Assembly (NCBI RefSeq): GCF_026126405.1
Contig: NZ_JAFMTQ010000002.1
Span: forward strand, 124,001-188,000
Reading direction: 5' to 3'
DNA length: 64,000 nucleotides
Origin: Aureitalea sp. L0-47
GTDB lineage: Bacteria; Bacteroidota; Bacteroidia; Flavobacteriales; Flavobacteriaceae
The position numbers and the translations under genes are program-made. Below, one piece after another: positions 1-64,000 of this stretch. The notes beneath the pieces are model-generated. The model had not been told where the DNA came from. It ran no database searches and was given only the letters and a program-made list of their open reading frames with translations. The number at the start of each line of letters is the position of its first letter. Positions within the stretch are counted from its first letter, which is position 1.

Positions 1-382
1 TTCCGCTGTATATCATCGATCCTATTGCCACTATGGCTAAAATATAGAACGTGTGTAACCCTGTTCCTACCCATTTGGAACCGCTCTCCGATAACATCTC
101 ACCGTCTCTCATTTCAGTTTCTACACCTTCAGAAAGAACGTATCCGATGATCACCACGAGTATAAACGCTCCGAGGGACATTAGAGTTTTCTTCAAATTT
201 CCGGAGAAAGTCTCCTTCAGTACATACACCAACACAATAAATATGGTAAGTGCTAATGTTATGTATGCTACGTATAGTTGTAAATTCAATCCGTTATCGC
301 TGAACAGCTCCATGAGAAGCGAAACGATACCTACTACGGCCAGAATTAATACAACTATTCTTAATACTTTATGTAAACCCAT
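1..382 (-). CDS. Partial membrane protein of the ExbB-ExbD locus
   Basis: The reading frame starts with ATG at 382 on the minus strand and runs off the left edge after about 127 codons, so the C-terminus is missing. The visible part has three hydrophobic segments, at about residues 8-24, 36-55 and 68-84, followed by a polar stretch and the start of a fourth hydrophobic segment. It lies 21 bp downstream of the ExbB-type gene on the same strand. In flavobacteria a small multi-pass protein of this kind commonly sits between the exbB gene and the exbD genes, so exbD genes are expected beyond the edge. I recognise no domain, and its role is unknown. Confidence 0.72.
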   Translation of the reverse strand, partial: MGLHKVLRIVVLILAVVGIVSLLMELFSDNGLNLQLYVAYITLALTIFIVLVYVLKETFSGNLKKTLMSLGAFILVVIIGYVLSEGVETEMRDGEMLSESGSKWVGTGLHTFYILAIVAIGSMIYSG

Positions 383-403
383 TCTTTTTCGGTTTTGGAT
401 TAA

Positions 404-1207
404 TTACTTCTTGTTCTTGTAGTCTACAAGCATGTCGATCAAAGTAATTGACGCGTCTTCCATGCTGTTAACGATACTATCGATCTTAGCGATAATATAG
501 TTGTAGAAGATCTGAAGGATAATCGCAACAATTAGTCCGAATACCGTAGTAAGAAGTGCTACCTTAATACCTCCTGCCACAAGAGAAGGGTTCATATCTC
601 CCGCTGCTTCGATCTTATCGAATGCAAGAATCATACCGATTACCGTACCCATGAAACCAAGCATAGGTGCAAGTGCGATGAACAGGGATATCCAGGATAC
701 GTTTTTCTCAAGCTGTCCCATTTGAACACCTCCGTAACCGATAACCGCTTTTTCAGCAGCTTCGATACTCTCATCGGCTCTGTCGAGACCTTGATAGTAT
801 ATAGAAGCAACAGGACCTTTAGTATTTCGGCAAATCTCTTTGGCTGCTTCAACACCACCACTGTTCAGGGCATCTTCAACGCTCTGGGCTAATTTATTTG
901 TGTTGGTAGTAGAAAGGTTTAAGAAGATAATTCTCTCTATGGCAATTGCTAGACCAAGGATTAAACACAATAGAACGATTCCCATAAAGCCAGGGCCTCC
1001 TTCGATAAAACGTTGTTTCAGGGCTTGATGCCACCCTTGAGGCTCCTCGGCTGATCCGCCATCCTCGTCTTGTATGATTGTTACAGTAGCTGAAGTCACC
1101 AACGTTTGAACGTTTGTCGGCATTGTTTGAACAGCTGTTGCGTTTGCGTTGAATGTTCCCGCTAAACAGAGTGCGGCAATCGCCATAATAGAAAATAATT
1201 TTTTCAT
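404..1207 (-). CDS. exbB: MotA/TolQ/ExbB proton channel family protein
   Basis: This 267-residue protein is the proton-channel subunit that, with ExbD and TonB, transmits the proton-motive force to outer-membrane TonB-dependent receptors; three such receptors are encoded in this window. The N-terminus (residues 1-24) looks like a signal or first membrane segment and is followed by an acidic linker. Membrane segments lie at about 75-95, 170-190 and 215-240. The ALAPMLGFMGTVIGMI segment is the MotA/TolQ/ExbB signature around the second conserved helix. The extended N-terminus is usual for flavobacterial ExbB. The partial gene downstream is probably in the same operon. Specific assignment to ExbB rather than TolQ rests on the flavobacterial gene order. 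Confidence 0.9.
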   Translation of the reverse strand: MKKLFSIMAIAALCLAGTFNANATAVQTMPTNVQTLVTSATVTIIQDEDGGSAEEPQGWHQALKQRFIEGGPGFMGIVLLCLILGLAIAIERIIFLNLSTTNTNKLAQSVEDALNSGGVEAAKEICRNTKGPVASIYYQGLDRADESIEAAEKAVIGYGGVQMGQLEKNVSWISLFIALAPMLGFMGTVIGMILAFDKIEAAGDMNPSLVAGGIKVALLTTVFGLIVAIILQIFYNYIIAKIDSIVNSMEDASITLIDMLVDYKNKK

Positions 1208-1599
1208 TGCTATCGACTTAAAGTTTGTTTTTAGTTAATGGTTAAAGATATAAAAATAATTAGTTAATGTGCAATTATTCTGAGAATGTGAGAAGCATAC
1301 TCACAATTCTTTGATGAAATAACATTTTAATCGGATAAAATGCTTCGGAATAGCCTAAAATCAACCATTCACGAAATTTGAAACAGCTTCAGTCCACGAT
1401 CGAAATGACTGAAGTGAGCCCTGGTATATAACCAATTCTACACCCAGTGTTTTCTGCGATTCCACCACATCCGATAATTGTCAAAACCCTTCTCTGGTTT
1501 TTAGTTCTATCGCCTTTCGAGACATATCTTAGTAAGGGCGGTTGGCATAACAAGAAGCACAAAGCTGAATTTCTACACCACTCAATTCCCTTCAGTTAT

Positions 1600-1899
1600 A
1601 CTGACAATGAACGTAGATGCTCCTCAATCCCACACTTTATTCAACGTCATGGGATTAACTCGCCCGCCTCGCGGCCTACCTTCGTCGCAAAATTCTTTTG
1701 CTCCTCGGTAATGCTCCTCAATCCAACACTTTATTCAACGTCATGGGATTAACTCACCCGCCTCGCGGCCTACCTTCGTCGCAAAATTCTTTTGCTCCTC
1801 GGTAATGCTCCTCAATCCAACACTTTATTCAACGTCATGGGATTAACTCGCTTCGCTCGTTGATCCCAAAAGGCAATACTGGCAATGAACGTAGATGCT
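1600..1899. repeat. 22-bp direct repeat flanking the tandem array
   Basis: Positions 1600-1621 and 1878-1899 match at 21 of 22 bases; both contain CAATGAACGTAGATGCT. They bracket the 94-bp array, so the whole 280-bp block may be one larger duplicated unit. Confidence 0.8.
1618..1850. repeat. 94-bp tandem repeat, about 2.5 copies
   Basis: Copies begin at 1618, 1712 and 1806 with the words TGCTCCTCAATCC or a one-base variant. The first two copies are complete and differ at about two positions; the third stops after about 45 bp, where the sequence changes to CGCTTCGCTCG. The unit includes the GC-rich word CGCCTCGCGGCCTACC. No protein frame is conserved through the array that I trust. The near identity of the copies implies recent duplication or continuing homogenisation. 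Confidence 0.9.
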
Positions 1900-1922
1900 G
1901 CGCATCTTAAAGTTACTCGTTC

Positions 1923-1957
1923 AAAAATTTGCTCAAGCAAGCTTGGACAAATTTTTT
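1923..1957 (-). terminator. Palindrome downstream of tRNA-Ser, likely terminator
   Basis: AAAAATTTG at 1923-1931 pairs with CAAATTTTT at 1948-1956, with a second short pairing CAAG/CTTG inside. On the minus strand it follows the tRNA-Ser 3' end by about 20 bp and finishes in a T-rich run, as an intrinsic terminator would. Confidence 0.55.
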
Positions 1958-1975
1958 CGCTCGTAACTTCATTCG

Positions 1976-2063
1976 CAGAGAGGAAGGGATTCGAACCCTC
2001 GATACGCTTTTGGCGTATACACACTTTCCAGGCGTGCGCCTTCGACCACTCGGCCACCTCTCT
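1976..2063 (-). tRNA. tRNA-Ser (anticodon GGA)
   Basis: The reverse complement folds as a class II tRNA. The acceptor stem is AGAGAGG paired with CCTCTCT and the discriminator base is G. The anticodon loop CTGGAAA gives anticodon GGA. There is a long variable arm (GTATACGCCAAAAGCGTATC), and the T arm contains GGTTCGAATCC. The 3' CCA is not encoded; the genome continues CGA. The long variable arm and GGA anticodon both fit a serine tRNA that reads UCC and UCU. Confidence 0.97.
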
Positions 2064-2148
2064 AAATTCCTTTCAGCAACCTACGTCTGTAAAGGGTTGC
2101 CAAATAACAAAAAAAATAGCGTCTATTAAAATATTTTTGAGGAAAATT

Positions 2149-3177
2149 CTAGGTCATTTCACCTCTCAAGGAAGTCTCGAATATGGTTCGGAAGCTTTTC
2201 TGAGAAATCCCATGACCAAGCAAATACATCAACTTAGCTAAAGCAGCCTCTGTAGTAATATCTTTCCCGGAAATCACTCCGAGTCTTTTTAAAGCCACAC
2301 TGGTTTCATACAACCCCATATTAACACTACCTCCCGAACACTGAGTTACATTAATAACAGGAATTCCCCGTTCAATAACCTCAGCAATCCCTTTTAAAAA
2401 CCACTCTTTAGTGGTGACATTCCCACTACCATAGGTTTCTATAATCAACCCTTTCAGCTCACTGTAGGAAATCATATGATTGAAAGTATGTTCATCCAGG
2501 CCAGGGAACATTTTCATAAGGATCACACCGGAGCTCATTTTTTTGAACACAGTGAATTTTTTTCGCCTGTTCGGAACTAAAAGAGCTTCCCTGTTAATTG
2601 TAAGCTCTACCCCACTCTCCGCCAGAGGTGGATAATTCAGGGAAGTAAAAGCTTCGAAGTGCTGTGCATTGATCTTGGTTGTGCGGTTGGCTCTGTATAA
2701 TTTGTATTCAAAATACAGGCAAACTTCCGAGATTAGCGGATTCCCTTTATGTTGCATAGTGGCCAGCTGCATAGAGGTGATCAGATTCTCTTTAGCATCA
2801 GTTCTGAGGTCTCCAATGGGTAGTTGGGATCCTGTGAAAATGACTGGCTTCCCCAAATTCTCCATCATAAAACTAAGCGCCGAAGCCGTGTAGGACATAG
2901 TATCACTACCGTGCAAGACCACAAACCCATCATATTCCTCATAGTTTTCCTCGATAATGGAAACAAGTTTCACCCAGTATTCAGGGTTCATATTCGAACT
3001 ATCCAAAGGTTCTTCAAAACTATGAGTCGCAATAGAACAATCCAGTAAGTTCAATTCGGGTATATGAGTTAGGAGCTCATCGAAATTGAAATTCTTCAAA
3101 GCACCCGTGTTGAAATCCAAAAGCATCCCTATGGTTCCTCCTGTATAGATCAACAATATTTTCGGCACCTGTTTCAT
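2149..3177 (-). CDS. ansA: Type I asparaginase
   Basis: This 342-residue protein is a cytoplasmic L-asparaginase, which hydrolyses asparagine to aspartate and ammonia. The first catalytic threonine lies in YTGGTIG (Thr12 in TGGT) and the second in HGSDTM (Asp92-Thr93), followed by the expected lysine in the DAKEN motif. There is no signal peptide, which separates it from periplasmic type II enzymes. The ATG at 3177 directly abuts the TAG stop of the upstream tatD-like gene, so the two are probably translationally coupled in one operon. Length is normal for the AnsA family. Some family members also act on glutamine, and sequence alone does not settle specificity. Confidence 0.93.
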   Translation of the reverse strand: MKQVPKILLIYTGGTIGMLLDFNTGALKNFNFDELLTHIPELNLLDCSIATHSFEEPLDSSNMNPEYWVKLVSIIEENYEEYDGFVVLHGSDTMSYTASALSFMMENLGKPVIFTGSQLPIGDLRTDAKENLITSMQLATMQHKGNPLISEVCLYFEYKLYRANRTTKINAQHFEAFTSLNYPPLAESGVELTINREALLVPNRRKKFTVFKKMSSGVILMKMFPGLDEHTFNHMISYSELKGLIIETYGSGNVTTKEWFLKGIAEVIERGIPVINVTQCSGGSVNMGLYETSVALKRLGVISGKDITTEAALAKLMYLLGHGISQKSFRTIFETSLRGEMT

Positions 3178-3945
3178 CTAAATTCCAAATATTTCTTTTG
3201 AATTTTCTGTGGTGATCTTCGCGACCTCTTCAGAAGTAACACCATAAACGGAAGCAACCTTTTCAGCAATTAAACTCAAATAAGAACTTTCATTCCGCTT
3301 GCCCCGATACGGCACAGGAGAAAGATAGGGTGAATCCGTCTCAAGCACAATATGTTTTAGATCTATCTCATCTAAAAATTGATCGATCTTCCCGTTTTTG
3401 AAGGTAACCACCCCACCAATACCCAGTTTCATATTGAAGCCGATCGCTCTTTCCGCCTGTTCCCGGGTTCCGGTAAAACAGTGAAATATCCCAAATAAGG
3501 AGTCGTCTTTTTCTGTTTCCAATACCTCAAAGATCTCATCGAAGGATTCCCTGCAATGAATCACAATGGGCAATCCTTTATTCTTGGCCAATTGGATTTG
3601 TCTTCTGAATGCTTCCTTCTGAATTTCAAGTGTAGAGGTATCCCAATACAGGTCTATACCTATCTCCCCTACCGCTACAAAGTCGCGTTGCTGAAACGCC
3701 TCCTCAACCAACTCCAGTTCACGTAAATACGTATCTGGCTTTACCGAAGTAGGATGCAGGCCCATCATCAATTGAACCTTGTCTGGATAGTTCTGCTCCA
3801 ATTTATACATGGCTTCTGTGTAAGAAGAATCGATGGCCGGGACGAAAAATCGTTGCACGCCTGCCTCAAAGGCTCTATTCATCATAGCATCTCGATCCGA
3901 ATCGAATCCTTCGCTGTACAAGTGCGTATGGGTGTCTGTCAACAT
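3178..3945 (-). CDS. tatD: TatD family metal-dependent DNase
   Basis: This is a TIM-barrel hydrolase of the TatD/YcfH family, which are metal-dependent 3'-5' exonucleases acting on DNA. I take the start at the ATG at 3945 because it places the metal ligands HTH at residues 6-8, where the family has them; an in-frame start at 3984 would add 13 residues that match nothing. Other family landmarks are GEIGIDLYW, IHCRES, FHCFTGT and ETDSPYLSP, which supply the remaining metal ligands. The protein is 255 residues, a usual length. It is cotranscribed with ansA and diverges from the aspartyl-protease-like gene, whose possible upstream start codons overlap this start. Confidence 0.93.
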   Translation of the reverse strand: MLTDTHTHLYSEGFDSDRDAMMNRAFEAGVQRFFVPAIDSSYTEAMYKLEQNYPDKVQLMMGLHPTSVKPDTYLRELELVEEAFQQRDFVAVGEIGIDLYWDTSTLEIQKEAFRRQIQLAKNKGLPIVIHCRESFDEIFEVLETEKDDSLFGIFHCFTGTREQAERAIGFNMKLGIGGVVTFKNGKIDQFLDEIDLKHIVLETDSPYLSPVPYRGKRNESSYLSLIAEKVASVYGVTSEEVAKITTENSKEIFGI

Positions 3946-3991
3946 GGCTACAAATCTAACCATTTTGTTAGCTATCTTTACCAAAAAAAGA

Positions 3992-4429
3992 GTGACCGCA
4001 TTACGAGAGCTGATGGAATCCGACGGATTTTACCGTATTCCATTGAAAAAACTTAAAACAGGGCATTACAAAGTTGAAGCCAGGGTAAATGAAATAAAAG
4101 GTGATTTCATAGTAGATACAGGAGCTTCCAGCAGTTGTATCGGCTTCTCCAGTGTAGATCGTTTTATCATGCTTACCGAACAAAGCGAATTAAAAGCGGC
4201 GGGGGCGGGTGCAACGAATATGGAAACTCATGTTGCCAGGAACAACAGATTCCAGGTGGGAGAGAAGCAATACAATAAAATGGACTTTGTTATCTTCGAT
4301 CTAAGCCATGTAAATGAAGCACTTATTCAGGTAGAAGAAAAACCCGTAGAGGGAATTCTCGGGGCCGATTTTCTAAAAGAGAACCGTGCCGTAATAGACT
4401 ACGGGAGAAACGTTCTTTACCTGAAATAG
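3992..4429 (+). CDS. Retropepsin-like aspartic protease family protein
   Basis: This small protein of about 145 residues has the clan AA active-site signature VDTGASSS (Asp42 by the start used here) and the later hydrophobic-glycine motif EGILGADFL, which together define a single-lobe retropepsin-like fold that would work as a dimer. The start is not certain. I prefer the GTG at 3992 because the resulting N-terminus (TALRELMESDGF) resembles flavobacterial relatives as I remember them. An ATG at 4013 is the alternative, and an ATG at 3944 would overlap the divergent tatD start. There is no signal peptide with the preferred start, so it is probably cytoplasmic. No substrate is known for this bacterial family. 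Confidence 0.8.
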   Translation: MTALRELMESDGFYRIPLKKLKTGHYKVEARVNEIKGDFIVDTGASSSCIGFSSVDRFIMLTEQSELKAAGAGATNMETHVARNNRFQVGEKQYNKMDFVIFDLSHVNEALIQVEEKPVEGILGADFLKENRAVIDYGRNVLYLK

Positions 4430-4479
4430 AACAGAATAGCCTATATTTGTCGGAAGCTAGTCCCCCAATAAGCTTATAT

Positions 4480-6501
4480 ATGAAGGCGTTGCCTAAATTC
4501 TTTCTTTTATTTTTAATTCTCCTGTCCCTTTCTTCCCGGGCACAGGACATTCAATACTATTTAGATCTATCCGAAAATTCCAGTAACTCGCAAGAACGGT
4601 TGATAGCTATGGATTCGGTGGTGAGTATTGCTAAGAGAACCGATATAAACAGCTTCATCAACTACAGCCTGCAGTATATTGAAATTGCAAAAGAGATGGA
4701 TAGCATCGAGGCAGCAGCCAGAAAGATGATCAATGTTCATTATAGCCTGAGTTCGGTGAAAAATGAACCTCGAGAAGCACTAACGATCATCGATGGGATC
4801 TTAGCTCGAAAGTATAAGATAAAGGACAGCTACTTGCTTGGTGGACTATACTTAAAACGAGGTGGGTCGAATTACAAGCTTAATCTGACTGACGCCATTG
4901 AGGACTATAAAATGGCGATTGCCAGTTTTACTGAAAAAGATTCCCTTTTCATAGCCGATGCCTATTTGTTTAGTGGACAGGCTTATTCCAACCTGGGTAA
5001 ATTCGTTCCAGCCGGTGAAAGCTATCGCAAGGCGTACAATTATTTCGAGGCGCTGAAGGATTATGAATATATGTTTTACGCCCAACAAGGTATCACCACT
5101 ATGTTCAGCATGAATGGCTTTCATGAGAAGGCGATGATAGAACGGGAAAAGAACATTAAAAAAATTGAATCTCTGGGACTGCTTCACCATCTCCCTACTG
5201 AATATTATAACCAGGCGCTCGATTACGAAAAGATCGGGAATAAGATCAAATATCTCGAGTACTTGTTTAAAGCGAAAGAGGCCATTGATAATTCAAGAGA
5301 TAATGATCTGGAGATCTCCAATGAGATGTACGTTTATGCCGAACTGGTGGACTATTATTGTGAAAGCGGGCAAATTGCAGCCGCTGAAGATTACCTGATC
5401 CTCATAAATCAGTTTCACGAGAACTCCCAAGACGATCTCATTACCTCATCTCAGTATCTTGGAGCGAATGCCAGGTATCATTATGCGAAAGCCGAGTACG
5501 GTATTGCCCTTAATTATGCAAAACAAAAACTCGACAAAGCCGAAACACTCAAATATGAGGAAAACATTCTTTCCTCTCATAAGTTATTGTCGGATATATA
5601 TACGGCCCAAGGTAATTTCAGAAAGGCTTTGGAACACGAAGAAGCTTACTCCGAATTAAAAGATTACATCTATAACAAAGGAGTCGCAAACTCGCTGGCG
5701 TATTACCAAACCCTGTACGAAACCGAAAAGAATGAAAAGGAACTGGTAGAGCAAAAAGCCAGCATTCAGCTTCTAGAAAAGGACAACCAAACCTTTAAGA
5801 AGTTAATGATCTTTGGTGGAGTGGCCTTATTGTTACTATTTGGGGTTATTCTGTTGTATAGAAACCAGTTGTATTTTAAGAACCGAAAGGTGATGCAGGA
5901 GAAATTCAGTCAGGAACTCATCGTCTCCCAGGAGGAAGAGCGAATGAGGATTTCCAAAGACCTGCACGACGGACTGGGACAGCGATTACTAGTTGTAAAA
6001 AATAAGCTCATGGCCTCCGGTGATGCCGAAACCAAAAATATGATCGATGAAACCATTGAAGAGGTTAGAGCTATTTCCAGGGACCTGCACCCATTCCAGT
6101 TGCAGGAATTGGGTATTACTAAAGCACTTGAGCACACGATTACTCAGATAGACGAAAACACCACATTGTTCATCTCTTCAGAAATAGAGAATATAGATAA
6201 TATATTTGACCAGGAGGCAGAAGTAAACATCTACCGGATTGTCCAGGAGAGCCTGAGTAATGTATTAAAACACGCAAAAGCAGAGGCAAGTAAGATTTCC
6301 GTGAAAAAAATGGCTAACTTTGTAGTAATCTCCATTAAGGATAATGGAGTTGGATTCGACTTCTCGGACAAACTGCAAAACGTAAAATCCTTAGGACTAA
6401 AAACACTGGTGGAACGCACACGGTTCCTGGACGGGCAGATGAAAGTCGAATCGAAAGCAAATAACGGAACTACCTTACAATTTCAATTTCCTATTTCGTG
6501 A
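4480..6501 (+). CDS. TPR-containing sensor histidine kinase (NarL/LuxR type)
   Basis: This 673-residue kinase begins with a signal peptide (residues 1-22, ending before QDIQYY), continues with a long helical region containing tetratricopeptide repeats (about 40-410), one membrane helix at about 443-463, a coiled coil, and a HisKA_3 dimerisation domain. The phosphoacceptor is His496 in DLHDGLGQR. The ATPase domain has NIYRIVQESLSNVLKHAKA (N box) and DNGVGFD (G1 box). The ATG at 4480 is chosen over an upstream TTG at 4447 because it gives a clean signal peptide. The TPR part would lie in the periplasm, so the signal may be a peptide or protein contact. The next gene is its response regulator, overlapping by 4 bp. 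Confidence 0.93.
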   Translation: MKALPKFFLLFLILLSLSSRAQDIQYYLDLSENSSNSQERLIAMDSVVSIAKRTDINSFINYSLQYIEIAKEMDSIEAAARKMINVHYSLSSVKNEPREALTIIDGILARKYKIKDSYLLGGLYLKRGGSNYKLNLTDAIEDYKMAIASFTEKDSLFIADAYLFSGQAYSNLGKFVPAGESYRKAYNYFEALKDYEYMFYAQQGITTMFSMNGFHEKAMIEREKNIKKIESLGLLHHLPTEYYNQALDYEKIGNKIKYLEYLFKAKEAIDNSRDNDLEISNEMYVYAELVDYYCESGQIAAAEDYLILINQFHENSQDDLITSSQYLGANARYHYAKAEYGIALNYAKQKLDKAETLKYEENILSSHKLLSDIYTAQGNFRKALEHEEAYSELKDYIYNKGVANSLAYYQTLYETEKNEKELVEQKASIQLLEKDNQTFKKLMIFGGVALLLLFGVILLYRNQLYFKNRKVMQEKFSQELIVSQEEERMRISKDLHDGLGQRLLVVKNKLMASGDAETKNMIDETIEEVRAISRDLHPFQLQELGITKALEHTITQIDENTTLFISSEIENIDNIFDQEAEVNIYRIVQESLSNVLKHAKAEASKISVKKMANFVVISIKDNGVGFDFSDKLQNVKSLGLKTLVERTRFLDGQMKVESKANNGTTLQFQFPIS

Positions 6502-7130
6502 AACACAAATCAATTATAACTGCAGACGACCATCCCCTGCTTCTCAAAGGATTGAATGATTTCCTTATTGAGAAGCGCTATAACATTGTGGGCAGTGGAT
6601 CCAACGGACGGGAAGCATATAACCTAATCACAAAGTTAAAACCAGATATTGCAATTCTGGATATCCAAATGCCCTTTATGTCTGGCCTTGAAATTGCCAA
6701 AAAATGCAAGACCAACGGTATAAATACTAAGATCGTTCTTATCACTATTCACAAAGAAAAAGAGCTATATAACAAAGCCCAGGAATTGAACATCTTCGGA
6801 TACATTCTGAAAGAATTCGCCATCGAAGAAATCGAGAACTGTATCGAAACCGTTTCAGAAGGGAAACCTTATTTCAGTCAGAAAATTAAGGATATGCTCA
6901 ACACAAATAGTGCAGACGATGAAGCACTGAATGTATTAACCCCTTCAGAAAAAAAGATCCTAAAATTGATAGCCCGGGATAAAACGAACAAAGAGATCGC
7001 TTCCTTACTCTTTATTTCTTACCGAACTGTGGAAAAACACAGATCGAATATTATCAACAAACTGAAGCTGGAACCCAAGACAAACAGCCTTCTCAGTTGG
7101 GCCAAGGAGCACCACGATAAACTACAATAA
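6498..7130 (+). CDS. LuxR/NarL family response regulator
   Basis: This 210-residue protein has a receiver domain (residues 4-120) with the acidic pair ADD at 9-11, phosphoacceptor Asp55 in ILDIQMP, and a C-terminal LuxR-type helix-turn-helix (about 142-205) containing LTPSEKKILKLIA and NKEIASLLFISYRTVEKH. It starts with GTG at 6498, overlapping the kinase stop by 4 bp, so the two are translationally coupled and almost certainly partners. The receiver lacks the usual lysine-proline pair after beta-5 in classical form and reads LKEFA there, which is common in NarL-type regulators. Target genes are not evident; the flanking genes show no obvious shared theme. Confidence 0.94.
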   Translation: MKHKSIITADDHPLLLKGLNDFLIEKRYNIVGSGSNGREAYNLITKLKPDIAILDIQMPFMSGLEIAKKCKTNGINTKIVLITIHKEKELYNKAQELNIFGYILKEFAIEEIENCIETVSEGKPYFSQKIKDMLNTNSADDEALNVLTPSEKKILKLIARDKTNKEIASLLFISYRTVEKHRSNIINKLKLEPKTNSLLSWAKEHHDKLQ

Positions 7131-7213
7131 AACCGTGGACTTTAATTAATTACGTGTTAACACGTATTTCACTTTTTGCAAATCTTTGCCACCTTAGCGC
7201 TGTGAAAGATCTT

Positions 7214-7339
7214 ATGGTAACTAAGGATAACAATGGCGGTAAACCGACTACAAAAAAGGTGCTTTTCATTGTGATAGCTGTCTTCGTTGTTTCAATCGTT
7301 TTACTGAACTTATTAAACTATTTTGTTTCATATAAATAA
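7214..7339 (+). CDS. Possible small single-pass membrane protein
   Basis: An ATG at 7214 opens a 41-residue frame with a charged N-terminus (TKDNNGGKPTTKK), one strong hydrophobic helix (about 16-36) and a short polar tail. A longer version starting at 7154 looks unlikely because it would run through the probable promoter (AATCTTTG near 7181). The gene is followed within 30 bp by a strong terminator. The helix and charge pattern look protein-like, but the reading frame is short and I recognise no family. Confidence 0.42.
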   Translation: MVTKDNNGGKPTTKKVLFIVIAVFVVSIVLLNLLNYFVSYK

Positions 7340-7366
7340 GTCCGTTAAGATTTCAACTAACTAACC

Positions 7367-7398
7367 AATAAAAGCCCGGCACGACCGGGCTTTTATTT
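7367..7398. terminator. Bidirectional intrinsic terminator
   Basis: AATAAAAGCCCGG at 7367-7379 pairs with CCGGGCTTTTATT at 7385-7397 around a 5-base loop. It has T-rich sides on both strands and lies between convergent transcription units (the small membrane protein from the left, sucB from the right). Confidence 0.9.
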
Positions 7399-7419
7399 GC
7401 AATTTTTCTAACTGAATTT

Positions 7420-8646
7420 CTACAGTTCCAGTGCTTTTTTCACGTCGTTGTCCATCAACAACTCCACCGGATTTTCAAGGGCTTCTTTTACTGCCACCAG
7501 GAATCCAACAGATTCTCTTCCATCGATAATACGGTGGTCGTAGCTTAAGGCCACGAACATTACAGGCGCAATAACGATCTCTCCGTTTTTCACAACCGGC
7601 CTTTCTACAATATTGTGCATTCCCAGGATACCCGATTGAGGAGGATTGATAATAGGTGTGGATAACATACTGCCAAATACACCTCCGTTGGATATGGTAA
7701 ATGTACCGCCAGTCATCTCGTCTACCGTGATCTCTCCATCCCTTGCGCGAAGCGCAAGTCTTTTAACTTCAGATTCAACTCCTCTGAATGTAAGGTTCTC
7801 AGCATTTCGGATTACCGGCACCATCAATCCTTTTGGTCCGGATACAGCAATAGAGATATCCTTGTAGTCGTAAGTAATTTTGTAATCTCCGTCGATCATT
7901 GAATTTACGTCCGGATACAGTTCCAGAGCTCGAACCACTGCCAGAGTGAAGAACGACATAAATCCCAGGCTAACTTCATGCTTCTCCTTAAATGTCTCTT
8001 TGTATTGCTTTCTCAGTTCGAAGATAGGTCCCATATCCACTTCATTGAAAGTGGTGAGCATGGCTGTTTCATTCTTGGCAGCCACCAGTCTTTCGGCTAC
8101 TTTTCGTCTTAGCATCGACAACTTCTTGCGCTCTGAACCTCTTCCTCCAAGACCCGGAGTACCCATTGAAGGAATGGCTTTAGATGCGTCATCCTTAGTA
8201 ATTCTGCCATCTCTTCCTGTCCCTGAAACGGTTGCGGGATCGATTCCTTTCTCATCCAGGATTTTCTTAGCCGCTGGCGAAGGAGTGCCTGTGGCGTACG
8301 TCTTGGATTTGTTTTCAGTTTTTGCCGGCTCCTTTTTTTCTTCTGAAGCGGGCTGATTGGTTTCTTCTTTGGATTCTTCTTTTGATGGTTCAACCCCTTC
8401 CGGCTTTGGTGCATCCGTATCGATAAGGCATACAACTTCACCCACAGCTACGGCATCACCTTCTTCTGCCTTGAGGGTAATGACGCCACTTGCCTCAGCA
8501 GGTAGTTCAAGGGTTGCTTTATCGCTATCTACCTCGGCGATCGCCTGGTCTTTTTCCACATAATCGCCATCCTCAACTAGCCATTGAGCGATTTCGACTT
8601 CGGTAATTGACTCTCCCGGTGATGGGACTTTCATTTCTAAAGGCAT
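7420..8646 (-). CDS. sucB: 2-oxoglutarate dehydrogenase E2, dihydrolipoyllysine succinyltransferase
   Basis: This 408-residue enzyme is the core of the 2-oxoglutarate dehydrogenase complex of the citric acid cycle and transfers succinyl groups from lipoate to coenzyme A. A lipoyl domain fills residues 1-76 with the lipoylated Lys43 in DSDKATLEL. A linker rich in Lys, Glu and Pro follows, then a peripheral subunit-binding domain (about 117-155) and the catalytic acyltransferase domain. The active site HRIIDGR (His371, Asp375) is intact. It lies 24 bp downstream of sucA on the same strand, so the two form one operon. Only one lipoyl domain is present, as usual for SucB. Confidence 0.96.
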   Translation of the reverse strand: MPLEMKVPSPGESITEVEIAQWLVEDGDYVEKDQAIAEVDSDKATLELPAEASGVITLKAEEGDAVAVGEVVCLIDTDAPKPEGVEPSKEESKEETNQPASEEKKEPAKTENKSKTYATGTPSPAAKKILDEKGIDPATVSGTGRDGRITKDDASKAIPSMGTPGLGGRGSERKKLSMLRRKVAERLVAAKNETAMLTTFNEVDMGPIFELRKQYKETFKEKHEVSLGFMSFFTLAVVRALELYPDVNSMIDGDYKITYDYKDISIAVSGPKGLMVPVIRNAENLTFRGVESEVKRLALRARDGEITVDEMTGGTFTISNGGVFGSMLSTPIINPPQSGILGMHNIVERPVVKNGEIVIAPVMFVALSYDHRIIDGRESVGFLVAVKEALENPVELLMDNDVKKALEL

Positions 8647-8670
8647 ATGTTCTAATTATCTTTTTCAGAA

Positions 8671-11427
8671 TTAATCATTACTAATACTTGGGTCGAACAC
8701 CATATCTATTACCCGCTGGTGTCTCTGCATACTGCGGACAGAACTTCCTGAAGCCGGTGCAGCGTACATTTTCCTGCTACATGCTCTCCAGTTCCTGGAT
8801 GCTTCATAATGCATCATTATATGAGAATAGGCTCCCATATTTCGTGGTTCTTCCTGCGCCCACACGATATCTTTGGCGTTCTTATATTTTTTCAGCGTGG
8901 CTTCAATTTCATTTTTTGGCAAGGGGAACAATTGTTCGATCCTCACCAGTGCCACATCATCTCGCTTGGTTTCTTCTTTTCTTTCCAGGAGATCGTAATA
9001 GAACTTTCCTGTTACAAAAACAACCGTTTTCGTCTTTGCCGCCGTAGCATCCGTATCGTCTATCAACATTTGGAAACTGCCATTGGCAAGCTCTTCTTTT
9101 GTCGACACCACCTTTGGATGGCGCAACAAGCTTTTCGGAGTGAAAACAATGAGAGGTTTTCTAAAATCGGTAACCATTTGCCTTCTTAGCAAATGATAGA
9201 AATTCGCCGGCGTGGTGCAATCTGCCACGTACATATTGTCGGTTGCACAAAGCTGAAGATAACGTTCCATCCTTGCCGAAGAGTGCTCGGCTCCCTGTCC
9301 TTCATAACCATGCGGCAGCAGCATAACCAACCCGTTTTGGGCTTTCCACTTATCTTCGGAAGCAGAAATGTACTGATCTATCATGATCTGTGCTCCGTTA
9401 CTGAAATCCCCAAACTGGGCTTCCCAGATCGTAAGGGTCTTCGGACTCGCCATGGCATATCCATAGTCGAAACCAACTACGCCGTATTCAGAAAGCAACG
9501 AATTATAGATGTAGAAATCGCCCTGCTCCGATCCGAGGTCGTTAAGTAAGACGATCTCCTCTTCACTATCCTCAACTTTGATCACGGCATGACGGTGCGA
9601 GAAGGTTCCCCGCTCGACATCCTGTCCTGTGATCCGAACATCATATCCATCCTTAAGCAGAGTTCCGTAAGCCAACAGTTCACCCATGGCCCAATCCAGT
9701 TTGTTCTCTTCGAAGTACATCTTGCGACGACTCTCGATCAAACGTGATATTTTCCGTAAGAATTTCTTGTCTTCTGGTAATGAAGTGATTGCTCCAGCCA
9801 CTTCTGTGAGACCGTCCTGAGACACAGTGGTGTCGAAGGTATTCAGCATTTTGTCCTGCTTCGAATAATGGAATCCTTCCCATTCATCCTTCATGATAGC
9901 AGTGATCTCTGTTTTTTCTTCCTTCCTTGAATCTACCAGTTTCTCCTCAAGTTTCTCTTTGTATTCCTGTTCTAGTTTTTTGGTATGACCTTCCTCGATA
10001 ACACCCTGGGCCAAAAGCTTCTCTGCGTAGATATCCCTTGGGTTCTTCTGCTTAGCGATAGCCTTGTATAATTTTGGCTGGGTGAAGCGGGGCTCATCTC
10101 CTTCATTATGACCGTACTTCCTGTAGCCTAACAGGTCGATAAACACATCCCTTCCGAATTCCATCCTGTAATCCAAGGCGAAAAGCATTGCATGAACCAC
10201 AGCTTCTGCGTCATCGGCATTAACGTGCATGACCGGAGAGAGTGTTACTTTACCCACATCCGTGCAATAGGTAGAAGATCTACCATCCAGGTAATTGGTT
10301 GTAAAACCAACCTGGTTATTCACCACTATGTGAATCGTTCCACCAGTCTTGTAGGCATCCAGTTGGGCCATTTGCACTACCTCGTAAACAAGTCCCTGTC
10401 CCGCGATAGCAGCATCTCCATGGACAACAATTGGTAAAACCTTTTCGATATTATCCTTGTGATATCTGTCCTGCTTCGCCCTGGCGATACCCTGAACAAC
10501 AGCACCAACGGTCTCCAGGTGTGATGGATTAGGAGCGATATTAAGATTGATCTTTTTTCCTGAATCCGAAAGCCTGTGGGAAGTCCATCCAAGGTGATAT
10601 TTCACATCCCCGTCGAACACTTCCTGTTCGTAATCTTTACCGTCGAATTCGCTAAATATATCTTTAGCGCTCTTTCCAAAGATATTCGTGAGCGTGTTTA
10701 ATCGACCACGGTGCGCCATTCCCATTACAAATTCTTCAACCCCTTTCTCAGCAGCATTTTCAACCAGAGCATCAATAGCCGGGATCAGGCTTTCACCTCC
10801 TTCAAGGGAAAATCGTTTCTGACCCACATATTTTGTGTGAAGGAAATTTTCGAATGCTACGGCTTCATTCAATTTCTTAAGAATGTGCAGCTTTTCTTCC
10901 TTATTGAAATTGGGTTGATTGTCGTTTATATTCAGTTTATTCTGAATCCATTCTACCTCTTCGGGCTTCCGAATGTACATGTACTCCACCCCAATACTGT
11001 CACAATAGATGCTTTCAAGATGCTCAATGATCACTTCCAGAGTAGCTTCCCCGATCCCAATGATCTCACCGGCCTGAAAAGTGGATTGCATATCTTCCTG
11101 AGATAAACCGAAGTTCTCAATAGCTAGTGTTGGACTGTATTTTCTTCGAGCACGAACCGGGTTAGTAGCCGTAAAAAGGTGGCCCCTGCTCCGGTATCCA
11201 TCTATGAGCCGAATCACCTGGAATTCTTTATGCACATGCTCGGGAATTTCACCAATGGGACTCTCGATACCCAGCGCTTCTATGGATCCATTTTCGATTC
11301 CAAAGTCAAAGCCCTGGAAAAACGCTCGCCAACTCGGTTCTACAGAATCCGGGAATTGCAAATATTTATCGTAAAGTTCTGCGATGTACGAAGGGTGTAC
11401 CGCGTTGAGAAAAGAATATCGATCCAT
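8671..11427 (-). CDS. sucA: 2-oxoglutarate dehydrogenase E1 component
   Basis: This 918-residue thiamine diphosphate enzyme decarboxylates 2-oxoglutarate and passes the succinyl group to the lipoyl arm of SucB. The N-terminal segment (YSFLNAVHPSYIAELYDKYL) is the E2-binding region typical of OGDH. The catalytic part includes MGMAHRGRLNTL and the thiamine diphosphate-binding GDAAIAGQGLVYE. The C-terminal transketolase-like half includes LLPHGYEGQGAEHSSARMERYLQ and closes with VWAQEEPRNMG. All these are standard SucA landmarks, and length is normal. It leads the sucAB operon. The region between this gene and the divergent 11543 gene has a TATTTTTG element on the minus strand at 11467-11474. Confidence 0.97.
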   Translation of the reverse strand: MDRYSFLNAVHPSYIAELYDKYLQFPDSVEPSWRAFFQGFDFGIENGSIEALGIESPIGEIPEHVHKEFQVIRLIDGYRSRGHLFTATNPVRARRKYSPTLAIENFGLSQEDMQSTFQAGEIIGIGEATLEVIIEHLESIYCDSIGVEYMYIRKPEEVEWIQNKLNINDNQPNFNKEEKLHILKKLNEAVAFENFLHTKYVGQKRFSLEGGESLIPAIDALVENAAEKGVEEFVMGMAHRGRLNTLTNIFGKSAKDIFSEFDGKDYEQEVFDGDVKYHLGWTSHRLSDSGKKINLNIAPNPSHLETVGAVVQGIARAKQDRYHKDNIEKVLPIVVHGDAAIAGQGLVYEVVQMAQLDAYKTGGTIHIVVNNQVGFTTNYLDGRSSTYCTDVGKVTLSPVMHVNADDAEAVVHAMLFALDYRMEFGRDVFIDLLGYRKYGHNEGDEPRFTQPKLYKAIAKQKNPRDIYAEKLLAQGVIEEGHTKKLEQEYKEKLEEKLVDSRKEEKTEITAIMKDEWEGFHYSKQDKMLNTFDTTVSQDGLTEVAGAITSLPEDKKFLRKISRLIESRRKMYFEENKLDWAMGELLAYGTLLKDGYDVRITGQDVERGTFSHRHAVIKVEDSEEEIVLLNDLGSEQGDFYIYNSLLSEYGVVGFDYGYAMASPKTLTIWEAQFGDFSNGAQIMIDQYISASEDKWKAQNGLVMLLPHGYEGQGAEHSSARMERYLQLCATDNMYVADCTTPANFYHLLRRQMVTDFRKPLIVFTPKSLLRHPKVVSTKEELANGSFQMLIDDTDATAAKTKTVVFVTGKFYYDLLERKEETKRDDVALVRIEQLFPLPKNEIEATLKKYKNAKDIVWAQEEPRNMGAYSHIMMHYEASRNWRACSRKMYAAPASGSSVRSMQRHQRVIDMVFDPSISND

Positions 11428-11466
11428 TGTTCAGATAACCGAGGCTATAAGTTTGATAAACGAGTA

Positions 11467-11474
11467 CAAAAATA
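11467..11474 (-). promoter_or_regulatory. Candidate -7 element for sucAB
   Basis: On the minus strand this reads TATTTTTG, a match to the Bacteroidetes -7 consensus TAnnTTTG, and would give a leader of about 34 nt before the sucA ATG at 11427. Confidence 0.55.
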
Positions 11475-11542
11475 CAACAAATCAAATAACTAAGACTTTA
11501 AATTATATATATTTATGAAGCGAACCCATTAACTGTACTTGC

Positions 11543-12073
11543 ATGAGAAGCTTTTATAAACGCCTTGTTTTATCCTGTATTTTTTGTGTTGTTCTTTCAA
11601 ATTTTACTACTTACGCCCAGGAGGTAGAAGCTCCATCCAACTTTTGGCGCAATGTGCGGTTTGGTGGTGGTATTGGGTTGAGTTTTGGCAACGGGTTTTT
11701 TAGTGGGACCCTGGCACCAAGTGCTATTTACCAGTTTGATCAACGTTTTGCTCTTGGTGTTGGACTCAACGGAACATATAATAGCCAAAAAGACACCTAT
11801 ACCTCAACGATACTGGGCGGGAGTGTGATCTCACTGTACAATGTAATTCCAGAAATCCAGCTGTCTGCCGAGTTTGAAGAGCTTAATGTGAACCGGTCAT
11901 ACGATGCCAGCCTGGGATTTGAAGATGAAAATTACTGGTATCCCGCCTTGTTTGTGGGTGCGGGTTTCAGGACCAATAATGTAACGATTGGGGTGCGTTA
12001 TGACCTGCTTTACGATGAAGAACAGAGCATCTACGCCAACGCCTGGATGCCTTTCTTCAGGGTGTTTTTCTAA
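11543..12073 (+). CDS. Secreted small beta-barrel-like protein
   Basis: The 176-residue product has a signal peptide (residues 1-25, ending TYAQ) and then alternating hydrophobic strands rich in glycine and aromatic residues, with a final phenylalanine (FFRVFF), as in small outer-membrane beta-barrels. It is divergent from sucA and convergent with the polyprenyl synthase, overlapping that gene's end by 4 bp. From memory, flavobacterial relatives are sometimes labelled alpha-ketoglutarate decarboxylase. Nothing in the sequence supports an enzyme: there is no thiamine-binding motif and the protein is exported. The label probably spread from the neighbouring sucA. The true role is unknown. Confidence 0.82.
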   Translation: MRSFYKRLVLSCIFCVVLSNFTTYAQEVEAPSNFWRNVRFGGGIGLSFGNGFFSGTLAPSAIYQFDQRFALGVGLNGTYNSQKDTYTSTILGGSVISLYNVIPEIQLSAEFEELNVNRSYDASLGFEDENYWYPALFVGAGFRTNNVTIGVRYDLLYDEEQSIYANAWMPFFRVFF

Positions 12074-13044
12074 ACTTTTCTTTGCATGAGCCACTCACCA
12101 AATTCCCGAAGACTTTCCTTTCTCTCTTCTGAAATTTGAATGGTATCGAGGACTTTATTTGCTTTGTTCGTGTATAAACTGATCTCCTTTTCCGCCGCTT
12201 CCACAGCCCCGGAGCTTTCAAACAACCTCTTTACGATATTTATTTTTTCTGAAGGGTCCTTGGGACTAATACTGTATAAATGACGAAGCTCGGCCGCTTC
12301 CGAAGGGTTACACAATTTCAGGGCCGTGAGATATAGGAAGGTTTTTTTGTTGGCGATGATATCTCCACCAATCTGTTTTCCGAAGGATTCAGGATTTCCG
12401 AATGCATCCAGGTAATCATCCTGTAACTGGAAAGCTATCCCCAGGTTTCTTCCGAATTCGTAAATATTCTCCTGGCATGAAACCGAAGCGCCGGCAACGA
12501 TGGCACCCATTTTCATCGATGCCCCGATTAGCACCGCTGTTTTATAATCGATCATCCTGATGTATTCGTCGATGGTCACATCATCCCTACGTTCAAAATC
12601 CACATCGTATTGCTGACCTTCACATACTTCTATAGCCGTTTTGCTGAACAGCCGGGCCAGATCCCTGAAAAGTTGGGGCTCGTAGGCTTCGAAAAGTTTA
12701 TACGCCAGGATTAGCATGGCATCGCCGGATAAGATCCCTGTATTTAAATCCCACTTCTCATGAACGGTTTCTTCTCCCCTTCGCAGGGGTGCATTGTCCA
12801 TAATATCATCGTGGATAAGTGAGAAGTTATGAAAGAGTTCTACGGCTAAGGCAGCATTCATCGCCGCCTTGTAGTCCTTTCCGAAGAAATCACAACTCAA
12901 CAGCGTAAGCACAGGACGCAAGCGTTTACCCCCAAGAGTAATAATGTATCTTATGGGTTCGTAGAGCTGTTCGGGCTCACGGATCAAAACCGCTTTTTCA
13001 AGCTCTTCCTCCAGCGACTGGCTATACACTTTTAGTAATTCCAT
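12070..13044 (-). CDS. Polyprenyl (all-trans) diphosphate synthase
   Basis: This 324-residue trans-prenyltransferase condenses isopentenyl diphosphate with allylic diphosphates. The first aspartate-rich motif is DDIMD at 79-83 and the second is DDYLD at 209-213. Other family residues are GGKRLRP (38-44) and a QLQDD context. The protein probably makes a medium chain such as farnesyl, geranylgeranyl or a quinone side-chain precursor; the short side residues before the first motif do not let me choose. It stands alone on the minus strand, divergent from the TetR-led efflux operon. Flavobacteria need such an enzyme for menaquinone and carotenoids. Confidence 0.93.
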   Translation of the reverse strand: MELLKVYSQSLEEELEKAVLIREPEQLYEPIRYIITLGGKRLRPVLTLLSCDFFGKDYKAAMNAALAVELFHNFSLIHDDIMDNAPLRRGEETVHEKWDLNTGILSGDAMLILAYKLFEAYEPQLFRDLARLFSKTAIEVCEGQQYDVDFERRDDVTIDEYIRMIDYKTAVLIGASMKMGAIVAGASVSCQENIYEFGRNLGIAFQLQDDYLDAFGNPESFGKQIGGDIIANKKTFLYLTALKLCNPSEAAELRHLYSISPKDPSEKINIVKRLFESSGAVEAAEKEISLYTNKANKVLDTIQISEERKESLREFGEWLMQRKV

Positions 13045-13159
13045 TCAGGCAAAATTTCCTGCTAAAATACGGCTTGTAATTGTTCTACATGTCAAAGAAA
13101 TGATAAAAACGTCTCACAAATCCCTAGTTGATCAGTATGTTAAATAATTGTAAAACTTT

Positions 13160-13187
13160 GGAAACTTTTGTAGTTCTAAAAGTTTCC
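13160..13187. promoter_or_regulatory. Palindromic operator of the efflux operon
   Basis: GGAAACTTTT at 13160-13169 and AAAAGTTTCC at 13178-13187 form a perfect 10-bp inverted repeat with an 8-bp spacer. It covers the -33 element and ends 5 bp before the -7 element of the operon that begins with a TetR regulator. That position fits an autorepressor operator. Confidence 0.88.
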
Positions 13188-13200
13188 TTAGCTATTTTTG
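13167..13200 (+). promoter_or_regulatory. Promoter of the tetR-tolC-RND operon
   Basis: TTTG at 13167-13170 and TATTTTTG at 13193-13200, separated by 22 bp, match the Bacteroidetes TTTG / TAnnTTTG promoter. The ATG at 13209 follows the -7 element by 8 bp, so the transcript would be almost leaderless. Confidence 0.75.
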
Positions 13201-13208
13201 CGCTTCAT

Positions 13209-13820
13209 ATGAAAGATAAGATTATACATAAAGCTTCTGAAATGTTCATCACCCTTGGCTTCAAGAGTGTAACCATGGATGATATTGCGAACGAGTTGGC
13301 TATTTCAAAAAAAACCATTTATACTCATTTTAAGAATAAGACTGAGCTTGTTCACGAGGTCACCATGAATATGTTTGAATTGATCTCTCATGGTATTGAT
13401 TGTATATGTGACCTTCAGAAGAACCCGATTGAAGAACTGTACGAGATCAAAAAACTCGTGATGGTTCACTTGAAGAATGAAAAAACCTCTCCCCAATATC
13501 AATTGCAGAAATATTATCCGGAGATCCATGAGGCGCTCAAAGCCCAGCACTACAAGAAGATGAGTGAATGTACCTTGAGGAACCTCAAGCGTGGTGTAGC
13601 AATGGGACTTTACCGTGAGAACCTGGACATCGACTTTGTTTCAAGGATCTACTTTATCGGTGTGAATGGCATAAAAGACGAAGCCCTATTCCCCGTACAT
13701 CAATTCCCAAAGATTCAATTATTTGAAGATTATCTCGAATATCACCTTCGTGGAATTGTGACCAATGAAGGACTAAAAACACTCAATAAATTCATAAAAA
13801 CAACTGTACACAATGCGTAA
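13209..13820 (+). CDS. TetR/AcrR family transcriptional regulator
   Basis: The ATG at 13209 gives a 203-residue repressor whose N-terminal helix-turn-helix spans about residues 5-50 (FITLGFKSVTMDDIANELAI, then SKKTIYTHFKNKTELV). The rest is an all-helical ligand-binding domain with little family conservation. An in-frame start at 13128 would read through the promoter and operator, so I reject it. The stop overlaps the start of the tolC gene by 8 bp, so it is part of the efflux operon. It most likely binds the palindrome at 13160-13187 and is released by an efflux substrate, though the ligand cannot be read from sequence. Confidence 0.93.
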   Translation: MKDKIIHKASEMFITLGFKSVTMDDIANELAISKKTIYTHFKNKTELVHEVTMNMFELISHGIDCICDLQKNPIEELYEIKKLVMVHLKNEKTSPQYQLQKYYPEIHEALKAQHYKKMSECTLRNLKRGVAMGLYRENLDIDFVSRIYFIGVNGIKDEALFPVHQFPKIQLFEDYLEYHLRGIVTNEGLKTLNKFIKTTVHNA

Positions 13821-15165
13821 ATACACCGTACTACTGCTTTTGCTCGCAGGGACTCTATTGTCCTTCGGACAAAATTCCAAGACGTATCAGTTTACGTTGG
13901 AAGAGGCAATATCCTTTGCGCTCGACAGCAATTACACTGCTCTCAACTCCCGAAGAGACATCGCCAAAGCCATAAAACAAAAATGGGAAACTACGGCAAC
14001 AGGGTTACCACAGCTAAATGCGAACCTGAATTATCAGAACAACTTAAAACAGCCAGTTACGCTTATCCCCGGTGAGTTTACAGGGGGTGAACCGGGAACT
14101 TTCGTGCCCGTAGTATTCGGTGTTCCACAGATAGTTTCGGCAACGGCCACGCTGGAACAACTGATCTTTGATGGTAGTTACCTGGTTGGACTTCAGGCAG
14201 CGAAAACATTCCTGGATTATACCGAAAATGCCGATCAAAAGGTACAACTCGAAATTCGAAAAGGAGTGATCAATGCTTATGGAAGCGTTTTACTTGCTGA
14301 AGAGCTGGTTGCTATATTTCAGAAAAACAAAGAGAATCTCGAGAATAACTTGTTTGAAACACGGCAGATCTTCGAAAATGGACTTGCCGAGGAAGAAGAC
14401 GTGGAACAGCTGGAGATCACCTTACTTGATGTACAAACCCAGCTCAATAACGCTAAGCGAACTGAAGACATCGCCAGGCAAATGTTTAAAGTAGCACTCG
14501 GTATCGATACTTCCGAAGAAGTATTGCTTTCTCAAGGTCTGGACGACCTGGCCCAGGAAAATATCAACCTGAATTTCATGGAAAGTAATCTCAACGTTGA
14601 AGATAATATAGACTACAAGATCGCTTTTAATCTAACCGAGCAACGCAATCTCGAATTAAAGCTTGAAAAAAGCCGGGCCTTACCCAGGCTTAATGCTTTT
14701 ATAAACTACGCCACCCAGGCAAACAGCAATGATTTCACTTTCCTGGATTCGGATCAGCGTTGGTTTCAATCTTCCATACTTGGGGTTTCAATGAACATTC
14801 CCATTCTTAGCAGTGGTATGCGTGGCGCCAGGACTCAGCAGGCTAAAATCTCCCTGGAACAATCTAAGACACAGCTGGAAGAAACTGTTCAGAATATCCA
14901 GTTACAATTCGACACTGCCAAAAGTAACTATCAGTTCACAGTAGAGAACTACCAAAACTCGAAGAAAAATTTATCGCTGGCCGAGCGAATCGAACAAAAG
15001 AACCAGGTGAAATTCACCGAAGGGATCGCCAGTAGTTTCGAACTTCGCCAGGCACAGACACAGTTATACACTGCCCAACAACAGTACTTTCAGTCGATGC
15101 TGGATGTGATAAACGCCAAAACAGAATTGGAAACTGTCCTCAATACACCTCAACTTAAAAACTAA
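13813..15165 (+). CDS. TolC family outer-membrane efflux protein
   Basis: This 450-residue protein begins with a signal peptide (residues 1-19, LLSFGQ) and has the TolC pattern of two related halves. Each half has a long helical hairpin with coiled-coil spacing and a short barrel-forming segment. It would form the trimeric outer-membrane channel for the RND pump encoded just downstream. The repeat pattern is visible in the segments around 30-220 and 250-440, each with heptads rich in Glu, Gln and Leu. No acyl-cysteine is present. It overlaps the tetR stop by 8 bp and precedes the adaptor by 17 bp. Confidence 0.94.
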   Translation: MRKYTVLLLLLAGTLLSFGQNSKTYQFTLEEAISFALDSNYTALNSRRDIAKAIKQKWETTATGLPQLNANLNYQNNLKQPVTLIPGEFTGGEPGTFVPVVFGVPQIVSATATLEQLIFDGSYLVGLQAAKTFLDYTENADQKVQLEIRKGVINAYGSVLLAEELVAIFQKNKENLENNLFETRQIFENGLAEEEDVEQLEITLLDVQTQLNNAKRTEDIARQMFKVALGIDTSEEVLLSQGLDDLAQENINLNFMESNLNVEDNIDYKIAFNLTEQRNLELKLEKSRALPRLNAFINYATQANSNDFTFLDSDQRWFQSSILGVSMNIPILSSGMRGARTQQAKISLEQSKTQLEETVQNIQLQFDTAKSNYQFTVENYQNSKKNLSLAERIEQKNQVKFTEGIASSFELRQAQTQLYTAQQQYFQSMLDVINAKTELETVLNTPQLKN

Positions 15166-15182
15166 TAACACCACTTTAGAAA

Positions 15183-16355
15183 ATGAAAAAATTCGCATTC
15201 ATTCTTACACTAGCTTTCCTTCTAAGCGCATGCGGAGGAGATGGAAATAAACAAAGCGTGGAAGCATTAATTGAAGAGGGCAACCTTGAAAATATGCTTG
15301 CCCGTAAAGTTGAACTTCGCGCCACTCAAACTGAAATCCAGAATGAGCTGTCGGAACTAGAAGCAGCAATTAAGAAACTGGATACAACAGATAACGCTGC
15401 CCTGGTGACAACAATGAAATTAAAAGATACCCTTTTCCAACATTTCATTGAAATTCAGGGGAACGTAGAAACAAACCAGAATGTCATTATTTATCCAGAA
15501 TACCAGGGAGTCCTAACAAGAGTACTGGTTAAAAAAGGCGACAGGGTTCGTAAAGGCCAGGTACTTGCACGTATAGACGACGGCGGACTAGGGAGTCAGT
15601 TGAGCCAGTTGAAAGTACAGGAAGAACTCGCGAGGACTACTTTCGACAGACAGGAAAGGCTATGGCAGCAGAAGATAGGTTCAGAAATTCAATACCTGCA
15701 GGCGAAAGCCAACTACGAGGCCACGAGTAATTCAGTAAAACAACTGGAGAGTCAACTGGGTAAAACTACGGTAAGAGCACCTTTTTCAGGAGTGATAGAC
15801 GATGTGATCACGGACCAGGGGACCGTTGTATCGCCGGGGCAAGCTTTGTTTAGGATTGTAAACCTGAACGATATGTACATTCAGGCAGAAGTTCCTGAAC
15901 GCTATATTAAAAGTGTTATTCCGGGTAAAGAAGTTGCTATATCATTACCCATGCTGGGCGAAGAAATCAAGTCGGAAATTCGTCAAACCGGGAACTATAT
16001 CAACCCAAATAACCGCGCATTCACCGTTGAAGTGGACGTGCCCAACAGTAATGGAAACATAAAACCAAATCTTACCGCTCGCCTAAGGATAAACGACTAT
16101 ACAAATGAAGAGGCCATACTGATCCCGTTAAGTGTTATTTCTGAAAATGCCGAAGGAGAGCAGTATGTGTACCTGGCGGTTGAGAGTAATTCTGGCAATG
16201 GTAATTCCAGGGCTAGACAACAAACTATTTCAACCGGGAAGGCCCAGGGAGACTATATAGAGGTGCTTTCCGGACTTACATCTGGCCAATCCATCATTAT
16301 TGAAGGCGCCCGATCGATAAAGAATGAGCAGGAAGTTAAAATAATAAACCAATAG
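15183..16355 (+). CDS. RND efflux periplasmic adaptor lipoprotein
   Basis: This 390-residue membrane-fusion protein links the inner-membrane pump to TolC. The N-terminus is a lipoprotein signal ending LLSAC with Cys17 as the acylation site. A coiled coil (about 30-80) precedes the barrel-sandwich region, whose first half contains LVKKGDRVRKGQVLARID. An alpha-hairpin (about 140-190) separates it from the second half, TTVRAPFSGVID, typical of HlyD/AcrA proteins. A beta-barrel and a membrane-proximal domain follow. The extra coiled coil ahead of the first lipoyl half is unusual for AcrA but common in flavobacterial homologues. The RND gene starts 3 bp after its stop. Confidence 0.94.
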   Translation: MKKFAFILTLAFLLSACGGDGNKQSVEALIEEGNLENMLARKVELRATQTEIQNELSELEAAIKKLDTTDNAALVTTMKLKDTLFQHFIEIQGNVETNQNVIIYPEYQGVLTRVLVKKGDRVRKGQVLARIDDGGLGSQLSQLKVQEELARTTFDRQERLWQQKIGSEIQYLQAKANYEATSNSVKQLESQLGKTTVRAPFSGVIDDVITDQGTVVSPGQALFRIVNLNDMYIQAEVPERYIKSVIPGKEVAISLPMLGEEIKSEIRQTGNYINPNNRAFTVEVDVPNSNGNIKPNLTARLRINDYTNEEAILIPLSVISENAEGEQYVYLAVESNSGNGNSRARQQTISTGKAQGDYIEVLSGLTSGQSIIIEGARSIKNEQEVKIINQ

Positions 16356-16358
16356 ACC

Positions 16359-19300
16359 ATGAGTGCGAAGAAGAAAAAGGTTAATAAGGAGTTCTTCCTG
16401 TCCAGTTGGGCCATAGATAACCCAACCATCATCTATGTGATGATCGGCCTGTTCCTGTTGCTGGGTCTGAAGGCATATCAAAGTATGCCCAGGGAAAGCT
16501 TCCCCGAAGTGAATGAGACGAAGATCTATATCTCTATTCCCTATCCAGGTAACACTTCCGAAGATATCGAAAGACTCATAGTCGATCCTCTTGAAGAGAA
16601 GTTGAGAAATGTCTCCAATGTGGTTGAGATACTATCTACCTCCCAGGAGGATTACGGAATAATCACTGTAGAATTTGATGAAAATATAGAAGTTGAACAA
16701 GCCAAACAGAAGGTGAAAGATGAGGTGGACAGCGAAAAAGCGAATGAAGACTGGCCGTTGTTCAATGGTGCCAAAGTAGAACCCAATGTGTTCGATCTGA
16801 GTTTGAGCGAGGAAATGCCAATTCTCAATATTAATATCACAGGGGATTACCCGGTGGTAAAGCTAAAGGAATACGCAGAAATCCTTCAGGACGAGATAGA
16901 AAAGCTCAAAGAGATCAAGGAGGTAGATATCCGCGGAGCTCAGGAACTTGAGGTTGAAGTAGCGGTAGACATCTATAAAATGATGGCAGCTCAAGTGAGT
17001 TTTGACGATATTCTGAATACCATCCGAAACGAAAACATGACCATGTCTGCCGGAAATCTCATTACGAGTGGACAGCGAAGAACTATTCGTGTTCTTGGGG
17101 AAGTTGACAAACCTTCGGAACTTGAGAATTTCGTGGTTAAGAACGAAAACGGACCCATTTACCTTCGGGATATTGCCGAGATTCGCTTCGAAGAGGAAGA
17201 CAAAACTACCTACGCAAGGGATTTTGGTGACAATGTGGTCATGCTGGACGTTAAGAAACGTTCCGGAGAAAATATGATCGCGGCGGTTGAGCAGATTGAC
17301 GATATCCTGGAGAATGTTACAACAAATGTGTTTCCGCCGGATCTTTCGGTTACAAAAGCGAACGACCAAAGTGCCAAAACAGATAACCAGGTAAGTGACC
17401 TTGTGAATAACATCATTTTCGGTATTATCCTGGTGGTAACCGTCCTTATGTTCTTCCTCGGTTTCCGAAATGCCCTGTTCGTAGGATTTGCAATACCAAT
17501 GTCGATGTTCATGAGTTTCATGATACTGTCACTCTTGGGTTATACGATGAATACCATGATACTTTTCGGACTCATCATGGGTCTCGGTATGCTGGTGGAC
17601 AACGGGATTGTGGTGGTTGAGAATGTCTACCGCCTCATGGATGAAGAAGGTATGTCCCGAATCCAGGCCGCTAAAAAAGGAATCGGGGAGATCGCGTTTC
17701 CTATTATCATTTCTACGCTTACTACCGTAGCTGCTTTTATCCCATTAGGATTATGGCCCGGAATAATGGGTGAATTCATGATCTTCTTCCCTATTACACT
17801 TTCTGTGGTATTAGGATCCTCGTTGTTTGTGGCAATATTCATCAACTCCATGCTGGTATCACAATTCATGGAAACAGGGGAAAAGGTGTTAACCACAAAA
17901 CAATTGGTGCGATTAACCGTGATCATGGCCCCACTAGGAGCTTTCATCTATGTAGTTGGAGGACAAATGCGCGGTTTGGGTTCACTAATGATCGTTGTAG
18001 TTTTACTGTTCTGGATTTACCGCTTTGTACTGAAACGTGCTTCGATGACTTTTCAGAAAAGAATCTTATCAAGGATTGAGAATTCATATCAAAGTTTTCT
18101 AGCCTGGGCACTTAGTGGACGTAAGCCCGTTGTATTTGTTGTTGGAATTTTTGCTCTACTAATTGTGGTATTTATGGGCTTTGGTGCTTCTATCGGATCA
18201 CAGCGAACCAGTGTGGAATTTTTCCCGGACAATACACCCAACCAGATCATTGTCTATATCGAATATCCGGAAGGCACTGATATTGACAAGACAAACAAGA
18301 TCACACGACAGATCGAACAACGCGTGTATACTGTTCTGAATGACAGGGAATATATTGAAGGAGATCAGTATAACTTCCTTGTGGAATCGGCGGTTTCACA
18401 GGTGGGTGAAGGCGCAGGGAATCCAATGACAGATGGTGGAAGTGCTGCGGAAATGCCGAACCGTGGTAAGATAACCGCTACCATGCGGGAGTTCAAGTAC
18501 CGAAAGGGTAAGGATTCGGAAATTTTACGAAAGCGCGTTCAGGAGGCCCTCCAGGGTATTTATCCAGGGGTTGCTATTTCTGTTGAAAAAGACGCTGTGG
18601 GGCCGCCGGCCGGGTATCCCATCAATATCGAACTGGAAGGTGATGATTACGACGAACTTATCGCAACGGCCGAAGCCATGCGAAATTACATCAATTCTAA
18701 AAGCGTTGCAGGTATTGACGAATTGAAAATCGATGTGAACAAAGGGAAACCGGCCATGCAAGTAGTTGTCGACCGAGAGAAATCCGGAGAACTGGGGGTT
18801 CCCGCCGGTATGGTAGCAAACCAGTTAAGGCGATCGCTTTTTGGAGAAAAGGCTGGTGTTTTCAAAAAGGACGGGGAAGACTATGATATTAACGTTCGAT
18901 TCGACAAAAATGACCGTTACAGCACCTCGGCCCTATTCAACCAGAATATCACCTTCCGGGATCCAGCCAACGGGCAGATAAAGGAAGTTCCGATTTCAGC
19001 AGTGGCAGAACAGAAAAACACCTCTTCATTCAGTGCTATTAAACACCGGGATACGCGCAGAGTTGTTACGGTTTATTCCGCATTAGCACCCGGATATACA
19101 GATGCCGGTGCGATAGTAAGTAAAATCCAGACGGAAATGGAGAATTACGAAGGCTTGCCGGAATCGATTCAAATCGATTATACAGGTCAGATCGAAGAAC
19201 AGAACAAGCAAATGGCATTCCTGATGGGAGCGTTCTTTTCGGGTCTGGGACTAATCATGCTGATCCTTATTTTTCAATTCAGTTCCTTATCCAAGCCTAC

Positions 19301-19868
19301 TATCATCATGTTAGCTATCTTCCTTAGTTTCATAGGAGTATTCGGAGGAATTCTGGCTACAGGAGCATCGTTCGTGATCATGATGACGATGATGGGTATT
19401 ATTTCGCTTGCGGGAATTGTAGTAAATAACGGGGTTGTATTGCTGGATTACACCCAGTTACTGATAGACCGGCGTATCGTTGAACAAGGTCTTCCCGATG
19501 ACACCCTGCTTCCGAAGGAAGATATTAAGGAGATCATTATTCGCGGAGGACGTGCAAGACTTCGTCCTGTGATTTTAACAGCCATCACAACCGTACTTGG
19601 ATTGATCCCGTTGGCCATTGGAGTGAATATCGACTTCTTTTCAATGTTTACTGAATTCGATGCCAACTTCTACCTGGGAGGTGACAATGTGATCTTCTGG
19701 GGTCCATTGGCCTGGGCAGTGATTTACGGATTGATCATTGCGACATTCCTTACCCTGATCATTGTACCAGTACTATTCTATCTTGTCCACAGGCTCAAGT
19801 TGAGAATTCGAAGATGGCGATCGCGAAAAAAGCCTGTTGAAAATATTGAATTAGACCAGGCGGCATAA
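16359..19868 (+). CDS. RND family efflux transporter permease
   Basis: This 1169-residue inner-membrane pump has the RND layout: one N-terminal helix, a large periplasmic domain, a cluster of helices (about 345-590), a second periplasmic loop and a final helix cluster. The TM4 motif is GMLVDNGIVVVENVYR, keeping the first proton-relay aspartate (Asp414) but with Asn415 where AcrB has a second aspartate. In the TM10 region, GIVVNNGVVLLDY has Asn where AcrB has the relay lysine. This pattern is shared by several non-AcrB RND subgroups and is not a defect. The protein is about 120 residues longer than AcrB, mainly from an extra stretch around 495-570. Substrates are unknown; drugs, bile-like compounds or lipids are possible. 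Confidence 0.94.
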   Translation: MSAKKKKVNKEFFLSSWAIDNPTIIYVMIGLFLLLGLKAYQSMPRESFPEVNETKIYISIPYPGNTSEDIERLIVDPLEEKLRNVSNVVEILSTSQEDYGIITVEFDENIEVEQAKQKVKDEVDSEKANEDWPLFNGAKVEPNVFDLSLSEEMPILNINITGDYPVVKLKEYAEILQDEIEKLKEIKEVDIRGAQELEVEVAVDIYKMMAAQVSFDDILNTIRNENMTMSAGNLITSGQRRTIRVLGEVDKPSELENFVVKNENGPIYLRDIAEIRFEEEDKTTYARDFGDNVVMLDVKKRSGENMIAAVEQIDDILENVTTNVFPPDLSVTKANDQSAKTDNQVSDLVNNIIFGIILVVTVLMFFLGFRNALFVGFAIPMSMFMSFMILSLLGYTMNTMILFGLIMGLGMLVDNGIVVVENVYRLMDEEGMSRIQAAKKGIGEIAFPIIISTLTTVAAFIPLGLWPGIMGEFMIFFPITLSVVLGSSLFVAIFINSMLVSQFMETGEKVLTTKQLVRLTVIMAPLGAFIYVVGGQMRGLGSLMIVVVLLFWIYRFVLKRASMTFQKRILSRIENSYQSFLAWALSGRKPVVFVVGIFALLIVVFMGFGASIGSQRTSVEFFPDNTPNQIIVYIEYPEGTDIDKTNKITRQIEQRVYTVLNDREYIEGDQYNFLVESAVSQVGEGAGNPMTDGGSAAEMPNRGKITATMREFKYRKGKDSEILRKRVQEALQGIYPGVAISVEKDAVGPPAGYPINIELEGDDYDELIATAEAMRNYINSKSVAGIDELKIDVNKGKPAMQVVVDREKSGELGVPAGMVANQLRRSLFGEKAGVFKKDGEDYDINVRFDKNDRYSTSALFNQNITFRDPANGQIKEVPISAVAEQKNTSSFSAIKHRDTRRVVTVYSALAPGYTDAGAIVSKIQTEMENYEGLPESIQIDYTGQIEEQNKQMAFLMGAFFSGLGLIMLILIFQFSSLSKPTIIMLAIFLSFIGVFGGILATGASFVIMMTMMGIISLAGIVVNNGVVLLDYTQLLIDRRIVEQGLPDDTLLPKEDIKEIIIRGGRARLRPVILTAITTVLGLIPLAIGVNIDFFSMFTEFDANFYLGGDNVIFWGPLAWAVIYGLIIATFLTLIIVPVLFYLVHRLKLRIRRWRSRKKPVENIELDQAA

Positions 19869-19872
19869 ATAA

Positions 19873-19900
19873 AAAACCCTCTCCGGTTGGAGAGGGTTTT
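19873..19900. terminator. Bidirectional intrinsic terminator
   Basis: AAAACCCTCTCC and GGAGAGGGTTTT form a perfect 12-bp stem around a GGTT loop, between the convergent RND and susD genes. Confidence 0.95.
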
Positions 19901-19928
19901 TCGATTCAAGAGAATCTTATCTCAAACA

Positions 19929-21260
19929 TTATAGTCCTTCGTTAAATGGTGTTGGGAAGGAATCAATGATGTTGTCTCCGGCACGGTCAAGCGGAATGTA
20001 ATTCTCGTTCAGGCGTCCAAGACGTCTGAGGTCAACCAAACGATGTCCTTCCGCCAATAATGAATAGCGTCTTTGGAACAGGATCTCCTCAATCAGAGCC
20101 ATTTCATCTGTTGGTCCGGTGTAATCACCAATACCCGCAGCATTTCGAACGCGATTTATTGCAGCGAGAGCTTCAGACGTACTATTATTCACCTGGGCTT
20201 CAGCATACATCAGGATCAATTCCTCATTTCGGATGAGATAAACAGGATCAACATTGCTGTCGTAAACCGCGATCTGATAATCGGCAGAAAGACCGTCGAA
20301 ACTAACAGTCGTAGGAACCGGAGGATCACCGGGTGAGTATAAATTAGCTTTTTCAGCTACTCTTGAATCTCCAGCTTCGGCATCTGCAACCCATGAATCA
20401 TGGATCATGAATTCCTGTCCGGACTGGTTAGGCACATGGAATTGCGCATTTGAAATATCATTACCTGTTAGTCCAAAAACATGTGCTACGCCCGTGTTCA
20501 GATCTCCGTTGATATCGAAGAATGAAGCGTTCAGAAGTGTACGCACCTCTCCCATATTACCTTGATAAAGTGCAACACGTGCAGCGACAGCCCTGTTGAA
20601 CTGCGCAAAGGCAGAAGGAGTATCGAAACCATCAAATCCCGAACTCAGGTCATAATCAAAGCTGCCGCCCGCATTAGCGAGATTAGCAAAACCTTCATCC
20701 AATAATGCTCGGATACCGTTTAATGCTTCGTCATAGCCTACAATAGGCCCAAGGTTGTCAGGATCTGCAACATCCAAACGAATTCCATTTTCATACTGAC
20801 GGTTTAAAACCATCAGCAAGGCATAGGCCTTCAGAGTATTCGCATAGCCATAATAGCCATTCTTATCTGCATCACTAAAACCAGCCTGAGAATTCTCAAC
20901 CGCATTCAGTAGAACATTTGCTCCTTTCACAACCTTGTACCATGCCGCAAAAGCACGAGTTGTAAGGAAGCCGTTGTTGTCTAGTGGCCCCTTCAGTAGC
21001 TCTCCGGTAAATCGTGGGTCTACCCCTGAAAGATCGTAATATTCCCTGGCTATGATACTCATGGTATCATAGTGGAATTCAAGGTCATTTCTCATCACAG
21101 CTTCAACACCAGCAGCAAGTAGCTGGATATCGGCTTGTGAAGCACCTTCGTCGAAACTTTCCACAGCAGGTGCGTTAGGATTCTCAATTTCCTCTAGCTC
21201 ACAGCCACCAACGACCATGATCAAGGCGAAGAAAAAGATTTTTACATATATATTTTTCAT
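19929..21260 (-). CDS. SusD/RagB-type nutrient-binding lipoprotein
   Basis: This 443-residue surface lipoprotein caps the SusC channel encoded 10 bp upstream. The ATG at 21260 is chosen because it gives a lipoprotein signal with GGC at residues 18-20; an upstream ATG at 21284 lies inside the end of susC. The acidic CELEE after the cysteine resembles a surface-export signal for Bacteroidetes lipoproteins. The C-terminal region (RNEELILMYAEAQVN, then AAINRVRNAAG, and EILFQRRYSLLAEGHRLVDLRRLG) is diagnostic for SusD/RagB. No glycoside hydrolase, sulfatase or peptidase gene is adjacent, so the substrate is unknown. Confidence 0.95.
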   Translation of the reverse strand: MKNIYVKIFFFALIMVVGGCELEEIENPNAPAVESFDEGASQADIQLLAAGVEAVMRNDLEFHYDTMSIIAREYYDLSGVDPRFTGELLKGPLDNNGFLTTRAFAAWYKVVKGANVLLNAVENSQAGFSDADKNGYYGYANTLKAYALLMVLNRQYENGIRLDVADPDNLGPIVGYDEALNGIRALLDEGFANLANAGGSFDYDLSSGFDGFDTPSAFAQFNRAVAARVALYQGNMGEVRTLLNASFFDINGDLNTGVAHVFGLTGNDISNAQFHVPNQSGQEFMIHDSWVADAEAGDSRVAEKANLYSPGDPPVPTTVSFDGLSADYQIAVYDSNVDPVYLIRNEELILMYAEAQVNNSTSEALAAINRVRNAAGIGDYTGPTDEMALIEEILFQRRYSLLAEGHRLVDLRRLGRLNENYIPLDRAGDNIIDSFPTPFNEGL

Positions 21261-21270
21261 ACTGTTTTTT

Positions 21271-24240
21271 TTAGAAATTAACATTCAGGTGAAAGTTCAC
21301 AAACTTCGATGCTGGATAAGGAGTTACCTCCACATTGTTCGCCAATACATTATTTCCGAAGTTAGAAGATTCCGGATCATAACTATTGTAGTCGAAGATA
21401 TTGATCAGGTTTCTACCTGATACTCCAAATCTAACACTGTCGAGGAAATCGAACCACTCATCCGGGAAGGTGTAGTAAAGAGCTATCTCACGTAATCTGA
21501 TGTAACCAGCGTCTTCGATCACAGGATCGGGGTTCACGAACGCCTGACTTGCACGGTAAGGTCCGTTGGCCAATTGGCCCGATGGATCTAATCCGAAATC
21601 GTCATAATCCCAGGTTGTACCTGCTAGGTCATAAAGTAAGGTTGTAAGGTTGATCGCATCACCACCTTCTTTCCAATGCCATAGCCAGGTTAAGTCGAAT
21701 CCTTTATAGCTCAACGAGTTGAACCATGACATTTGATAGTCTGGTTCTGCATCACCATAAACAAAGAATCCATCACCTTCAGGATCTCTTTCAGCTATTT
21801 CAGCAGCGGTGAAGTCGGCCGGATTATACGTACCAACGATCTGCGTTACTGGCTTTCCTTCCTGGATCAGGAAAGTACCCAGGGACGCTGCGAATCCACC
21901 CTCAGTAAATGCAGGAACATCTAGTCTGGTTACTTCAGACTCGTTCTTCCACCATTTGAAGTTGGCGGTCCACTGAAGATCTTCAGTGTCGATAATCGCT
22001 GCATTCAGATTTAACTCAATACCTTTATTCTCTAACTCACCTGCATTTTTCACAGCGCCTGTGAATCCTGAAGAAGTTGGTACATCTGTTCGAAGTAATA
22101 GATCGTCGATCTTTTTGTTATAAACACTTCCTTCGAATATGATCCTGCCTCCTAGTAATCCAAGATCAACACCATATTCTAATTCAGACTGACGTTCCGG
22201 ACCTACATTCGGATTTCCCCTTAAATTAGCAACACTTAGACCAGAGACTCCATCTATAAACTGCGCATTCATAAGTGAGAACCTGTCTCCAAAAGCAGAA
22301 AATCTTCCCGATTCACCGTAAGCCACTCTCGGTTTCAGGCTGGTAAGGAAGCTATCGTCTCCAAATACGTCGAAATTGTGAATATTGATCGCAAGGTTTC
22401 CTTTTGGATAATAGTAGGTTTTGCTTACATCTCCATTGTTCGTCGACTTATCACCTCGAATACCCCCTGTTGCGATGATCTTGTCATCCCAGTTGATCTC
22501 CGTCTGAGCAAAGAAACCAGTATCCTTCTGAGGGATAATCGTTTGCTGAGTAGAAACGTTTGTAGACTGTCCCAGGTTTGTTTGGGAACCGTTCAGACCT
22601 GTGGCAACCGTAAGCACAGTATTTCGGTCGAAATCCTGAAGGAAATTACCGAACTGGGTTGTGAAACTCAGGCCATTGTTCAGATCCAGGTTGTGTACCA
22701 GGAAAGCGGATAAGTTGAAATTCGTGTTCACTGTAGAACCTGAAATAGACACCCCTCCTAAGGAAGTTGGATCTCTGAAATACGATAGCTCTCTTGGGAA
22801 GATACTCGTAGATCGAAGCGTATACTGATCAAATCCTCCCTGAAGAACCAATTTCAATCGGTTCATGTCTCCATCGATAATTTTAATATTTGAAGTAGCA
22901 CTACCGATGAAGCGATTAATCTCTTCGCGGTTCCTTGTGATCGCAACAGTTTCAAGTACATTGGAACCTGCACCACCCTGCGGATAGATTCCATCCACTG
23001 GTGATAGGTCTTCCCATGGATATGTAAATGCCAGCGCATAACCAACGGTACGATTCGCGTTACCGTTATTAAAGAATCCTCTGTCCGACTTGGAATTAAT
23101 ATAGTTTGAAGTAACATAAATATCGAACCAATCGTTAAATCGCTGTCCGATATTCAATCGCACCGAACTCTTTACATATCCGGTATTGTCTACAAGACCC
23201 GGCTCGTTCTTATGTGTTGCGCCGAAGAAATAGTCGGTTTTATTCGCGCCTCCTGAAGTAGTAAAACGAGTAGTGTAAGATACCCGTGTATGGTCGAATA
23301 GTTCTGCTTCATAGTCTCTCAGGTTGGCCGTGTTGAAGTTAGCAGGCCCTCCGAAAGCTTCTATTTCACTGGGGTCCCAGTCGCGAAGTCCAAGTAATTG
23401 TGTAGGACTTCTCAATCCCACTACTTGAGAGAATGAAACTTTTGGATCGCCTTTTCTACCTCTTTTGGTTGTAATGATAACCACCCCACCTGCTGCACGG
23501 GATCCATAGATCGCTGCTGCTGAAGCTCCCTTGAGGATCTCAACGTTTTCGATATCTTCAGGGTCCAGATCCGCAATACGGTTGGATGCATCATCCTGGT
23601 TTGTGGAAGGGTTTCCACCACCGGCTGCCGCACTAACAATATTGTTACCTAGGCCAATAGTTGAATTATCAACATAGACTCCATCAACAATAAAAAGCGG
23701 TTGCTGATCACCGAAAATCGATGTCACCCCTCTTAGTCGCATGGAGATACCTCCACCCGGTGCTCCGGAGTTTGCTTTGATTTCAGCTCCGTTAAATTTT
23801 CCGTAAAGCGCCCCGTCGAGCCCGGATTGGTTGGAAATTCCGGTTAACTCGGCTGCAGATATCGTAGAAACTGCGTTGGCTGCGTTCGCTCTCTTAGTAG
23901 ACGTTGCCAAACCGGTAACAATTACTTCTCCAAGTGCCTGGGCTGATTCCGCCATGGTAATGTTCACCGGAGAACCGGAGGTTTCCTGTTCGATAGTTTC
24001 CAGACCTAATGACGAGAACACCAGTGTGGCCGGTGTACTGGAAACACTAATGCTGAAATTACCCTCGATATCCGTGGTAGTTCCATTGCTGGTCCCTTTC
24101 TCAATTACATTTACAAAGGGCAGGGAATTCCCGTTCTCATCATTTACGCTACCCGTGATGGTGGTTTGTGCCAACACCATACTAGGTAAAACAAAAAGAA
24201 AAAACAGGAATAACCTGTGGAATAGGTTGTTTTGTTTCAT
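21271..24240 (-). CDS. SusC/RagA-type TonB-linked outer-membrane protein
   Basis: This 989-residue TonB-dependent transporter imports a nutrient across the outer membrane with its SusD partner. After the signal peptide (residues 1-24, VLAQTT) comes a carboxypeptidase-like domain (about 25-100: ITGSVNDENGNSLPFVNVI). The plug follows (GLATSTKRANAANAVSTIS), with the SusC signature GVTSIFGDQQPLFIVDGV and EILKGASAAAIYGSRAAGGVVIITTKRG. The 22-strand barrel ends in FHLNVNF with the usual terminal phenylalanine. No sigma/anti-sigma pair is nearby, so regulation is not of the FecIR type. Only a single pair is present, without degradative enzymes. Confidence 0.96.
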   Translation of the reverse strand: MKQNNLFHRLFLFFLFVLPSMVLAQTTITGSVNDENGNSLPFVNVIEKGTSNGTTTDIEGNFSISVSSTPATLVFSSLGLETIEQETSGSPVNITMAESAQALGEVIVTGLATSTKRANAANAVSTISAAELTGISNQSGLDGALYGKFNGAEIKANSGAPGGGISMRLRGVTSIFGDQQPLFIVDGVYVDNSTIGLGNNIVSAAAGGGNPSTNQDDASNRIADLDPEDIENVEILKGASAAAIYGSRAAGGVVIITTKRGRKGDPKVSFSQVVGLRSPTQLLGLRDWDPSEIEAFGGPANFNTANLRDYEAELFDHTRVSYTTRFTTSGGANKTDYFFGATHKNEPGLVDNTGYVKSSVRLNIGQRFNDWFDIYVTSNYINSKSDRGFFNNGNANRTVGYALAFTYPWEDLSPVDGIYPQGGAGSNVLETVAITRNREEINRFIGSATSNIKIIDGDMNRLKLVLQGGFDQYTLRSTSIFPRELSYFRDPTSLGGVSISGSTVNTNFNLSAFLVHNLDLNNGLSFTTQFGNFLQDFDRNTVLTVATGLNGSQTNLGQSTNVSTQQTIIPQKDTGFFAQTEINWDDKIIATGGIRGDKSTNNGDVSKTYYYPKGNLAINIHNFDVFGDDSFLTSLKPRVAYGESGRFSAFGDRFSLMNAQFIDGVSGLSVANLRGNPNVGPERQSELEYGVDLGLLGGRIIFEGSVYNKKIDDLLLRTDVPTSSGFTGAVKNAGELENKGIELNLNAAIIDTEDLQWTANFKWWKNESEVTRLDVPAFTEGGFAASLGTFLIQEGKPVTQIVGTYNPADFTAAEIAERDPEGDGFFVYGDAEPDYQMSWFNSLSYKGFDLTWLWHWKEGGDAINLTTLLYDLAGTTWDYDDFGLDPSGQLANGPYRASQAFVNPDPVIEDAGYIRLREIALYYTFPDEWFDFLDSVRFGVSGRNLINIFDYNSYDPESSNFGNNVLANNVEVTPYPASKFVNFHLNVNF

Positions 24241-24367
24241 AATGTTTAAGTTTTTGTTAAGTATCTAAAATTAGTAAAGTTTTTATGATAAAAAATTATT
24301 AAATCAGGATATTCTCTAAATTTTATTAAACACTTTAAGAATTTTACCGATAATAGTTCAATAATTA

Positions 24368-24396
24368 TTTCCATACTCAATAACTTCTTACCTTTG
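24368..24396 (+). promoter_or_regulatory. Candidate aspS promoter
   Basis: TTTC at 24368-24371 and TACCTTTG at 24389-24396, 17 bp apart, resemble the Bacteroidetes promoter. They lie 24 bp before the aspS ATG. Confidence 0.6.
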
Positions 24397-24420
24397 CCCA
24401 CTATAAATTAAGGCGCTAAA

Positions 24421-26169
24421 ATGTACAGAACGCATACCAACGGAGAGCTTAGATCTACCGATATAAATAAAGAGGTAACCCTGGCCGGCTGGGTTCAGAA
24501 AACAAGGGATAAAGGATTCATGACCTGGGTCGATCTAAGAGACCGATACGGCGTTACACAACTTATATTCGACGAAGACAGGAGTCCTGAAGCAGTTATG
24601 AAGACCGCCTCCTCTTTAGGGCGGGAATTTGTTATCCAGGTTACAGGTACTGTGATTGAGCGAGAATCTAAAAATCCCAATATGCCAACTGGCGATATCG
24701 AGATCCTCGTTTCTGAAATAATTGTTCTGAATACATCATTAACACCTCCATTTACTATTGAAACCGAAACCGATGGTGGGGAAGATATCAGGATGAAATA
24801 TCGCTACATCGATATCCGAAGAAAACCGGTAAGAGACAACCTGGTGTTCCGGCACAAGGTTACAATGGCAGTTCGTAATTATCTTTCATCAAAAGATTTC
24901 GTTGAAATTGAAACACCTTACCTCATCAAATCCACACCTGAAGGTGCGCGAGACTTCGTTGTACCTTCCAGGATGAATGAAGGCCAGTTCTACGCCCTAC
25001 CTCAATCCCCTCAAACCTTTAAGCAATTGCTTATGATAGGAGGTATGGATAAGTACTTCCAGATCGTAAAGTGCTTCCGCGATGAGGACCTGCGTGCAGA
25101 CCGCCAACCGGAATTCACACAGATCGACTGCGAAATGGCCTTTGTTGAACAAGAAGATATTCTGAATACTTTCGAAGGACTCACCAGACATTTACTAAAA
25201 GAGATCAACGGAGTTGAAGTGGGAGCCTTCCCACGGATGACCTTCGACGAAGCCATGAAGCGATACGGAAACGACAAGCCGGATATTCGTTTCGGGATGG
25301 AATTTGGAGAGTTGAACGAAGTGGCGCAACACAAGGATTTCAATGTCTTTAATTCTGCGGAATTGGTAGTTGGAATCGCCGTTCCCGGCGGAAATAGCTA
25401 TTCAAGAAAAGAGATCGACAAACTCATCGATTGGGTAAAACGCCCCCAGGTGGGTGCCAAAGGGATGGTCTATGTTCGTTGTAATGAAGACGGTAGCTAT
25501 AAATCATCCGTCGATAAGTTCTACGACCAGGAAGATCTTGCAAAGTGGGCCGAGTCTACGGATGCTAAAAGCGGTGACCTTATCTGTGTACTTTCAGGAG
25601 AAACCAACAAGACCAGGGCCCAATTGAGTGCTTTGCGAATGGAACTGGCCGAACGCATGGGACTCCGCAAAGCCAATGTATTCGCTCCCCTTTGGGTGAT
25701 CGACTTCCCGTTACTGGAATGGGATGAAGAAACAGAGCGATTCCACGCCATGCACCACCCATTCACTTCGCCAAAACCGGGACAGATGGAATTACTTAAA
25801 ACCGAACCGGGAAATGTGAAGGCCAATGCCTACGACCTGGTGATGAATGGTAACGAAATTGGAGGCGGATCTATCAGGATTCACGATAGGGCGATCCAAT
25901 CGAAAATGTTCGATTACCTCGGGTTCACCCCTGAAGAAGCAAAAGCACAGTTCGGCTTCCTCATGGAAGCATTCGAATACGGTGCACCTCCCCACGGGGG
26001 TATTGCCTTCGGACTCGACAGACTTGTGGCTATCCTTGGCGGACAGGAGACGATTCGTGATTTTATTGCCTTTCCGAAGAATAATTCCGGACGAGATGTG
26101 ATGATCGATGCACCTGCACCAATCGACCAAGAGCAACTAAAGGAACTAAATCTTAAACTCGATCTGTAG
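24421..26169 (+). CDS. aspS: Aspartate--tRNA ligase
   Basis: This 582-residue class IIb synthetase charges tRNA-Asp with aspartate. An OB-fold anticodon-binding domain spans about 1-110. The catalytic domain has motif 2 in [18 protein letters not shown], the bacterial insertion domain (about 285-420), and motif 3 in [14 protein letters not shown]. Length and the insertion mark the bacterial AspRS form rather than the archaeal one. Whether it is discriminating or also charges tRNA-Asn cannot be read directly. A small membrane protein gene follows after 9 bp and may be cotranscribed. Confidence 0.98.
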
Positions 26170-26178
26170 ATCATCTGC

Positions 26179-26424
26179 ATGAGGATTTTTCTTTTAATAT
26201 CGTTCCTCATTATTCTGGCTACAGCCTGTTATGGTTTCTATATAAAACCCGAGGATGCCGCCACAGGTGATTTTTGTATTGGGATCTCGGTAGCCGTATT
26301 ATTCTTTCTTTGGATGCCCATTTTTATTTACCATCGTTGGAAAAAACGCAGCGTTAAAGATTATATGCTCACCAAAGAAAATATAGACAGAATGCGGGAG
26401 GAAGGCCGTAAGAAAAAGCTGTAA
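26179..26424 (+). CDS. Small two-helix membrane protein
   Basis: The 81-residue product has two hydrophobic helices (about 2-21 and 32-51) with an acidic loop between them, then a basic cytoplasmic tail (HRWKKRSVKDYMLTKENIDRMREEGRKKKL, split here only by description). It lies 9 bp downstream of aspS on the same strand, so it is probably in that operon. Similar small proteins are common in flavobacteria, but I recognise no named family. The positive tail after the second helix suggests both ends face the cytoplasm or that the first helix acts as a signal anchor. Confidence 0.75.
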   Translation: MRIFLLISFLIILATACYGFYIKPEDAATGDFCIGISVAVLFFLWMPIFIYHRWKKRSVKDYMLTKENIDRMREEGRKKKL

Positions 26425-26516
26425 ATCAGTATTTTTTCGAAAAAAATTACAATTTCATAACCTTCAACACCATTAATCCTGTAACTTTATCCATTATTAA
26501 TTTATTTATTTTTACA

Positions 26517-26714
26517 ATGGAAGGAACAGTAAAGTTTTTTAACGAATCAAAAGGCTACGGCTTTATCACCAACGATGAAACGGGCAAAGACATCTTTGTA
26601 CACGTGACTGGTCTAAACGGTGAAGCACTTAACGAAGGAGACAAAGTTGAGTACGAAGAACAAGAAGGACGCAAAGGAATGGTTGCGGCGCAAGTTCGCA
26701 AGATCCACGACTAA
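26517..26714 (+). CDS. Cold-shock domain protein
   Basis: This 65-residue protein is a single cold-shock OB fold that binds single-stranded RNA and DNA and acts as an RNA chaperone. RNP1 is KGYGFIT (12-18) and RNP2 is DIFVHVT (25-31), both intact. The protein begins MEGTVKFFNESKG as in CspA relatives. The 92-bp leader before it is AT-rich and short, so I see no long thermosensor of the E. coli cspA type. A terminator follows at 26741. Without expression data it could be constitutive rather than cold-induced. Confidence 0.96.
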   Translation: MEGTVKFFNESKGYGFITNDETGKDIFVHVTGLNGEALNEGDKVEYEEQEGRKGMVAAQVRKIHD

Positions 26715-26740
26715 GATATATCACAACTAACTTTATTTTC

Positions 26741-26772
26741 ACTCCTCTGCTTGCCAGGGGAGTTTTCTTTTT
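26741..26772 (+). terminator. Intrinsic terminator after the cold-shock gene
   Basis: ACTCCTCTG at 26741-26749 pairs with CAGGGGAGT at 26755-26763 (one T-G wobble), and a T-rich run follows. Confidence 0.88.
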
Positions 26773-27038
26773 TATCCTTTCTGAACTATTTATCGCTCAA
26801 TGGTTTAAGAAATTGTGATGTAACATAATACAACATACTTTAAATTTTTTCACTGAAACAATACCAGCATCTCCTGAAATTGCCTATGAGATTCCGAATC
26901 GAGTTCGGAATGACAAATCTGGACGCTACGTTATAAAATTGTCCTTATCAACGAATAAACAAATCCACAAATAAACGTATGCTACTGTCATCCGAAACGC
27001 CCGTACTGAGGGTAGTCGAAGTATGATTCAGCATCCCA
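26773..27038. repeat. Intergenic region with dispersed-repeat-like palindromes
   Basis: No gene is seen here. ATTCCGAA at 26891-26898 and TTCGGAAT at 26904-26911 form a perfect 8-bp stem with a TCGAG loop, followed by GACA. A second block at 26988-27030 contains GTCATCC and CTGAGGGTAGTCGAAG. Both look like the short palindromic repeats often scattered between flavobacterial genes. With only one copy of each in this window, dispersal cannot be shown here. Confidence 0.55.
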
Positions 27039-27488
27039 TCAGTTCAGGTTCCGCTTCTCAATGAAAAACCGCTTCAGCAATTCGGATGCTTCCATTTCCA
27101 TCACACCACCTGTCATTTTTGTTTTCGGATGCAGCTTTGTCCCCATGGCAATGCAACCGCGTTGCTCGTCCCTGGCGCCATAGACTATTTTCGATATCTG
27201 ACTCCAGTATAAAGCCCCAGCGCACATTTGGCAGGGCTCGATCGTGACATAAAGCGTACAATCCTTCAAATACTTGCCACCCAGAAAATTAGCCGCAGCA
27301 GTGATCGCCTGCATTTCGGCGTGAGCAGTGACGTCGTTTAAGGTCTCGGTGAGATTGTGGGCACGCGCTATGATCTTGTCTTTCACTACCACCACAGCAC
27401 CGATAGGAATTTCTCCCTTTTCATAGGCATCCTGGGCTTCCTGTAGTGCCTTTTTCATGAAGTAGGTATCGTCGAAAGGTTTGATCAT
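27039..27488 (-). CDS. tadA: tRNA-specific adenosine deaminase (TadA)
   Basis: This 149-residue zinc enzyme of the cytidine deaminase fold converts adenosine 34 to inosine in tRNA-Arg(ACG). The zinc site is His56 and Glu58 in HAEMQAI together with Cys86 and Cys89 in EPCQMCAGAL. The ARAHN and DVTAHAEM context and the length fit TadA rather than guanine deaminase. It stands alone on the minus strand. Its upstream region (27489-27550) holds an 8-bp repeat cluster. Confidence 0.93.
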   Translation of the reverse strand: MIKPFDDTYFMKKALQEAQDAYEKGEIPIGAVVVVKDKIIARAHNLTETLNDVTAHAEMQAITAAANFLGGKYLKDCTLYVTIEPCQMCAGALYWSQISKIVYGARDEQRGCIAMGTKLHPKTKMTGGVMEMEASELLKRFFIEKRNLN

Positions 27489-27509
27489 TGTTTCCTTTGA
27501 TTGTTTAAA

Positions 27510-27549
27510 GGTTATGTGGTTATAAGGTTATGTGGTTATAAGGTTATGA
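27510..27549. repeat. Degenerate 8-bp tandem repeat (GGTTATGT / GGTTATAA), 5 units
   Basis: Five consecutive 8-mers read GGTTATGT, GGTTATAA, GGTTATGT, GGTTATAA and GGTTATGA. The array is 22 bp upstream of the tadA start on the opposite strand. Confidence 0.9.
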
Positions 27550-27632
27550 GTTTAGCTTTTATTTGTTTGGGAGTTTCTCAAACCATTTAGCATTGATGTT
27601 ATTTCTGAAATCTCAAGCCTAAGCTCGTTTAA

Positions 27633-27664
27633 CTCCTAAACTCCTAAACTCCTAAACTCCTAAA
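27633..27664. repeat. Perfect 8-bp tandem repeat CTCCTAAA, 4 units
   Basis: Four identical copies of CTCCTAAA run from 27633 to 27664 and are followed by CTCAAA. The array ends where the -33 part of the dxs promoter should be. Confidence 0.93.
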
Positions 27665-27687
27665 CTCAAATATACAATTTCAAAGCG

Positions 27688-27695
27688 TATCTTTG
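27688..27695 (+). promoter_or_regulatory. -7 element of dxs
   Basis: TATCTTTG is a perfect match to TAnnTTTG and lies 4 bp before the GTG start codon, so the dxs transcript is predicted to be leaderless or nearly so. Confidence 0.7.
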
Positions 27696-27699
27696 CGGG

Positions 27700-29472
27700 G
27701 TGTCGAAAAACCTCCTGGATACCATTAATACAGTCGAAGACCTTCGAAAACTTCCGAAGGAAAAACTCCCGCAACTCGCCTCCGAATTGCGCGACTTCAT
27801 CATTAATATCGTAGCTACCAAAGAAGGCCATTTGGGTGCCAGCTTGGGCGTGATCGAACTTACCATCGCCCTTCACTATGTCTTTAACACCCCCGATGAT
27901 CTACTTGTCTGGGATGTTGGTCACCAGGCTTACGGACATAAAATTCTTACCGGTAGACGTGATCTGTTTCACACCAATCGGAAACTAGGCGGCATCAGCG
28001 GCTTTCCGAAGCATGGTGAAAGTGAATTCGACACCTTCGGAACGGGCCACAGCTCCACGGCAATCTCAGCCGTGCTGGGAATGGCAATTGCTTCGCAATT
28101 GACATCTGCTGCCTCCAGGCAGCACATTGCCGTGGTGGGAGACGCCTCCATCGCAAGCGGAATGGCGTTTGAAGCCCTCAATCACGCCGGAGTGACCAAA
28201 ACCAATATCCTCGTGATCCTGAACGACAATGCCATCGGGATTGATCCCAGTGTAGGTTCTCTCAAGGAATACCTTACCAAAGTGACACTGGAAGACGCAC
28301 CCGATACCGACAATATCTTCGAAGCGCTCAATTTTAATTATTCCGGCCCAATAGACGGGCACGATCTGGATGCTCTTATCCCTGAATTGGAACGTCTTAG
28401 ATCTGTTGAAGGCCCAAAATTGCTTCACATAATTACAAAAAAGGGGAAAGGACTGAAGCAAGCGGAAGAAAACCAGGTAGCGTATCACGCTCCGGGGAAA
28501 TTCGATGCGGCCACGGGGGATATCATTCCGAAGGAAACAAAACATCTTCCTCCCAAATACCAGGATGTCTTTGGAAAAACCCTGGTTGAACTTGCCGAAA
28601 AAAACGATAAGATCGTCGGTATCACCCCCGCCATGCCCACAGGAAGTTCCCTGAAATTCATGATGGAGCGCTTCCCGGAACGTGCCTTCGATGTTGGCAT
28701 CGCCGAACAGCACGCGGTAACCTTCGCCGCCGGACTGGCCACCCAGGGGATGATCGTTTACTGTAATATCTATTCTACCTTTCTTCAACGTGCCTACGAC
28801 CAGGTGATCCACGACGTCTGCCTTCAAAACTTACCTGTTATCTTTTGCCTGGATCGCGCCGGGATCGTTGGGGAAGATGGAGCTACGCACCACGGGATCT
28901 TCGACCTGGCCTACCTTCGCTGCATCCCTAATCTAACAATCGCAGCGCCGGCAGATGCTATTGAACTTCGGAACTTGCTCCACACTGCACAGAAAGGACT
29001 GAAACAACCTATCGCCATACGTTATCCTCGCGGAAGAGGTCATATCACCGAATGGCAGGTACCATTTTCAGAAATTGAAATGGAAAAAGGGAGAAAATTA
29101 AAAGAAGGAAGCGAAATTGCCATCCTCTCCATCGGAACTATGGCAAATACTGTTTCCGAAGCGATTTCGGGAATGGAGGATTCCAGGAATATAGGTCATT
29201 TCGATATGCGTTTTGTAAAACCCCTGGATGAGGAATTACTTCACAAGATATTCAGGTCATACCCAACCATCGTTACTGTGGAAGACGGAGTGAAAATGGG
29301 TGGTTTTGGAAGTGCGGTATCTGAGTTTGCCACGGAATACAACTACAACAATTTACTGAAGATCATAGGTATCCCCGACCAATTCCCCGAACACGGTAGC
29401 GTGGAGGAACTTCATGATCTATGTGGGATATCTTCAGAAAAAATTAGAAAGCTTATACAATCCCTGCTCTAA
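27700..29472 (+). CDS. dxs: 1-deoxy-D-xylulose-5-phosphate synthase
   Basis: This 590-residue thiamine diphosphate enzyme joins pyruvate and glyceraldehyde 3-phosphate in the first step of the MEP isoprenoid pathway. The thiamine-binding motif is GDASIASGMAFEALNHAG through NDN, and the GHQAYGHKILTGR segment carries the family histidines. A transketolase-like pyrimidine domain (about 275-435, with AEQHAVTFAAGLA and DRAGIVGEDGATHHG) and a C-terminal domain follow. It starts with GTG at 27700. Its 3' end overlaps the convergent dGTPase gene by 4 bp. Length is slightly below the usual 620, because the inter-domain linker is short. Confidence 0.96.
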   Translation: MSKNLLDTINTVEDLRKLPKEKLPQLASELRDFIINIVATKEGHLGASLGVIELTIALHYVFNTPDDLLVWDVGHQAYGHKILTGRRDLFHTNRKLGGISGFPKHGESEFDTFGTGHSSTAISAVLGMAIASQLTSAASRQHIAVVGDASIASGMAFEALNHAGVTKTNILVILNDNAIGIDPSVGSLKEYLTKVTLEDAPDTDNIFEALNFNYSGPIDGHDLDALIPELERLRSVEGPKLLHIITKKGKGLKQAEENQVAYHAPGKFDAATGDIIPKETKHLPPKYQDVFGKTLVELAEKNDKIVGITPAMPTGSSLKFMMERFPERAFDVGIAEQHAVTFAAGLATQGMIVYCNIYSTFLQRAYDQVIHDVCLQNLPVIFCLDRAGIVGEDGATHHGIFDLAYLRCIPNLTIAAPADAIELRNLLHTAQKGLKQPIAIRYPRGRGHITEWQVPFSEIEMEKGRKLKEGSEIAILSIGTMANTVSEAISGMEDSRNIGHFDMRFVKPLDEELLHKIFRSYPTIVTVEDGVKMGGFGSAVSEFATEYNYNNLLKIIGIPDQFPEHGSVEELHDLCGISSEKIRKLIQSLL

Positions 29473-30809
29473 AGATCTCCTTTTATTTTCCTGAATAACT
29501 GAAGTGCATTCCCATCGGTTAGCATGGCAATATAGCTGCAGCAAAACATCAGGTATTCGTAGGTAGTAGCTTCCTCGGGCAGCGGTGTGTCCAGCCCTCG
29601 TAATATAAGAGTATCGAAATGCGTCGCCCTGCCATTGAAGTGATTCTCGCAGGCCGTTGTGAACGCGTCGAGTAGGGTGGTAAGGATATTGTAACCCGCG
29701 ATCTCCTTTTCAACCACTTCATGGCTTCGGTAGATCTTCTGAATACTTTCTGAAATGATATCGTCGATCTGCGCCTTGTACCTGCTATGATCCAAAAGTG
29801 CCTCACTGAAATCGCCTTTCAGAATAGCTTCCTCATTCGCGATAAACACCTCAACAGCTTCCGAGATAAGTGTGCCAATGGCAAGTGATCTTAGGTAAGC
29901 GAGTCGGTCTTTGGTTTGAGTAAGCGCGGTATAGTTCTCGGTATTGATACGATCCTTCACCAGGTTGATAAGGAATTCCAGTGCCGTTTCTTCGGCTATC
30001 CACCCTAAATTAATTCCGTCCTCAAAATCGATAATGGTGTAGCAGATATCATCCGCCGCTTCAACAAGATACGCCAGCGGATGACGGCAATAACTAAGAT
30101 CTTGTCCTGTTCCTCTTTTTAGAAGTCCGAGTGTCTCAGCAACCTCTTCGAAGAACGATCGTTCCGATTGAAAAAACCCGAACTTTTTGTCGGCAATGTG
30201 GCTTGTAGGTTTCTTCGGAAGGGATTCCTTGGGGTATTTGGTGAAAGCACCAAGAGTGGCGTAAGTGAGTCGGAGGCCACCTCGTACCCCGTTTTTACTT
30301 TCCGTGAGTATTTTGAAACCATTCGCATTACCCTCAAAATCGATAAGATCCTGGTATTCTTTTTCCGAAAGCAATTCCCTGAACCGCTTCCCTTTTCCAT
30401 CCTTGAAATAACTCCCAATGGCCTTCTCTCCGCTATGTCCGAAAGGCGGATTACCGATATCGTGCGCCAGTGAGGCCGCAGCAACGATAGCACCAAAATC
30501 ATTCACTTCAAAGCCGTGCACTTTAGCCAGGTAGGGGTGTTTGTTGATAATGGCACTTCCCACCTGTCTCCCCAGCGAACGTCCCACAACGGAAACTTCA
30601 AGACTATGTGTTAAACGGGTATGGACAAAGGACGTTTGGGAGAGGGGTATTACCTGTGTTTTATCCTGAAGGCTTCGGAAGGCAGCCGAGAAGATAATGC
30701 GGTCGTAATCCACTTCGAAACCGCTGCGTGTCTGGTCTTCTTCAACCCGAATCCGCTTTTTCTTATCGCCTTGTTTCTGAAGTGATAAAAGTTGCTCCCA
30801 TTGCATCAT
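29469..30809 (-). CDS. dgt: Deoxyguanosinetriphosphate triphosphohydrolase (dGTPase)
   Basis: This 446-residue HD-domain enzyme hydrolyses dGTP, or several dNTPs, to nucleoside and tripolyphosphate. The metal site is visible in RLTHSLEV and SLAHDIGNPPFGHSGEKAI, and a further conserved aspartate lies in EAADDICYTIIDFEDG. The length fits the bacterial dGTPase type 2 family. It overlaps dxs tail to tail by 4 bp. Its presence with nrdAB and dCMP deaminase elsewhere in the window is consistent with control of dNTP pools but does not imply a shared operon. Confidence 0.93.
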   Translation of the reverse strand: MMQWEQLLSLQKQGDKKKRIRVEEDQTRSGFEVDYDRIIFSAAFRSLQDKTQVIPLSQTSFVHTRLTHSLEVSVVGRSLGRQVGSAIINKHPYLAKVHGFEVNDFGAIVAAASLAHDIGNPPFGHSGEKAIGSYFKDGKGKRFRELLSEKEYQDLIDFEGNANGFKILTESKNGVRGGLRLTYATLGAFTKYPKESLPKKPTSHIADKKFGFFQSERSFFEEVAETLGLLKRGTGQDLSYCRHPLAYLVEAADDICYTIIDFEDGINLGWIAEETALEFLINLVKDRINTENYTALTQTKDRLAYLRSLAIGTLISEAVEVFIANEEAILKGDFSEALLDHSRYKAQIDDIISESIQKIYRSHEVVEKEIAGYNILTTLLDAFTTACENHFNGRATHFDTLILRGLDTPLPEEATTYEYLMFCCSYIAMLTDGNALQLFRKIKGDL

Positions 30810-30882
30810 ATTCTGTGGAATTTTATTAGGCTAAAGATACTATAATCCATTTGTTCAGCCGAAAAGGTTTTCGATAGGCTAT

Positions 30883-30937
30883 TTAACTTTCAGGTAACAT
30901 TCAAATGACGAATACTTAATCTGCACCTAACACCGAC
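30883..30937 (+). promoter_or_regulatory. Candidate Pho-like box A, five 11-bp repeats
   Basis: Five consecutive 11-mers begin TTAACTT, GTAACAT, ATGACGA, TTAATCT and CTAACAC (starts 30883, 30894, 30905, 30916, 30927). The last two lie 37 and 26 bp before the start of the predicted -7 element (TTTCTTTG at 30953-30960) of the downstream TonB receptor. The repeat spacing equals one DNA turn, as expected for tandem binding of an OmpR/PhoB-type regulator. Confidence 0.6.
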
Positions 30938-30969
30938 TTTACATTGTGGCGGTTTCTTTGCCAAGTATT

Positions 30970-33768
30970 ATGACAACAACAATGAAGAACATCTTTACGC
31001 TTATTTTCTTATGTTTAGCGAGCATCACTTTCGCCCAATCTACAGGGTCGATTGTGGGAAAATTAACAGACAAGGACTACAACAACGAACCGTTATCGTT
31101 CGCAAATGTATTCATTAAAGGGACTTCTACAGGTACTACTTCAGATTTTGATGGGTTATATGAATTGGCGAATCTTCAGCCCGGGACTTACACGGTAGTC
31201 TTCAGTTTCGTGGGATATGAGACTATAGAGATGCCTAATGTAACGGTTGAAGCTGATAAAGTAACAACTATAAATGTCCCTATGGGGGCAAGTGCTGCGG
31301 CTCTGGATGAGATCATAGTTCGAACAACTACCAGAAAGGAAAGTGAAGTAGCACTTCTATTGGAGCAAAAGAATGCCACGTCTATTAAACAGAGTATCGG
31401 AGCAGAAGAGCTAGCGAGAAAAGGAGTTGGTGACGCTGCAGGTGCGGTTTCAAAGATCTCCGGGATCAGTCAGCAAGAAGGAGGAAACAATGTTTATGTA
31501 AGAGGTTTAGGAGACCGTTACCTGAATACAACCTACAATGGCCTGTCCATGCCTTCCAATGATATTGAAAAGAAAAATATAGACCTCAACCTCTTCTCCT
31601 CTGATGTTATTCAGAATGTTTCTGTGAGCAAGGCGTATGCTTCCCAGTTTTATGGTGACTTCGCCGCGGGTAACGTAAACATTCTTGCCAAGGAATACAG
31701 TGGAAAGACTTTTGTAAATCTCGATATAAGCACCGGATTCAATTCCCGAGCCCTTGGTGAGGACTTTGTGAAAAGCGAAGGAAGCAGCAAATTCGGATTT
31801 TACAATCGTTACGACAACAATCCGTTTGCAGTTTTACTTTCTCACGGCCTCGATCCTGTAGATGCCGGATCTCCTGTGAATTATACGGGGGCATTTTCAG
31901 GAGGGACGTCATTCAATTTCGAAAACGGATCTAAATTATCGTTATTCGGAACCGCATCCTTCGACAATGGTTTTGAGATTCGAAAGGGACCAGCTGTTGA
32001 CTTCACAACCGTTGAAAAGAAGAGTTTCCCTAATTCGGAAGAATTCGAATACTCAACTACCACTACTGCGATGGCCAATATCATCTATCGCATAGACCAG
32101 GAAAACAAAGTATCCTACAATTCTTTGTTCATTAACAGTAGTAGTGATAAAGTTCAATATTTCGGAACGGAAGGACAAGGTAGGAATCGTGATGCCATAT
32201 TGGACACGGACAAAGGGTTCTACCAGATGAACGTTCAGTTCGACCAGGATATGATCTTTGTAAATCAGCTTCTTGGGGAACACACACTGTCCGACAATAT
32301 TGAATTCGACTGGGGTGCAGGATATAATGTTGTTGACGCGCGCCAACCGGACCGAAGAAGGATCAGTGTAGAACAATACGACCTCGCTTTGGATAATGAT
32401 CCAACAACTCAACCAAGCTTTTTCAATAATATCGTTTTCGATAACCAAAGATATTTCCAGGAAATAGAAGACAAGGAATGGAACGGTAGAATGAATATGG
32501 GCATTACCCTTTCAGAAACAGTAAAACTGGACGTTGGTTACAACGGAAGAAGCAAGGAACGTACTTTTGAGAACATTCGTTATGGGTACGATTTCATCGA
32601 GCCTAATACCCCGGTGGAGGACGTCTTCAACGTAGACAGTATATTTTCAGTAGAAAACCTCGGGGTGGTATACAACACCTTTGTATTTAACCCGCTTGAT
32701 CCTACAAACGGCCTTGGGAGTACTAACCTTCCCGGAAATCCTGAAAATACGTATACCGGAAATCTTGACATACATGCAGGATACGTAGGTTCTACTTTTA
32801 CCTTTGGTGATAAATGGACAGTTGTGCCCGGTGTGCGGGTAGAATCCCTTCAGCAGGAGATTACTTATGACGTGATCAACCTGATCTCGACGGATCCTGG
32901 ATTCAGAGAAGCGAGTGAAGTATATGTACTACCTAGTTTGAATGTTCGCTACGGATTGAACGAAGATCAGAATCTAAGGTTCTCATTCAGTAAAACTGTT
33001 TCCTTCCCTGAATTCAAAGAAGTAGCTCCTTTCGTTTATGAAGACGTTACGCAACGAATTGGTGGAAACCCGGACCTGCTAAGCGACCCTTCGTTCTCTG
33101 AGATTTACAATATCGATCTGAAATACGAATGGTTCTTAAGCAGCAATGAGTTATTATCTCTAGCCGCTTTCGCCAAGCAGATCAATGATCCGGTGAACAA
33201 GGTGATCGCAAATGATGCCACCGGTACTCAGAGATTCTTCAGAACAGGTGATAAGGCCGAGGTGATTGGAGTGGAACTTGAAGTTCGCAAGAACCTTTTG
33301 AAAGATTCAGATGACAACCAGGTTCTTTCGGCCGGATTCAATGCAACCTATATGCATACGGAGCAAGACCTGAAAGAATCAACTGGCATCTTCACAACCA
33401 CTTTCGACAGGGATACTGAAGAATTACAAGGAGCGTCTCCGATAATTCTGAATGCCGATCTGAACTATAGCCCGGAGTTTGAAAACTACAAACCTGTGGC
33501 CAACCTGGTGTTCTCTTATTTCAGTGACAGAATTGACGCCATTGGTGCCGGACAACTTGGAAACATCGTTGAACGCGGAGTACCTACACTGGACTTCGTA
33601 ATGAAAAATAAAATTGGTGAGCACTTCGAAGTAAATGCCGCTGCCATGAACATCCTGGACCCAACCATCGAACGTACTCGTGAGACCGGAACGGAACTGG
33701 GTGACATAGCATTGTCCAAATACAAGAGAGGTATAAACCTATCACTACAATTGAAATATAACTTTTAA
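30970..33768 (+). CDS. TonB-dependent receptor, candidate phosphate-responsive
   Basis: The ATG at 30970 gives a 932-residue outer-membrane receptor; ATG 30982 is an alternative and the GTG at 30946 would overlap the promoter. It has a signal peptide (ITFAQS), a carboxypeptidase-like domain (about 25-110, VGKLTDKDYNNEPLSFANVFIKG), a plug (about 125-245, with NVYVRGLGDRYLNTTYNG) and a long barrel ending LQLKYNF. The plug carries the pattern of receptors that act without a SusD partner. The next gene, 20 bp downstream, encodes a surface-type lipoprotein. A Pho-like box lies upstream, so I infer uptake of a phosphate-containing compound; the substrate is unknown. Confidence 0.92.
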   Translation: MTTTMKNIFTLIFLCLASITFAQSTGSIVGKLTDKDYNNEPLSFANVFIKGTSTGTTSDFDGLYELANLQPGTYTVVFSFVGYETIEMPNVTVEADKVTTINVPMGASAAALDEIIVRTTTRKESEVALLLEQKNATSIKQSIGAEELARKGVGDAAGAVSKISGISQQEGGNNVYVRGLGDRYLNTTYNGLSMPSNDIEKKNIDLNLFSSDVIQNVSVSKAYASQFYGDFAAGNVNILAKEYSGKTFVNLDISTGFNSRALGEDFVKSEGSSKFGFYNRYDNNPFAVLLSHGLDPVDAGSPVNYTGAFSGGTSFNFENGSKLSLFGTASFDNGFEIRKGPAVDFTTVEKKSFPNSEEFEYSTTTTAMANIIYRIDQENKVSYNSLFINSSSDKVQYFGTEGQGRNRDAILDTDKGFYQMNVQFDQDMIFVNQLLGEHTLSDNIEFDWGAGYNVVDARQPDRRRISVEQYDLALDNDPTTQPSFFNNIVFDNQRYFQEIEDKEWNGRMNMGITLSETVKLDVGYNGRSKERTFENIRYGYDFIEPNTPVEDVFNVDSIFSVENLGVVYNTFVFNPLDPTNGLGSTNLPGNPENTYTGNLDIHAGYVGSTFTFGDKWTVVPGVRVESLQQEITYDVINLISTDPGFREASEVYVLPSLNVRYGLNEDQNLRFSFSKTVSFPEFKEVAPFVYEDVTQRIGGNPDLLSDPSFSEIYNIDLKYEWFLSSNELLSLAAFAKQINDPVNKVIANDATGTQRFFRTGDKAEVIGVELEVRKNLLKDSDDNQVLSAGFNATYMHTEQDLKESTGIFTTTFDRDTEELQGASPIILNADLNYSPEFENYKPVANLVFSYFSDRIDAIGAGQLGNIVERGVPTLDFVMKNKIGEHFEVNAAAMNILDPTIERTRETGTELGDIALSKYKRGINLSLQLKYNF

Positions 33769-33788
33769 ACTATAAAATTTCTACACTC

Positions 33789-34964
33789 ATGAAAAAATTG
33801 ACTCTAATCCTCATTGCAGTACTGGGCGTCTTTGTTTGGTCCTGTGAAAGTGATGATACAGCAGATATCATTATTGAAAATAATACCGGCGGTGGTGGCG
33901 GTGGTACTACGCCTACTTCAAGCAACATCGGTGGAACGCAAACTGCCGACTTAACCTTGGAGATCGGCCAGGAATATATTCTTACCGAAGCATTGATCAT
34001 GTCTGCAGGTACTACATTAACGATCCCTGCAGGTGTAGTGATCAAAGCAAATCCAGGAGCCGGGGTATACATTGCTATCGCTCAGGACGCTACCATCATT
34101 GCTGAAGGAACCAGTTCAAGCCCAATTGTTCTTACATCTAATGTGGCCACTCCTGCTGCAGGAGACTGGGGAGGACTCATCGTCTTAGGAAGAGCTCCAA
34201 TCAACTCTGTGGCCGGCGGAAACGCAACTTCCACGAGTGAGATTGGCGGACTTCCATACGGAGGAAGCAACACAGGAGATAATTCAGGAATAATCAGATA
34301 CCTGCGAGTAGAGTACTCGGGAGGTGCGGCAGATGCTTCTTCTGAAAACAATGGATTCTCATTCTACGGTGTTGGTAATGGTACTACCATTGAATTCATC
34401 CAGGCATTCGAAGGAAAAGATGATGGGATCGAGTTCTTCGGAGGTACAGTTAACGCAAGCAATTTATCTGTGATTGGAGCGCAGGACGATTCTGTGGACT
34501 GGACAGAAGGATTCTCAGGGACTTTAACCGATGTGTATATTGAGCACAGAGTTGAGCATGATAAAGGAATTGAAGCAGATGGATTCAATACAGATATCGG
34601 GAACAACTCAAGTCCAGTATTCTGGTCTAAGCCAATCGTTAATAACCTAACGATCATAGGACGTGGTTCAGCTACAGGCAACGAAGCAGTTCGTCTAAGA
34701 GCGGGAACTCAGGGTCTTTTCACGAATGTTTTAATTCAAGGGTTCGAAGAAGCATTCGATCTAGATGCTGAAGGAAGTGAGCCAACCGGACAAGGTGTTA
34801 TAGACGGAGACCTGCGTGTGACCGATGTAACATTTGTAGATGTTCTTGTAAAGATGAAGAATGATACGGGTGTAGTTTTTGACGAGTCTGATTTTATCTT
34901 CGGAGATGGAAACGGCACCGGTACAGACTACAACTCCTGGAACGGCGGATGGACGCGTAACTAA
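33789..34964 (+). CDS. Surface-type lipoprotein with beta-helix-like repeats
   Basis: This 391-residue protein has a lipoprotein signal ending VWSC with the cysteine at about residue 19. The acidic ESDD directly after it resembles the export tag of surface-exposed Bacteroidetes lipoproteins. A Gly run and a Thr/Ser linker follow. The body is rich in Gly, Asn, Thr and Val with short repeated strands (LTIPAGVVIKANPGAGVYI, PIVLTSN, GDWGGLIVLGRAPIN, IRYLRVEYSGG, NLTIIGRG), consistent with a right-handed beta-helix. Acidic Asp/Glu patches (GKDDGIEFFGG, AQDDSVDW) could bind metal. There is no recognised catalytic motif. It is surely cotranscribed with the TonB receptor 20 bp upstream and probably captures or processes its ligand. 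Confidence 0.83.
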   Translation: MKKLTLILIAVLGVFVWSCESDDTADIIIENNTGGGGGGTTPTSSNIGGTQTADLTLEIGQEYILTEALIMSAGTTLTIPAGVVIKANPGAGVYIAIAQDATIIAEGTSSSPIVLTSNVATPAAGDWGGLIVLGRAPINSVAGGNATSTSEIGGLPYGGSNTGDNSGIIRYLRVEYSGGAADASSENNGFSFYGVGNGTTIEFIQAFEGKDDGIEFFGGTVNASNLSVIGAQDDSVDWTEGFSGTLTDVYIEHRVEHDKGIEADGFNTDIGNNSSPVFWSKPIVNNLTIIGRGSATGNEAVRLRAGTQGLFTNVLIQGFEEAFDLDAEGSEPTGQGVIDGDLRVTDVTFVDVLVKMKNDTGVVFDESDFIFGDGNGTGTDYNSWNGGWTRN

Positions 34965-34981
34965 TTATTTGTTAGCCAAAC

Positions 34982-35012
34982 AAAAAAAGGCTCCCGATGG
35001 GAGCCTTTTTTT
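34982..35012. terminator. Strong bidirectional terminator
   Basis: GGCTCCC at 34989-34995 pairs with GGGAGCC at 34999-35005, flanked by A7 on the left and T7 on the right. It separates the receptor-lipoprotein operon from the convergent gene at 35030. Confidence 0.95.
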
Positions 35013-35029
35013 GTTTTTTAAACCTCGAT

Positions 35030-35413
35030 TTATTGACTAACTAATCTTGAATCTTCAAATTTCCAGGTTTTGACTTCCGCAATTCGAGAATCATTATATT
35101 TTACTTCCTTCATAAGCTCACCCTGGTAAAACAACCACGTACCAACTTTTTTACCGTCATCATATTGAGCAATGGCAGTTTTGTTTCCGTTGACATCATA
35201 ACTTATCCATTCTCCTTGTAGTTTGTTTTCCTCAGTGTAATAACCTGTTTGGGCTATTTCACCATTTTCGTGATACAAGGTGGCCTTGATTAGGCCATCA
35301 GCTAATTCATAGCTATTCTTTTTACAGGTCTTCTTGCAGGTCGTTTGGCACTCCTGTGCGATTGCCGTATTTGCAGCAAAGACAATTACTAGTAATAGGA
35401 TTACTTTTTTCAT
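35030..35413 (-). CDS. Secreted MORN/YwqK-type repeat protein
   Basis: The 127-residue product has a signal peptide (residues 1-19, NTAIAQ), a cysteine cluster (ECQTTCKKTCKKN) and three imperfect repeats of the type YxxNGxxxxxGxY (ATLYHENGEIAQTGYY, QGEWISYDVNGNKTAIAQY, KVGTWLFYQGELMKEVKY). These are the YwqK-like or MORN-like repeats often annotated as toxin-antitoxin YwqK, although no toxin is adjacent and no antitoxin role is supported. The minus-strand promoter element TATCTTTG is at 35446-35453. A Pho-like box lies 30 bp further upstream and might act on this gene as well. Confidence 0.85.
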   Translation of the reverse strand: MKKVILLLVIVFAANTAIAQECQTTCKKTCKKNSYELADGLIKATLYHENGEIAQTGYYTEENKLQGEWISYDVNGNKTAIAQYDDGKKVGTWLFYQGELMKEVKYNDSRIAEVKTWKFEDSRLVSQ

Positions 35414-35445
35414 AATAAAATGGGTTTTTTAACTGTCGACCATTC

Positions 35446-35453
35446 CAAAGATA
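35446..35453 (-). promoter_or_regulatory. -7 element of the MORN/YwqK gene
   Basis: On the minus strand this reads TATCTTTG, a perfect TAnnTTTG match, 33 bp ahead of the ATG at 35413. Confidence 0.65.
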
Positions 35454-35483
35454 AAAAAGAAGTAACAATTATGAAAGGTTTAC

Positions 35484-35529
35484 ATAACAATTTGGTAACA
35501 TTAACTATATAATCACCTGTTTATCATTG
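35484..35529 (+). promoter_or_regulatory. Candidate Pho-like box B and -7 element, no gene to its right
   Basis: ATAACAATTTG at 35484-35494 and GTAACATTAAC at 35495-35505 are head-to-tail 11-mers. TATCATTG at 35522-35529 starts 38 and 27 bp after the two repeats. A 19-base word, ACATAACAATTTGGTAACA (35482-35500), recurs exactly at 37081-37099 in box D. Confidence 0.55.
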
Positions 35530-35534
35530 TTTTA

Positions 35535-35732
35535 AATAAAATCATTTAACATTCAGAATATAATTTTTAAAGTAATTCTTAATGTTTATTTAATAATTCC
35601 TTCACGCTATAACTACATCACAGGTCTTATTTTGTACTGTCTTTAATAGACATACATCTTCAGAAAATCGTAAAGTTTTTGTCGACTAGATTTCTAAGAT
35701 GGAAGCCACTTACTTGTAGGTGGCTTTTTTTA
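35535..35732 (+). ncRNA. Candidate small RNA between box B and a terminator
   Basis: A transcript from box B would start near 35535 and stop at the terminator 35704-35731, giving about 200 nt; a second -7-like element (35627-35634) would give a short form of about 90 nt from about 35640. The stretch has no usable ORF: the ATG at 35582 runs four codons to a stop, and the ATG at 35698 is followed by only five more codons before a stop. The terminator lies 105 bp upstream of the porin gene and ahead of that gene's own box and promoter, so this is not simply a porin leader. No known RNA family was recognised. Confidence 0.45.
35704..35731 (+). terminator. Intrinsic terminator of the candidate small RNA
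   Basis: AGCCACTTAC pairs with GTAGGTGGCT (one wobble), with the top 6 bp AGCCAC/GTGGCT perfect, followed by a run of seven T. No protein gene ends just upstream, so the terminator needs a non-coding transcript to explain it. Confidence 0.88.
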
Positions 35733-35772
35733 TAAATAAACTCAGGAGATAGCGATAAATCACACATTAAAG

Positions 35773-35817
35773 TTAATCTTTAGGAAACATTAACTTAACA
35801 TTAAGGTTGGTTCTTTG
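35773..35817 (+). promoter_or_regulatory. Candidate Pho-like box C and porin promoter
   Basis: The 11-mers TTAATCTTTAG (35773), GAAACATTAAC (35784) and TTAACATTAAG (35795) are contiguous. The predicted -7 element GTTCTTTG starts at 35810, which is 37, 26 and 15 bp after the three repeats. The porin ATG is at 35846. Confidence 0.62.
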
Positions 35818-35845
35818 TAGCGACAAAAACTTTAACGATTTCTAG

Positions 35846-37072
35846 ATGAAACAACCTTACCTAACCCTATTAATGGTGCTGTTTATCCTTGGCACTAGTA
35901 CAGCACAAGAAATTAGCGACACTTCTTTTGGCAAAGGCATGATAAACTTTGTTGCAAAAGACAGTTCGTTCAGTGTGAAATTTGCACCTAGAATGCAGGT
36001 GCGATACAATGCAATTTGGGACCATGATGGCGATAATTATGGTAGTGCCGAATATAACTTCCTAGTAAGAAGGGCGCGTTTGAAATTCGACGGTTATGCC
36101 TTTTCTCCAAAATTGGTTTATAAGATTGAGCTTGGATTATCCAACAGAGATATTAGTGGCGCTACCCAGTTCAATCGCAACACTCCACGATATATCCTCG
36201 ATGCCGTTATCAAGTGGAATTTTTATGAGAATTTTGAATTATGGGCTGGTCAAACCAAATTACCCGGTAACGTAGAACGAGTTGTTTCTTCCGGTAATTT
36301 GCAATTTATCGACCGTTCTATCTTGAACAGTCGGTTCAATATTGACCGTGATATGGGGATTCAATTGCGTCACAATGCGAACTTGGGCGGAGATTTCTTC
36401 ATTCGCGAAAAAATTGCGCTCTCACAAGGTGAAGGTCGAAACATAACTCAGGGAAATGAAGGTGGGTTACAATACACCGCCAGGCTAGAACTTCTCCCAT
36501 TCGGTAAATTTCAATCTAAAGGTGATTACTCTCAAAGTGACCTCAAGCGTGAGCCAAAACCAAAACTAATGGTTGCAGCCACCTACGATTACAACCAGGA
36601 CGCAGTAAAAACAAGGAGTAACCTGGGAAGCTATATGCTATTAAGTGACGGTTCACTCTATGAAACAGATCAGACCACCATTTTTGTGGATGCCATGTTC
36701 AAATACAAAGGTTTCTCCTTCGCTGGTGAATATGCCAACCGCGATGCCGATAATCCTGTAGCGGTGGAAGCGAATGGTACGCCCGCACTTGATGGTGACG
36801 GAAATCCAACAGGAGATGTTGTTTTGGTTGGTAGTTCAGTAAATTTACAGGCTGCTTATTTATTCAAGAATAATTACGAAATTGCTGGTCGATTTACCAC
36901 GGCTGACTATGATGACATCACAGGGCGTGCAATGGAAGAACAATATACGCTGGGTGTTTCGAAATACGTTGTAGGTCACAAGCTAAAAGTTCAATCCGAT
37001 TTTACCTACGGAACTGCTGCGGCTGACGCTGATTTCCTGCAGTTTAGAATTGGATTCGACGTGCACCTATAA
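35846..37072 (+). CDS. OprP/OprO-like phosphate-selective porin
   Basis: This 408-residue outer-membrane protein has a signal peptide (residues 1-20, STAQE) and the porin O/P pattern. The features are an early FAPRMQVRYNAIWD strand, VRRARLKFDGYAFSPKLVYKIELG, ELWAGQTKLPGNVERV, and DRDMGIQLRHNA. These are conserved among Bacteroidetes members of the phosphate-selective porin family. The family forms anion channels for phosphate or polyphosphate in Pseudomonas; selectivity in this relative is inferred. It is 77 bp upstream of a PiT-type transporter and carries a Pho-like box, which supports the phosphate role. Confidence 0.9.
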   Translation: MKQPYLTLLMVLFILGTSTAQEISDTSFGKGMINFVAKDSSFSVKFAPRMQVRYNAIWDHDGDNYGSAEYNFLVRRARLKFDGYAFSPKLVYKIELGLSNRDISGATQFNRNTPRYILDAVIKWNFYENFELWAGQTKLPGNVERVVSSGNLQFIDRSILNSRFNIDRDMGIQLRHNANLGGDFFIREKIALSQGEGRNITQGNEGGLQYTARLELLPFGKFQSKGDYSQSDLKREPKPKLMVAATYDYNQDAVKTRSNLGSYMLLSDGSLYETDQTTIFVDAMFKYKGFSFAGEYANRDADNPVAVEANGTPALDGDGNPTGDVVLVGSSVNLQAAYLFKNNYEIAGRFTTADYDDITGRAMEEQYTLGVSKYVVGHKLKVQSDFTYGTAAADADFLQFRIGFDVHL

Positions 37073-37082
37073 AGTAGAAGAC

Positions 37083-37127
37083 ATAACAATTTGGTAACAG
37101 ATGACCATTGAATAATTAAGACATTTG
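37083..37127 (+). promoter_or_regulatory. Candidate Pho-like box D and phosphate transporter promoter
   Basis: ATAACAATTTG (37083) and GTAACAGATGA (37094) are contiguous 11-mers. The -7-like GACATTTG starts at 37120, exactly 37 and 26 bp after them. The ATG is at 37150. The box lies only 10 bp after the porin stop. Confidence 0.6.
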
Positions 37128-37149
37128 TGCCAGTTTATTACTGAAAATT

Positions 37150-39393
37150 ATGGACAATATTTACTTATTAATGATAGTAGCGCTTGCTATACTCGCTATT
37201 GCCGATTTGGTTGTAGGTGTAAGTAATGATGCTATTAACTTCCTGAATTCGGCTATTGGATCTAAGGCCATTCCATTCAAGACAATCATGATCATAGCAA
37301 GTCTCGGAATCTTCGTGGGAGCTATATCATCCAGTGGATTAATGGAAGTAGCAAGAAAAGGAATTTTCGTTCCGGGGGAGTTCTATTTCGATGAGATCAT
37401 GATCATTTTCATGGCTGTGATGATCACAGATATTCTATTATTGGACTTCTTCAATACGCTTGGATTACCTACCTCCACTACTGTTTCAATCGTATTCGAA
37501 TTACTGGGAGCAGCCGTTGTGATGTCTTTGATAAAGATCAGTAATTCAGATACCGCCGTATTAGGCGATCTTGGAAATTATATCAATACGGCCAAGGCAA
37601 TGGAGATAATTTCAGGAATACTACTGTCTGTAGTTATTGCATTCTCCGTGGGTGCTCTGGTTCAATATATTTCCCGATTGATATTTACATTTCATTACGA
37701 AAAGAAAATTAAGAACTTCGGGGCTCTCTTCGGTGGAGTGGCACTTACAGCCATTACGTATTTCATCTTTATGAAAGGGCTGAAAGGAACACCGTATTAC
37801 GGAGACATGAAAGATGTCCTGGAGGGCAACGAAATAATTATCATTGTGGTAAGCTTTGTAGTTTGGACCTTGCTATCCATGCTTTACATGAATGTTTTGA
37901 AAAAGAACATTTTGATCATTGTAATTGCAGTTGGTACTTTCGGTCTGGCTCTGGCTTTCTCCGGAAACGACCTTGTTAACTTCATCGGGGTGCCAATGGC
38001 AGCCTTCCACTCTTACGAAGCATGGTCGGTATCGGGAGTTGAAGCTACAGCATTCTCCATGGATGTACTCGACAAAAAAGTACCTGCCGAACCATTGTTG
38101 TTATTCATTGCAGGTGGTGTAATGGTTGTTACTTTATGGTTCTCTAAAAAAGCGCGGACAGTTGCTGATACCGAGATCGGACTTGCAACCCAAGATGAGA
38201 CCAAGGAGAAATTCAAACCTAATATGCTTTCGAGAGCCGTAGTTAAAGGAAGTACGAAATTAGCTTCTATGCTTGGTTTGATGATACCAAATTCTACACA
38301 GGCAAAGATCAATGCGAGTTTCGAGAAACCAGTTGTAACTCTACCTAAACACAAAACATACGAACTTCCAGCGTTCGACCAGATTCGTGCTTCAGTAAAC
38401 TTAATGGTAGCAGGGATCTTAATATCGATCGCTACCTCTATGAAGTTACCATTATCAACTACCTATGTAACATTTATGGTAGCAATGGGTACATCACTGG
38501 CCGATAGAGCATGGGGACGTGAAAGTGCGGTTTACAGAGTAGCCGGGGTATTAAATGTAATTGGAGGCTGGTTCTTTACAGCATTCAGTGCATTTGTTGC
38601 AGCCGGAACACTGGCGTACCTGATCTATCTTGGAAAAGCTCCTATGATTGCCGTGTTACTGCTCGTCGCAGTTATATTGCTTATCAGAAACTACATTTCT
38701 CACAAGAAAAAATCCAAAGTGATTATTGAGCCTGATGAATTAAAGAAAGCGGAAAGCAGCACAGTTCAGGGGATTATTGAGGAAAGCGCCGATAATATAG
38801 CGAAAGCTGCATCCAGGACATATAAAATATACTCCTCTATCATTAATGGACTAGCAAAAGAGGATGAATCAAAACTTAAGAAAAGCAGGCTTAAGGTGGA
38901 TCAGCTTTCTGAAGAGGTTGACGAACTCAGAAATAATATCTTCTACTTCATTAAGAACTTGGATGAGACCAGTGTTAGGGGAAGTAATTTCTATATCATG
39001 GTGTTGGCATACCTGACCGATGTTACCCAGTCTCTGGAATATATCGCGAAAGTGAGTTATAAACACGTTCATAATAACCATAAGAAACTTAGATTCAACC
39101 AGATCAAGGATCTTCAGTTTATCGACTCTTCGTTTGAACATTTGCTGAAAGATATTCAGTCGATATTTAAGGAGCGTGAATTCGATAAATTAGAGGATAT
39201 CCTTATTCGCAAACAAAAGGCTTTTGGGGATATATCCGAAATGATCGAGAAGCAAATCACGAGAACCCGTGATGAAGAATCTAGTCCGAAGAACACCACA
39301 CTTTACTTCAGTTTGTTACTGGAGACCAAAGACCTTGTAACTGCTCTCATGAACTTAATGGAAGAGTATTATAAGAGCCATAAAAGTTCATAA
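37150..39393 (+). CDS. PiT-type inorganic phosphate transporter with PhoU-like C-terminus
   Basis: This 747-residue inner-membrane protein has two PiT halves, each with the family signature. The first is GVSNDAINFLNSAIGSKAIPFKTIMIIASLGIFVGA described by its GVSNDAINFLNSAIGS core, with LPTSTTVSIVFE; the second is FSGNDLVNFIGVPMAAFHSYEAW with LPLSTTYVTFMVAMG. About a dozen membrane helices span 1-520. A cytoplasmic helical domain (about 535-745) of about 210 residues resembles PhoU. A PiT protein with a fused PhoU-like tail is a known variant in Bacteroidetes. The gene follows the OprP-like porin, so the two could pass phosphate across both membranes. It is convergent with the Na/Pi cotransporter. 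Confidence 0.93.
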   Translation: MDNIYLLMIVALAILAIADLVVGVSNDAINFLNSAIGSKAIPFKTIMIIASLGIFVGAISSSGLMEVARKGIFVPGEFYFDEIMIIFMAVMITDILLLDFFNTLGLPTSTTVSIVFELLGAAVVMSLIKISNSDTAVLGDLGNYINTAKAMEIISGILLSVVIAFSVGALVQYISRLIFTFHYEKKIKNFGALFGGVALTAITYFIFMKGLKGTPYYGDMKDVLEGNEIIIIVVSFVVWTLLSMLYMNVLKKNILIIVIAVGTFGLALAFSGNDLVNFIGVPMAAFHSYEAWSVSGVEATAFSMDVLDKKVPAEPLLLFIAGGVMVVTLWFSKKARTVADTEIGLATQDETKEKFKPNMLSRAVVKGSTKLASMLGLMIPNSTQAKINASFEKPVVTLPKHKTYELPAFDQIRASVNLMVAGILISIATSMKLPLSTTYVTFMVAMGTSLADRAWGRESAVYRVAGVLNVIGGWFFTAFSAFVAAGTLAYLIYLGKAPMIAVLLLVAVILLIRNYISHKKKSKVIIEPDELKKAESSTVQGIIEESADNIAKAASRTYKIYSSIINGLAKEDESKLKKSRLKVDQLSEEVDELRNNIFYFIKNLDETSVRGSNFYIMVLAYLTDVTQSLEYIAKVSYKHVHNNHKKLRFNQIKDLQFIDSSFEHLLKDIQSIFKEREFDKLEDILIRKQKAFGDISEMIEKQITRTRDEESSPKNTTLYFSLLLETKDLVTALMNLMEEYYKSHKSS

Positions 39394-39406
39394 ATAAGAA
39401 TCCTAC

Positions 39407-39431
39407 GAAAGCCCCACAAGTTGGGGCTTTC
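39407..39431. terminator. Bidirectional terminator between two phosphate transporters
   Basis: GAAAGCCCCA pairs with TGGGGCTTTC around a 5-base loop, with T-rich sequence to the right, between the convergent PiT and Na/Pi genes. Confidence 0.92.
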
Positions 39432-39434
39432 TTT

Positions 39435-41186
39435 TTAGTTCTTCTTATTATTTTCGAATAGAGGATCTCGTTCACCGTAGAGGAGATCGGCTATTGTAAT
39501 CAGCTTCTTTATTGTATCATTCACATTGTCTCGGTCGTTTACCAAAGAGGATCCCATATCAACGGTGATTAATCCCTCTCTTATCAATCGTTCAATGGAA
39601 TCACTTGCAGAGTGTATTTCCCCTTTGGCGGCATCTCGCAAGGTCATGAGCTTAGCATGGTAGATTTCCTTGTCCTTTTTTGTTCTGAAACGATAGATCA
39701 CCCGAAGAACCTTAGCTATTTTCTTTCTGAACTTGTAATACTCTTTTTGCACATGCTCATTCCCAGATTCCGAATACTTAGAAATGTTAGGAGCAATTTC
39801 CTTCATATTCCGAAGGATTTCTACCATCTTTCTATTAGCAAGCCTGATTTCTGATACGTGATCATTCTGCTTTTGTGTCAATTTGAAATTTGTTTGTGCC
39901 AGGGAAGCATATCGCAATATTTCTCCATATATCTTCTTCACTTTCGTATGGTAAAGCTCTTCTACATCAATGCCCATATCCCGGGTTGATCGTTTTACGA
40001 TTTCCTTAATCTTCTCATCCGATTTAATATCGGCTCTATGAATATTCATCGAGTGAGCAACAATCTCATAAACGGCCTTTTTAAATAGATATTTAGACTC
40101 TTTTTCAAGAGAAATGATGGCGGTTTCAGGATACTTAAGTGTGTCCTTCGACAAGAATTTTGGTTCGTCGATTTCTTTTTCCGGTAGTAGTTTAACCGGC
40201 ACGATTCTTTCAACAAGCCTGGCTATTGGCTTAACAAACCAAACTAACAGGAATGTATTGCAAATGTTGAATATGGTGTGGAAAAGTGAAATAGCCACAG
40301 GAATAGCTGCAGCGCTAATATAGGGTGATTCAGACCCTGTTTCCTGAGCTATCCAACTCACCATTTTCAGAAATGGATAGAATAAAACCAGCACCCAGAA
40401 AACACCAATGAGGTTGAACATCAAATGTGCACGTGCCGTTCGTTTTGCGTGGTAATTCGCAACAATTGCTGCAATATTAGCTGTGATCGTTGTACCAATA
40501 TTCTCACCCAGAACCATTGCGGCTGCCAGTTCAAAGGGAATCCATCCCTGTGCGGTCATTATTAACGTAAGTGCCATAGTAGCACTTGACGACTGAATAA
40601 TAACCGTGAGCAATGTCCCTATGAAAAGAAAAATGAGCACAGACCAAAAACCAAGGTCGGTGTAGCGCTTTAAGAATTCAAGCATTTCGGGATTGTCATT
40701 GACGTTAGGGACCGCTTCTTTTAGAAACTGTAGCCCTATGAACAATACCGCAAACCCAATAATAAAGGTTCCCCAGTTCTTTAATTGCTCCTTTTTTGCG
40801 AAGGTAAAGGCAAATCCAAAGCCTACCAATGGGAGTGCAATGGCGCTCATACTTACTTTAAACCCTAAAATTGTAATAAGCCAGGCAGTAATCGTGGTAC
40901 CAATGTTGGCACCCATGATCACACTTATAGACTCAGTGAGCGTTAATAGGGACGCATTGGAAAAGCTAACCACCATGAGAGTGGTGGCAGACGAAGATTG
41001 AATTACTGATGTTATAGTGAACCCGGTTAAAATACCGAAAAACCTGTTGGAGGTCATGGTTGCCAGGATCCTTCGCATTCTATTCCCAGCCAACTTCATT
41101 AACGCATCACTCATCACCATCATTCCGAAGAGGAACAAACCCAGCGAACCAAATAACTGCAACAACTCGGTAAAACCGTAATTCAT
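39435..41186 (-). CDS. Na/Pi cotransporter family protein with PhoU-like domain
   Basis: The ATG at 41186 gives 583 residues; an upstream start at 41219 adds 11 residues before the first helix and looks unlikely. The membrane half (about 1-310) contains two NptA-type repeats with the QSSSATT and QSSSATM motifs that define the Na/Pi cotransporter (PF02690) family, and GANIGTT and GENIGTT loops. The C-terminal half (about 340-575) is helical and PhoU-like, as in YjbB-type proteins. In E. coli the related YjbB exports phosphate, so direction is uncertain. It has its own promoter-like element (GATATTTG on the minus strand, 41217-41224) and no Pho-like repeats that I could find. Confidence 0.92.
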   Translation of the reverse strand: MNYGFTELLQLFGSLGLFLFGMMVMSDALMKLAGNRMRRILATMTSNRFFGILTGFTITSVIQSSSATTLMVVSFSNASLLTLTESISVIMGANIGTTITAWLITILGFKVSMSAIALPLVGFGFAFTFAKKEQLKNWGTFIIGFAVLFIGLQFLKEAVPNVNDNPEMLEFLKRYTDLGFWSVLIFLFIGTLLTVIIQSSSATMALTLIMTAQGWIPFELAAAMVLGENIGTTITANIAAIVANYHAKRTARAHLMFNLIGVFWVLVLFYPFLKMVSWIAQETGSESPYISAAAIPVAISLFHTIFNICNTFLLVWFVKPIARLVERIVPVKLLPEKEIDEPKFLSKDTLKYPETAIISLEKESKYLFKKAVYEIVAHSMNIHRADIKSDEKIKEIVKRSTRDMGIDVEELYHTKVKKIYGEILRYASLAQTNFKLTQKQNDHVSEIRLANRKMVEILRNMKEIAPNISKYSESGNEHVQKEYYKFRKKIAKVLRVIYRFRTKKDKEIYHAKLMTLRDAAKGEIHSASDSIERLIREGLITVDMGSSLVNDRDNVNDTIKKLITIADLLYGERDPLFENNKKN

Positions 41187-41253
41187 AAAAAGCTTTTGTC
41201 GACCCGATAAAAGTAGCAAATATCTTATTTTAGAACATGATTATTCTCAACTT

Positions 41254-41949
41254 ATGAAATATCTGCTACTATTTACACTCTCATTTTTATGTGCCCTCCC
41301 CCTGTTTTCCCAGGAAATTAAAGGAAAAGAGCTACTTCGGAAATCTATAGAATATCACGATCCTCATAGTGCCTGGATGAAGTTCAGAGCTGAACTTTTC
41401 GTCACCATGGAGACACCTTCCGCGTCTCCAAGGTACAGCAATATAAAAATAGACCTTCCCAATGAATACTTTTATCTCAATGCCAGACGGGATACTACAG
41501 AGATCTCTTATACTATTGATAAAGGTAAATGTAAAACATCGATAATAGATTCCACTTCGATGCGCAGAATGCCTTGCGAAACAGCTAATCTGTATAAGAA
41601 TTACTATACCTATCTCTATGGACTCCCGATAAAACTCATGGATCCGGGAACAGAAGTTCATGATGAGGTTACCCTAGAAGAATTCAAAGGAAAACAGTAC
41701 CTCAGGCTGAAGGTCACCTATAACGAAACAGTGGGTAGTGACGTTTGGCTCTTCTATTTCGACCCAAAAACCTATGCAATGGAGATTTACCAATTCTTTA
41801 AAGGCGATCCAAAAAATGCAGGAAAGGATACTGGTGAATACATACTGCTTTCCGAAGAAAAGATTGTAAATGGTATTAAGATGCCTAAGGTACGGGCGTG
41901 GTATTATAACAAGAATGATGAGTACCTAGGGACGGATATACTTAACTAA
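41254..41949 (+). CDS. Secreted protein, tentatively DUF6503
   Basis: This 231-residue protein has a signal peptide (residues 1-20, LPLFSQE) and then the segment LLRKSIEYHDPHSAWMKF, which I associate with the DUF6503 family of exported flavobacterial proteins. The rest reads as antiparallel strands (VTMETPSASPRYSNIKIDLP, YFYLNARRDTTEISYTID, YLRLKVTYNETVGSDVWLFYF, VNGIKMPKVRAWYY) that resemble outer-membrane lipoprotein-carrier or LolA-like folds. The short gap to the divergent Na/Pi gene is 67 bp. The next gene, chrA, starts 17 bp after it and may be cotranscribed. No function is known to me. Confidence 0.78.
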   Translation: MKYLLLFTLSFLCALPLFSQEIKGKELLRKSIEYHDPHSAWMKFRAELFVTMETPSASPRYSNIKIDLPNEYFYLNARRDTTEISYTIDKGKCKTSIIDSTSMRRMPCETANLYKNYYTYLYGLPIKLMDPGTEVHDEVTLEEFKGKQYLRLKVTYNETVGSDVWLFYFDPKTYAMEIYQFFKGDPKNAGKDTGEYILLSEEKIVNGIKMPKVRAWYYNKNDEYLGTDILN

Positions 41950-41966
41950 ATAGCTTCGGAAGGGTT

Positions 41967-43094
41967 ATGGATAGTAAAAATCGATTGCTTGAAGTTGCTG
42001 GATTATTCTTTAAACTGGGGTGTTTTGCCTTCGGAGGTCCTGCTGCACACATAGCCATGATGGAGGACGAAGTAGTGACCAAAAGAAAGTGGATGACACG
42101 AGAACACTTTTTGGATCTAATGGGTGCTACCAACCTCATTCCGGGACCGAATTCCACGGAAATGACCATGCACTGTGGCTATGAACGAGCTGGCATCAGA
42201 GGGTTATTTGTTGCCGGTAGCTGCTTCATTTTTCCAGCTGTTGTGATCACCGGGTTTCTCGCCTGGTTGTATGTGAAATATGGGACACTTCCCGAGGTGG
42301 AGCCTTTTATCAAAGGTATTCAGCCGGCAGTTTTGGTTATTATTCTGGCCGCAATTATTAAGCTTGGCAAAAAAGCCATCAAGAATATCGAATTAGTCAT
42401 TATCGGAGTCCTGGTGTTAGTTGCCAGTCTGTTTGGTGTAAACGAGATCTTAGCGCTACTGGCTGGCGGTGTTGTTGGTGGGTTTTACTTTTTTCTGAAG
42501 CGCCAAAGTTCATCTGCCGGGATCTTTTCTCCCTTATTTCTTTTTTTTATTTCTGAAGATGTCATTCAGAAGCTAAGTACACTCCAGATCTTCTGGACCT
42601 TTCTGAAGGTTGGATCTATACTTTACGGGAGCGGGTATGTGTTGTTTGCCTACCTGGATGCCGAATTAGTTAGTAATGGATGGCTAACCAGACCAGAGTT
42701 GATGGAAGCAATAGGAATAGGACAGTTTACACCAGGACCCGTGCTCTCCACCGCGACATTCATAGGTTATCAACTAGGTGGATTCTTGGGAGCCTTAGCT
42801 GCTACCGCAGGAATATTTCTACCTTCATTTTTATTCGTACTGATCCTAAATCCCCTAATCCCAAGAATGCAGAAATCTAAGATTCTAAGAGGTTTTTTAG
42901 ACAGTGTGAATGTAGCAGCCGTAGCCGTAATGCTCGCTGTCCTATTTGTTATGGGAAAAGAAACCTTAATGGATTGGAGAAGTATAGTCATTACCGTAGT
43001 CTGTGCTATACTTGTTTTTGGGGTAAAAAAATTCAGTTCTATCTGGGTTGTTCTGCTAGGACTCATCCTGGGGTATCTTCTTCACTTATTGTAA
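41967..43094 (+). CDS. chrA: Chromate transporter family protein
   Basis: This 375-residue inner-membrane protein contains two CHR domains, as in long-chain ChrA. The first half has FGGPAAHIAMMEDEVV and the NLIPGPNSTEM motif, and the second has GSGYVLFAYLDAELV and QFTPGPVLSTATFIGY. Ten or so hydrophobic helices are visible. ChrA relatives export chromate or transport sulfate-like oxyanions. No chromate resistance partner such as ChrB is present, so its natural ion is uncertain. Its stop overlaps the convergent CPBP gene by 9 bp. Confidence 0.9.
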   Translation: MDSKNRLLEVAGLFFKLGCFAFGGPAAHIAMMEDEVVTKRKWMTREHFLDLMGATNLIPGPNSTEMTMHCGYERAGIRGLFVAGSCFIFPAVVITGFLAWLYVKYGTLPEVEPFIKGIQPAVLVIILAAIIKLGKKAIKNIELVIIGVLVLVASLFGVNEILALLAGGVVGGFYFFLKRQSSSAGIFSPLFLFFISEDVIQKLSTLQIFWTFLKVGSILYGSGYVLFAYLDAELVSNGWLTRPELMEAIGIGQFTPGPVLSTATFIGYQLGGFLGALAATAGIFLPSFLFVLILNPLIPRMQKSKILRGFLDSVNVAAVAVMLAVLFVMGKETLMDWRSIVITVVCAILVFGVKKFSSIWVVLLGLILGYLLHLL

Positions 43095-43844
43095 TAAGGA
43101 AAACAAGGAATCGTTGTTGAAATAATAATAGTCCAGGAGCAATACCAGGAGATTGTGGATAAAATGCACCAGCATTCCTAACCACAACGTTCGGTATTTA
43201 TAACGCAAGTAACCTAGCACCAATCCGAAGGGAAAGATCCAAAGCACGGATATAAACGAAAAATGAACCAGGGCAAAGATCAGGGCCGTGGCGATGATAG
43301 TAACTCGCGGACTTGTAACATTCAGTAGCTGGTTAAATAAATATCCTCGAAAGGCGAGTTCTTCGAAAACCGGGGCGACGATCGCAATAAAGATAAAGGC
43401 CCACATGAAAGCATTCTCATATCCAATATAATCGAAGAACATATTGTAATCCTCTTCCATCAGGCTAATATTCAACCAGGATATTCCGTAGTAAACAATA
43501 GCCGCAGTGAATACCGGAAAGACTATTGAGAAGCCCAGGTTCTTCCAATTGATATATTTTACACTGTAGAGCTTTAGTATCCTGCTGAAGTCCATCAAAC
43601 TGAACATTATGGTAAGCAGGACAAAAACAGACTCCAGAACGATCTCTGTGATAAGGCTATCACTCTCAAGATAGATCACATAGGAAACAATGGAATAAAC
43701 GAGGAAAATGATGTAAAAAATAATGATCTGTCGGATACTCTGCTTTTCGGTTTCTGAAGTATCCAAACGGCGTTTACTACCGCAGCTGCCACAAAACACA
43801 TCGGTAGGCTCTAGTACAGCCCCGCATTTGGCGCACTGTTCCAT
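43086..43844 (-). CDS. CPBP intramembrane metalloprotease with N-terminal zinc ribbon
   Basis: This 252-residue membrane protein begins with a zinc ribbon (CAKCGAVLEPTDVFCGSCG, two Cys pairs at 4-21) and has seven or so membrane helices. The CPBP (Abi/Rce1-like) motif EELAFRGYLF follows, with the later histidine-bearing segments FALVHFSF and LVHFIHNLL that supply the other catalytic residues. Such proteins are glutamate-dependent membrane proteases or their non-catalytic relatives. The gene is immediately downstream of another zinc-ribbon membrane gene (6 bp apart), so they form a pair. Confidence 0.9.
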   Translation of the reverse strand: MEQCAKCGAVLEPTDVFCGSCGSKRRLDTSETEKQSIRQIIIFYIIFLVYSIVSYVIYLESDSLITEIVLESVFVLLTIMFSLMDFSRILKLYSVKYINWKNLGFSIVFPVFTAAIVYYGISWLNISLMEEDYNMFFDYIGYENAFMWAFIFIAIVAPVFEELAFRGYLFNQLLNVTSPRVTIIATALIFALVHFSFISVLWIFPFGLVLGYLRYKYRTLWLGMLVHFIHNLLVLLLDYYYFNNDSLFSLLQ

Positions 43845-43850
43845 TTACAC

Positions 43851-44360
43851 CTATTGATTTTTACGAAGTTGTAAGGCAGAATTGATCCCTTTCCCCAGGA
43901 ACCCGATGATAAGCGCCTTCATGATGATCCCCCTGTAGATGGTTTCCGGGTCTACGATGGCATTGATCACCAAGGTAGTTAAGTAGACCAATAGTCCGAG
44001 TACCATAGCGATGAGCGGCTTCTGTTGTGACCAGTATGCAAGGGCAAGGTAAACGATAGATAGAATGCCTGAAGCTATCAAAGTTGCTGAATCATCCATC
44101 ACAAAGAAGTAAAACAATCCTGAAAGAAAGGAAATTCCGGCAATAACAAGTAAGATGATTCTACCCGTTTTTAGCTCTTTTTTAGCGAACTGCTGCTTAC
44201 GCTGATTAAGCACACGGTCCGCATGAAACTTCGATTTCTCACTTTCGGTTCCCCGTTCCGGGAAGCCACAACTAACACAGAATATTTTATCCGTTGCGAT
44301 AATAGTATCGCACTGTGAACAATTGATCGCTTCTTCGGCCCGGCTAATAAGTTCTTCCAT
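43851..44360 (-). CDS. Zinc-ribbon membrane protein of unknown function
   Basis: The 169-residue protein has an N-terminal zinc ribbon (CSQCDTIIATDKIFCVSCG, pairs at about 14-32), a basic linker, and four hydrophobic helices between about 68 and 158. It is probably cotranscribed with the CPBP protease (6 bp downstream), which also has an N-terminal zinc ribbon of the same pattern. The common ribbon suggests the two respond to the same signal or contact each other. I recognise no named family. Confidence 0.8.
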   Translation of the reverse strand: MEELISRAEEAINCSQCDTIIATDKIFCVSCGFPERGTESEKSKFHADRVLNQRKQQFAKKELKTGRIILLVIAGISFLSGLFYFFVMDDSATLIASGILSIVYLALAYWSQQKPLIAMVLGLLVYLTTLVINAIVDPETIYRGIIMKALIIGFLGKGINSALQLRKNQ

Positions 44361-44395
44361 GTGAATTGATAAAGAGCTAATATAATTGAAAGTAT

Positions 44396-44425
44396 AAAAA
44401 AAGGAGGGTTCTTACCCTCCTTTTT
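44396..44425 (-). terminator. Intrinsic terminator after nrdA
   Basis: AAGGAGGGT and ACCCTCCTT form a 9-bp stem with a TCTT loop. The A run on the left becomes the T tail on the minus strand, just after the nrdA stop. Confidence 0.93.
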
Positions 44426-44445
44426 CATAATTAATAACACTTAAA

Positions 44446-46866
44446 TTAAGAACCACACATTAAGCAGTCATCGTCTTCTGCATCGCGCGATTTGGCTAGC
44501 ATTTCACGTAATTCCTGTGGCGTGAGTGGTTTATCAGACGCCGCCGAAGTAGCGTCCACACTGGCTTCTGCAACAGCAGCAACCGGTTCTTTTTTCGCTT
44601 CGTTCTTCAAGGTGAACTTGATCGCATCCACGGCACTCTTGGTACGCAAATAATACATACCCGTCTTCAGGCCGCTCTTCCAGGCATAGAAATGCATGGA
44701 AGTGAGTTTTGCGAAATTAGCATTCTCCATAAAGAGGTTAAGCGATTGAGACTGATCTATGAAGTACCCTCTGTGACGAGACATATCGATAATGTCCTTC
44801 ATACTCAATTCCCAAACAGTTTTGTATAATTCTTTTAATTCCTGCGGAATCACATCCACATCCTGGATGGATCCGTTGGCACGCATGATCTCTTCCTTGA
44901 GGTCGTCGTTCCACAAGCCGAGATTAACCAGGTCTTCAAGCAAGTGCTTGTTCACCACGATAAACTCTCCCGAAAGTACTCTTCGGGTGTAGATGTTTGA
45001 AGTGTACGGCTCGAAAGCTTCGTTGTTTCCAAGGATCTGCGAAGTAGAGGCCGTTGGCATTGGTGCTACCAACAAAGAATTGCGAACCCCATGTTTCTTG
45101 ACATCTTTGCGCAGTTTGGCCCAATCCCATCGGCCACTTAATTCTTCATCCTTTATGCCCCAAAGATTATGTTGGAATTCACCATTGGAAATAGGAGACC
45201 CCTTATAAGATTCATAAGGACCGTCTTGCTTAGCCTCCTCCATAGAAGCAGTAACCGCCGCAAAATAAAGGGTCTCGAATATTTCCTGGTTTAACTTTTT
45301 AGCCTCATCACTGGTGAAAGGCAGTCTTAATAATATAAAAGCATCTGCCAATCCCTGAACACCTAAACCTACGGGCCGGTGACGGAAATTGGAATTTTTC
45401 GCCTCGGGTACCGGGTAGTAATTTCGGTCGATCACCCGGTTGAGGTTCTTGGTAACTCGCTTGGTAACGCGGAACAATTCCTTGTGATCGAATTCCCCGT
45501 TCTTAACGAACATGGGTAGTGCGATAGAAGCGAGGTTACAAACCGCCACTTCATCTTCAGAAGTGTACTCAAGGATCTCAGTACAAAGGTTAGAAGAACG
45601 AATAGTACCAAGATTCCTCTGATTGCTCTTACGATTCGCAGAGTCCTTGTACAACATATAAGGTGTACCGGTTTCGATCTGTGACTCGAGGATCTTCTCC
45701 CAAAGTTCTCTCGCTTTTATGGTTTTTCGACCTTTCTCTTCAGACTCGTACTTAGTGTACATTGCTTCAAACTCCTCGCCGTGAGTGTCGAACAAGCCGG
45801 GACATTCGTTCGGACACATCAAGGTCCAGTCACCATCTTCCTGGACACGTTTCATGAACAGATCCGGGATCCACATGGCATAGAAAAGGTCACGTGCCCG
45901 CATTTCTTCCTTTCCGTGGTTCTTTTTCAGATCGAGGAAATCGAAGATATCGGCGTGCCATGGCTCTACGTAAATAGCGAAAGAGCCTTTTCGCTTCCCA
46001 CCACCTTGGTCAACATAGCGCGCGGTATCGTTAAACACACGAAGCATGGGAACGATTCCATTGGAGGTTCCGTTTGTCCCTGAAATGTACGATCCGGTTG
46101 CCCGGATGTTGTGTATGGACAATCCAATACCTCCGGCAGATTGTGAGATTTTCGCCGTCTGCTTCAGTGTGTCGTAGATACCGTCTATGCTGTCTTCTTT
46201 CATCGTAAGCAGGAAGCAAGAAGACATCTGTGGTTTGGGGGTACCACTATTAAACAAAGTAGGTGTAGCGTGCGTAAAGAACTTCTTCGACATTAATTCG
46301 TAGGTCTCTTTAGCAGCCGCCAGATCGTTCAAGTGAATCCCCACTGAAACGCGCATCAGCATATGCTGCGGGCGCTCCACGATCTTACCATTTAATTTAA
46401 GCAGGTAGGAACGCTCAAGGGTTTTGAATCCGAAGTAATCGTATCCAAAATCCCTGTTGTAGATAATGGTAGAATCTAGTTCTTCCGCATTATCCCTAAT
46501 TATTTTGTATACCTCATCACTCAATAAAGGGGCCTTTTTCCCGGTACGTGGATTGACGTATTCATACAGATCCGTCATCACCTCGGAAAAACTCTTCTTG
46601 GTGTTCTTGTGAAGGTTAGATACAGAGATACGCGCGGCCAACCTTGCATAGTCGGGGTGTGAGGTCGTCATGGTTGCAGCAGTTTCGGCGGCGAGGTTAT
46701 CCAGTTCACTGGTAGTTACTCCGTCGTACAAACCTTCAATCACACGCATAGCAACTTTTACGGGATCGACGAGGTCGTTCAATCCGTAGCACAATTTTCT
46801 CACCCGGGCAGTGATCTTATCGAACATTACCGGTTCTTTGCGGCCGTCTCTTTTTACTACATTCAT
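44446..46866 (-). CDS. nrdA: Ribonucleoside-diphosphate reductase, large subunit
   Basis: This 806-residue class I enzyme reduces ribonucleoside diphosphates with a radical passed from NrdB. The ATP-cone allosteric domain fills about 1-95 ([23 protein letters not shown]). The active site includes SSCFLLTM with the first catalytic cysteine, NLCTEI with the radical-bearing site loop, and [12 protein letters not shown]. Near the C-terminus [13 protein letters not shown] contains the paired tyrosine region, and the tail ends with the redox pair CLMC. The sequence is close to the eukaryotic-type R1 group, as is NrdB. It follows nrdB by 120 bp on the minus strand. Confidence 0.97.
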
Positions 46867-46986
46867 ATCAACTTACTGTTAATGAGGTTAAATGGTTATA
46901 TACCGGTGCTGATGGGGAGTGCATATACACCACATTATCAGCGATATTAAAAACATCCTCGGAGACTAGTACCCCTTTTGGATATT

Positions 46987-47964
46987 TTAGAAATCTGCGT
47001 CGAAACTAATTTTATTCGAATCCTTGTCTTTGTTAGTAACACCTGCTTTCTGGTATTCAGAAACACGCTTCTCGAAAAAGTTGGTCTTACCCTGCAACGA
47101 GATCATATCCATAAAGTCGAATGGATTGGTTGCATTGTATTCTTTCTCGCACTCCAGCTCTACCAGTAGTCGGTCGGTTACAAATTCCAGGTATTGTGTC
47201 ATGAGTTTTGCGTTCATCCCGATCAAACTAACCGGAAGTGATTCGGTAATAAACTCACGTTCTATATTAAGGGCATCCACGATGATCTCGCGAATGCGTT
47301 CCTTCGGTACTTTATTCACCAGGTGTTTGTTGTGAAGGTGTACGGCAAAATCACAATGTACTCCTTCATCCCTGGATATCAATTCGTTGGAAAAGGTCAA
47401 TCCCGGCATCAGGCCGCGTTTCTTCAACCAGAATATGGAACAGAAAGCTCCCGAGAAGAAGATGCCTTCCACCGCGGCAAAGGCGATAAGGCGTTCGGCG
47501 AAACTCGGACTCTCTATCCACTTCAGTGCCCAGTCGGCTTTCTTCTTGATAGCAGGGAAATTCTCGATCGCATTGAACAGCAGATCTTTTTCCTTGTCAT
47601 CCTTTACGTAGGTGTCGATGAGCAAAGAGTAGGTCTCACTATGGATGTTTTCCATCATGATCTGGAACCCGTAGAAGAATTTTGCCTCGCTGTATTGAAC
47701 TTCATTCACGAAATTCTCGGCCAGGTTTTCATTCACGATCCCATCGGAAGCAGCGAAAAAAGCAAGAATATGCTTGATGAAATACTTCTCGTCATCATTT
47801 AATTTATTGTTCCAATCGGTAAGGTCCTGGTGAAGGTCGATCTCCTCGGCTGTCCAGAAACTAGCCTCGCTCTTTTTATACCAATCCCAGATATCGTGGT
47901 GTTGAATGGGGAAAATTACAAATCGATCCTTATTCTCTGCTAAAATCGGCTCTACTACGCTCAT
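46987..47964 (-). CDS. nrdB: Ribonucleoside-diphosphate reductase, small subunit
   Basis: This 325-residue R2 protein generates the diiron-tyrosyl radical. Metal ligands are visible at Asp43 (EEIDLHQD), Glu105 and His108 ([13 protein letters not shown]), and later in [11 protein letters not shown] and [11 protein letters not shown]. Tyr112 is in the position of the radical tyrosine. The segment [14 protein letters not shown] is almost the same as in animal R2 proteins, which places the protein in the eukaryote-like group found in Bacteroidetes. It leads the nrdB-nrdA pair; a 437-bp upstream region carries repeated TTTTCAACA words. The C-terminus (KISFDADF) fits the usual acidic tail that docks on NrdA. 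Confidence 0.97.
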
Positions 47965-48401
47965 TGTCCTTCGTTTTTAAAATTTCTTGAAATTTGTGCT
48001 TACTCGGGACTAACAAATATGGAAAAAACTCACCTGAATTTCTTCAGAAATGGGAGTTGGTTTTCAACAAAGTTTTCAACACGCTGCTTTTAAAAGTGTT
48101 ACTATCAAAATCTTAAAAAGAGAACTTAAATCTTTGTTTTACAACACATTAAAAAGGAGGGGTGAAGTTATAAACATTTCAGACTAATGTCCGTTGAAAA
48201 GCCCGAAAGTCGTCCGCTCCATCTGTGTTCGTTCGCGATTTACAGTGCTTTTTTGAACTAAAATTTTCAACATTGTCCGCAAAGTATCTTTAACACAGTA
48301 CTGCCGGAGAAAACGCAGCTTTTGGATTTTTTTCGAAATATAGAGCACAAAAAAATCACCTTCTGGTATTGAAGGTGATTTTCAAAATTCTATAATTTAT
48401 C
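47965..48401. other. 437-bp upstream region of nrdB
   Basis: There is no gene here. Three TTTTCAACA words (48061-48069, 48073-48081, 48264-48272) and one near-match on the other strand (CGTTGAAAA, 48192-48200) are present. A -7-like CATATTTG on the minus strand at 48014-48021 could drive nrdB. The left end of the neighbouring lipoprotein transcript ends at the terminator near 48352. Confidence 0.5.
48352..48382 (-). terminator. Intrinsic terminator after the 48402 lipoprotein gene
   Basis: AAAATCACCTTC and GAAGGTGATTTT form a 12-bp stem around TGGTATT. The A run on the left provides the T tail on the minus strand. Confidence 0.92.
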
Positions 48402-49001
48402 CTATCCTAATTTATCGGCATCAAATTCATCTACCGCATCCCAGGTTTCTTCCAGGTCCATATTGGTTCCCGTCGCCTTAATGTAGAACCTGTCATCCTG
48501 CATGAACTGAATTTCACTCCTGCTTCCGTCCTTCCTGGACTCTTCCATCACTTTTTGACCGGAACGCTTGGCAGTGCGTCTTATTTTGTATTCATCCTCT
48601 TCCTCAAAATCCTGTGAGAACAGTATGCGCATACCCGCAGTGGCAGCAGCACCCATCTCCCCGGCTCCATCAATAACCTGTATTTTTAGTTTCTTTGATT
48701 TATCTTCATTCTGGTAGGTCGCTTCGATCTGAGCAATCTGCATGAAGGCAGTTTGTCCGGCCTTATATCCTGTTCGCTTCATCCCGTTGACCTCATCCGG
48801 CAACCAGGCCTTGAGCTCATCGTTCGTTAAGGGCTCCTCGTTCTTAAGATCCTCCATGTCCTCCTGTACCTTTTCCATTTCCTTTACAGCTTTTCGCGTA
48901 TTGGAAACATTTTCCTTGGTCTCTTTGATCTTCTTCGATACAGGATTTTCGCAGGCGAACAATGCACCGATCACGGCTAGAGAAAGCAACAATTTCTTCA
49001 T
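48402..49001 (-). CDS. Lipoprotein with coiled coil, unknown function
   Basis: This 199-residue protein has a lipoprotein signal ending LFAC (Cys17). A Lys/Glu-rich coiled coil follows at about 22-55 (ISKKIKETKENV and EKVQEDMEDL pattern), then a globular C-terminal part with conserved-looking words NDELKAWLPDEVNGMKRTGYKAGQ given only by its LKAWLP and GMKRTGY parts. It is alone on the minus strand with a terminator of its own. I do not recognise a family. The coiled coil suggests oligomerisation or interaction with another envelope protein. Confidence 0.8.
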   Translation of the reverse strand: MKKLLLSLAVIGALFACENPVSKKIKETKENVSNTRKAVKEMEKVQEDMEDLKNEEPLTNDELKAWLPDEVNGMKRTGYKAGQTAFMQIAQIEATYQNEDKSKKLKIQVIDGAGEMGAAATAGMRILFSQDFEEEDEYKIRRTAKRSGQKVMEESRKDGSRSEIQFMQDDRFYIKATGTNMDLEETWDAVDEFDADKLG

Positions 49002-49124
49002 GATGTCTTTATTTTAATGGTTATGTTTACGGACTACTAATATACTAAAAGTCAAACTTTTGCACATCACTCTTCTGGGGGATTTTTCCTGAAGTTTAAA
49101 CGAGGAGTTAATAAACCCGGACCA

Positions 49125-49694
49125 CTAGTTCTCCAGCCTGTCCGCGATCTTCTCTAATTCGGCGTACCAATGCTCACCGAACTTCCTGATAAGTGCGTCT
49201 TTTACAAATTTGTACACGGGCACTCCCAATTCTTTCCCCAGCACACAGGCATCGTTACAAATAGGCCATTTGTGATAATTTACGGCTGCAAATTCACTGT
49301 AGTCATTTACACGCACAGGATAAAGATGACAGGATATGGGTTTTCTGAAATCAACCGCCCCGGCATTGTAAGCGTCCTCAATACCACAGCTGGCTATGCC
49401 TTCGGGGGTGAAGGTAACATAGGCACATTCTTTCCCGTTTACCAGAGGCGTCTCCAACTCTCCCAATGGTGTGGTGATGTGGGTTCCCTGTGCTTCAATA
49501 GCTTCGATACCTTCTTTTCTCAAGAAGGGCTTCACTTTGGGGTATATGTCCTTGAGTATTTCTACTTCGGAAGGAGTAACGGGTGCTCCTGCTTCACCTT
49601 CAATACAACATGCTCCTTTGCAGGCAGTTAGATTGCAAACGAACTCCTTTTCGAGGATATCTTCCGAAACGATGGTCTTGCCCAATTGAAACAT
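49125..49694 (-). CDS. DUF3109 family cysteine-rich protein
   Basis: The ATG at 49694 gives 189 residues; the longer version from 49718 would include eight more residues not seen in relatives as I remember them. It has a cysteine cluster (CNLTACKGACCIEG) near the N-terminus and later cysteines in KECAYVTF, GIASCGIEDAYNAG, ISCHLYPVRV and PICNDACVLG. These features match DUF3109, a relative of the YkgJ-type putative zinc or iron-sulfur proteins. No function is established. The gene stands alone between a lipoprotein and the divergent MarC gene. Confidence 0.88.
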   Translation of the reverse strand: MFQLGKTIVSEDILEKEFVCNLTACKGACCIEGEAGAPVTPSEVEILKDIYPKVKPFLRKEGIEAIEAQGTHITTPLGELETPLVNGKECAYVTFTPEGIASCGIEDAYNAGAVDFRKPISCHLYPVRVNDYSEFAAVNYHKWPICNDACVLGKELGVPVYKFVKDALIRKFGEHWYAELEKIADRLEN

Positions 49695-49784
49695 GGTGCC
49701 AAAGATACATTCTTTCAAAATTGACCGCTTGATTTTGCCCTAAAATATTATTTCACTTATCTGTGTAAATCGAAAGTCTTTATC

Positions 49785-49792
49785 TAATTTTG
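49785..49792 (+). promoter_or_regulatory. -7 element of the MarC gene
   Basis: TAATTTTG fits TAnnTTTG and lies 22 bp before the ATG at 49815. Confidence 0.6.
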
Positions 49793-49814
49793 CAGCCTTA
49801 AACCAAGGAAGGAC

Positions 49815-50396
49815 ATGACCCTGAACGCTAAAGAAATATTCACAGCCAGCATGGTGCTTTTCGCGGTGATCGATATCATCGGGAACATTCCTATTATTAT
49901 CTCTCTACGTGAAAAAGCTGGGCATATTCATAGTGAAAAAGCCTCTATTATAGCCGCTGTGGTTCTCACGGTTTTCCTTTTTGTGGGGGAAAGCATCCTT
50001 AAACTTATTGGTATCAACGTAAATGAGTTTGCGGTAGCAGGTGCTTTTGTACTGTTTTTTATAGCGATAGAGATGTTGCTAGGGATCACTTTATTCAAGG
50101 ATGACGGAACCGGCCCCGAAGTCGCCACTATCTTCCCGCTTGCTTTTCCCATGCTCGCCGGACCGGGTAGTTTAACCACTATACTTTCGCTTAGGGCGGA
50201 ATATGAAATTCAGAACGTGATCGTTGCCATCGTGCTTAATATCATTGTGATCTACATAGTTCTGAAAACATCTGCACGCCTTCAAAAGTTCCTGGGAAAG
50301 AATGGAATTGGTATTATACGAAAGATATTTGGCGTGATTCTGCTTGCGATCGCTGTGAAACTATTCACTTCCAATATTCAGGAACTATTTAATTAA
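49815..50396 (+). CDS. MarC family integral membrane protein
   Basis: This 193-residue inner-membrane protein has six hydrophobic helices and the MarC signatures FAVIDIIGNIPIIISL at the first helix and FPLAFPMLAGPGSLTTI in the fourth. Despite the name, MarC proteins have no proven role in multidrug resistance, and their substrate is unknown. A small membrane protein gene follows after 6 bp and is probably cotranscribed. Confidence 0.94.
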   Translation: MTLNAKEIFTASMVLFAVIDIIGNIPIIISLREKAGHIHSEKASIIAAVVLTVFLFVGESILKLIGINVNEFAVAGAFVLFFIAIEMLLGITLFKDDGTGPEVATIFPLAFPMLAGPGSLTTILSLRAEYEIQNVIVAIVLNIIVIYIVLKTSARLQKFLGKNGIGIIRKIFGVILLAIAVKLFTSNIQELFN

Positions 50397-50402
50397 CCAT
50401 TT

Positions 50403-50597
50403 ATGAAAGTAGCTATCTACATCTTTATCGCCATCGCCATCTCGCTTATAATATTCAATGCAACTAAGCTTGATTTTGAGAACCTATTCGTGGGAGATAG
50501 CCTGGTAGCATCAATAAGCATCCTGGCTTCAGCTTGCGTGATCGTGCTGATGCTTATTCTAATGGCTTCTCATAAGATCAAAAGAAAGAAGAAGTAA
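50403..50597 (+). CDS. Small two-helix membrane protein downstream of MarC
   Basis: The 64-residue product has two hydrophobic helices (about 3-19 and 36-56) and ends in a basic tail HKIKRKKK, which should face the cytoplasm. It is 6 bp after the marC-like gene and its stop directly abuts the end of the convergent S41 protease gene. I recognise no family; coupling to marC suggests a partner role. Confidence 0.7.
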   Translation: MKVAIYIFIAIAISLIIFNATKLDFENLFVGDSLVASISILASACVIVLMLILMASHKIKRKKK

Positions 50598-52199
50598 TTA
50601 TTCTTCAATGGTATCGTCCCTGGATTCCAGTTCGAGGACTTTGTTGATCATGGCATCGCCGTCGTTCAGGAAGTATTCAAAGGCATTGGGGCCGTACAAT
50701 TGTTGAGCGATGTTAGCCTTCAGCGCAGTGGCCAGATCAGCATCGTAACGTCTAAGGTCGATCTGGGCTTCTTCAAAACGGGAATACGCAATAAATTCTT
50801 CTTTTAGTGATTCCGGAACCTCGTACTCTTCGGTAAATTGATTGAAGTTCATGCCGTCGAAGAAAGTTCGGTTTTTTTCAAGGTATTCAAAGATAAAATA
50901 GCTGATAAATCCACTTCTCGAAATATATTCAAGGGTCTCATTCTCTACGCTGGTATCCTTCGGAACAAATACATCCGGAATAATACCTCCGCCACCATAG
51001 ACTACTTTTCCTCCGGGCGTCACGAATCGTAGCGAATCTGCCACTTCTATATTTTCAGCATCTTCCAATTCCCCGTTCTTATATCGTTTCTCGTAATCCC
51101 GATAGTAATCTCCATTTCCGTTAGCATACGGCCTCTGAATGGATCTACCTGTAGGTGTGTAATATCGTGCAATGGTTAACCGCACGGCACTACCGTCTCC
51201 CAGTGCCATTTCTCTCTGCACAAGACCCTTTCCGAAGGATCTCCGCCCAATTATGGTTCCTTTATCGTTATCCTGTAGCGCTCCTGCAACGATCTCACTG
51301 GCCGACGCGGAATTCTCATTGATCAATACGTATACTTTACCTTTTTCAAAGTCCCCTTTTCGCGTGGCAAAACTCTTGTTTTCTTCGCCATTCTTATTTT
51401 TGGTGACGAGCATTAGTTTGTCGTTCTCCAGGAATTCGTCCACCACTTTTTCAGCTGCATAGATATATCCACCGGGGTTGTTTCGTAGATCGAGGATTAG
51501 TGTTTCTATACCATCATCGGTGAGTTCGTCAAGTGCTTCGTTGAATTCATCATAAGTGGATTCTGAAAAACGATTCACCTTGATGTACCCTATCTCGTCA
51601 GTGAGCGCGTAAGAAGCATCTACACTTATCAGGGGAACTCGTTTACGCTTCAATTTGAAATCGAGCATTTTATCTTCCGAAGGCCTGTAAACAGTAAGGT
51701 TTACTTTAGAATTGATCTCTCCTTTCAAGAAGGCGGAGATGCTATCCCTGAAGAGTTCCGGACCGAACAAGGCTCTTCCGTCCGCATATAAAATGCGATC
51801 CCCCCCTTTGATCCCTGCCCTGGCGGCGGGACCTCCTTCGATGGCGCGAATCACGGCAATAGAATCTTTGTAGGGGTAAAAGCTAATACCGATTCCTACG
51901 AAGTTTCCGCGCATATCATCTGCATTGTCTTCGTATTCATCCACAGGAATATACACCGAATGTGGGTCGAGGTTTTCGAGTATGCCGTTCACGGTAACAT
52001 CCACAATGCTATCCGTATTCACCTTATCCACATATTCATAGTCGATGTAATCGATAAGTCGGTTGAGTTTGTCCTTCTTCGAATTGGTGGCGAAGATCTT
52101 TTCGTTGCTGTCGTTGAAATTCAGCTTGGAACCAATGAAGACCCCGGCGGCGATAGCCACTCCTAAAAGCAAGGGTATGTATTTTCTATTGATTCCCAC
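50598..52199 (-). CDS. S41 family C-terminal processing peptidase
   Basis: This 533-residue protease has an N-terminal membrane anchor (about 8-25), a PDZ domain (about 90-175, with GIGISFYPYKDSIAVIRAIEG and AGIKGGDRIL), and the S41 serine-lysine catalytic core. The catalytic serine lies in NENSASASEIVAG and the lysine in RRSFGKGLVQ. The long C-terminal part (about 430-530) is helical and typical of flavobacterial CtpA-like proteins. It probably degrades or processes periplasmic proteins. The stop is directly followed by the end of the convergent 50403 gene. It is 6 bp downstream of the dCMP deaminase gene. Confidence 0.94.
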   Translation of the reverse strand: MGINRKYIPLLLGVAIAAGVFIGSKLNFNDSNEKIFATNSKKDKLNRLIDYIDYEYVDKVNTDSIVDVTVNGILENLDPHSVYIPVDEYEDNADDMRGNFVGIGISFYPYKDSIAVIRAIEGGPAARAGIKGGDRILYADGRALFGPELFRDSISAFLKGEINSKVNLTVYRPSEDKMLDFKLKRKRVPLISVDASYALTDEIGYIKVNRFSESTYDEFNEALDELTDDGIETLILDLRNNPGGYIYAAEKVVDEFLENDKLMLVTKNKNGEENKSFATRKGDFEKGKVYVLINENSASASEIVAGALQDNDKGTIIGRRSFGKGLVQREMALGDGSAVRLTIARYYTPTGRSIQRPYANGNGDYYRDYEKRYKNGELEDAENIEVADSLRFVTPGGKVVYGGGGIIPDVFVPKDTSVENETLEYISRSGFISYFIFEYLEKNRTFFDGMNFNQFTEEYEVPESLKEEFIAYSRFEEAQIDLRRYDADLATALKANIAQQLYGPNAFEYFLNDGDAMINKVLELESRDDTIEE

Positions 52200-52205
52200 T
52201 TTGAA

Positions 52206-52634
52206 TTATAATGTATCTATGTGCGTTATTGAAACGCCCGCTCTTTCTAAAAATTTCACACCGGAATTATCTTTGTACTCCTCGTGATACACCAATCTCC
52301 GTATCCCGGCCTGGTGGATTAGTTTGCTGCACTGCTGACAAGGAGACATTGTTATATACAGCGTAGCGCCTCTGCAGGACTGGGTGGAGGAAGCTACTTT
52401 CGATATTGCATTCGCCTCCGCATGCAGTACGTACCATTTGGTATAGCCCTCATCATCCTCACAAATATTCTCAAACCCGGTAGGTGTGCCATTGTATCCG
52501 TCGCTAATGATCATTTTATCTTTCACAATAAGCGCGCCAACTTGTCTTCGCTCACAATACGACAAGGCACTCCACTCTTTCGCCATTCTTAAATAGGCGA
52601 TATCGTATTTGCGTTGCTTTTCCTCCGTCATCAA
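52206..52634 (-). CDS. Deoxycytidylate deaminase
   Basis: This 142-residue zinc enzyme converts dCMP to dUMP for thymidylate synthesis. Zinc ligands are His71 (with Glu73 as proton shuttle) in HAEANAI and Cys99 and Cys102 in SPCQQC. The early DGYNGTPTGFENICED segment is the substrate loop typical of dCMP deaminases and of ComEB, a close relative; the absence of competence genes nearby favours dCMP deaminase. It is upstream of the S41 protease by 6 bp, so both are in one operon. Confidence 0.92.
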   Translation of the reverse strand: MMTEEKQRKYDIAYLRMAKEWSALSYCERRQVGALIVKDKMIISDGYNGTPTGFENICEDDEGYTKWYVLHAEANAISKVASSTQSCRGATLYITMSPCQQCSKLIHQAGIRRLVYHEEYKDNSGVKFLERAGVSITHIDTL

Positions 52635-52708
52635 TTAGGTGATTAGTAGCGAAATTATAGCTAAGTTACAGCTTCACAAAGCCTAAAGACGTTAAATATT
52701 TGAAAAAG

Positions 52709-53287
52709 TTAGAACGGCCATGTATCCACCAGCATCGGGATGGTCATTCCTATCACTATGGAAGAAATAATAAGTAGCCAGTCCCTTGAGCTAAATCTCA
52801 ACATTCTTTGAACTATAAAAGTGATAAGAAGTGTGATCATAACAATGATGATCTGGGCGATCTCAACTCCCAGCGCAAACTCCAAAAGTGGGGCTACGCT
52901 ATCATCTGCCTTGATCATACCGTAGTACCTCGCAAAGCCGAATCCATGGATCAAACCGAAAAAAAGTGTTACGATGAATAACATCACGCTTAGATCCGAC
53001 GGCCGGCTTCGTCTCGCGTTTATGATATTATAGACTGCTGTTACGAGTATGGTAATCGGAATAAGGAACTCCACATAGGCACCGCTTACCGAAACGATGT
53101 TGTAATGTGCAAGAAGCAGTGATAGAGTGTGACCCACGGTAAAAAGAGTTACCAGAATGAGCAGTTTACGCCAGGCGCTAAAATTATAGGCAGCACATAA
53201 GGCAACCAGGAAGAGGATGTGGTCATACCCTCCAAGGTCCAGGACGTGTTCCAGTCCGAGTTTTACATATAGCCAGAAGTCGCTCAT
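52709..53287 (-). CDS. HupE/UreJ-like membrane protein
   Basis: This protein of about 192 residues (ATG at 53287; two residues longer if the ATG at 53293 is used) has six to seven membrane helices and the HupE/UreJ_2 motif GLEHVLDLGGYDHILF, in which the two histidines and an aspartate could bind nickel, along with FTVGHTLSLLLA and GLIHGFGFA. In other bacteria HupE is a nickel permease, but no hydrogenase or urease gene is present, so the ion is unknown. It has no close gene partners: the next gene on the same strand is 75 bp away. Confidence 0.87.
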   Translation of the reverse strand: MSDFWLYVKLGLEHVLDLGGYDHILFLVALCAAYNFSAWRKLLILVTLFTVGHTLSLLLAHYNIVSVSGAYVEFLIPITILVTAVYNIINARRSRPSDLSVMLFIVTLFFGLIHGFGFARYYGMIKADDSVAPLLEFALGVEIAQIIIVMITLLITFIVQRMLRFSSRDWLLIISSIVIGMTIPMLVDTWPF

Positions 53288-53391
53288 TAGCATCGGGAAC
53301 TTTCGCTAAAAATACGAAATGCCGTAAAATTTTATAACTTTAAACTAGTATTTCCCCGGATTCCGTACCTTCTGAACAAAGACCAAAGGTT

Positions 53392-54087
53392 TTGAAAAAT
53401 CTGTACTCATTATTGATCGCCGGGGTTTGTGTATTTCAAGCGCTAGCTCAAAATCCCGATCCGATTCTGTTAGACACCAACTGGTATTTGCATGAAGTAA
53501 CAGTTGATGGCACCACCTATCCCTCCACCGGCGATATATTCAATCCCGGTATATTGGGTTTCGACGAGGATGAAATGTCTACCTGGATCTCGGTAAATGC
53601 ATTCTTCAGTGAAGTACTATACGATCCGGTTTTGGATGAATTTGAAACCAGTATGCCGGCCTTAACACTCTTCATTTGCGATATCTATTGTGATCTTGAA
53701 GAAGTCTACCTGGAGGATTTTTACTTTAAGAACGGAGATCCACAGACGTTTAGCTATGAAATTATCTCTAATGCGCCGGGCTATCGACTGATCGTTACCG
53801 ATTCCGAAGGAAATTTTGCGGTATATGGTGATACTATACTGGGAATTCATGAAAACAGGCTTGAAAATATTGGCTTTTACCCTAATCCGGCAAAGGATAT
53901 ATTGTATCTTTATTCTGAAGGTCAATTAATTAGCTCAGCTACTGTGTATTCGCTTTCAGGGCAGCAACTGACGGTGAAAAGTGAAAATCCGGAAGCCATA
54001 GATGTCTCTTCCCTTTCCGAAGGAATCTACTTCCTGGAGATTGTTACTGAAAGTGGGAGGGTGGTGAAGAAATTTGTTAAGAAATGA
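53392..54087 (+). CDS. T9SS-exported protein with type A sorting domain (first of a pair)
   Basis: The TTG start at 53392 leads directly into a signal peptide (KNLYSLLIAGVCVFQALAQ), giving 231 residues. The middle region (DTNWYLHEVTVDGTTY, then an acidic strand-rich part) resembles META/HslJ-like domains. The C-terminal 75 residues form a type IX secretion sorting domain: IGFYPNPAKDILYLY, then VYSLSGQQL, SSLSEGIYFLEIV and the basic end VVKKFVKK. It would be exported to the surface or medium. The next gene overlaps by 4 bp and is a diverged duplicate. Confidence 0.88.
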   Translation: MKNLYSLLIAGVCVFQALAQNPDPILLDTNWYLHEVTVDGTTYPSTGDIFNPGILGFDEDEMSTWISVNAFFSEVLYDPVLDEFETSMPALTLFICDIYCDLEEVYLEDFYFKNGDPQTFSYEIISNAPGYRLIVTDSEGNFAVYGDTILGIHENRLENIGFYPNPAKDILYLYSEGQLISSATVYSLSGQQLTVKSENPEAIDVSSLSEGIYFLEIVTESGRVVKKFVKK

Positions 54088-54773
54088 AAAGGTTAGTAAC
54101 TGTAATATACATACTGCTTGCTTGCTTCGGTTGTTTTGCCCAGGATCCTCAAATAGTCGATGACTGGTATTTGGTTTTTACACAAGGTGACCTAGGTGAT
54201 CCTTATTATGTTAGTGAAGTCCAACCTCCTATTTCACCGTATATTATTATTAATCAGGATTTGACTTTTGAAGGATATGGTGCATGTAATTCGTTCGAAG
54301 GAAATTTTATACATGATACGGTGAATGACTATTTGATCCTTGAGACCTTCACTCGCACTAACAATCAATGCGACTTTCCGTCTCATTCAGATTTCGAAAA
54401 CAACTACTTTGGATATTTCCTGCCTGGTGAACCCTATGTCTACTATATTACCATAAGCGGAGATCTTTATATGGCTCTCACATCTGTGGGAGGATTTGAA
54501 ATATTATATGCCCCGGAGCCAATTCTTTCGCGTGCAGATTTCTCTAAACCTGAGATTTCCTTATACCCTAATCCGGCAAGTGAGGTATTGAATCTTTCCA
54601 TTGAAAGTCATTCTATCGAATCGATTAACATCATTTCTCTTAGCGGACAAATCTTATTATCTGAAACTGGGCCTTTCACATCTATCAACGTCTCCACCTT
54701 TTCCGCAGGGATCTACTTCCTGGAAATTAGCACCCAAAATGGCAGGGTAGTGAAGAAATTCGTTAAAAACTAA
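54084..54773 (+). CDS. T9SS-exported META-like protein (second of a pair)
   Basis: This 229-residue protein has a signal peptide (residues 1-19, CFAQ), a META/HslJ-like body (DDWYLVFTQGDL, IIINQDLTFEGYGACNSFEGNF) and a type A sorting tail (ISLYPNPASEVLNLSIES, NIISLSGQI, STFSAGIYFLEIS, VVKKFVKN). It starts with ATG inside the stop of the previous gene (ATGA overlap), so the two are translationally coupled. META domains occur in heat-shock and secreted proteins of unclear function. The shared tail with the upstream protein is almost identical in the last 25 residues, which suggests tandem duplication. Confidence 0.88.
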   Translation: MKRLVTVIYILLACFGCFAQDPQIVDDWYLVFTQGDLGDPYYVSEVQPPISPYIIINQDLTFEGYGACNSFEGNFIHDTVNDYLILETFTRTNNQCDFPSHSDFENNYFGYFLPGEPYVYYITISGDLYMALTSVGGFEILYAPEPILSRADFSKPEISLYPNPASEVLNLSIESHSIESINIISLSGQILLSETGPFTSINVSTFSAGIYFLEISTQNGRVVKKFVKN

Positions 54774-56186
54774 CTACTTTTTCGTACTCGGACAAACCTC
54801 AGCGGTTACTGGTATCCCGGCTTCTTTAATCGCCTTGAACCCACCGGCCACATCGATGAGGTTGTGGATGCCTCGGCTTTTCAAGATAGAGGCCGCGATC
54901 ACCGAACGGTACCCTCCTGCGCAATGCACATAAAAGGTCTCTTCTGAAGGAAATTCAGCCAGGTGTTCATTGAGGAAATCCAAGGGTGTTAAATGTGCAT
55001 TTTCAATATGACTGGAATTGTACTCCCCCGGTTTTCGGACATCGAAAACAGGAACTTCTCCTTTTTCCAATTCGTTTTTGAAGCTTTCAGCAGGAATTGA
55101 AGAGAGCGTATCATATTCTTTGCCCGATTTTTTCCAGGCTTCGAAACTACCCTTCAAATACCCAATTGTATTGTCGAATCCAACGCGTGAAAGTCGGATT
55201 ATGGTTTCTTTTTCTCTCCCTTCCGGAGTAATTAATAGAATGGGTTGCTTCACATCTCCGATCAGCGCACCTACCCAGGGTGCAAATCCGCCGTCCAGCC
55301 CAATAAATACAGACCGGGGAACATGCCCTTTTACAAAATCTCGCTGGTGACGTACATCCAGCACCAAGGCACCAGCTTCGTTTGCCGCTACTTCAAACGC
55401 GTCCGGGGACATAGCGATCGACCCCCTCTGGATCACCTCATCAATATCATCATAGCCTTCTTTATTCATCTTAACGTTCAATGGAAAGTATTGAGGTGGA
55501 GGTAACAGGCCTTCGGTGACCTCCTGAATGAATTCCTCACGCGTCATATCGGCGCGTAGAGCGTAGTTGGTTTTTTTCTGGTCGCCAAGTGTGCCAACGG
55601 TTTCCTTACTTAAGTTCTTTCCGCAGGCAGAACCGGCACCGTGGGCCGGGTAGACGATAACCTCATCTCCTAAGGGCATAATCTTGCTTCGAAGACTATC
55701 GAAAAGTATTCCCGCCAGTTGTTCCTGTGTCATATCGGCTGCTTTTTGAGCCAGGTCCGGACGTCCCACATCTCCCAAAAACAAGGTGTCTCCGCTGAAG
55801 ATGGCGTGATCCTTCCCTTCGGTATTTTTCAGCAGGTAAGTGGTGCTCTCCATAGTGTGCCCCGGTGTGTGAAGTGCCGTAATGGTAATATCACCCAGTT
55901 TGAATTCCTGTCCGTCCTCAGCAATGATGGCATCGAAGGATGGATTGGCATTCGGACCATAAATTATCGGTGCACCTGTCTCTTTTGAAAGCGTTACATG
56001 TCCGCTTACAAAATCGGCATGGAAATGTGTTTCGAAAATATACTTGATCGTTGCATTATCCTCCAGTGCTCGTTCTATATAGGGTGTTATCTCTCGAAGT
56101 GGATCGATGATCGCTACTTCCCCATCGCTTTCAATATAATATGCCCCTTGTGCCAGGCATCCGGTGTATATCTGTTCAATTTTCAT
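54774..56186 (-). CDS. Persulfide dioxygenase-rhodanese fusion (CstB-like)
   Basis: The 470-residue protein begins with a metallo-beta-lactamase fold (about 1-245) of the ETHE1 type, with metal motif THFHADFVSGH (His54, His56, Asp58, His62) and later GHTMEST and FSGDTLFLGDVGR. A rhodanese-like domain (about 255-360) follows that lacks the active cysteine, reading LLITPEGREKE in that place. A second rhodanese domain (about 365-465) has the active loop HCAGGYR with Cys422. This order (dioxygenase, pseudo-rhodanese, rhodanese) matches CstB of Staphylococcus, which oxidises persulfides to sulfite or thiosulfate. It stands alone, with no CsoR-like regulator. Confidence 0.9.
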   Translation of the reverse strand: MKIEQIYTGCLAQGAYYIESDGEVAIIDPLREITPYIERALEDNATIKYIFETHFHADFVSGHVTLSKETGAPIIYGPNANPSFDAIIAEDGQEFKLGDITITALHTPGHTMESTTYLLKNTEGKDHAIFSGDTLFLGDVGRPDLAQKAADMTQEQLAGILFDSLRSKIMPLGDEVIVYPAHGAGSACGKNLSKETVGTLGDQKKTNYALRADMTREEFIQEVTEGLLPPPQYFPLNVKMNKEGYDDIDEVIQRGSIAMSPDAFEVAANEAGALVLDVRHQRDFVKGHVPRSVFIGLDGGFAPWVGALIGDVKQPILLITPEGREKETIIRLSRVGFDNTIGYLKGSFEAWKKSGKEYDTLSSIPAESFKNELEKGEVPVFDVRKPGEYNSSHIENAHLTPLDFLNEHLAEFPSEETFYVHCAGGYRSVIAASILKSRGIHNLIDVAGGFKAIKEAGIPVTAEVCPSTKK

Positions 56187-56402
56187 GACTTACTTCTGAA
56201 TAGGATTGCAAAAATAAGGATTTCAACAGGGATGTTAGTAACCTGGGTTACAAAGATTAGGAAAAGTGCCTACCGGCACCGGTGAGTTTCGGGCACTGAG
56301 GACAGAATTAGCTATTATTTAACACAACAATTCAAGGTTCATGCCTCATAATAACTCTATTTTTGTTTACTTATTTTGAATTTTCATTATACGTTTTAAA
56401 CA

Positions 56403-58751
56403 GTGAGAATAAACTCATTCATTATCTTATTGTTCTGTATAAGTACGGCTTATACCCAAACTACGGGTGATATATACGGAACTGTTGTCGATGAAAAGAA
56501 CATCCCGGTTTCGGGCGCTTCAGTGTTCCTGGAAAATACGGAAACAGGTGTGCAAACAGATTTTGATGGCAACTATAGGATCACCGAAATAGTTCCCGGA
56601 TCCTATAACCTGGTGGTAAGTTATCTCGGTTTTGAAACACAAACCCGTTACAATATAATCGTTAAATCCAAGGGGAACCCCGCCTATAACTTCACGTTGA
56701 AAGAAGCAGCAGAGGCGTTGGAGGAAGTAGTGATTAGCAATAAGGACAAAATCAGCAGGCCGAGGGAAACTCCTTTGTCTACTCAGACCTTGTCGGCCGT
56801 CGAGATTGCCACCTATCCCGGAAGTAATAACGATGTAGTGCAGGTAGCGCAAACTCTTCCCGGAGTATCACCTTCTATTGGCGGGTTCAGGAACGATTTA
56901 ATTATCAGAGGAGGAGCACCCAATGAAACAGTGTATTACCTGGACGGGATGGAAGTTCCTAACATAAACCATTTCAGCACACAGGGTAGTGCCGGGGGTC
57001 CGGTAGGGCTGGTAAATGTTTCCTTTATCAGTGAAGTGACTTTGTCAACTTCTGCGTTTGGTGCGGAATATGACAATCCGTTGTCCGGGGTTTTACAATT
57101 CAAACAAAGAAACGGTAATAATCGGGATTTTACGGGTAATTTCAGGGTAAGTGCCAGTGAAGCCGCTCTTACAGTAGAAGGTCCATTATTCAAGAAGGGA
57201 AATGAAACTTCTAACACTACATTTCTGGCATCGGTCAGGCGAAGTTACCTTCAATTCCTATTCGAGGCAATCGGTTTACCATTCAGACCTAATTACTGGG
57301 ATTATCAGTATAAGTTCAACCATAAAATAGACAGTTACAATTCCATTAGTTTGATTGGTCTTGGGTCGATAGATGACTTTTCAGTGGAAGCGCCCGCAGA
57401 CTTCGATTCGGAACAGCAGGCACAACTGGAGCAGGCTCCTTTTATAAATCAGCGTACCAACGCCATAGGAGTTACCTGGCAGAACCGCTTCAAAGATGGC
57501 TCGGGATTTATGAAAACTACATTGAGTAATAACACGCTAAACAACGAGTTCACACGCTTCACAGATCCGGAGAATGAAACAGGTGTGATCTTTAACAATG
57601 ATGCCGTAGAAAGTGAGACCAAACTTCGGTATGAAATCACCAAGTTCTATGGTGATTGGAAGGTAAAAGGCGGGTTCAATTCTCAATATTCGGTCTACGA
57701 GAACAATACCTCCGACCTCTTGAACGATGCATTTTTTACTACTGAAATTGATTTCGTAAAATACGGACTGTTCGCAAATGCCACACGTTCTTTTCTAAAC
57801 AATAAACTGGATGTCTCCTTCGGATTTCGAATGGATGACGATTCCTTTACTAGTAAGGATAATTTGTTGTCAACTTTTTCACCGCGAGCTTCCCTTTCTT
57901 ATGAGTTCAGGGAAAATTGGAAGTTCAATGCTTCGGTTGGCCGATATTTTAAGCTTCCCCCTTACACCATTTTAGGCTTCAGAAATAACGAAGGCCAATT
58001 AGTAAACCAGGATATCAGCTACACTCGCAGTGACCATTATGTAGTTGGATTACAGCATTATTTCAGTCCGTCATCCAGCATTTCCCTGGAAGGATTCTAC
58101 AAGCAATACGACAACTATCCTGTTTCCGTTCGCGATGGTGTTTCATTGGCCAATAAAGGTGGTGGTTTCGAGATTTTGGGGAGTGAACCCATTGAATCCG
58201 CCGGCCGAGGTCGGACCTATGGCGCCGAACTTCAATTTCAGCAGAAACTGACAAATAATTTTTACGGCATATTCGCCTACACTTGGTTTTACAGTGAGTT
58301 TACAGGTTTCGACAGGGACGTATATCTGCCTTCTGTTTGGGACAGTCGACATTTAGTATCATTTACGGGCGGGTACAAAATAAAAAGGAACTGGGAAGTA
58401 AGTGCCCGGTATCGATTTGCTGGTGAAACTCCTTTTGTGCCAACCGATCTGGAAGCCACTTTGGAAAACTATCCGGAGGTCATCCTGGATTATAGCAGAC
58501 TAGGAGAAGAAAACCTGGCAATTTTTAGTCAGCTGGATATTCGCATAGATAAAAAATGGAATTTCAACAAGTTCTCTTTCAACCTGTTTATCGAAGCTCA
58601 AAACGTCTTGTCGCAGGATAATCCCCAGCCGCCGGAATTCGGTTTGGCAAGAAATGCCAGCGGCCAAATACTTCAACCCAGGAGCCTTGTTGAGATAGAG
58701 CAGGAAGGTGGCCAGATCATCCCCAGCCTCGGAATTGTAGTGGATTTTTAG
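56403..58751 (+). CDS. TonB-dependent receptor without a SusD partner
   Basis: This 782-residue outer-membrane receptor starts with GTG at 56403 and a signal peptide (ISTAYTQ). A carboxypeptidase-like domain (about 22-100, GTVVDEKNIPVSGASVFL) is followed by the plug (about 120-230, with LPGVSPSIGGFRNDLIIRGGAPNETVYYLDGMEVP) described here by its IIRGG and YYLDG motifs, and a barrel with C-terminal GIVVDF. There is no SusD-like or enzyme gene beside it, so the ligand is unknown. It has TATTTTTG-like promoter elements about 40 bp upstream. The gene is followed by repeats and tRNA-Leu. Confidence 0.92.
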   Translation: MRINSFIILLFCISTAYTQTTGDIYGTVVDEKNIPVSGASVFLENTETGVQTDFDGNYRITEIVPGSYNLVVSYLGFETQTRYNIIVKSKGNPAYNFTLKEAAEALEEVVISNKDKISRPRETPLSTQTLSAVEIATYPGSNNDVVQVAQTLPGVSPSIGGFRNDLIIRGGAPNETVYYLDGMEVPNINHFSTQGSAGGPVGLVNVSFISEVTLSTSAFGAEYDNPLSGVLQFKQRNGNNRDFTGNFRVSASEAALTVEGPLFKKGNETSNTTFLASVRRSYLQFLFEAIGLPFRPNYWDYQYKFNHKIDSYNSISLIGLGSIDDFSVEAPADFDSEQQAQLEQAPFINQRTNAIGVTWQNRFKDGSGFMKTTLSNNTLNNEFTRFTDPENETGVIFNNDAVESETKLRYEITKFYGDWKVKGGFNSQYSVYENNTSDLLNDAFFTTEIDFVKYGLFANATRSFLNNKLDVSFGFRMDDDSFTSKDNLLSTFSPRASLSYEFRENWKFNASVGRYFKLPPYTILGFRNNEGQLVNQDISYTRSDHYVVGLQHYFSPSSSISLEGFYKQYDNYPVSVRDGVSLANKGGGFEILGSEPIESAGRGRTYGAELQFQQKLTNNFYGIFAYTWFYSEFTGFDRDVYLPSVWDSRHLVSFTGGYKIKRNWEVSARYRFAGETPFVPTDLEATLENYPEVILDYSRLGEENLAIFSQLDIRIDKKWNFNKFSFNLFIEAQNVLSQDNPQPPEFGLARNASGQILQPRSLVEIEQEGGQIIPSLGIVVDF

Positions 58752-58795
58752 TTGTCGATCTAAGGCTGCTGGACAGTTAGCGTGGCTTGAATTGG

Positions 58796-58838
58796 AATCT
58801 GAATCAAGCCCGCCATGACCTTCGGGCAGGTTCAGATT
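58796..58838. repeat. Two-part hairpin downstream of the TonB receptor
   Basis: Outer stem AATCTGAA (58796-58803) pairs with TTCAGATT (58831-58838); inner stem GCCCG (58808-58812) pairs with CGGGC (58823-58827). There is no T run, so it is not a standard intrinsic terminator. Confidence 0.6.
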
Positions 58839-58912
58839 GACAAATCGTATAACTTTACGCACGCTTCAATAAACAATAACAATAAAAGAATAATCAATAA
58901 TCGAAGCGGGAT

Positions 58913-59039
58913 TCATCAGCAAAGCTGATGTTCCCTTCAAGCTACGTTTGAAAACCAAAAAACAAAGTCTTCACTTCACTCAAAAAAGAAAGCGAGCTTT
59001 CTTTTTTGAAGCTCGCTCAACTTTTCTCGTTTTTTGGTT
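58913..59039. repeat. Set of nested inverted repeats next to tRNA-Leu
   Basis: CATCAGC/GCTGATG lies at 58913-58930 as a local hairpin. AACCAAAAAAC (58953-58963) pairs with GTTTTTTGGTT (59029-59039). Inside this, AAAAAAGAAAGC (58982-58993) pairs with GCTTTCTTTTTT (58996-59007). The inner stem lies 38 bp beyond the tRNA-Leu 3' end on the minus strand and could end its transcript. Confidence 0.8.
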
Positions 59040-59044
59040 TGTTG

Positions 59045-59128
59045 TACCTCGGGCGGGAATCGAACCCGCACGGCCGTGAAGCCATTGGATTTTGAATCCA
59101 ACGTGTCTACCAATTCCACCACCGAGGC
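59045..59128 (-). tRNA. tRNA-Leu (anticodon CAA)
   Basis: The reverse complement is a class II tRNA. The acceptor stem is GCCTCGG paired with CCGAGGT (one G-U at the end) and the discriminator is A. The D arm contains GGTGGAATTGGTAGACACG, and the anticodon loop TTCAAAA gives CAA. The variable arm is TGGCTTCACGGCCGT and the T arm contains GGGTTCGATTCC. The 3' CCA is not encoded. It reads leucine UUG codons. Confidence 0.97.
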
Positions 59129-59213
59129 TTAAGGGGACGGCAAAAATAAACAATTAAATCAAAATTGTTAGTAATTCGCACTTTCATTTTTACGAATTCC
59201 ATAACGATAATTT

Positions 59214-59221
59214 TACATTTG
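59214..59221 (+). promoter_or_regulatory. -7 element of prs
   Basis: TACATTTG matches TAnnTTTG and stands 23 bp before the prs ATG. Confidence 0.65.
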
Positions 59222-59244
59222 CAACAAACCAACAATTCGTCACA

Positions 59245-60186
59245 ATGTCCATACCTATTCCTGAAGCTAAAATCTTCCCGTGCAAACAAAGCAAGGAATT
59301 AGCACAAAACATAGCCAACGCCTTTGGGTCACCTCTGGGAAATGTAATTACCTCCACTTACAGTGATGGTGAATTCCAGCCTTCGTTCGAGGAATCTGTG
59401 CGCGGTAGCCGGGTATTTATAATTGGTTCTACCTTCCCGAATAGCGACCACCTTATGGAGATGTTACTCATGTTGGACGCCGCCAAACGTGCTTCAGCAA
59501 GACACATTACTGCTGTACTTCCCTATTTCGGATGGGCACGCCAGGACAGGAAAGACAAACCGCGCGTGCCGATTGCCGCCAAATTGGTTGCCAAGATGCT
59601 GGAAACAGCCGGAGCTACCAGGATCATCACTATGGATCTGCACGCAGATCAGATCCAGGGGTTTTTCGAAAAACCTGTAGACCACCTTTTTGCATCTACT
59701 ATTTTCCTGCCCTATTTAAAAGATCTAAACTTACCCAACTTAACAATTGCCTCCCCGGATATGGGTGGTTCCAAAAGAGCCTACGCGTACTCCAAGGCAA
59801 TGGAAAGTGATGTGGTGATCTGTTACAAACAAAGGGCTAAGGCAAATGTTATCTCCCATATGGAACTTATTGGGGATGTAAGCGGAAAGAATGTCGTACT
59901 TGTGGACGATATGGTAGATACCGCAGGAACACTTACCAAAGCGGCCGATCTTATGATTGAAAGAGGTGCCGTGAGCGTGAGAGCGATTTGCACCCACCCA
60001 ATACTTTCCGGTAACGCATACGAGCGACTCGAGAACTCCCAATTGGAAGAGCTTATCGTTACAGATTCCATTCCGTTAAGACAGGAAAGCAACAAGATCA
60101 GGGTACTAACTTGTGCCAACCTGTTTGCCGATGTAATGACAAGGGTGAACGAGAACAAATCCATCGCTTCTAAATTCCTGATGTAG
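59245..60186 (+). CDS. prs: Ribose-phosphate pyrophosphokinase
   Basis: This 313-residue enzyme makes phosphoribosyl pyrophosphate from ribose 5-phosphate and ATP, for nucleotide, histidine and tryptophan synthesis. The ATP-loop histidine lies in DLHADQIQGFF, and the PRPP-binding motif VVLVDDMVDTAGTLT is complete. The basic flexible-loop region is DRKDKPRVPI. Length is typical of class I PRPP synthases. The gene has its own promoter and is followed by rplY after a 167-bp gap with its own promoter. Confidence 0.98.
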   Translation: MSIPIPEAKIFPCKQSKELAQNIANAFGSPLGNVITSTYSDGEFQPSFEESVRGSRVFIIGSTFPNSDHLMEMLLMLDAAKRASARHITAVLPYFGWARQDRKDKPRVPIAAKLVAKMLETAGATRIITMDLHADQIQGFFEKPVDHLFASTIFLPYLKDLNLPNLTIASPDMGGSKRAYAYSKAMESDVVICYKQRAKANVISHMELIGDVSGKNVVLVDDMVDTAGTLTKAADLMIERGAVSVRAICTHPILSGNAYERLENSQLEELIVTDSIPLRQESNKIRVLTCANLFADVMTRVNENKSIASKFLM

Positions 60187-60305
60187 GAAGCTTACAACTT
60201 TGGTGAAGAACGCAAAGGTATTGAGGTATTTCCTGGTATCATGATTCGTGGTTCCTGACTCTTGAATCTTTAAGCCATTTCTTTCAGTCTTTTACAAAAA
60301 AACGC

Positions 60306-60313
60306 TACATTTG
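60306..60313 (+). promoter_or_regulatory. -7 element of rplY
   Basis: TACATTTG matches TAnnTTTG, 40 bp before the rplY ATG at 60354. Confidence 0.65.
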
Positions 60314-60353
60314 CAGCCGCTTTATCACAAAGCGATTAATTAATATTTATATA

Positions 60354-61013
60354 ATGAAATCAATTACAATCAACGGATCTAAAAGAGAAAGCGTGGGCAA
60401 GTCGGCAACGAAAGCCTTACGTAATGCTGGAGAGGTTCCTTGCGTAGTATACGGAGGGGATGAGCCAATTCACTTTTCAGCAGAAGAACTGGCATTTAAA
60501 AACCTTGTGTATACACCAGATGTACACATGGTTGTAATTGCCTTAGAAGATGGTACCAAAGTGAACGCTATTCTTCAAGACATTCAGTTTCACCCTGTAA
60601 CAGACAGAATCCTGCACATGGACTTCTATCAGACTTTCGACGACAAAGAAGTGATGTTGGAAATTCCTGTTAGAGTTACCGGTAACTCCAAAGGTGTTCG
60701 AAATGGAGGTGTACTTCGTATCGTAACACGTAAATTGAGAATCAAAGCGATTCCTGCAAATTTACCAGACTTTATTGAGGTAGATATTACTGAAATGAAG
60801 ATCGGGCACAAGATGTATGTGTCTGCTATTGAAACAGAAGACTTCAAGATACTTCACCCAGACAATACAGTAATATGTCAGGTGAGAACTTCTAGAACTG
60901 CTATCGTTGATGAGATCGACGATGAGGAAGAAGAAGGTGAAGAAGGAGCTGAAGGAGCTGAAGGTGAAGAAGGAGCAGAAGCTCCAGCTGCCGAAGCACC
61001 AGCTGAAGAATAG
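60354..61013 (+). CDS. rplY: Ribosomal protein bL25 (CTC form)
   Basis: This 219-residue protein is the long CTC form of ribosomal protein L25, which binds 5S rRNA. The L25 domain spans about 1-95 ([21 protein letters not shown], described by its start) and the CTC C-terminal beta domain about 100-185 ([18 protein letters not shown] and [13 protein letters not shown]). The last 35 residues are an acidic Glu/Ala/Gly tail made of [12 protein letters not shown]-like repeats, typical of Bacteroidetes. A terminator follows, and pth begins 78 bp after the stop; prs-rplY-pth order is common in bacteria. Confidence 0.96.
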
Positions 61014-61036
61014 AACCTTCACGTTAATATATTCTG

Positions 61037-61067
61037 AAGCATCCGTATTTCACGGATGCTTTTTTTA
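61037..61067 (+). terminator. Intrinsic terminator after rplY
   Basis: AAGCATCCGT pairs with ACGGATGCTT around ATTTC, followed by seven T. Readthrough could still reach pth. Confidence 0.93.
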
Positions 61068-61091
61068 TTTTTACTTCAGAAATAAAACAGA

Positions 61092-61724
61092 ATGCTCGCG
61101 TTCTTCAGAAAATTATTCGGATTAGAATCCAAACCACTTCTCACTGAAAGTGACCCTATGAAAAAGTTTCTCATCGCCGGCCTTGGAAATATCGGACCTA
61201 AATATCACAACACAAGGCACAATGTAGGCTTCCAGATTTTAGATGCCCTGGCTGAAGAGGAATCTCTAACCTGGGAAACCGCAAGATTGGGTTACGTTAC
61301 CACCTACAAGAAAAAGGGTCGATCCTTCCTCCTACTCAAACCAAGTACCTTTATGAACCTCAGCGGAAAAGCAATAAAATACTGGCTGGAGAAAGAGAAA
61401 ATTCCTTTGGAGAATTTACTTGTGGTTACAGACGACCTCAATTTACCCTTCGGAACACTTAGGATTAAGACCAAGGGTAGTGATGGCGGACACAACGGCC
61501 TTGCCGACATTCAGAATGTATTGCAAACCACTAAATACAATCGCTTCCGTTTTGGGATCAGTGATGATTTTTCGAAAGGAAGACAAGTAGATTATGTACT
61601 TGGTGAATGGACCCAAGAAGAAGCCGATAAATTACCTGAACGTTTCAAAAAAGGAAAAGAGATCATCGAAAGCTTCGGACTCGCCGGCGTGAATATAACC
61701 ATGAACACCTTTAACGGTAAATAG
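61092..61724 (+). CDS. pth: Peptidyl-tRNA hydrolase
   Basis: This enzyme frees peptides from stalled peptidyl-tRNA. The catalytic histidine is in NTRHNVGF, and the other family residues are in GLGNIGPKY, KPSTFMNLSG and TDDLNLPFG with KTKGSDGGHNGL. The ATG at 61092 gives 210 residues with a 22-residue basic, hydrophobic extension (LAFFRKLFGLE) before the usual MKKFLIAGLGN. The ATG at 61158 would give the standard length. I keep the longer form because flavobacterial homologues often carry a similar extension. ribF starts one base after the stop. Confidence 0.96.
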   Translation: MLAFFRKLFGLESKPLLTESDPMKKFLIAGLGNIGPKYHNTRHNVGFQILDALAEEESLTWETARLGYVTTYKKKGRSFLLLKPSTFMNLSGKAIKYWLEKEKIPLENLLVVTDDLNLPFGTLRIKTKGSDGGHNGLADIQNVLQTTKYNRFRFGISDDFSKGRQVDYVLGEWTQEEADKLPERFKKGKEIIESFGLAGVNITMNTFNGK

Positions 61725-61725
61725 G

Positions 61726-62658
61726 ATGAAAGAGCACACCTCCATTACATCATACCCGGCAGATCAACCTTGCGTAGTTACCATAGGCACCTTTGATGGG
61801 GTTCACGTAGGACATAAAGCGATTCTTGAACGCCTGGTCAATTCTGCTAAGAAAGAAGGCATTCAATCCGTGCTCCTTACTTTCTTTCCGCATCCTAGGA
61901 TGGTCCTTCAGAAAGAAAGCAACATCAAACTGCTCAATACTATTTCAGAAAAAAAAGAACTACTGGAACAAATTGGTTTGGACCACCTCATCGTTCATCC
62001 TTTCACCAAGGAATTTTCCAGGCTCTCAGCGGTTGAATTTGTTCGCGACATCCTTGTAGGAGCTGTTAACGCAAAAAAAGTAGTGATCGGTTACGATCAC
62101 CGTTTCGGACGAAACCGAACAGCCAGTATTGGGGATCTAAGAGAGTTCGGACAAGTATATAATTTCGATGTGGTTGAGATCTCCGCTCAGGAGATCAGCG
62201 AAGTGACTGTTAGTTCAACAAAGATCCGAAAAGCCCTGGAGGAAGGCGACGTAGCAACGGCTAACAAATTCCTTGGATATCCGTATATGCTTTCGGGAGT
62301 TGTGGTGCCCGGCAAGCAGATAGGGCGAACCCTGGCCTATCCCACGGCCAACCTGAAAGTAAAAGAGAAATACAAACTTATACCGGCCAATGGAGTGTAT
62401 ATTGTTTTTTCTGAAATAAGCGGAAAAGTGGTTTACGGCATCACCAGTATAGGTACCAACCCAACAGTGGGCGGTGAAACTCGTACCATAGAAACCTATT
62501 TTCTGGATTTTGAAGGAGATCTCTACGACCACAACCTGCGCGTTGAATTTATCGCAAAAATCCGAGATGAGGCAACCTTCGAGAATGTAAACGAACTTCA
62601 GGCGGCAATTCAGAAAGATGAAGAATTCGCTCGCAAGTATTTGAAAGATCTTGGATAA
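61726..62658 (+). CDS. ribF: Bifunctional riboflavin kinase/FAD synthetase
   Basis: This 310-residue protein makes FMN and then FAD. The FAD synthetase domain (about 1-180) has the nucleotidyltransferase motif GTFDGVHVGHKAIL and the later VSSTKIRKALEEGDV. The riboflavin kinase domain (about 185-308) has VVPGKQIGRTLAYPTANL with the conserved PTAN. The gene starts 1 bp after the pth stop and overlaps the next gene's TTG start by 8 bp. There is no FMN riboswitch upstream, and none is expected because the gene is inside an operon. Confidence 0.97.
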   Translation: MKEHTSITSYPADQPCVVTIGTFDGVHVGHKAILERLVNSAKKEGIQSVLLTFFPHPRMVLQKESNIKLLNTISEKKELLEQIGLDHLIVHPFTKEFSRLSAVEFVRDILVGAVNAKKVVIGYDHRFGRNRTASIGDLREFGQVYNFDVVEISAQEISEVTVSSTKIRKALEEGDVATANKFLGYPYMLSGVVVPGKQIGRTLAYPTANLKVKEKYKLIPANGVYIVFSEISGKVVYGITSIGTNPTVGGETRTIETYFLDFEGDLYDHNLRVEFIAKIRDEATFENVNELQAAIQKDEEFARKYLKDLG

Positions 62659-63991
62659 ACTTTTATTCAAACATATCGACAACACAGGCCTTGTACTTTG
62701 GCGAGTAGTATTCGGCTTTCTCATCGCTGTCGAAGGTTTTGGTGCAATCGCCACCGGTTGGGTAAAACGCACCCTTATCGATCCTGAATTCACATTTAAT
62801 TTCATAGGCTTCGAATTTCTGCAACCGCTGCCCGGAAATGGGATGTACTTCTATTTTGCCCTGATGGGAATTTTTGGGGTTTGCGTGATGCTGGGCTATC
62901 GATATCGTTTCACTATGGCGGCCTATGCCATTATGTGGACAAGTGTCTATCTCATGCAGAAAACCTCCTACAATAATCATTACTATTTGATGATGCTTCT
63001 CTGTTGGGTTATGGTCTTCCTCCCCGCGAACAGATGGTTCTCCCTGGATGCCAAACGAAATCCATCTTTAAAATCACCCTCAATGCCTCAATGGGTGAAA
63101 GTCAAAGTCATTCTTCTAATTGGAATTGTGTACACCTACGCTTCCATTGCAAAAATCTACCCGGACTGGCTGAATACCACCGTTCCAGCATACTTCATGA
63201 GCGGCAAAAAACATTTTTGGCTTATCGGTGAGTTCCTGCAACAGGATTGGGTACACTGGTGTATCGCTTATTTTGGCATCTTTTTCGATCTGCTCATAGT
63301 ACCACTACTGTTATGGAAACGCACGAGAGTGGTTGCCTTCTGGATATCTGTTTTCTTTCATTTGTTCAATTCTGCAGTATTCCACATCGGGATATTTCCT
63401 TATATGTCTATTGCCTTTTCCTTCTTCTTTTTCTCTTCGGAAACACTACAAAGATGGTTCCTTCGGAAACGCAATCTTATTTATAACAAAGGAGAAATAA
63501 TCGTACCCGCATACAAACCAGTCTTAATTAGCCTGCTTTCAGCATTCTTTCTAGTTCAGATAGCATTACCGCTTCGGCACTGGTTCTTCAAGGACGATGT
63601 GCTTTGGACTGAAGAAGCCCACAGGCTTAGCTGGCGCATGATGTTGCGTTCTAAAAGAGGGATGCTCACCGTTTGGGTGGAAGATAAAGAGACAAAAAAG
63701 AGGGAGCGCTACGACTACGGCGAAATGCTTAGCCCAAAACAAAGCAGAAACGTAAGGGCGAAACCCGATTTACTCTGGCAATTGGCCCAACGAATTAAGG
63801 AAAGAGAAGCGAAGAAAGGAAGAGATGTAGGTGTATTTATGGATGTGAAAGTTTCCATCAATGGTGGGGAATTTCATCGATTGATCGACTTCAAAACAAA
63901 TCTGGCTGAGGTGGAATGGAGTCACTTTTCGCATCACGATTGGATACTTCCGTCACCTGAGGATTATCACAAAAAAGAAGAGTTAAAATAG
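62651..63991 (+). CDS. HTTM-domain membrane protein (gamma-carboxylase-like)
   Basis: The 446-residue frame begins with a TTG at 62651 that overlaps the end of ribF. The first residues (DKLLFKHIDNTGLVLWRVVFG) look like a true N-terminus of the HTTM family, the horizontally transferred transmembrane domain shared with vitamin K-dependent gamma-glutamyl carboxylase. Six or more hydrophobic helices occupy about 12-315. The C-terminal 110 residues are soluble and charged. Bacterial HTTM proteins have no settled function, and vitamin K-dependent carboxylation in flavobacteria is not established. It is probably cotranscribed with ribF. Confidence 0.9.
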   Translation: MDKLLFKHIDNTGLVLWRVVFGFLIAVEGFGAIATGWVKRTLIDPEFTFNFIGFEFLQPLPGNGMYFYFALMGIFGVCVMLGYRYRFTMAAYAIMWTSVYLMQKTSYNNHYYLMMLLCWVMVFLPANRWFSLDAKRNPSLKSPSMPQWVKVKVILLIGIVYTYASIAKIYPDWLNTTVPAYFMSGKKHFWLIGEFLQQDWVHWCIAYFGIFFDLLIVPLLLWKRTRVVAFWISVFFHLFNSAVFHIGIFPYMSIAFSFFFFSSETLQRWFLRKRNLIYNKGEIIVPAYKPVLISLLSAFFLVQIALPLRHWFFKDDVLWTEEAHRLSWRMMLRSKRGMLTVWVEDKETKKRERYDYGEMLSPKQSRNVRAKPDLLWQLAQRIKEREAKKGRDVGVFMDVKVSINGGEFHRLIDFKTNLAEVEWSHFSHHDWILPSPEDYHKKEELK

Positions 63992-64000
63992 GCATTTTCC

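Follow-up and report, generated by a model that had tools for sequence, protein, structure and literature searches.

On the basis of the phase, conservation and co-variation described here, we consider it highly probable that the phosphate genes of Aureitalea sp. L0-47 are preceded by Flavobacteriaceae Pho boxes read by a PhoB regulator, and that a further box (box E) drives a small RNA (sRNA) that caps synthesis of the neighbouring porin. The boxes themselves are confirmed as real, well beyond chance; at the PiT, porin, TonB-receptor and sRNA promoters, their units start 4 + 11k bp before a -7 8-mer of the form NNnnTTTG.

The phosphate locus and its phased boxes

The genome of this member of the Flavobacteriaceae measures 3.38 Mb, and the window, that is, the whole stretch of 64,000 nucleotides that was analysed, corresponds to C22:124001-188000; positions below are those of the window unless a contig is named. 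The block runs from a TonB receptor through a lipoprotein, a divergent MORN-like gene, an OprP-like porin and a PiT transporter to a convergent Na/Pi cotransporter:

30982..33768, + strand: TonB-dependent receptor (ORF, Pfam)
33789..34964, + strand: lipoprotein of 391 aa, after the TonB receptor (synteny in relatives)
35030..35413, - strand: small divergent gene with a MORN-like repeat (below the Pfam cut-off; position conserved)
35846..37072, + strand: OprP/O-like porin (Porin_O_P; Pfam)
37150..39393, + strand: PHO4-family phosphate transporter of the PiT type, extended at length on its C-terminal side (Pfam)
39435..41219, - strand: Na/Pi cotransporter, convergent neighbour

Many relatives share the gene order dgt-like gene, TonB receptor, lipoprotein, MORN gene, porin, PiT. 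The TonB receptor probably starts at its second ATG (MKNIFTLIFLCLASITFAQ...), as judged from the signal peptide, and its transcript is predicted to start near 30965; the lipoprotein is without a Pfam or NCBIfam match. In F. psychrophilum, the element TAnnTTTG lies at -12 to -5 (PMC9723704). With offsets counted from the start of a unit to the start of the -7 element, the boxes and their promoters are the following:

30883..30948, + strand: box A, six contiguous 11-mers at offsets 70, 59, 48, 37, 26 and 15 (30883 TTAACTTTCAG, 30894 GTAACATTCAA, 30905 ATGACGAATAC, 30916 TTAATCTGCAC, 30927 CTAACACCGAC, 30938 TTTACATTGTG), from the sequence and the profile of 29 orthologous promoters
30953..30960, + strand: -7 element TTTCTTTG of the TonB-receptor promoter (TAnnTTTG precedent, phase profile)
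35462..35505, + strand: box B, four 11-mers at 35462, 35473, 35484 and 35495, between the MORN gene and the sRNA
35579..35611, + strand: box E, TTAATGTTTAT, TTAATAATTCC and TTCACGCTATA at offsets 48, 37 and 26 (sRNA promoters of relatives)
35627..35634, + strand: -7 element TTATTTTG of the sRNA promoter
35773..35805, + strand: box C, TTAATCTTTAG, GAAACATTAAC and TTAACATTAAG at offsets 37, 26 and 15
35810..35817, + strand: -7 element GTTCTTTG of the porin promoter
37083..37104, + strand: box D, ATAACAATTTG and GTAACAGATGA at offsets 37 and 26 (conservation in PiT upstream regions)
37120..37127, + strand: -7 element GACATTTG of the PiT promoter

The distances of 26 and 37 bp first noted for boxes A, C and D, each to an 8-mer ending in TTTG, hold when the coordinates are read directly, and the extents of the boxes needed partial revision. 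Box A, which had been drawn as five units (30883-30937), keeps its place and phase and gains a sixth unit at 30938. Box C keeps its 26/37 phase; a third unit at offset 15 (35795 TTAACATTAAG) had been passed over and is the best-scoring one, those at 26 (GAAACATTAAC) and 37 (TTAATCTTTAG) being less canonical. Box B, previously placed at 35484-35505, is indeed a conserved repeat box, with tandem units in about 30 relatives, but it comprises four units from 35462 and has a different downstream spacing: in relatives, NNNNNTTG lies 17 bp after the start of the last unit, not 15 or 16, and the promoter-like element behind the box in the window is ATCACCTG at 35512, at offset 17. The reading of box B as a promoter of the 26/37 type, with distances of 27 and 38 bp to a -7 element at 35522, finds no support, and was rejected because of this TTG spacing in relatives. 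Box E, with units starting at 35579, 35590 and 35601, is a fifth box that was absent from the earlier list of four. In the window, the unit scores of boxes A and E are low, which counts against the Pho-box reading below; in relatives, box E is clear.

The phase was examined at 110 PiT loci of Flavobacteriaceae, which yielded 107 distinct upstream regions. TAAC-N7-TAAC is present in 86 of the 107, and in 74 of those 86 NANNTTTG stands exactly 37 bp after the start of the first unit; the 11-bp spacing accounts for 87 TAAC-TAAC pairs, and no other spacing for more than 17. An 11-bp weight matrix trained on the PiT promoter units of other Flavobacteriaceae, with the window excluded, gave means of +2.4, +4.8 and +2.7 at offsets 15, 26 and 37 of 73 porin promoters, against about -17 elsewhere, means of -0.5, -2.7 and -2.9 at offsets 26, 37 and 48 of 60 sRNA promoters, and a comb of six peaks at 15, 26, 37, 48, 59 and 70 in 29 TonB-receptor promoters. 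These window-free peaks in three independent promoters bear out the earlier judgement that the shared phase is unlikely by chance. Scanning 248 kb of the genome's own DNA on both strands placed boxes D (26.1), C (21.4) and A (8.4) first among the phase-correct matches, the next scoring 7.5; at wrong phases the best scores reached up to 20.1, so that box A by itself would not stand out. Across 100 family genomes, the pattern TAACN7TAACN25TTTG had 355 matches, against 167 for the reversed control.

The candidate regulator

The proposal that these are Pho boxes read by a PhoB-type response regulator, already put forward in the earlier note, is supported, not proven; it draws on the phase at an alkaline phosphatase, the phoBR neighbourhood, the PhoB-less genomes and the box at the moxR/bat operon. 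The genome has one PhoB-like regulator of the OmpR family beside a PhoR-like kinase (C11:281198-282924, with phoB at C11:281198-281878), and orthologues of this regulator occur in 194 of 199 family genomes. PhoB is its best NCBIfam model, but both scores stay under the cut-off, a point against our reading (217.8 of 296.2 bits for TIGR02154 and 208.4 of 270 bits for NF053854), and the other full OmpR-family regulators of the genome are nearer to RprY or CtrA/PmrA models. In an Aquimarina (L107), phoBR lies directly downstream of PiT, and in another lineage (L078) phoB adjoins the TonB-receptor/lipoprotein pair. The genome's own alkaline phosphatase promoter carries ATAACTTCGCC-TTAACGAATAT exactly 37 and 26 bp before TAAATTTA, so that a phased box is present at a phosphate gene elsewhere in the genome; PhoX is absent from this genome. 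In four PhoB-less genomes, no box is seen at PiT, which, as the sample is small and some of these genomes are reduced, amounts to support and not to proof. At the phoB promoter no box faces phoB, which counts against our reading; the box near phoB points towards a LuxE-like gene, and autoregulation through a box was rejected.

In many genomes, one match to the exact phased pattern lies at the promoter of the moxR/bat operon, and in the genome studied here this promoter has units at 37 and 26. EMSA shows binding of the moxR promoter by the PhoB-like regulator (named PhoP) of Riemerella anatipestifer, from a related flavobacterial family; this PhoP has the core motif TTTAACA in 583 DAP-seq peaks and activates the moxR promoter, the moxR and bat genes dropping upon phoP deletion (PMC9603813). 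By analogy, this biochemistry supports the PhoB reading. R. anatipestifer PhoP has mainly non-phosphate targets, so that the motif may serve more than phosphate, which counts against our reading; the available part of the paper contains neither a -7 phase rule nor a unit number, nor PiT, porin or phosphatase targets, and the motif is likened there to that of ArcA (PMC9603813). With this motif in print, the earlier statement that there is no settled Pho box for flavobacteria stands only in qualified form. The phosphate regulon of F. johnsoniae unites a TonB receptor, a lipoprotein, OprP and phoBR in one cluster, mostly induced by phosphate starvation, with strong induction of the receptor and the lipoprotein; OprP is not induced there, which counts against our reading (PMC8115612). 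No sRNA is described in the available part of that paper, and its main text contains neither a Pho box nor a promoter analysis, the terms 'Pho box' and 'promoter' appearing 0 times (PMC8115612).

The probability that the repeats are merely chance words in A+T-rich intergenic DNA is negligible. TAACA words are frequent in these genomes, and a plain search of the genome for WTAACA-N5-DTAACA returned 10 matches, several of them intragenic, against 6 for the reversed control, so that this pattern was found insufficient alone and was set aside; however, the exact phase holds across tens of independent genera, as it does at three promoters outside the training set, and for boxes D, C and A phase conservation and the 248-kb matrix scan refute a chance origin. 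It is less far-fetched, though still improbable, that the boxes belong to another OmpR-family regulator (RprY-like or CtrA/PmrA-like) or to a broader stress response, the phosphate genes being one part of its regulon. OmpR-family regulators all favour direct repeats of roughly 10-11 bp, which counts for such a reading, as do the three further full OmpR-family regulators of the genome and the box borne by the moxR/bat operon. The R. anatipestifer PhoP regulon, broad and with an ArcA-like motif (PMC9603813), points the same way. Against it, the genes of boxes A to D are phosphate genes, the C11 regulator is the only one that is PhoB-like with a PhoR-like partner, a regulator of its type is co-located with the locus in L107 and L078, and the box is missing at PiT in the four PhoB-less genomes. 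We keep PhoB as the preferred reader of the boxes.

A predicted small RNA and the porin leader

Between boxes B and C lies a predicted sRNA, whose features and proposed target are as follows:

35639..35731, + strand: predicted sRNA of ~93 nt (fold, 42-sequence alignment, covariance model)
35702..35731, + strand: intrinsic terminator of the sRNA (double changes in relatives)
35822..35845, + strand: predicted 24-nt porin mRNA leader GACAAAAACTTTAACGATTTCTAG, complementary to the sRNA (duplex, ddG, cognate pairing)

The sRNA is laid out as a 5' hairpin, a central hairpin with the loop GUAAAGUUUUUGUCGACUA and the terminator. Its fold (35635-35731) has a z of -4.0 and is better than all 200 shuffles. 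Judged from its sequence, it would possess both a phased promoter (box E) and a co-varying terminator, the latter with double compensatory changes in 8 of 9 pairs among relatives, and it is presumably transcribed as a unit of its own. The covariance model scores 63.6 bits in this genome, and of 199 Flavobacteriaceae genomes 89 have a match of at least 45 bits; in the genomes that carry it, the sRNA is mostly single copy and close upstream of porin and PiT. Elsewhere in the class, matches stay at or below 42 bits, which is chance level, and Rfam has no relevant match in 30600-41400.

The sRNA loop GUAAAGUUUUUGUCG is complementary to GACAAAAACUUUAACGAUUUC, which, given the position of TAnnTTTG at -12 to -5 (PMC9723704), would be the very start of the porin mRNA. 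The loop complements the whole 24-nt porin leader, and loop and leader co-vary; cognate duplexes reach -25.8 kcal/mol and those with swapped partners -21.3 kcal/mol, a difference attained in 0 of 20,000 permutations, with kinship ignored. The energy of the full duplex was not significant as a test, 195 of 3000 random 60-mers being as good. Since plain duplex energy is not discriminating, the ddG with structures subtracted was used instead; it is -17.2 kcal/mol for the window pair, against -1.2 +/- 1.8 for random 60-mers of the same genome, of which 0 of 600 were as good. The 11-mer core is found at three places in the genome, namely the sRNA, the porin leader and one site antisense to a gene, so that the leader target is single. 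We lean towards the view that this is an undescribed Flavobacteriaceae sRNA family, driven by a Pho box and dedicated to the neighbouring porin through complete-leader pairing, such that PhoB would induce the porin and its brake together. The sRNA would likely act as a phosphate-induced antisense brake on the porin; its effect could also have the opposite sign, that is, protection of the porin mRNA end.

The complementarity could be accounted for in two other ways. Read-through from box B or E might yield one long transcript whose sRNA half folds onto the porin leader as a cis attenuator. The strand and order are constant in nearly all relatives and the upstream box B could yield longer transcripts, both in agreement with an attenuator, but a conserved terminator with a T-run stands ahead of box C, and there are separate promoters, a phased one for the sRNA and the porin's own; on these grounds we hold an attenuator to be unlikely. 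Far less credible is that the sRNA loop and the porin leader are not an RNA-RNA pair at all and represent the arms of an invertible promoter, switched by a recombinase in phase variation. In its favour, imperfect inverted repeats of about 20 bp lie on either side of the porin promoter, Bacteroidota commonly have invertible promoters, and recombination too would keep such arms alike. Nevertheless, the loci of about 60 relatives all have one orientation, with 0 flipped, and the hypothesis was rejected on this ground; the left arm also lies within a conserved hairpin followed by the co-varying terminator, and no recombinase is present among the ORFs of 26000-42000. An antisense sRNA directed at the porin leader is the reading that we carry into the scheme below.

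Proposed mechanism and relation to known systems

The phase, the conservation, the co-varying sRNA terminator and the complementarity between sRNA and leader are computational results, from which we infer PhoB binding, phosphate control of these promoters, transcription of the sRNA and the sign of its effect. Upon phosphate starvation, phosphorylated PhoB would bind the 11-bp units head-to-tail, at the core (A/T/G)TAACA; with units 4 + 11k bp before the -7 element, it would occupy the place of the -33 element, turn one fixed face of the helix towards the polymerase, and most likely recruit sigma-A polymerase to promoters that lack a good -33. PiT presents two units (k = 2-3), the porin three (1-3), the sRNA three (2-4) and the TonB receptor six (1-6), and the number and place of the units may set the strength and threshold of each promoter. 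The sRNA of box E would act as an antisense RNA: its loop would pair with the full length of the predicted porin leader and most likely block translation. The resulting incoherent feed-forward loop would set a ceiling on porin synthesis, with PiT and the receptor at full induction; since E is the weakest of the boxes, the sRNA may be made late and only then cap the porin.

Boxes of this kind are already known from E. coli and Bacillus, and the core motif has been published for one flavobacterium. The Pho box of E. coli PhoB consists of 11-bp direct repeats that, at phosphate genes, stand in for the upstream promoter element; its core is TGTCA, whereas that of the present boxes is TAACA, and the two-unit PiT box lies about 9 bp further upstream than the E. 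coli phoA box. The PhoP box of B. subtilis, made of several TTAACA-like direct repeats with a period of about 11 bp on one face upstream of the promoter, shares the repeat layout; it belongs to another phylum and sigma factor, whereas here the units are locked to TAnnTTTG. As for the sRNA, those of the MicF/MicC type in E. coli are encoded near porin genes and pair with the porin mRNA leader, whereas here pairing would cover the whole short leader, the target would be one and dedicated, and the regulator would be common to sRNA and target. The Rfp RNAs of F. psychrophilum are comparable in being Flavobacteriaceae small RNAs with their own transcription units and the same -7 element; unlike the sRNA described here, Rfp18 pairs with metalloprotease mRNAs (PMC9723704). 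Measured against open papers, the novelty appears to lie in the phase rule, in the use of several units per promoter and in the porin sRNA.

For the Flavobacteriaceae, which are major marine and soil degraders, this would provide a Pho box whose grammar (11-bp units, 4 + 11k) is testable and could serve to predict phosphate regulons in genomic and metagenomic sequence. This grammar would show how an OmpR-family activator fits the -33/-7 promoter of the Bacteroidota, and the locus suggests that one small RNA is matched to one porin target.

Box B and the predicted small RNA beside the phosphate genes

The region of box B (window 35462-35519) is conserved, and its spacing to the NNNNNTTG element lying downstream is 17, unlike that of the other boxes; a conserved TTGNTNATCAG-like stretch follows this element. 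Any transcript starting from box B may be a longer form of the small RNA. One relative (genome G122) carries two strong copies of this small RNA, at C1:1180742-1180840 and C1:1063474-1063573, the second of which is distant from PiT. In the TonB receptor reading frame there are two candidate ATG codons, at window 30970 and 30982 (region 30970-30984); judged from the predicted signal peptide, the ATG at 30982 would be the better match.

Boxes elsewhere in the genome

At an alkaline phosphatase gene (contig C67:28589, locus L216), a tandem with the same phasing, ATAACTTCGCC TTAACGAATAT, lies ahead of TAAATTTA. Phase-correct pattern matches are also found upstream of genes encoding an M16 peptidase (C10:11191, L184) and a pirin-like protein (C64:23496, L188). 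The DNA separating phoB from a divergently oriented LuxE-like gene holds a perfect box, ATAACAATTCGGTAACA (C11:281110-281126; L016 11110-11126); this box points away from phoB, and the nearest following TAnnTTTG is 75 bp beyond it, which places it outside the phase rule.

The moxR/bat operon

The promoter of the moxR/bat operon (C8:13741-13784, L183) contains a phased TTAACC-TTAACA box, whose units are located 37 and 26 bp upstream of CAATTTG-like -7 elements and which is also present in many genomes of the family. The phosphate regulator may thus also control this aerotolerance operon across the Flavobacteriaceae.
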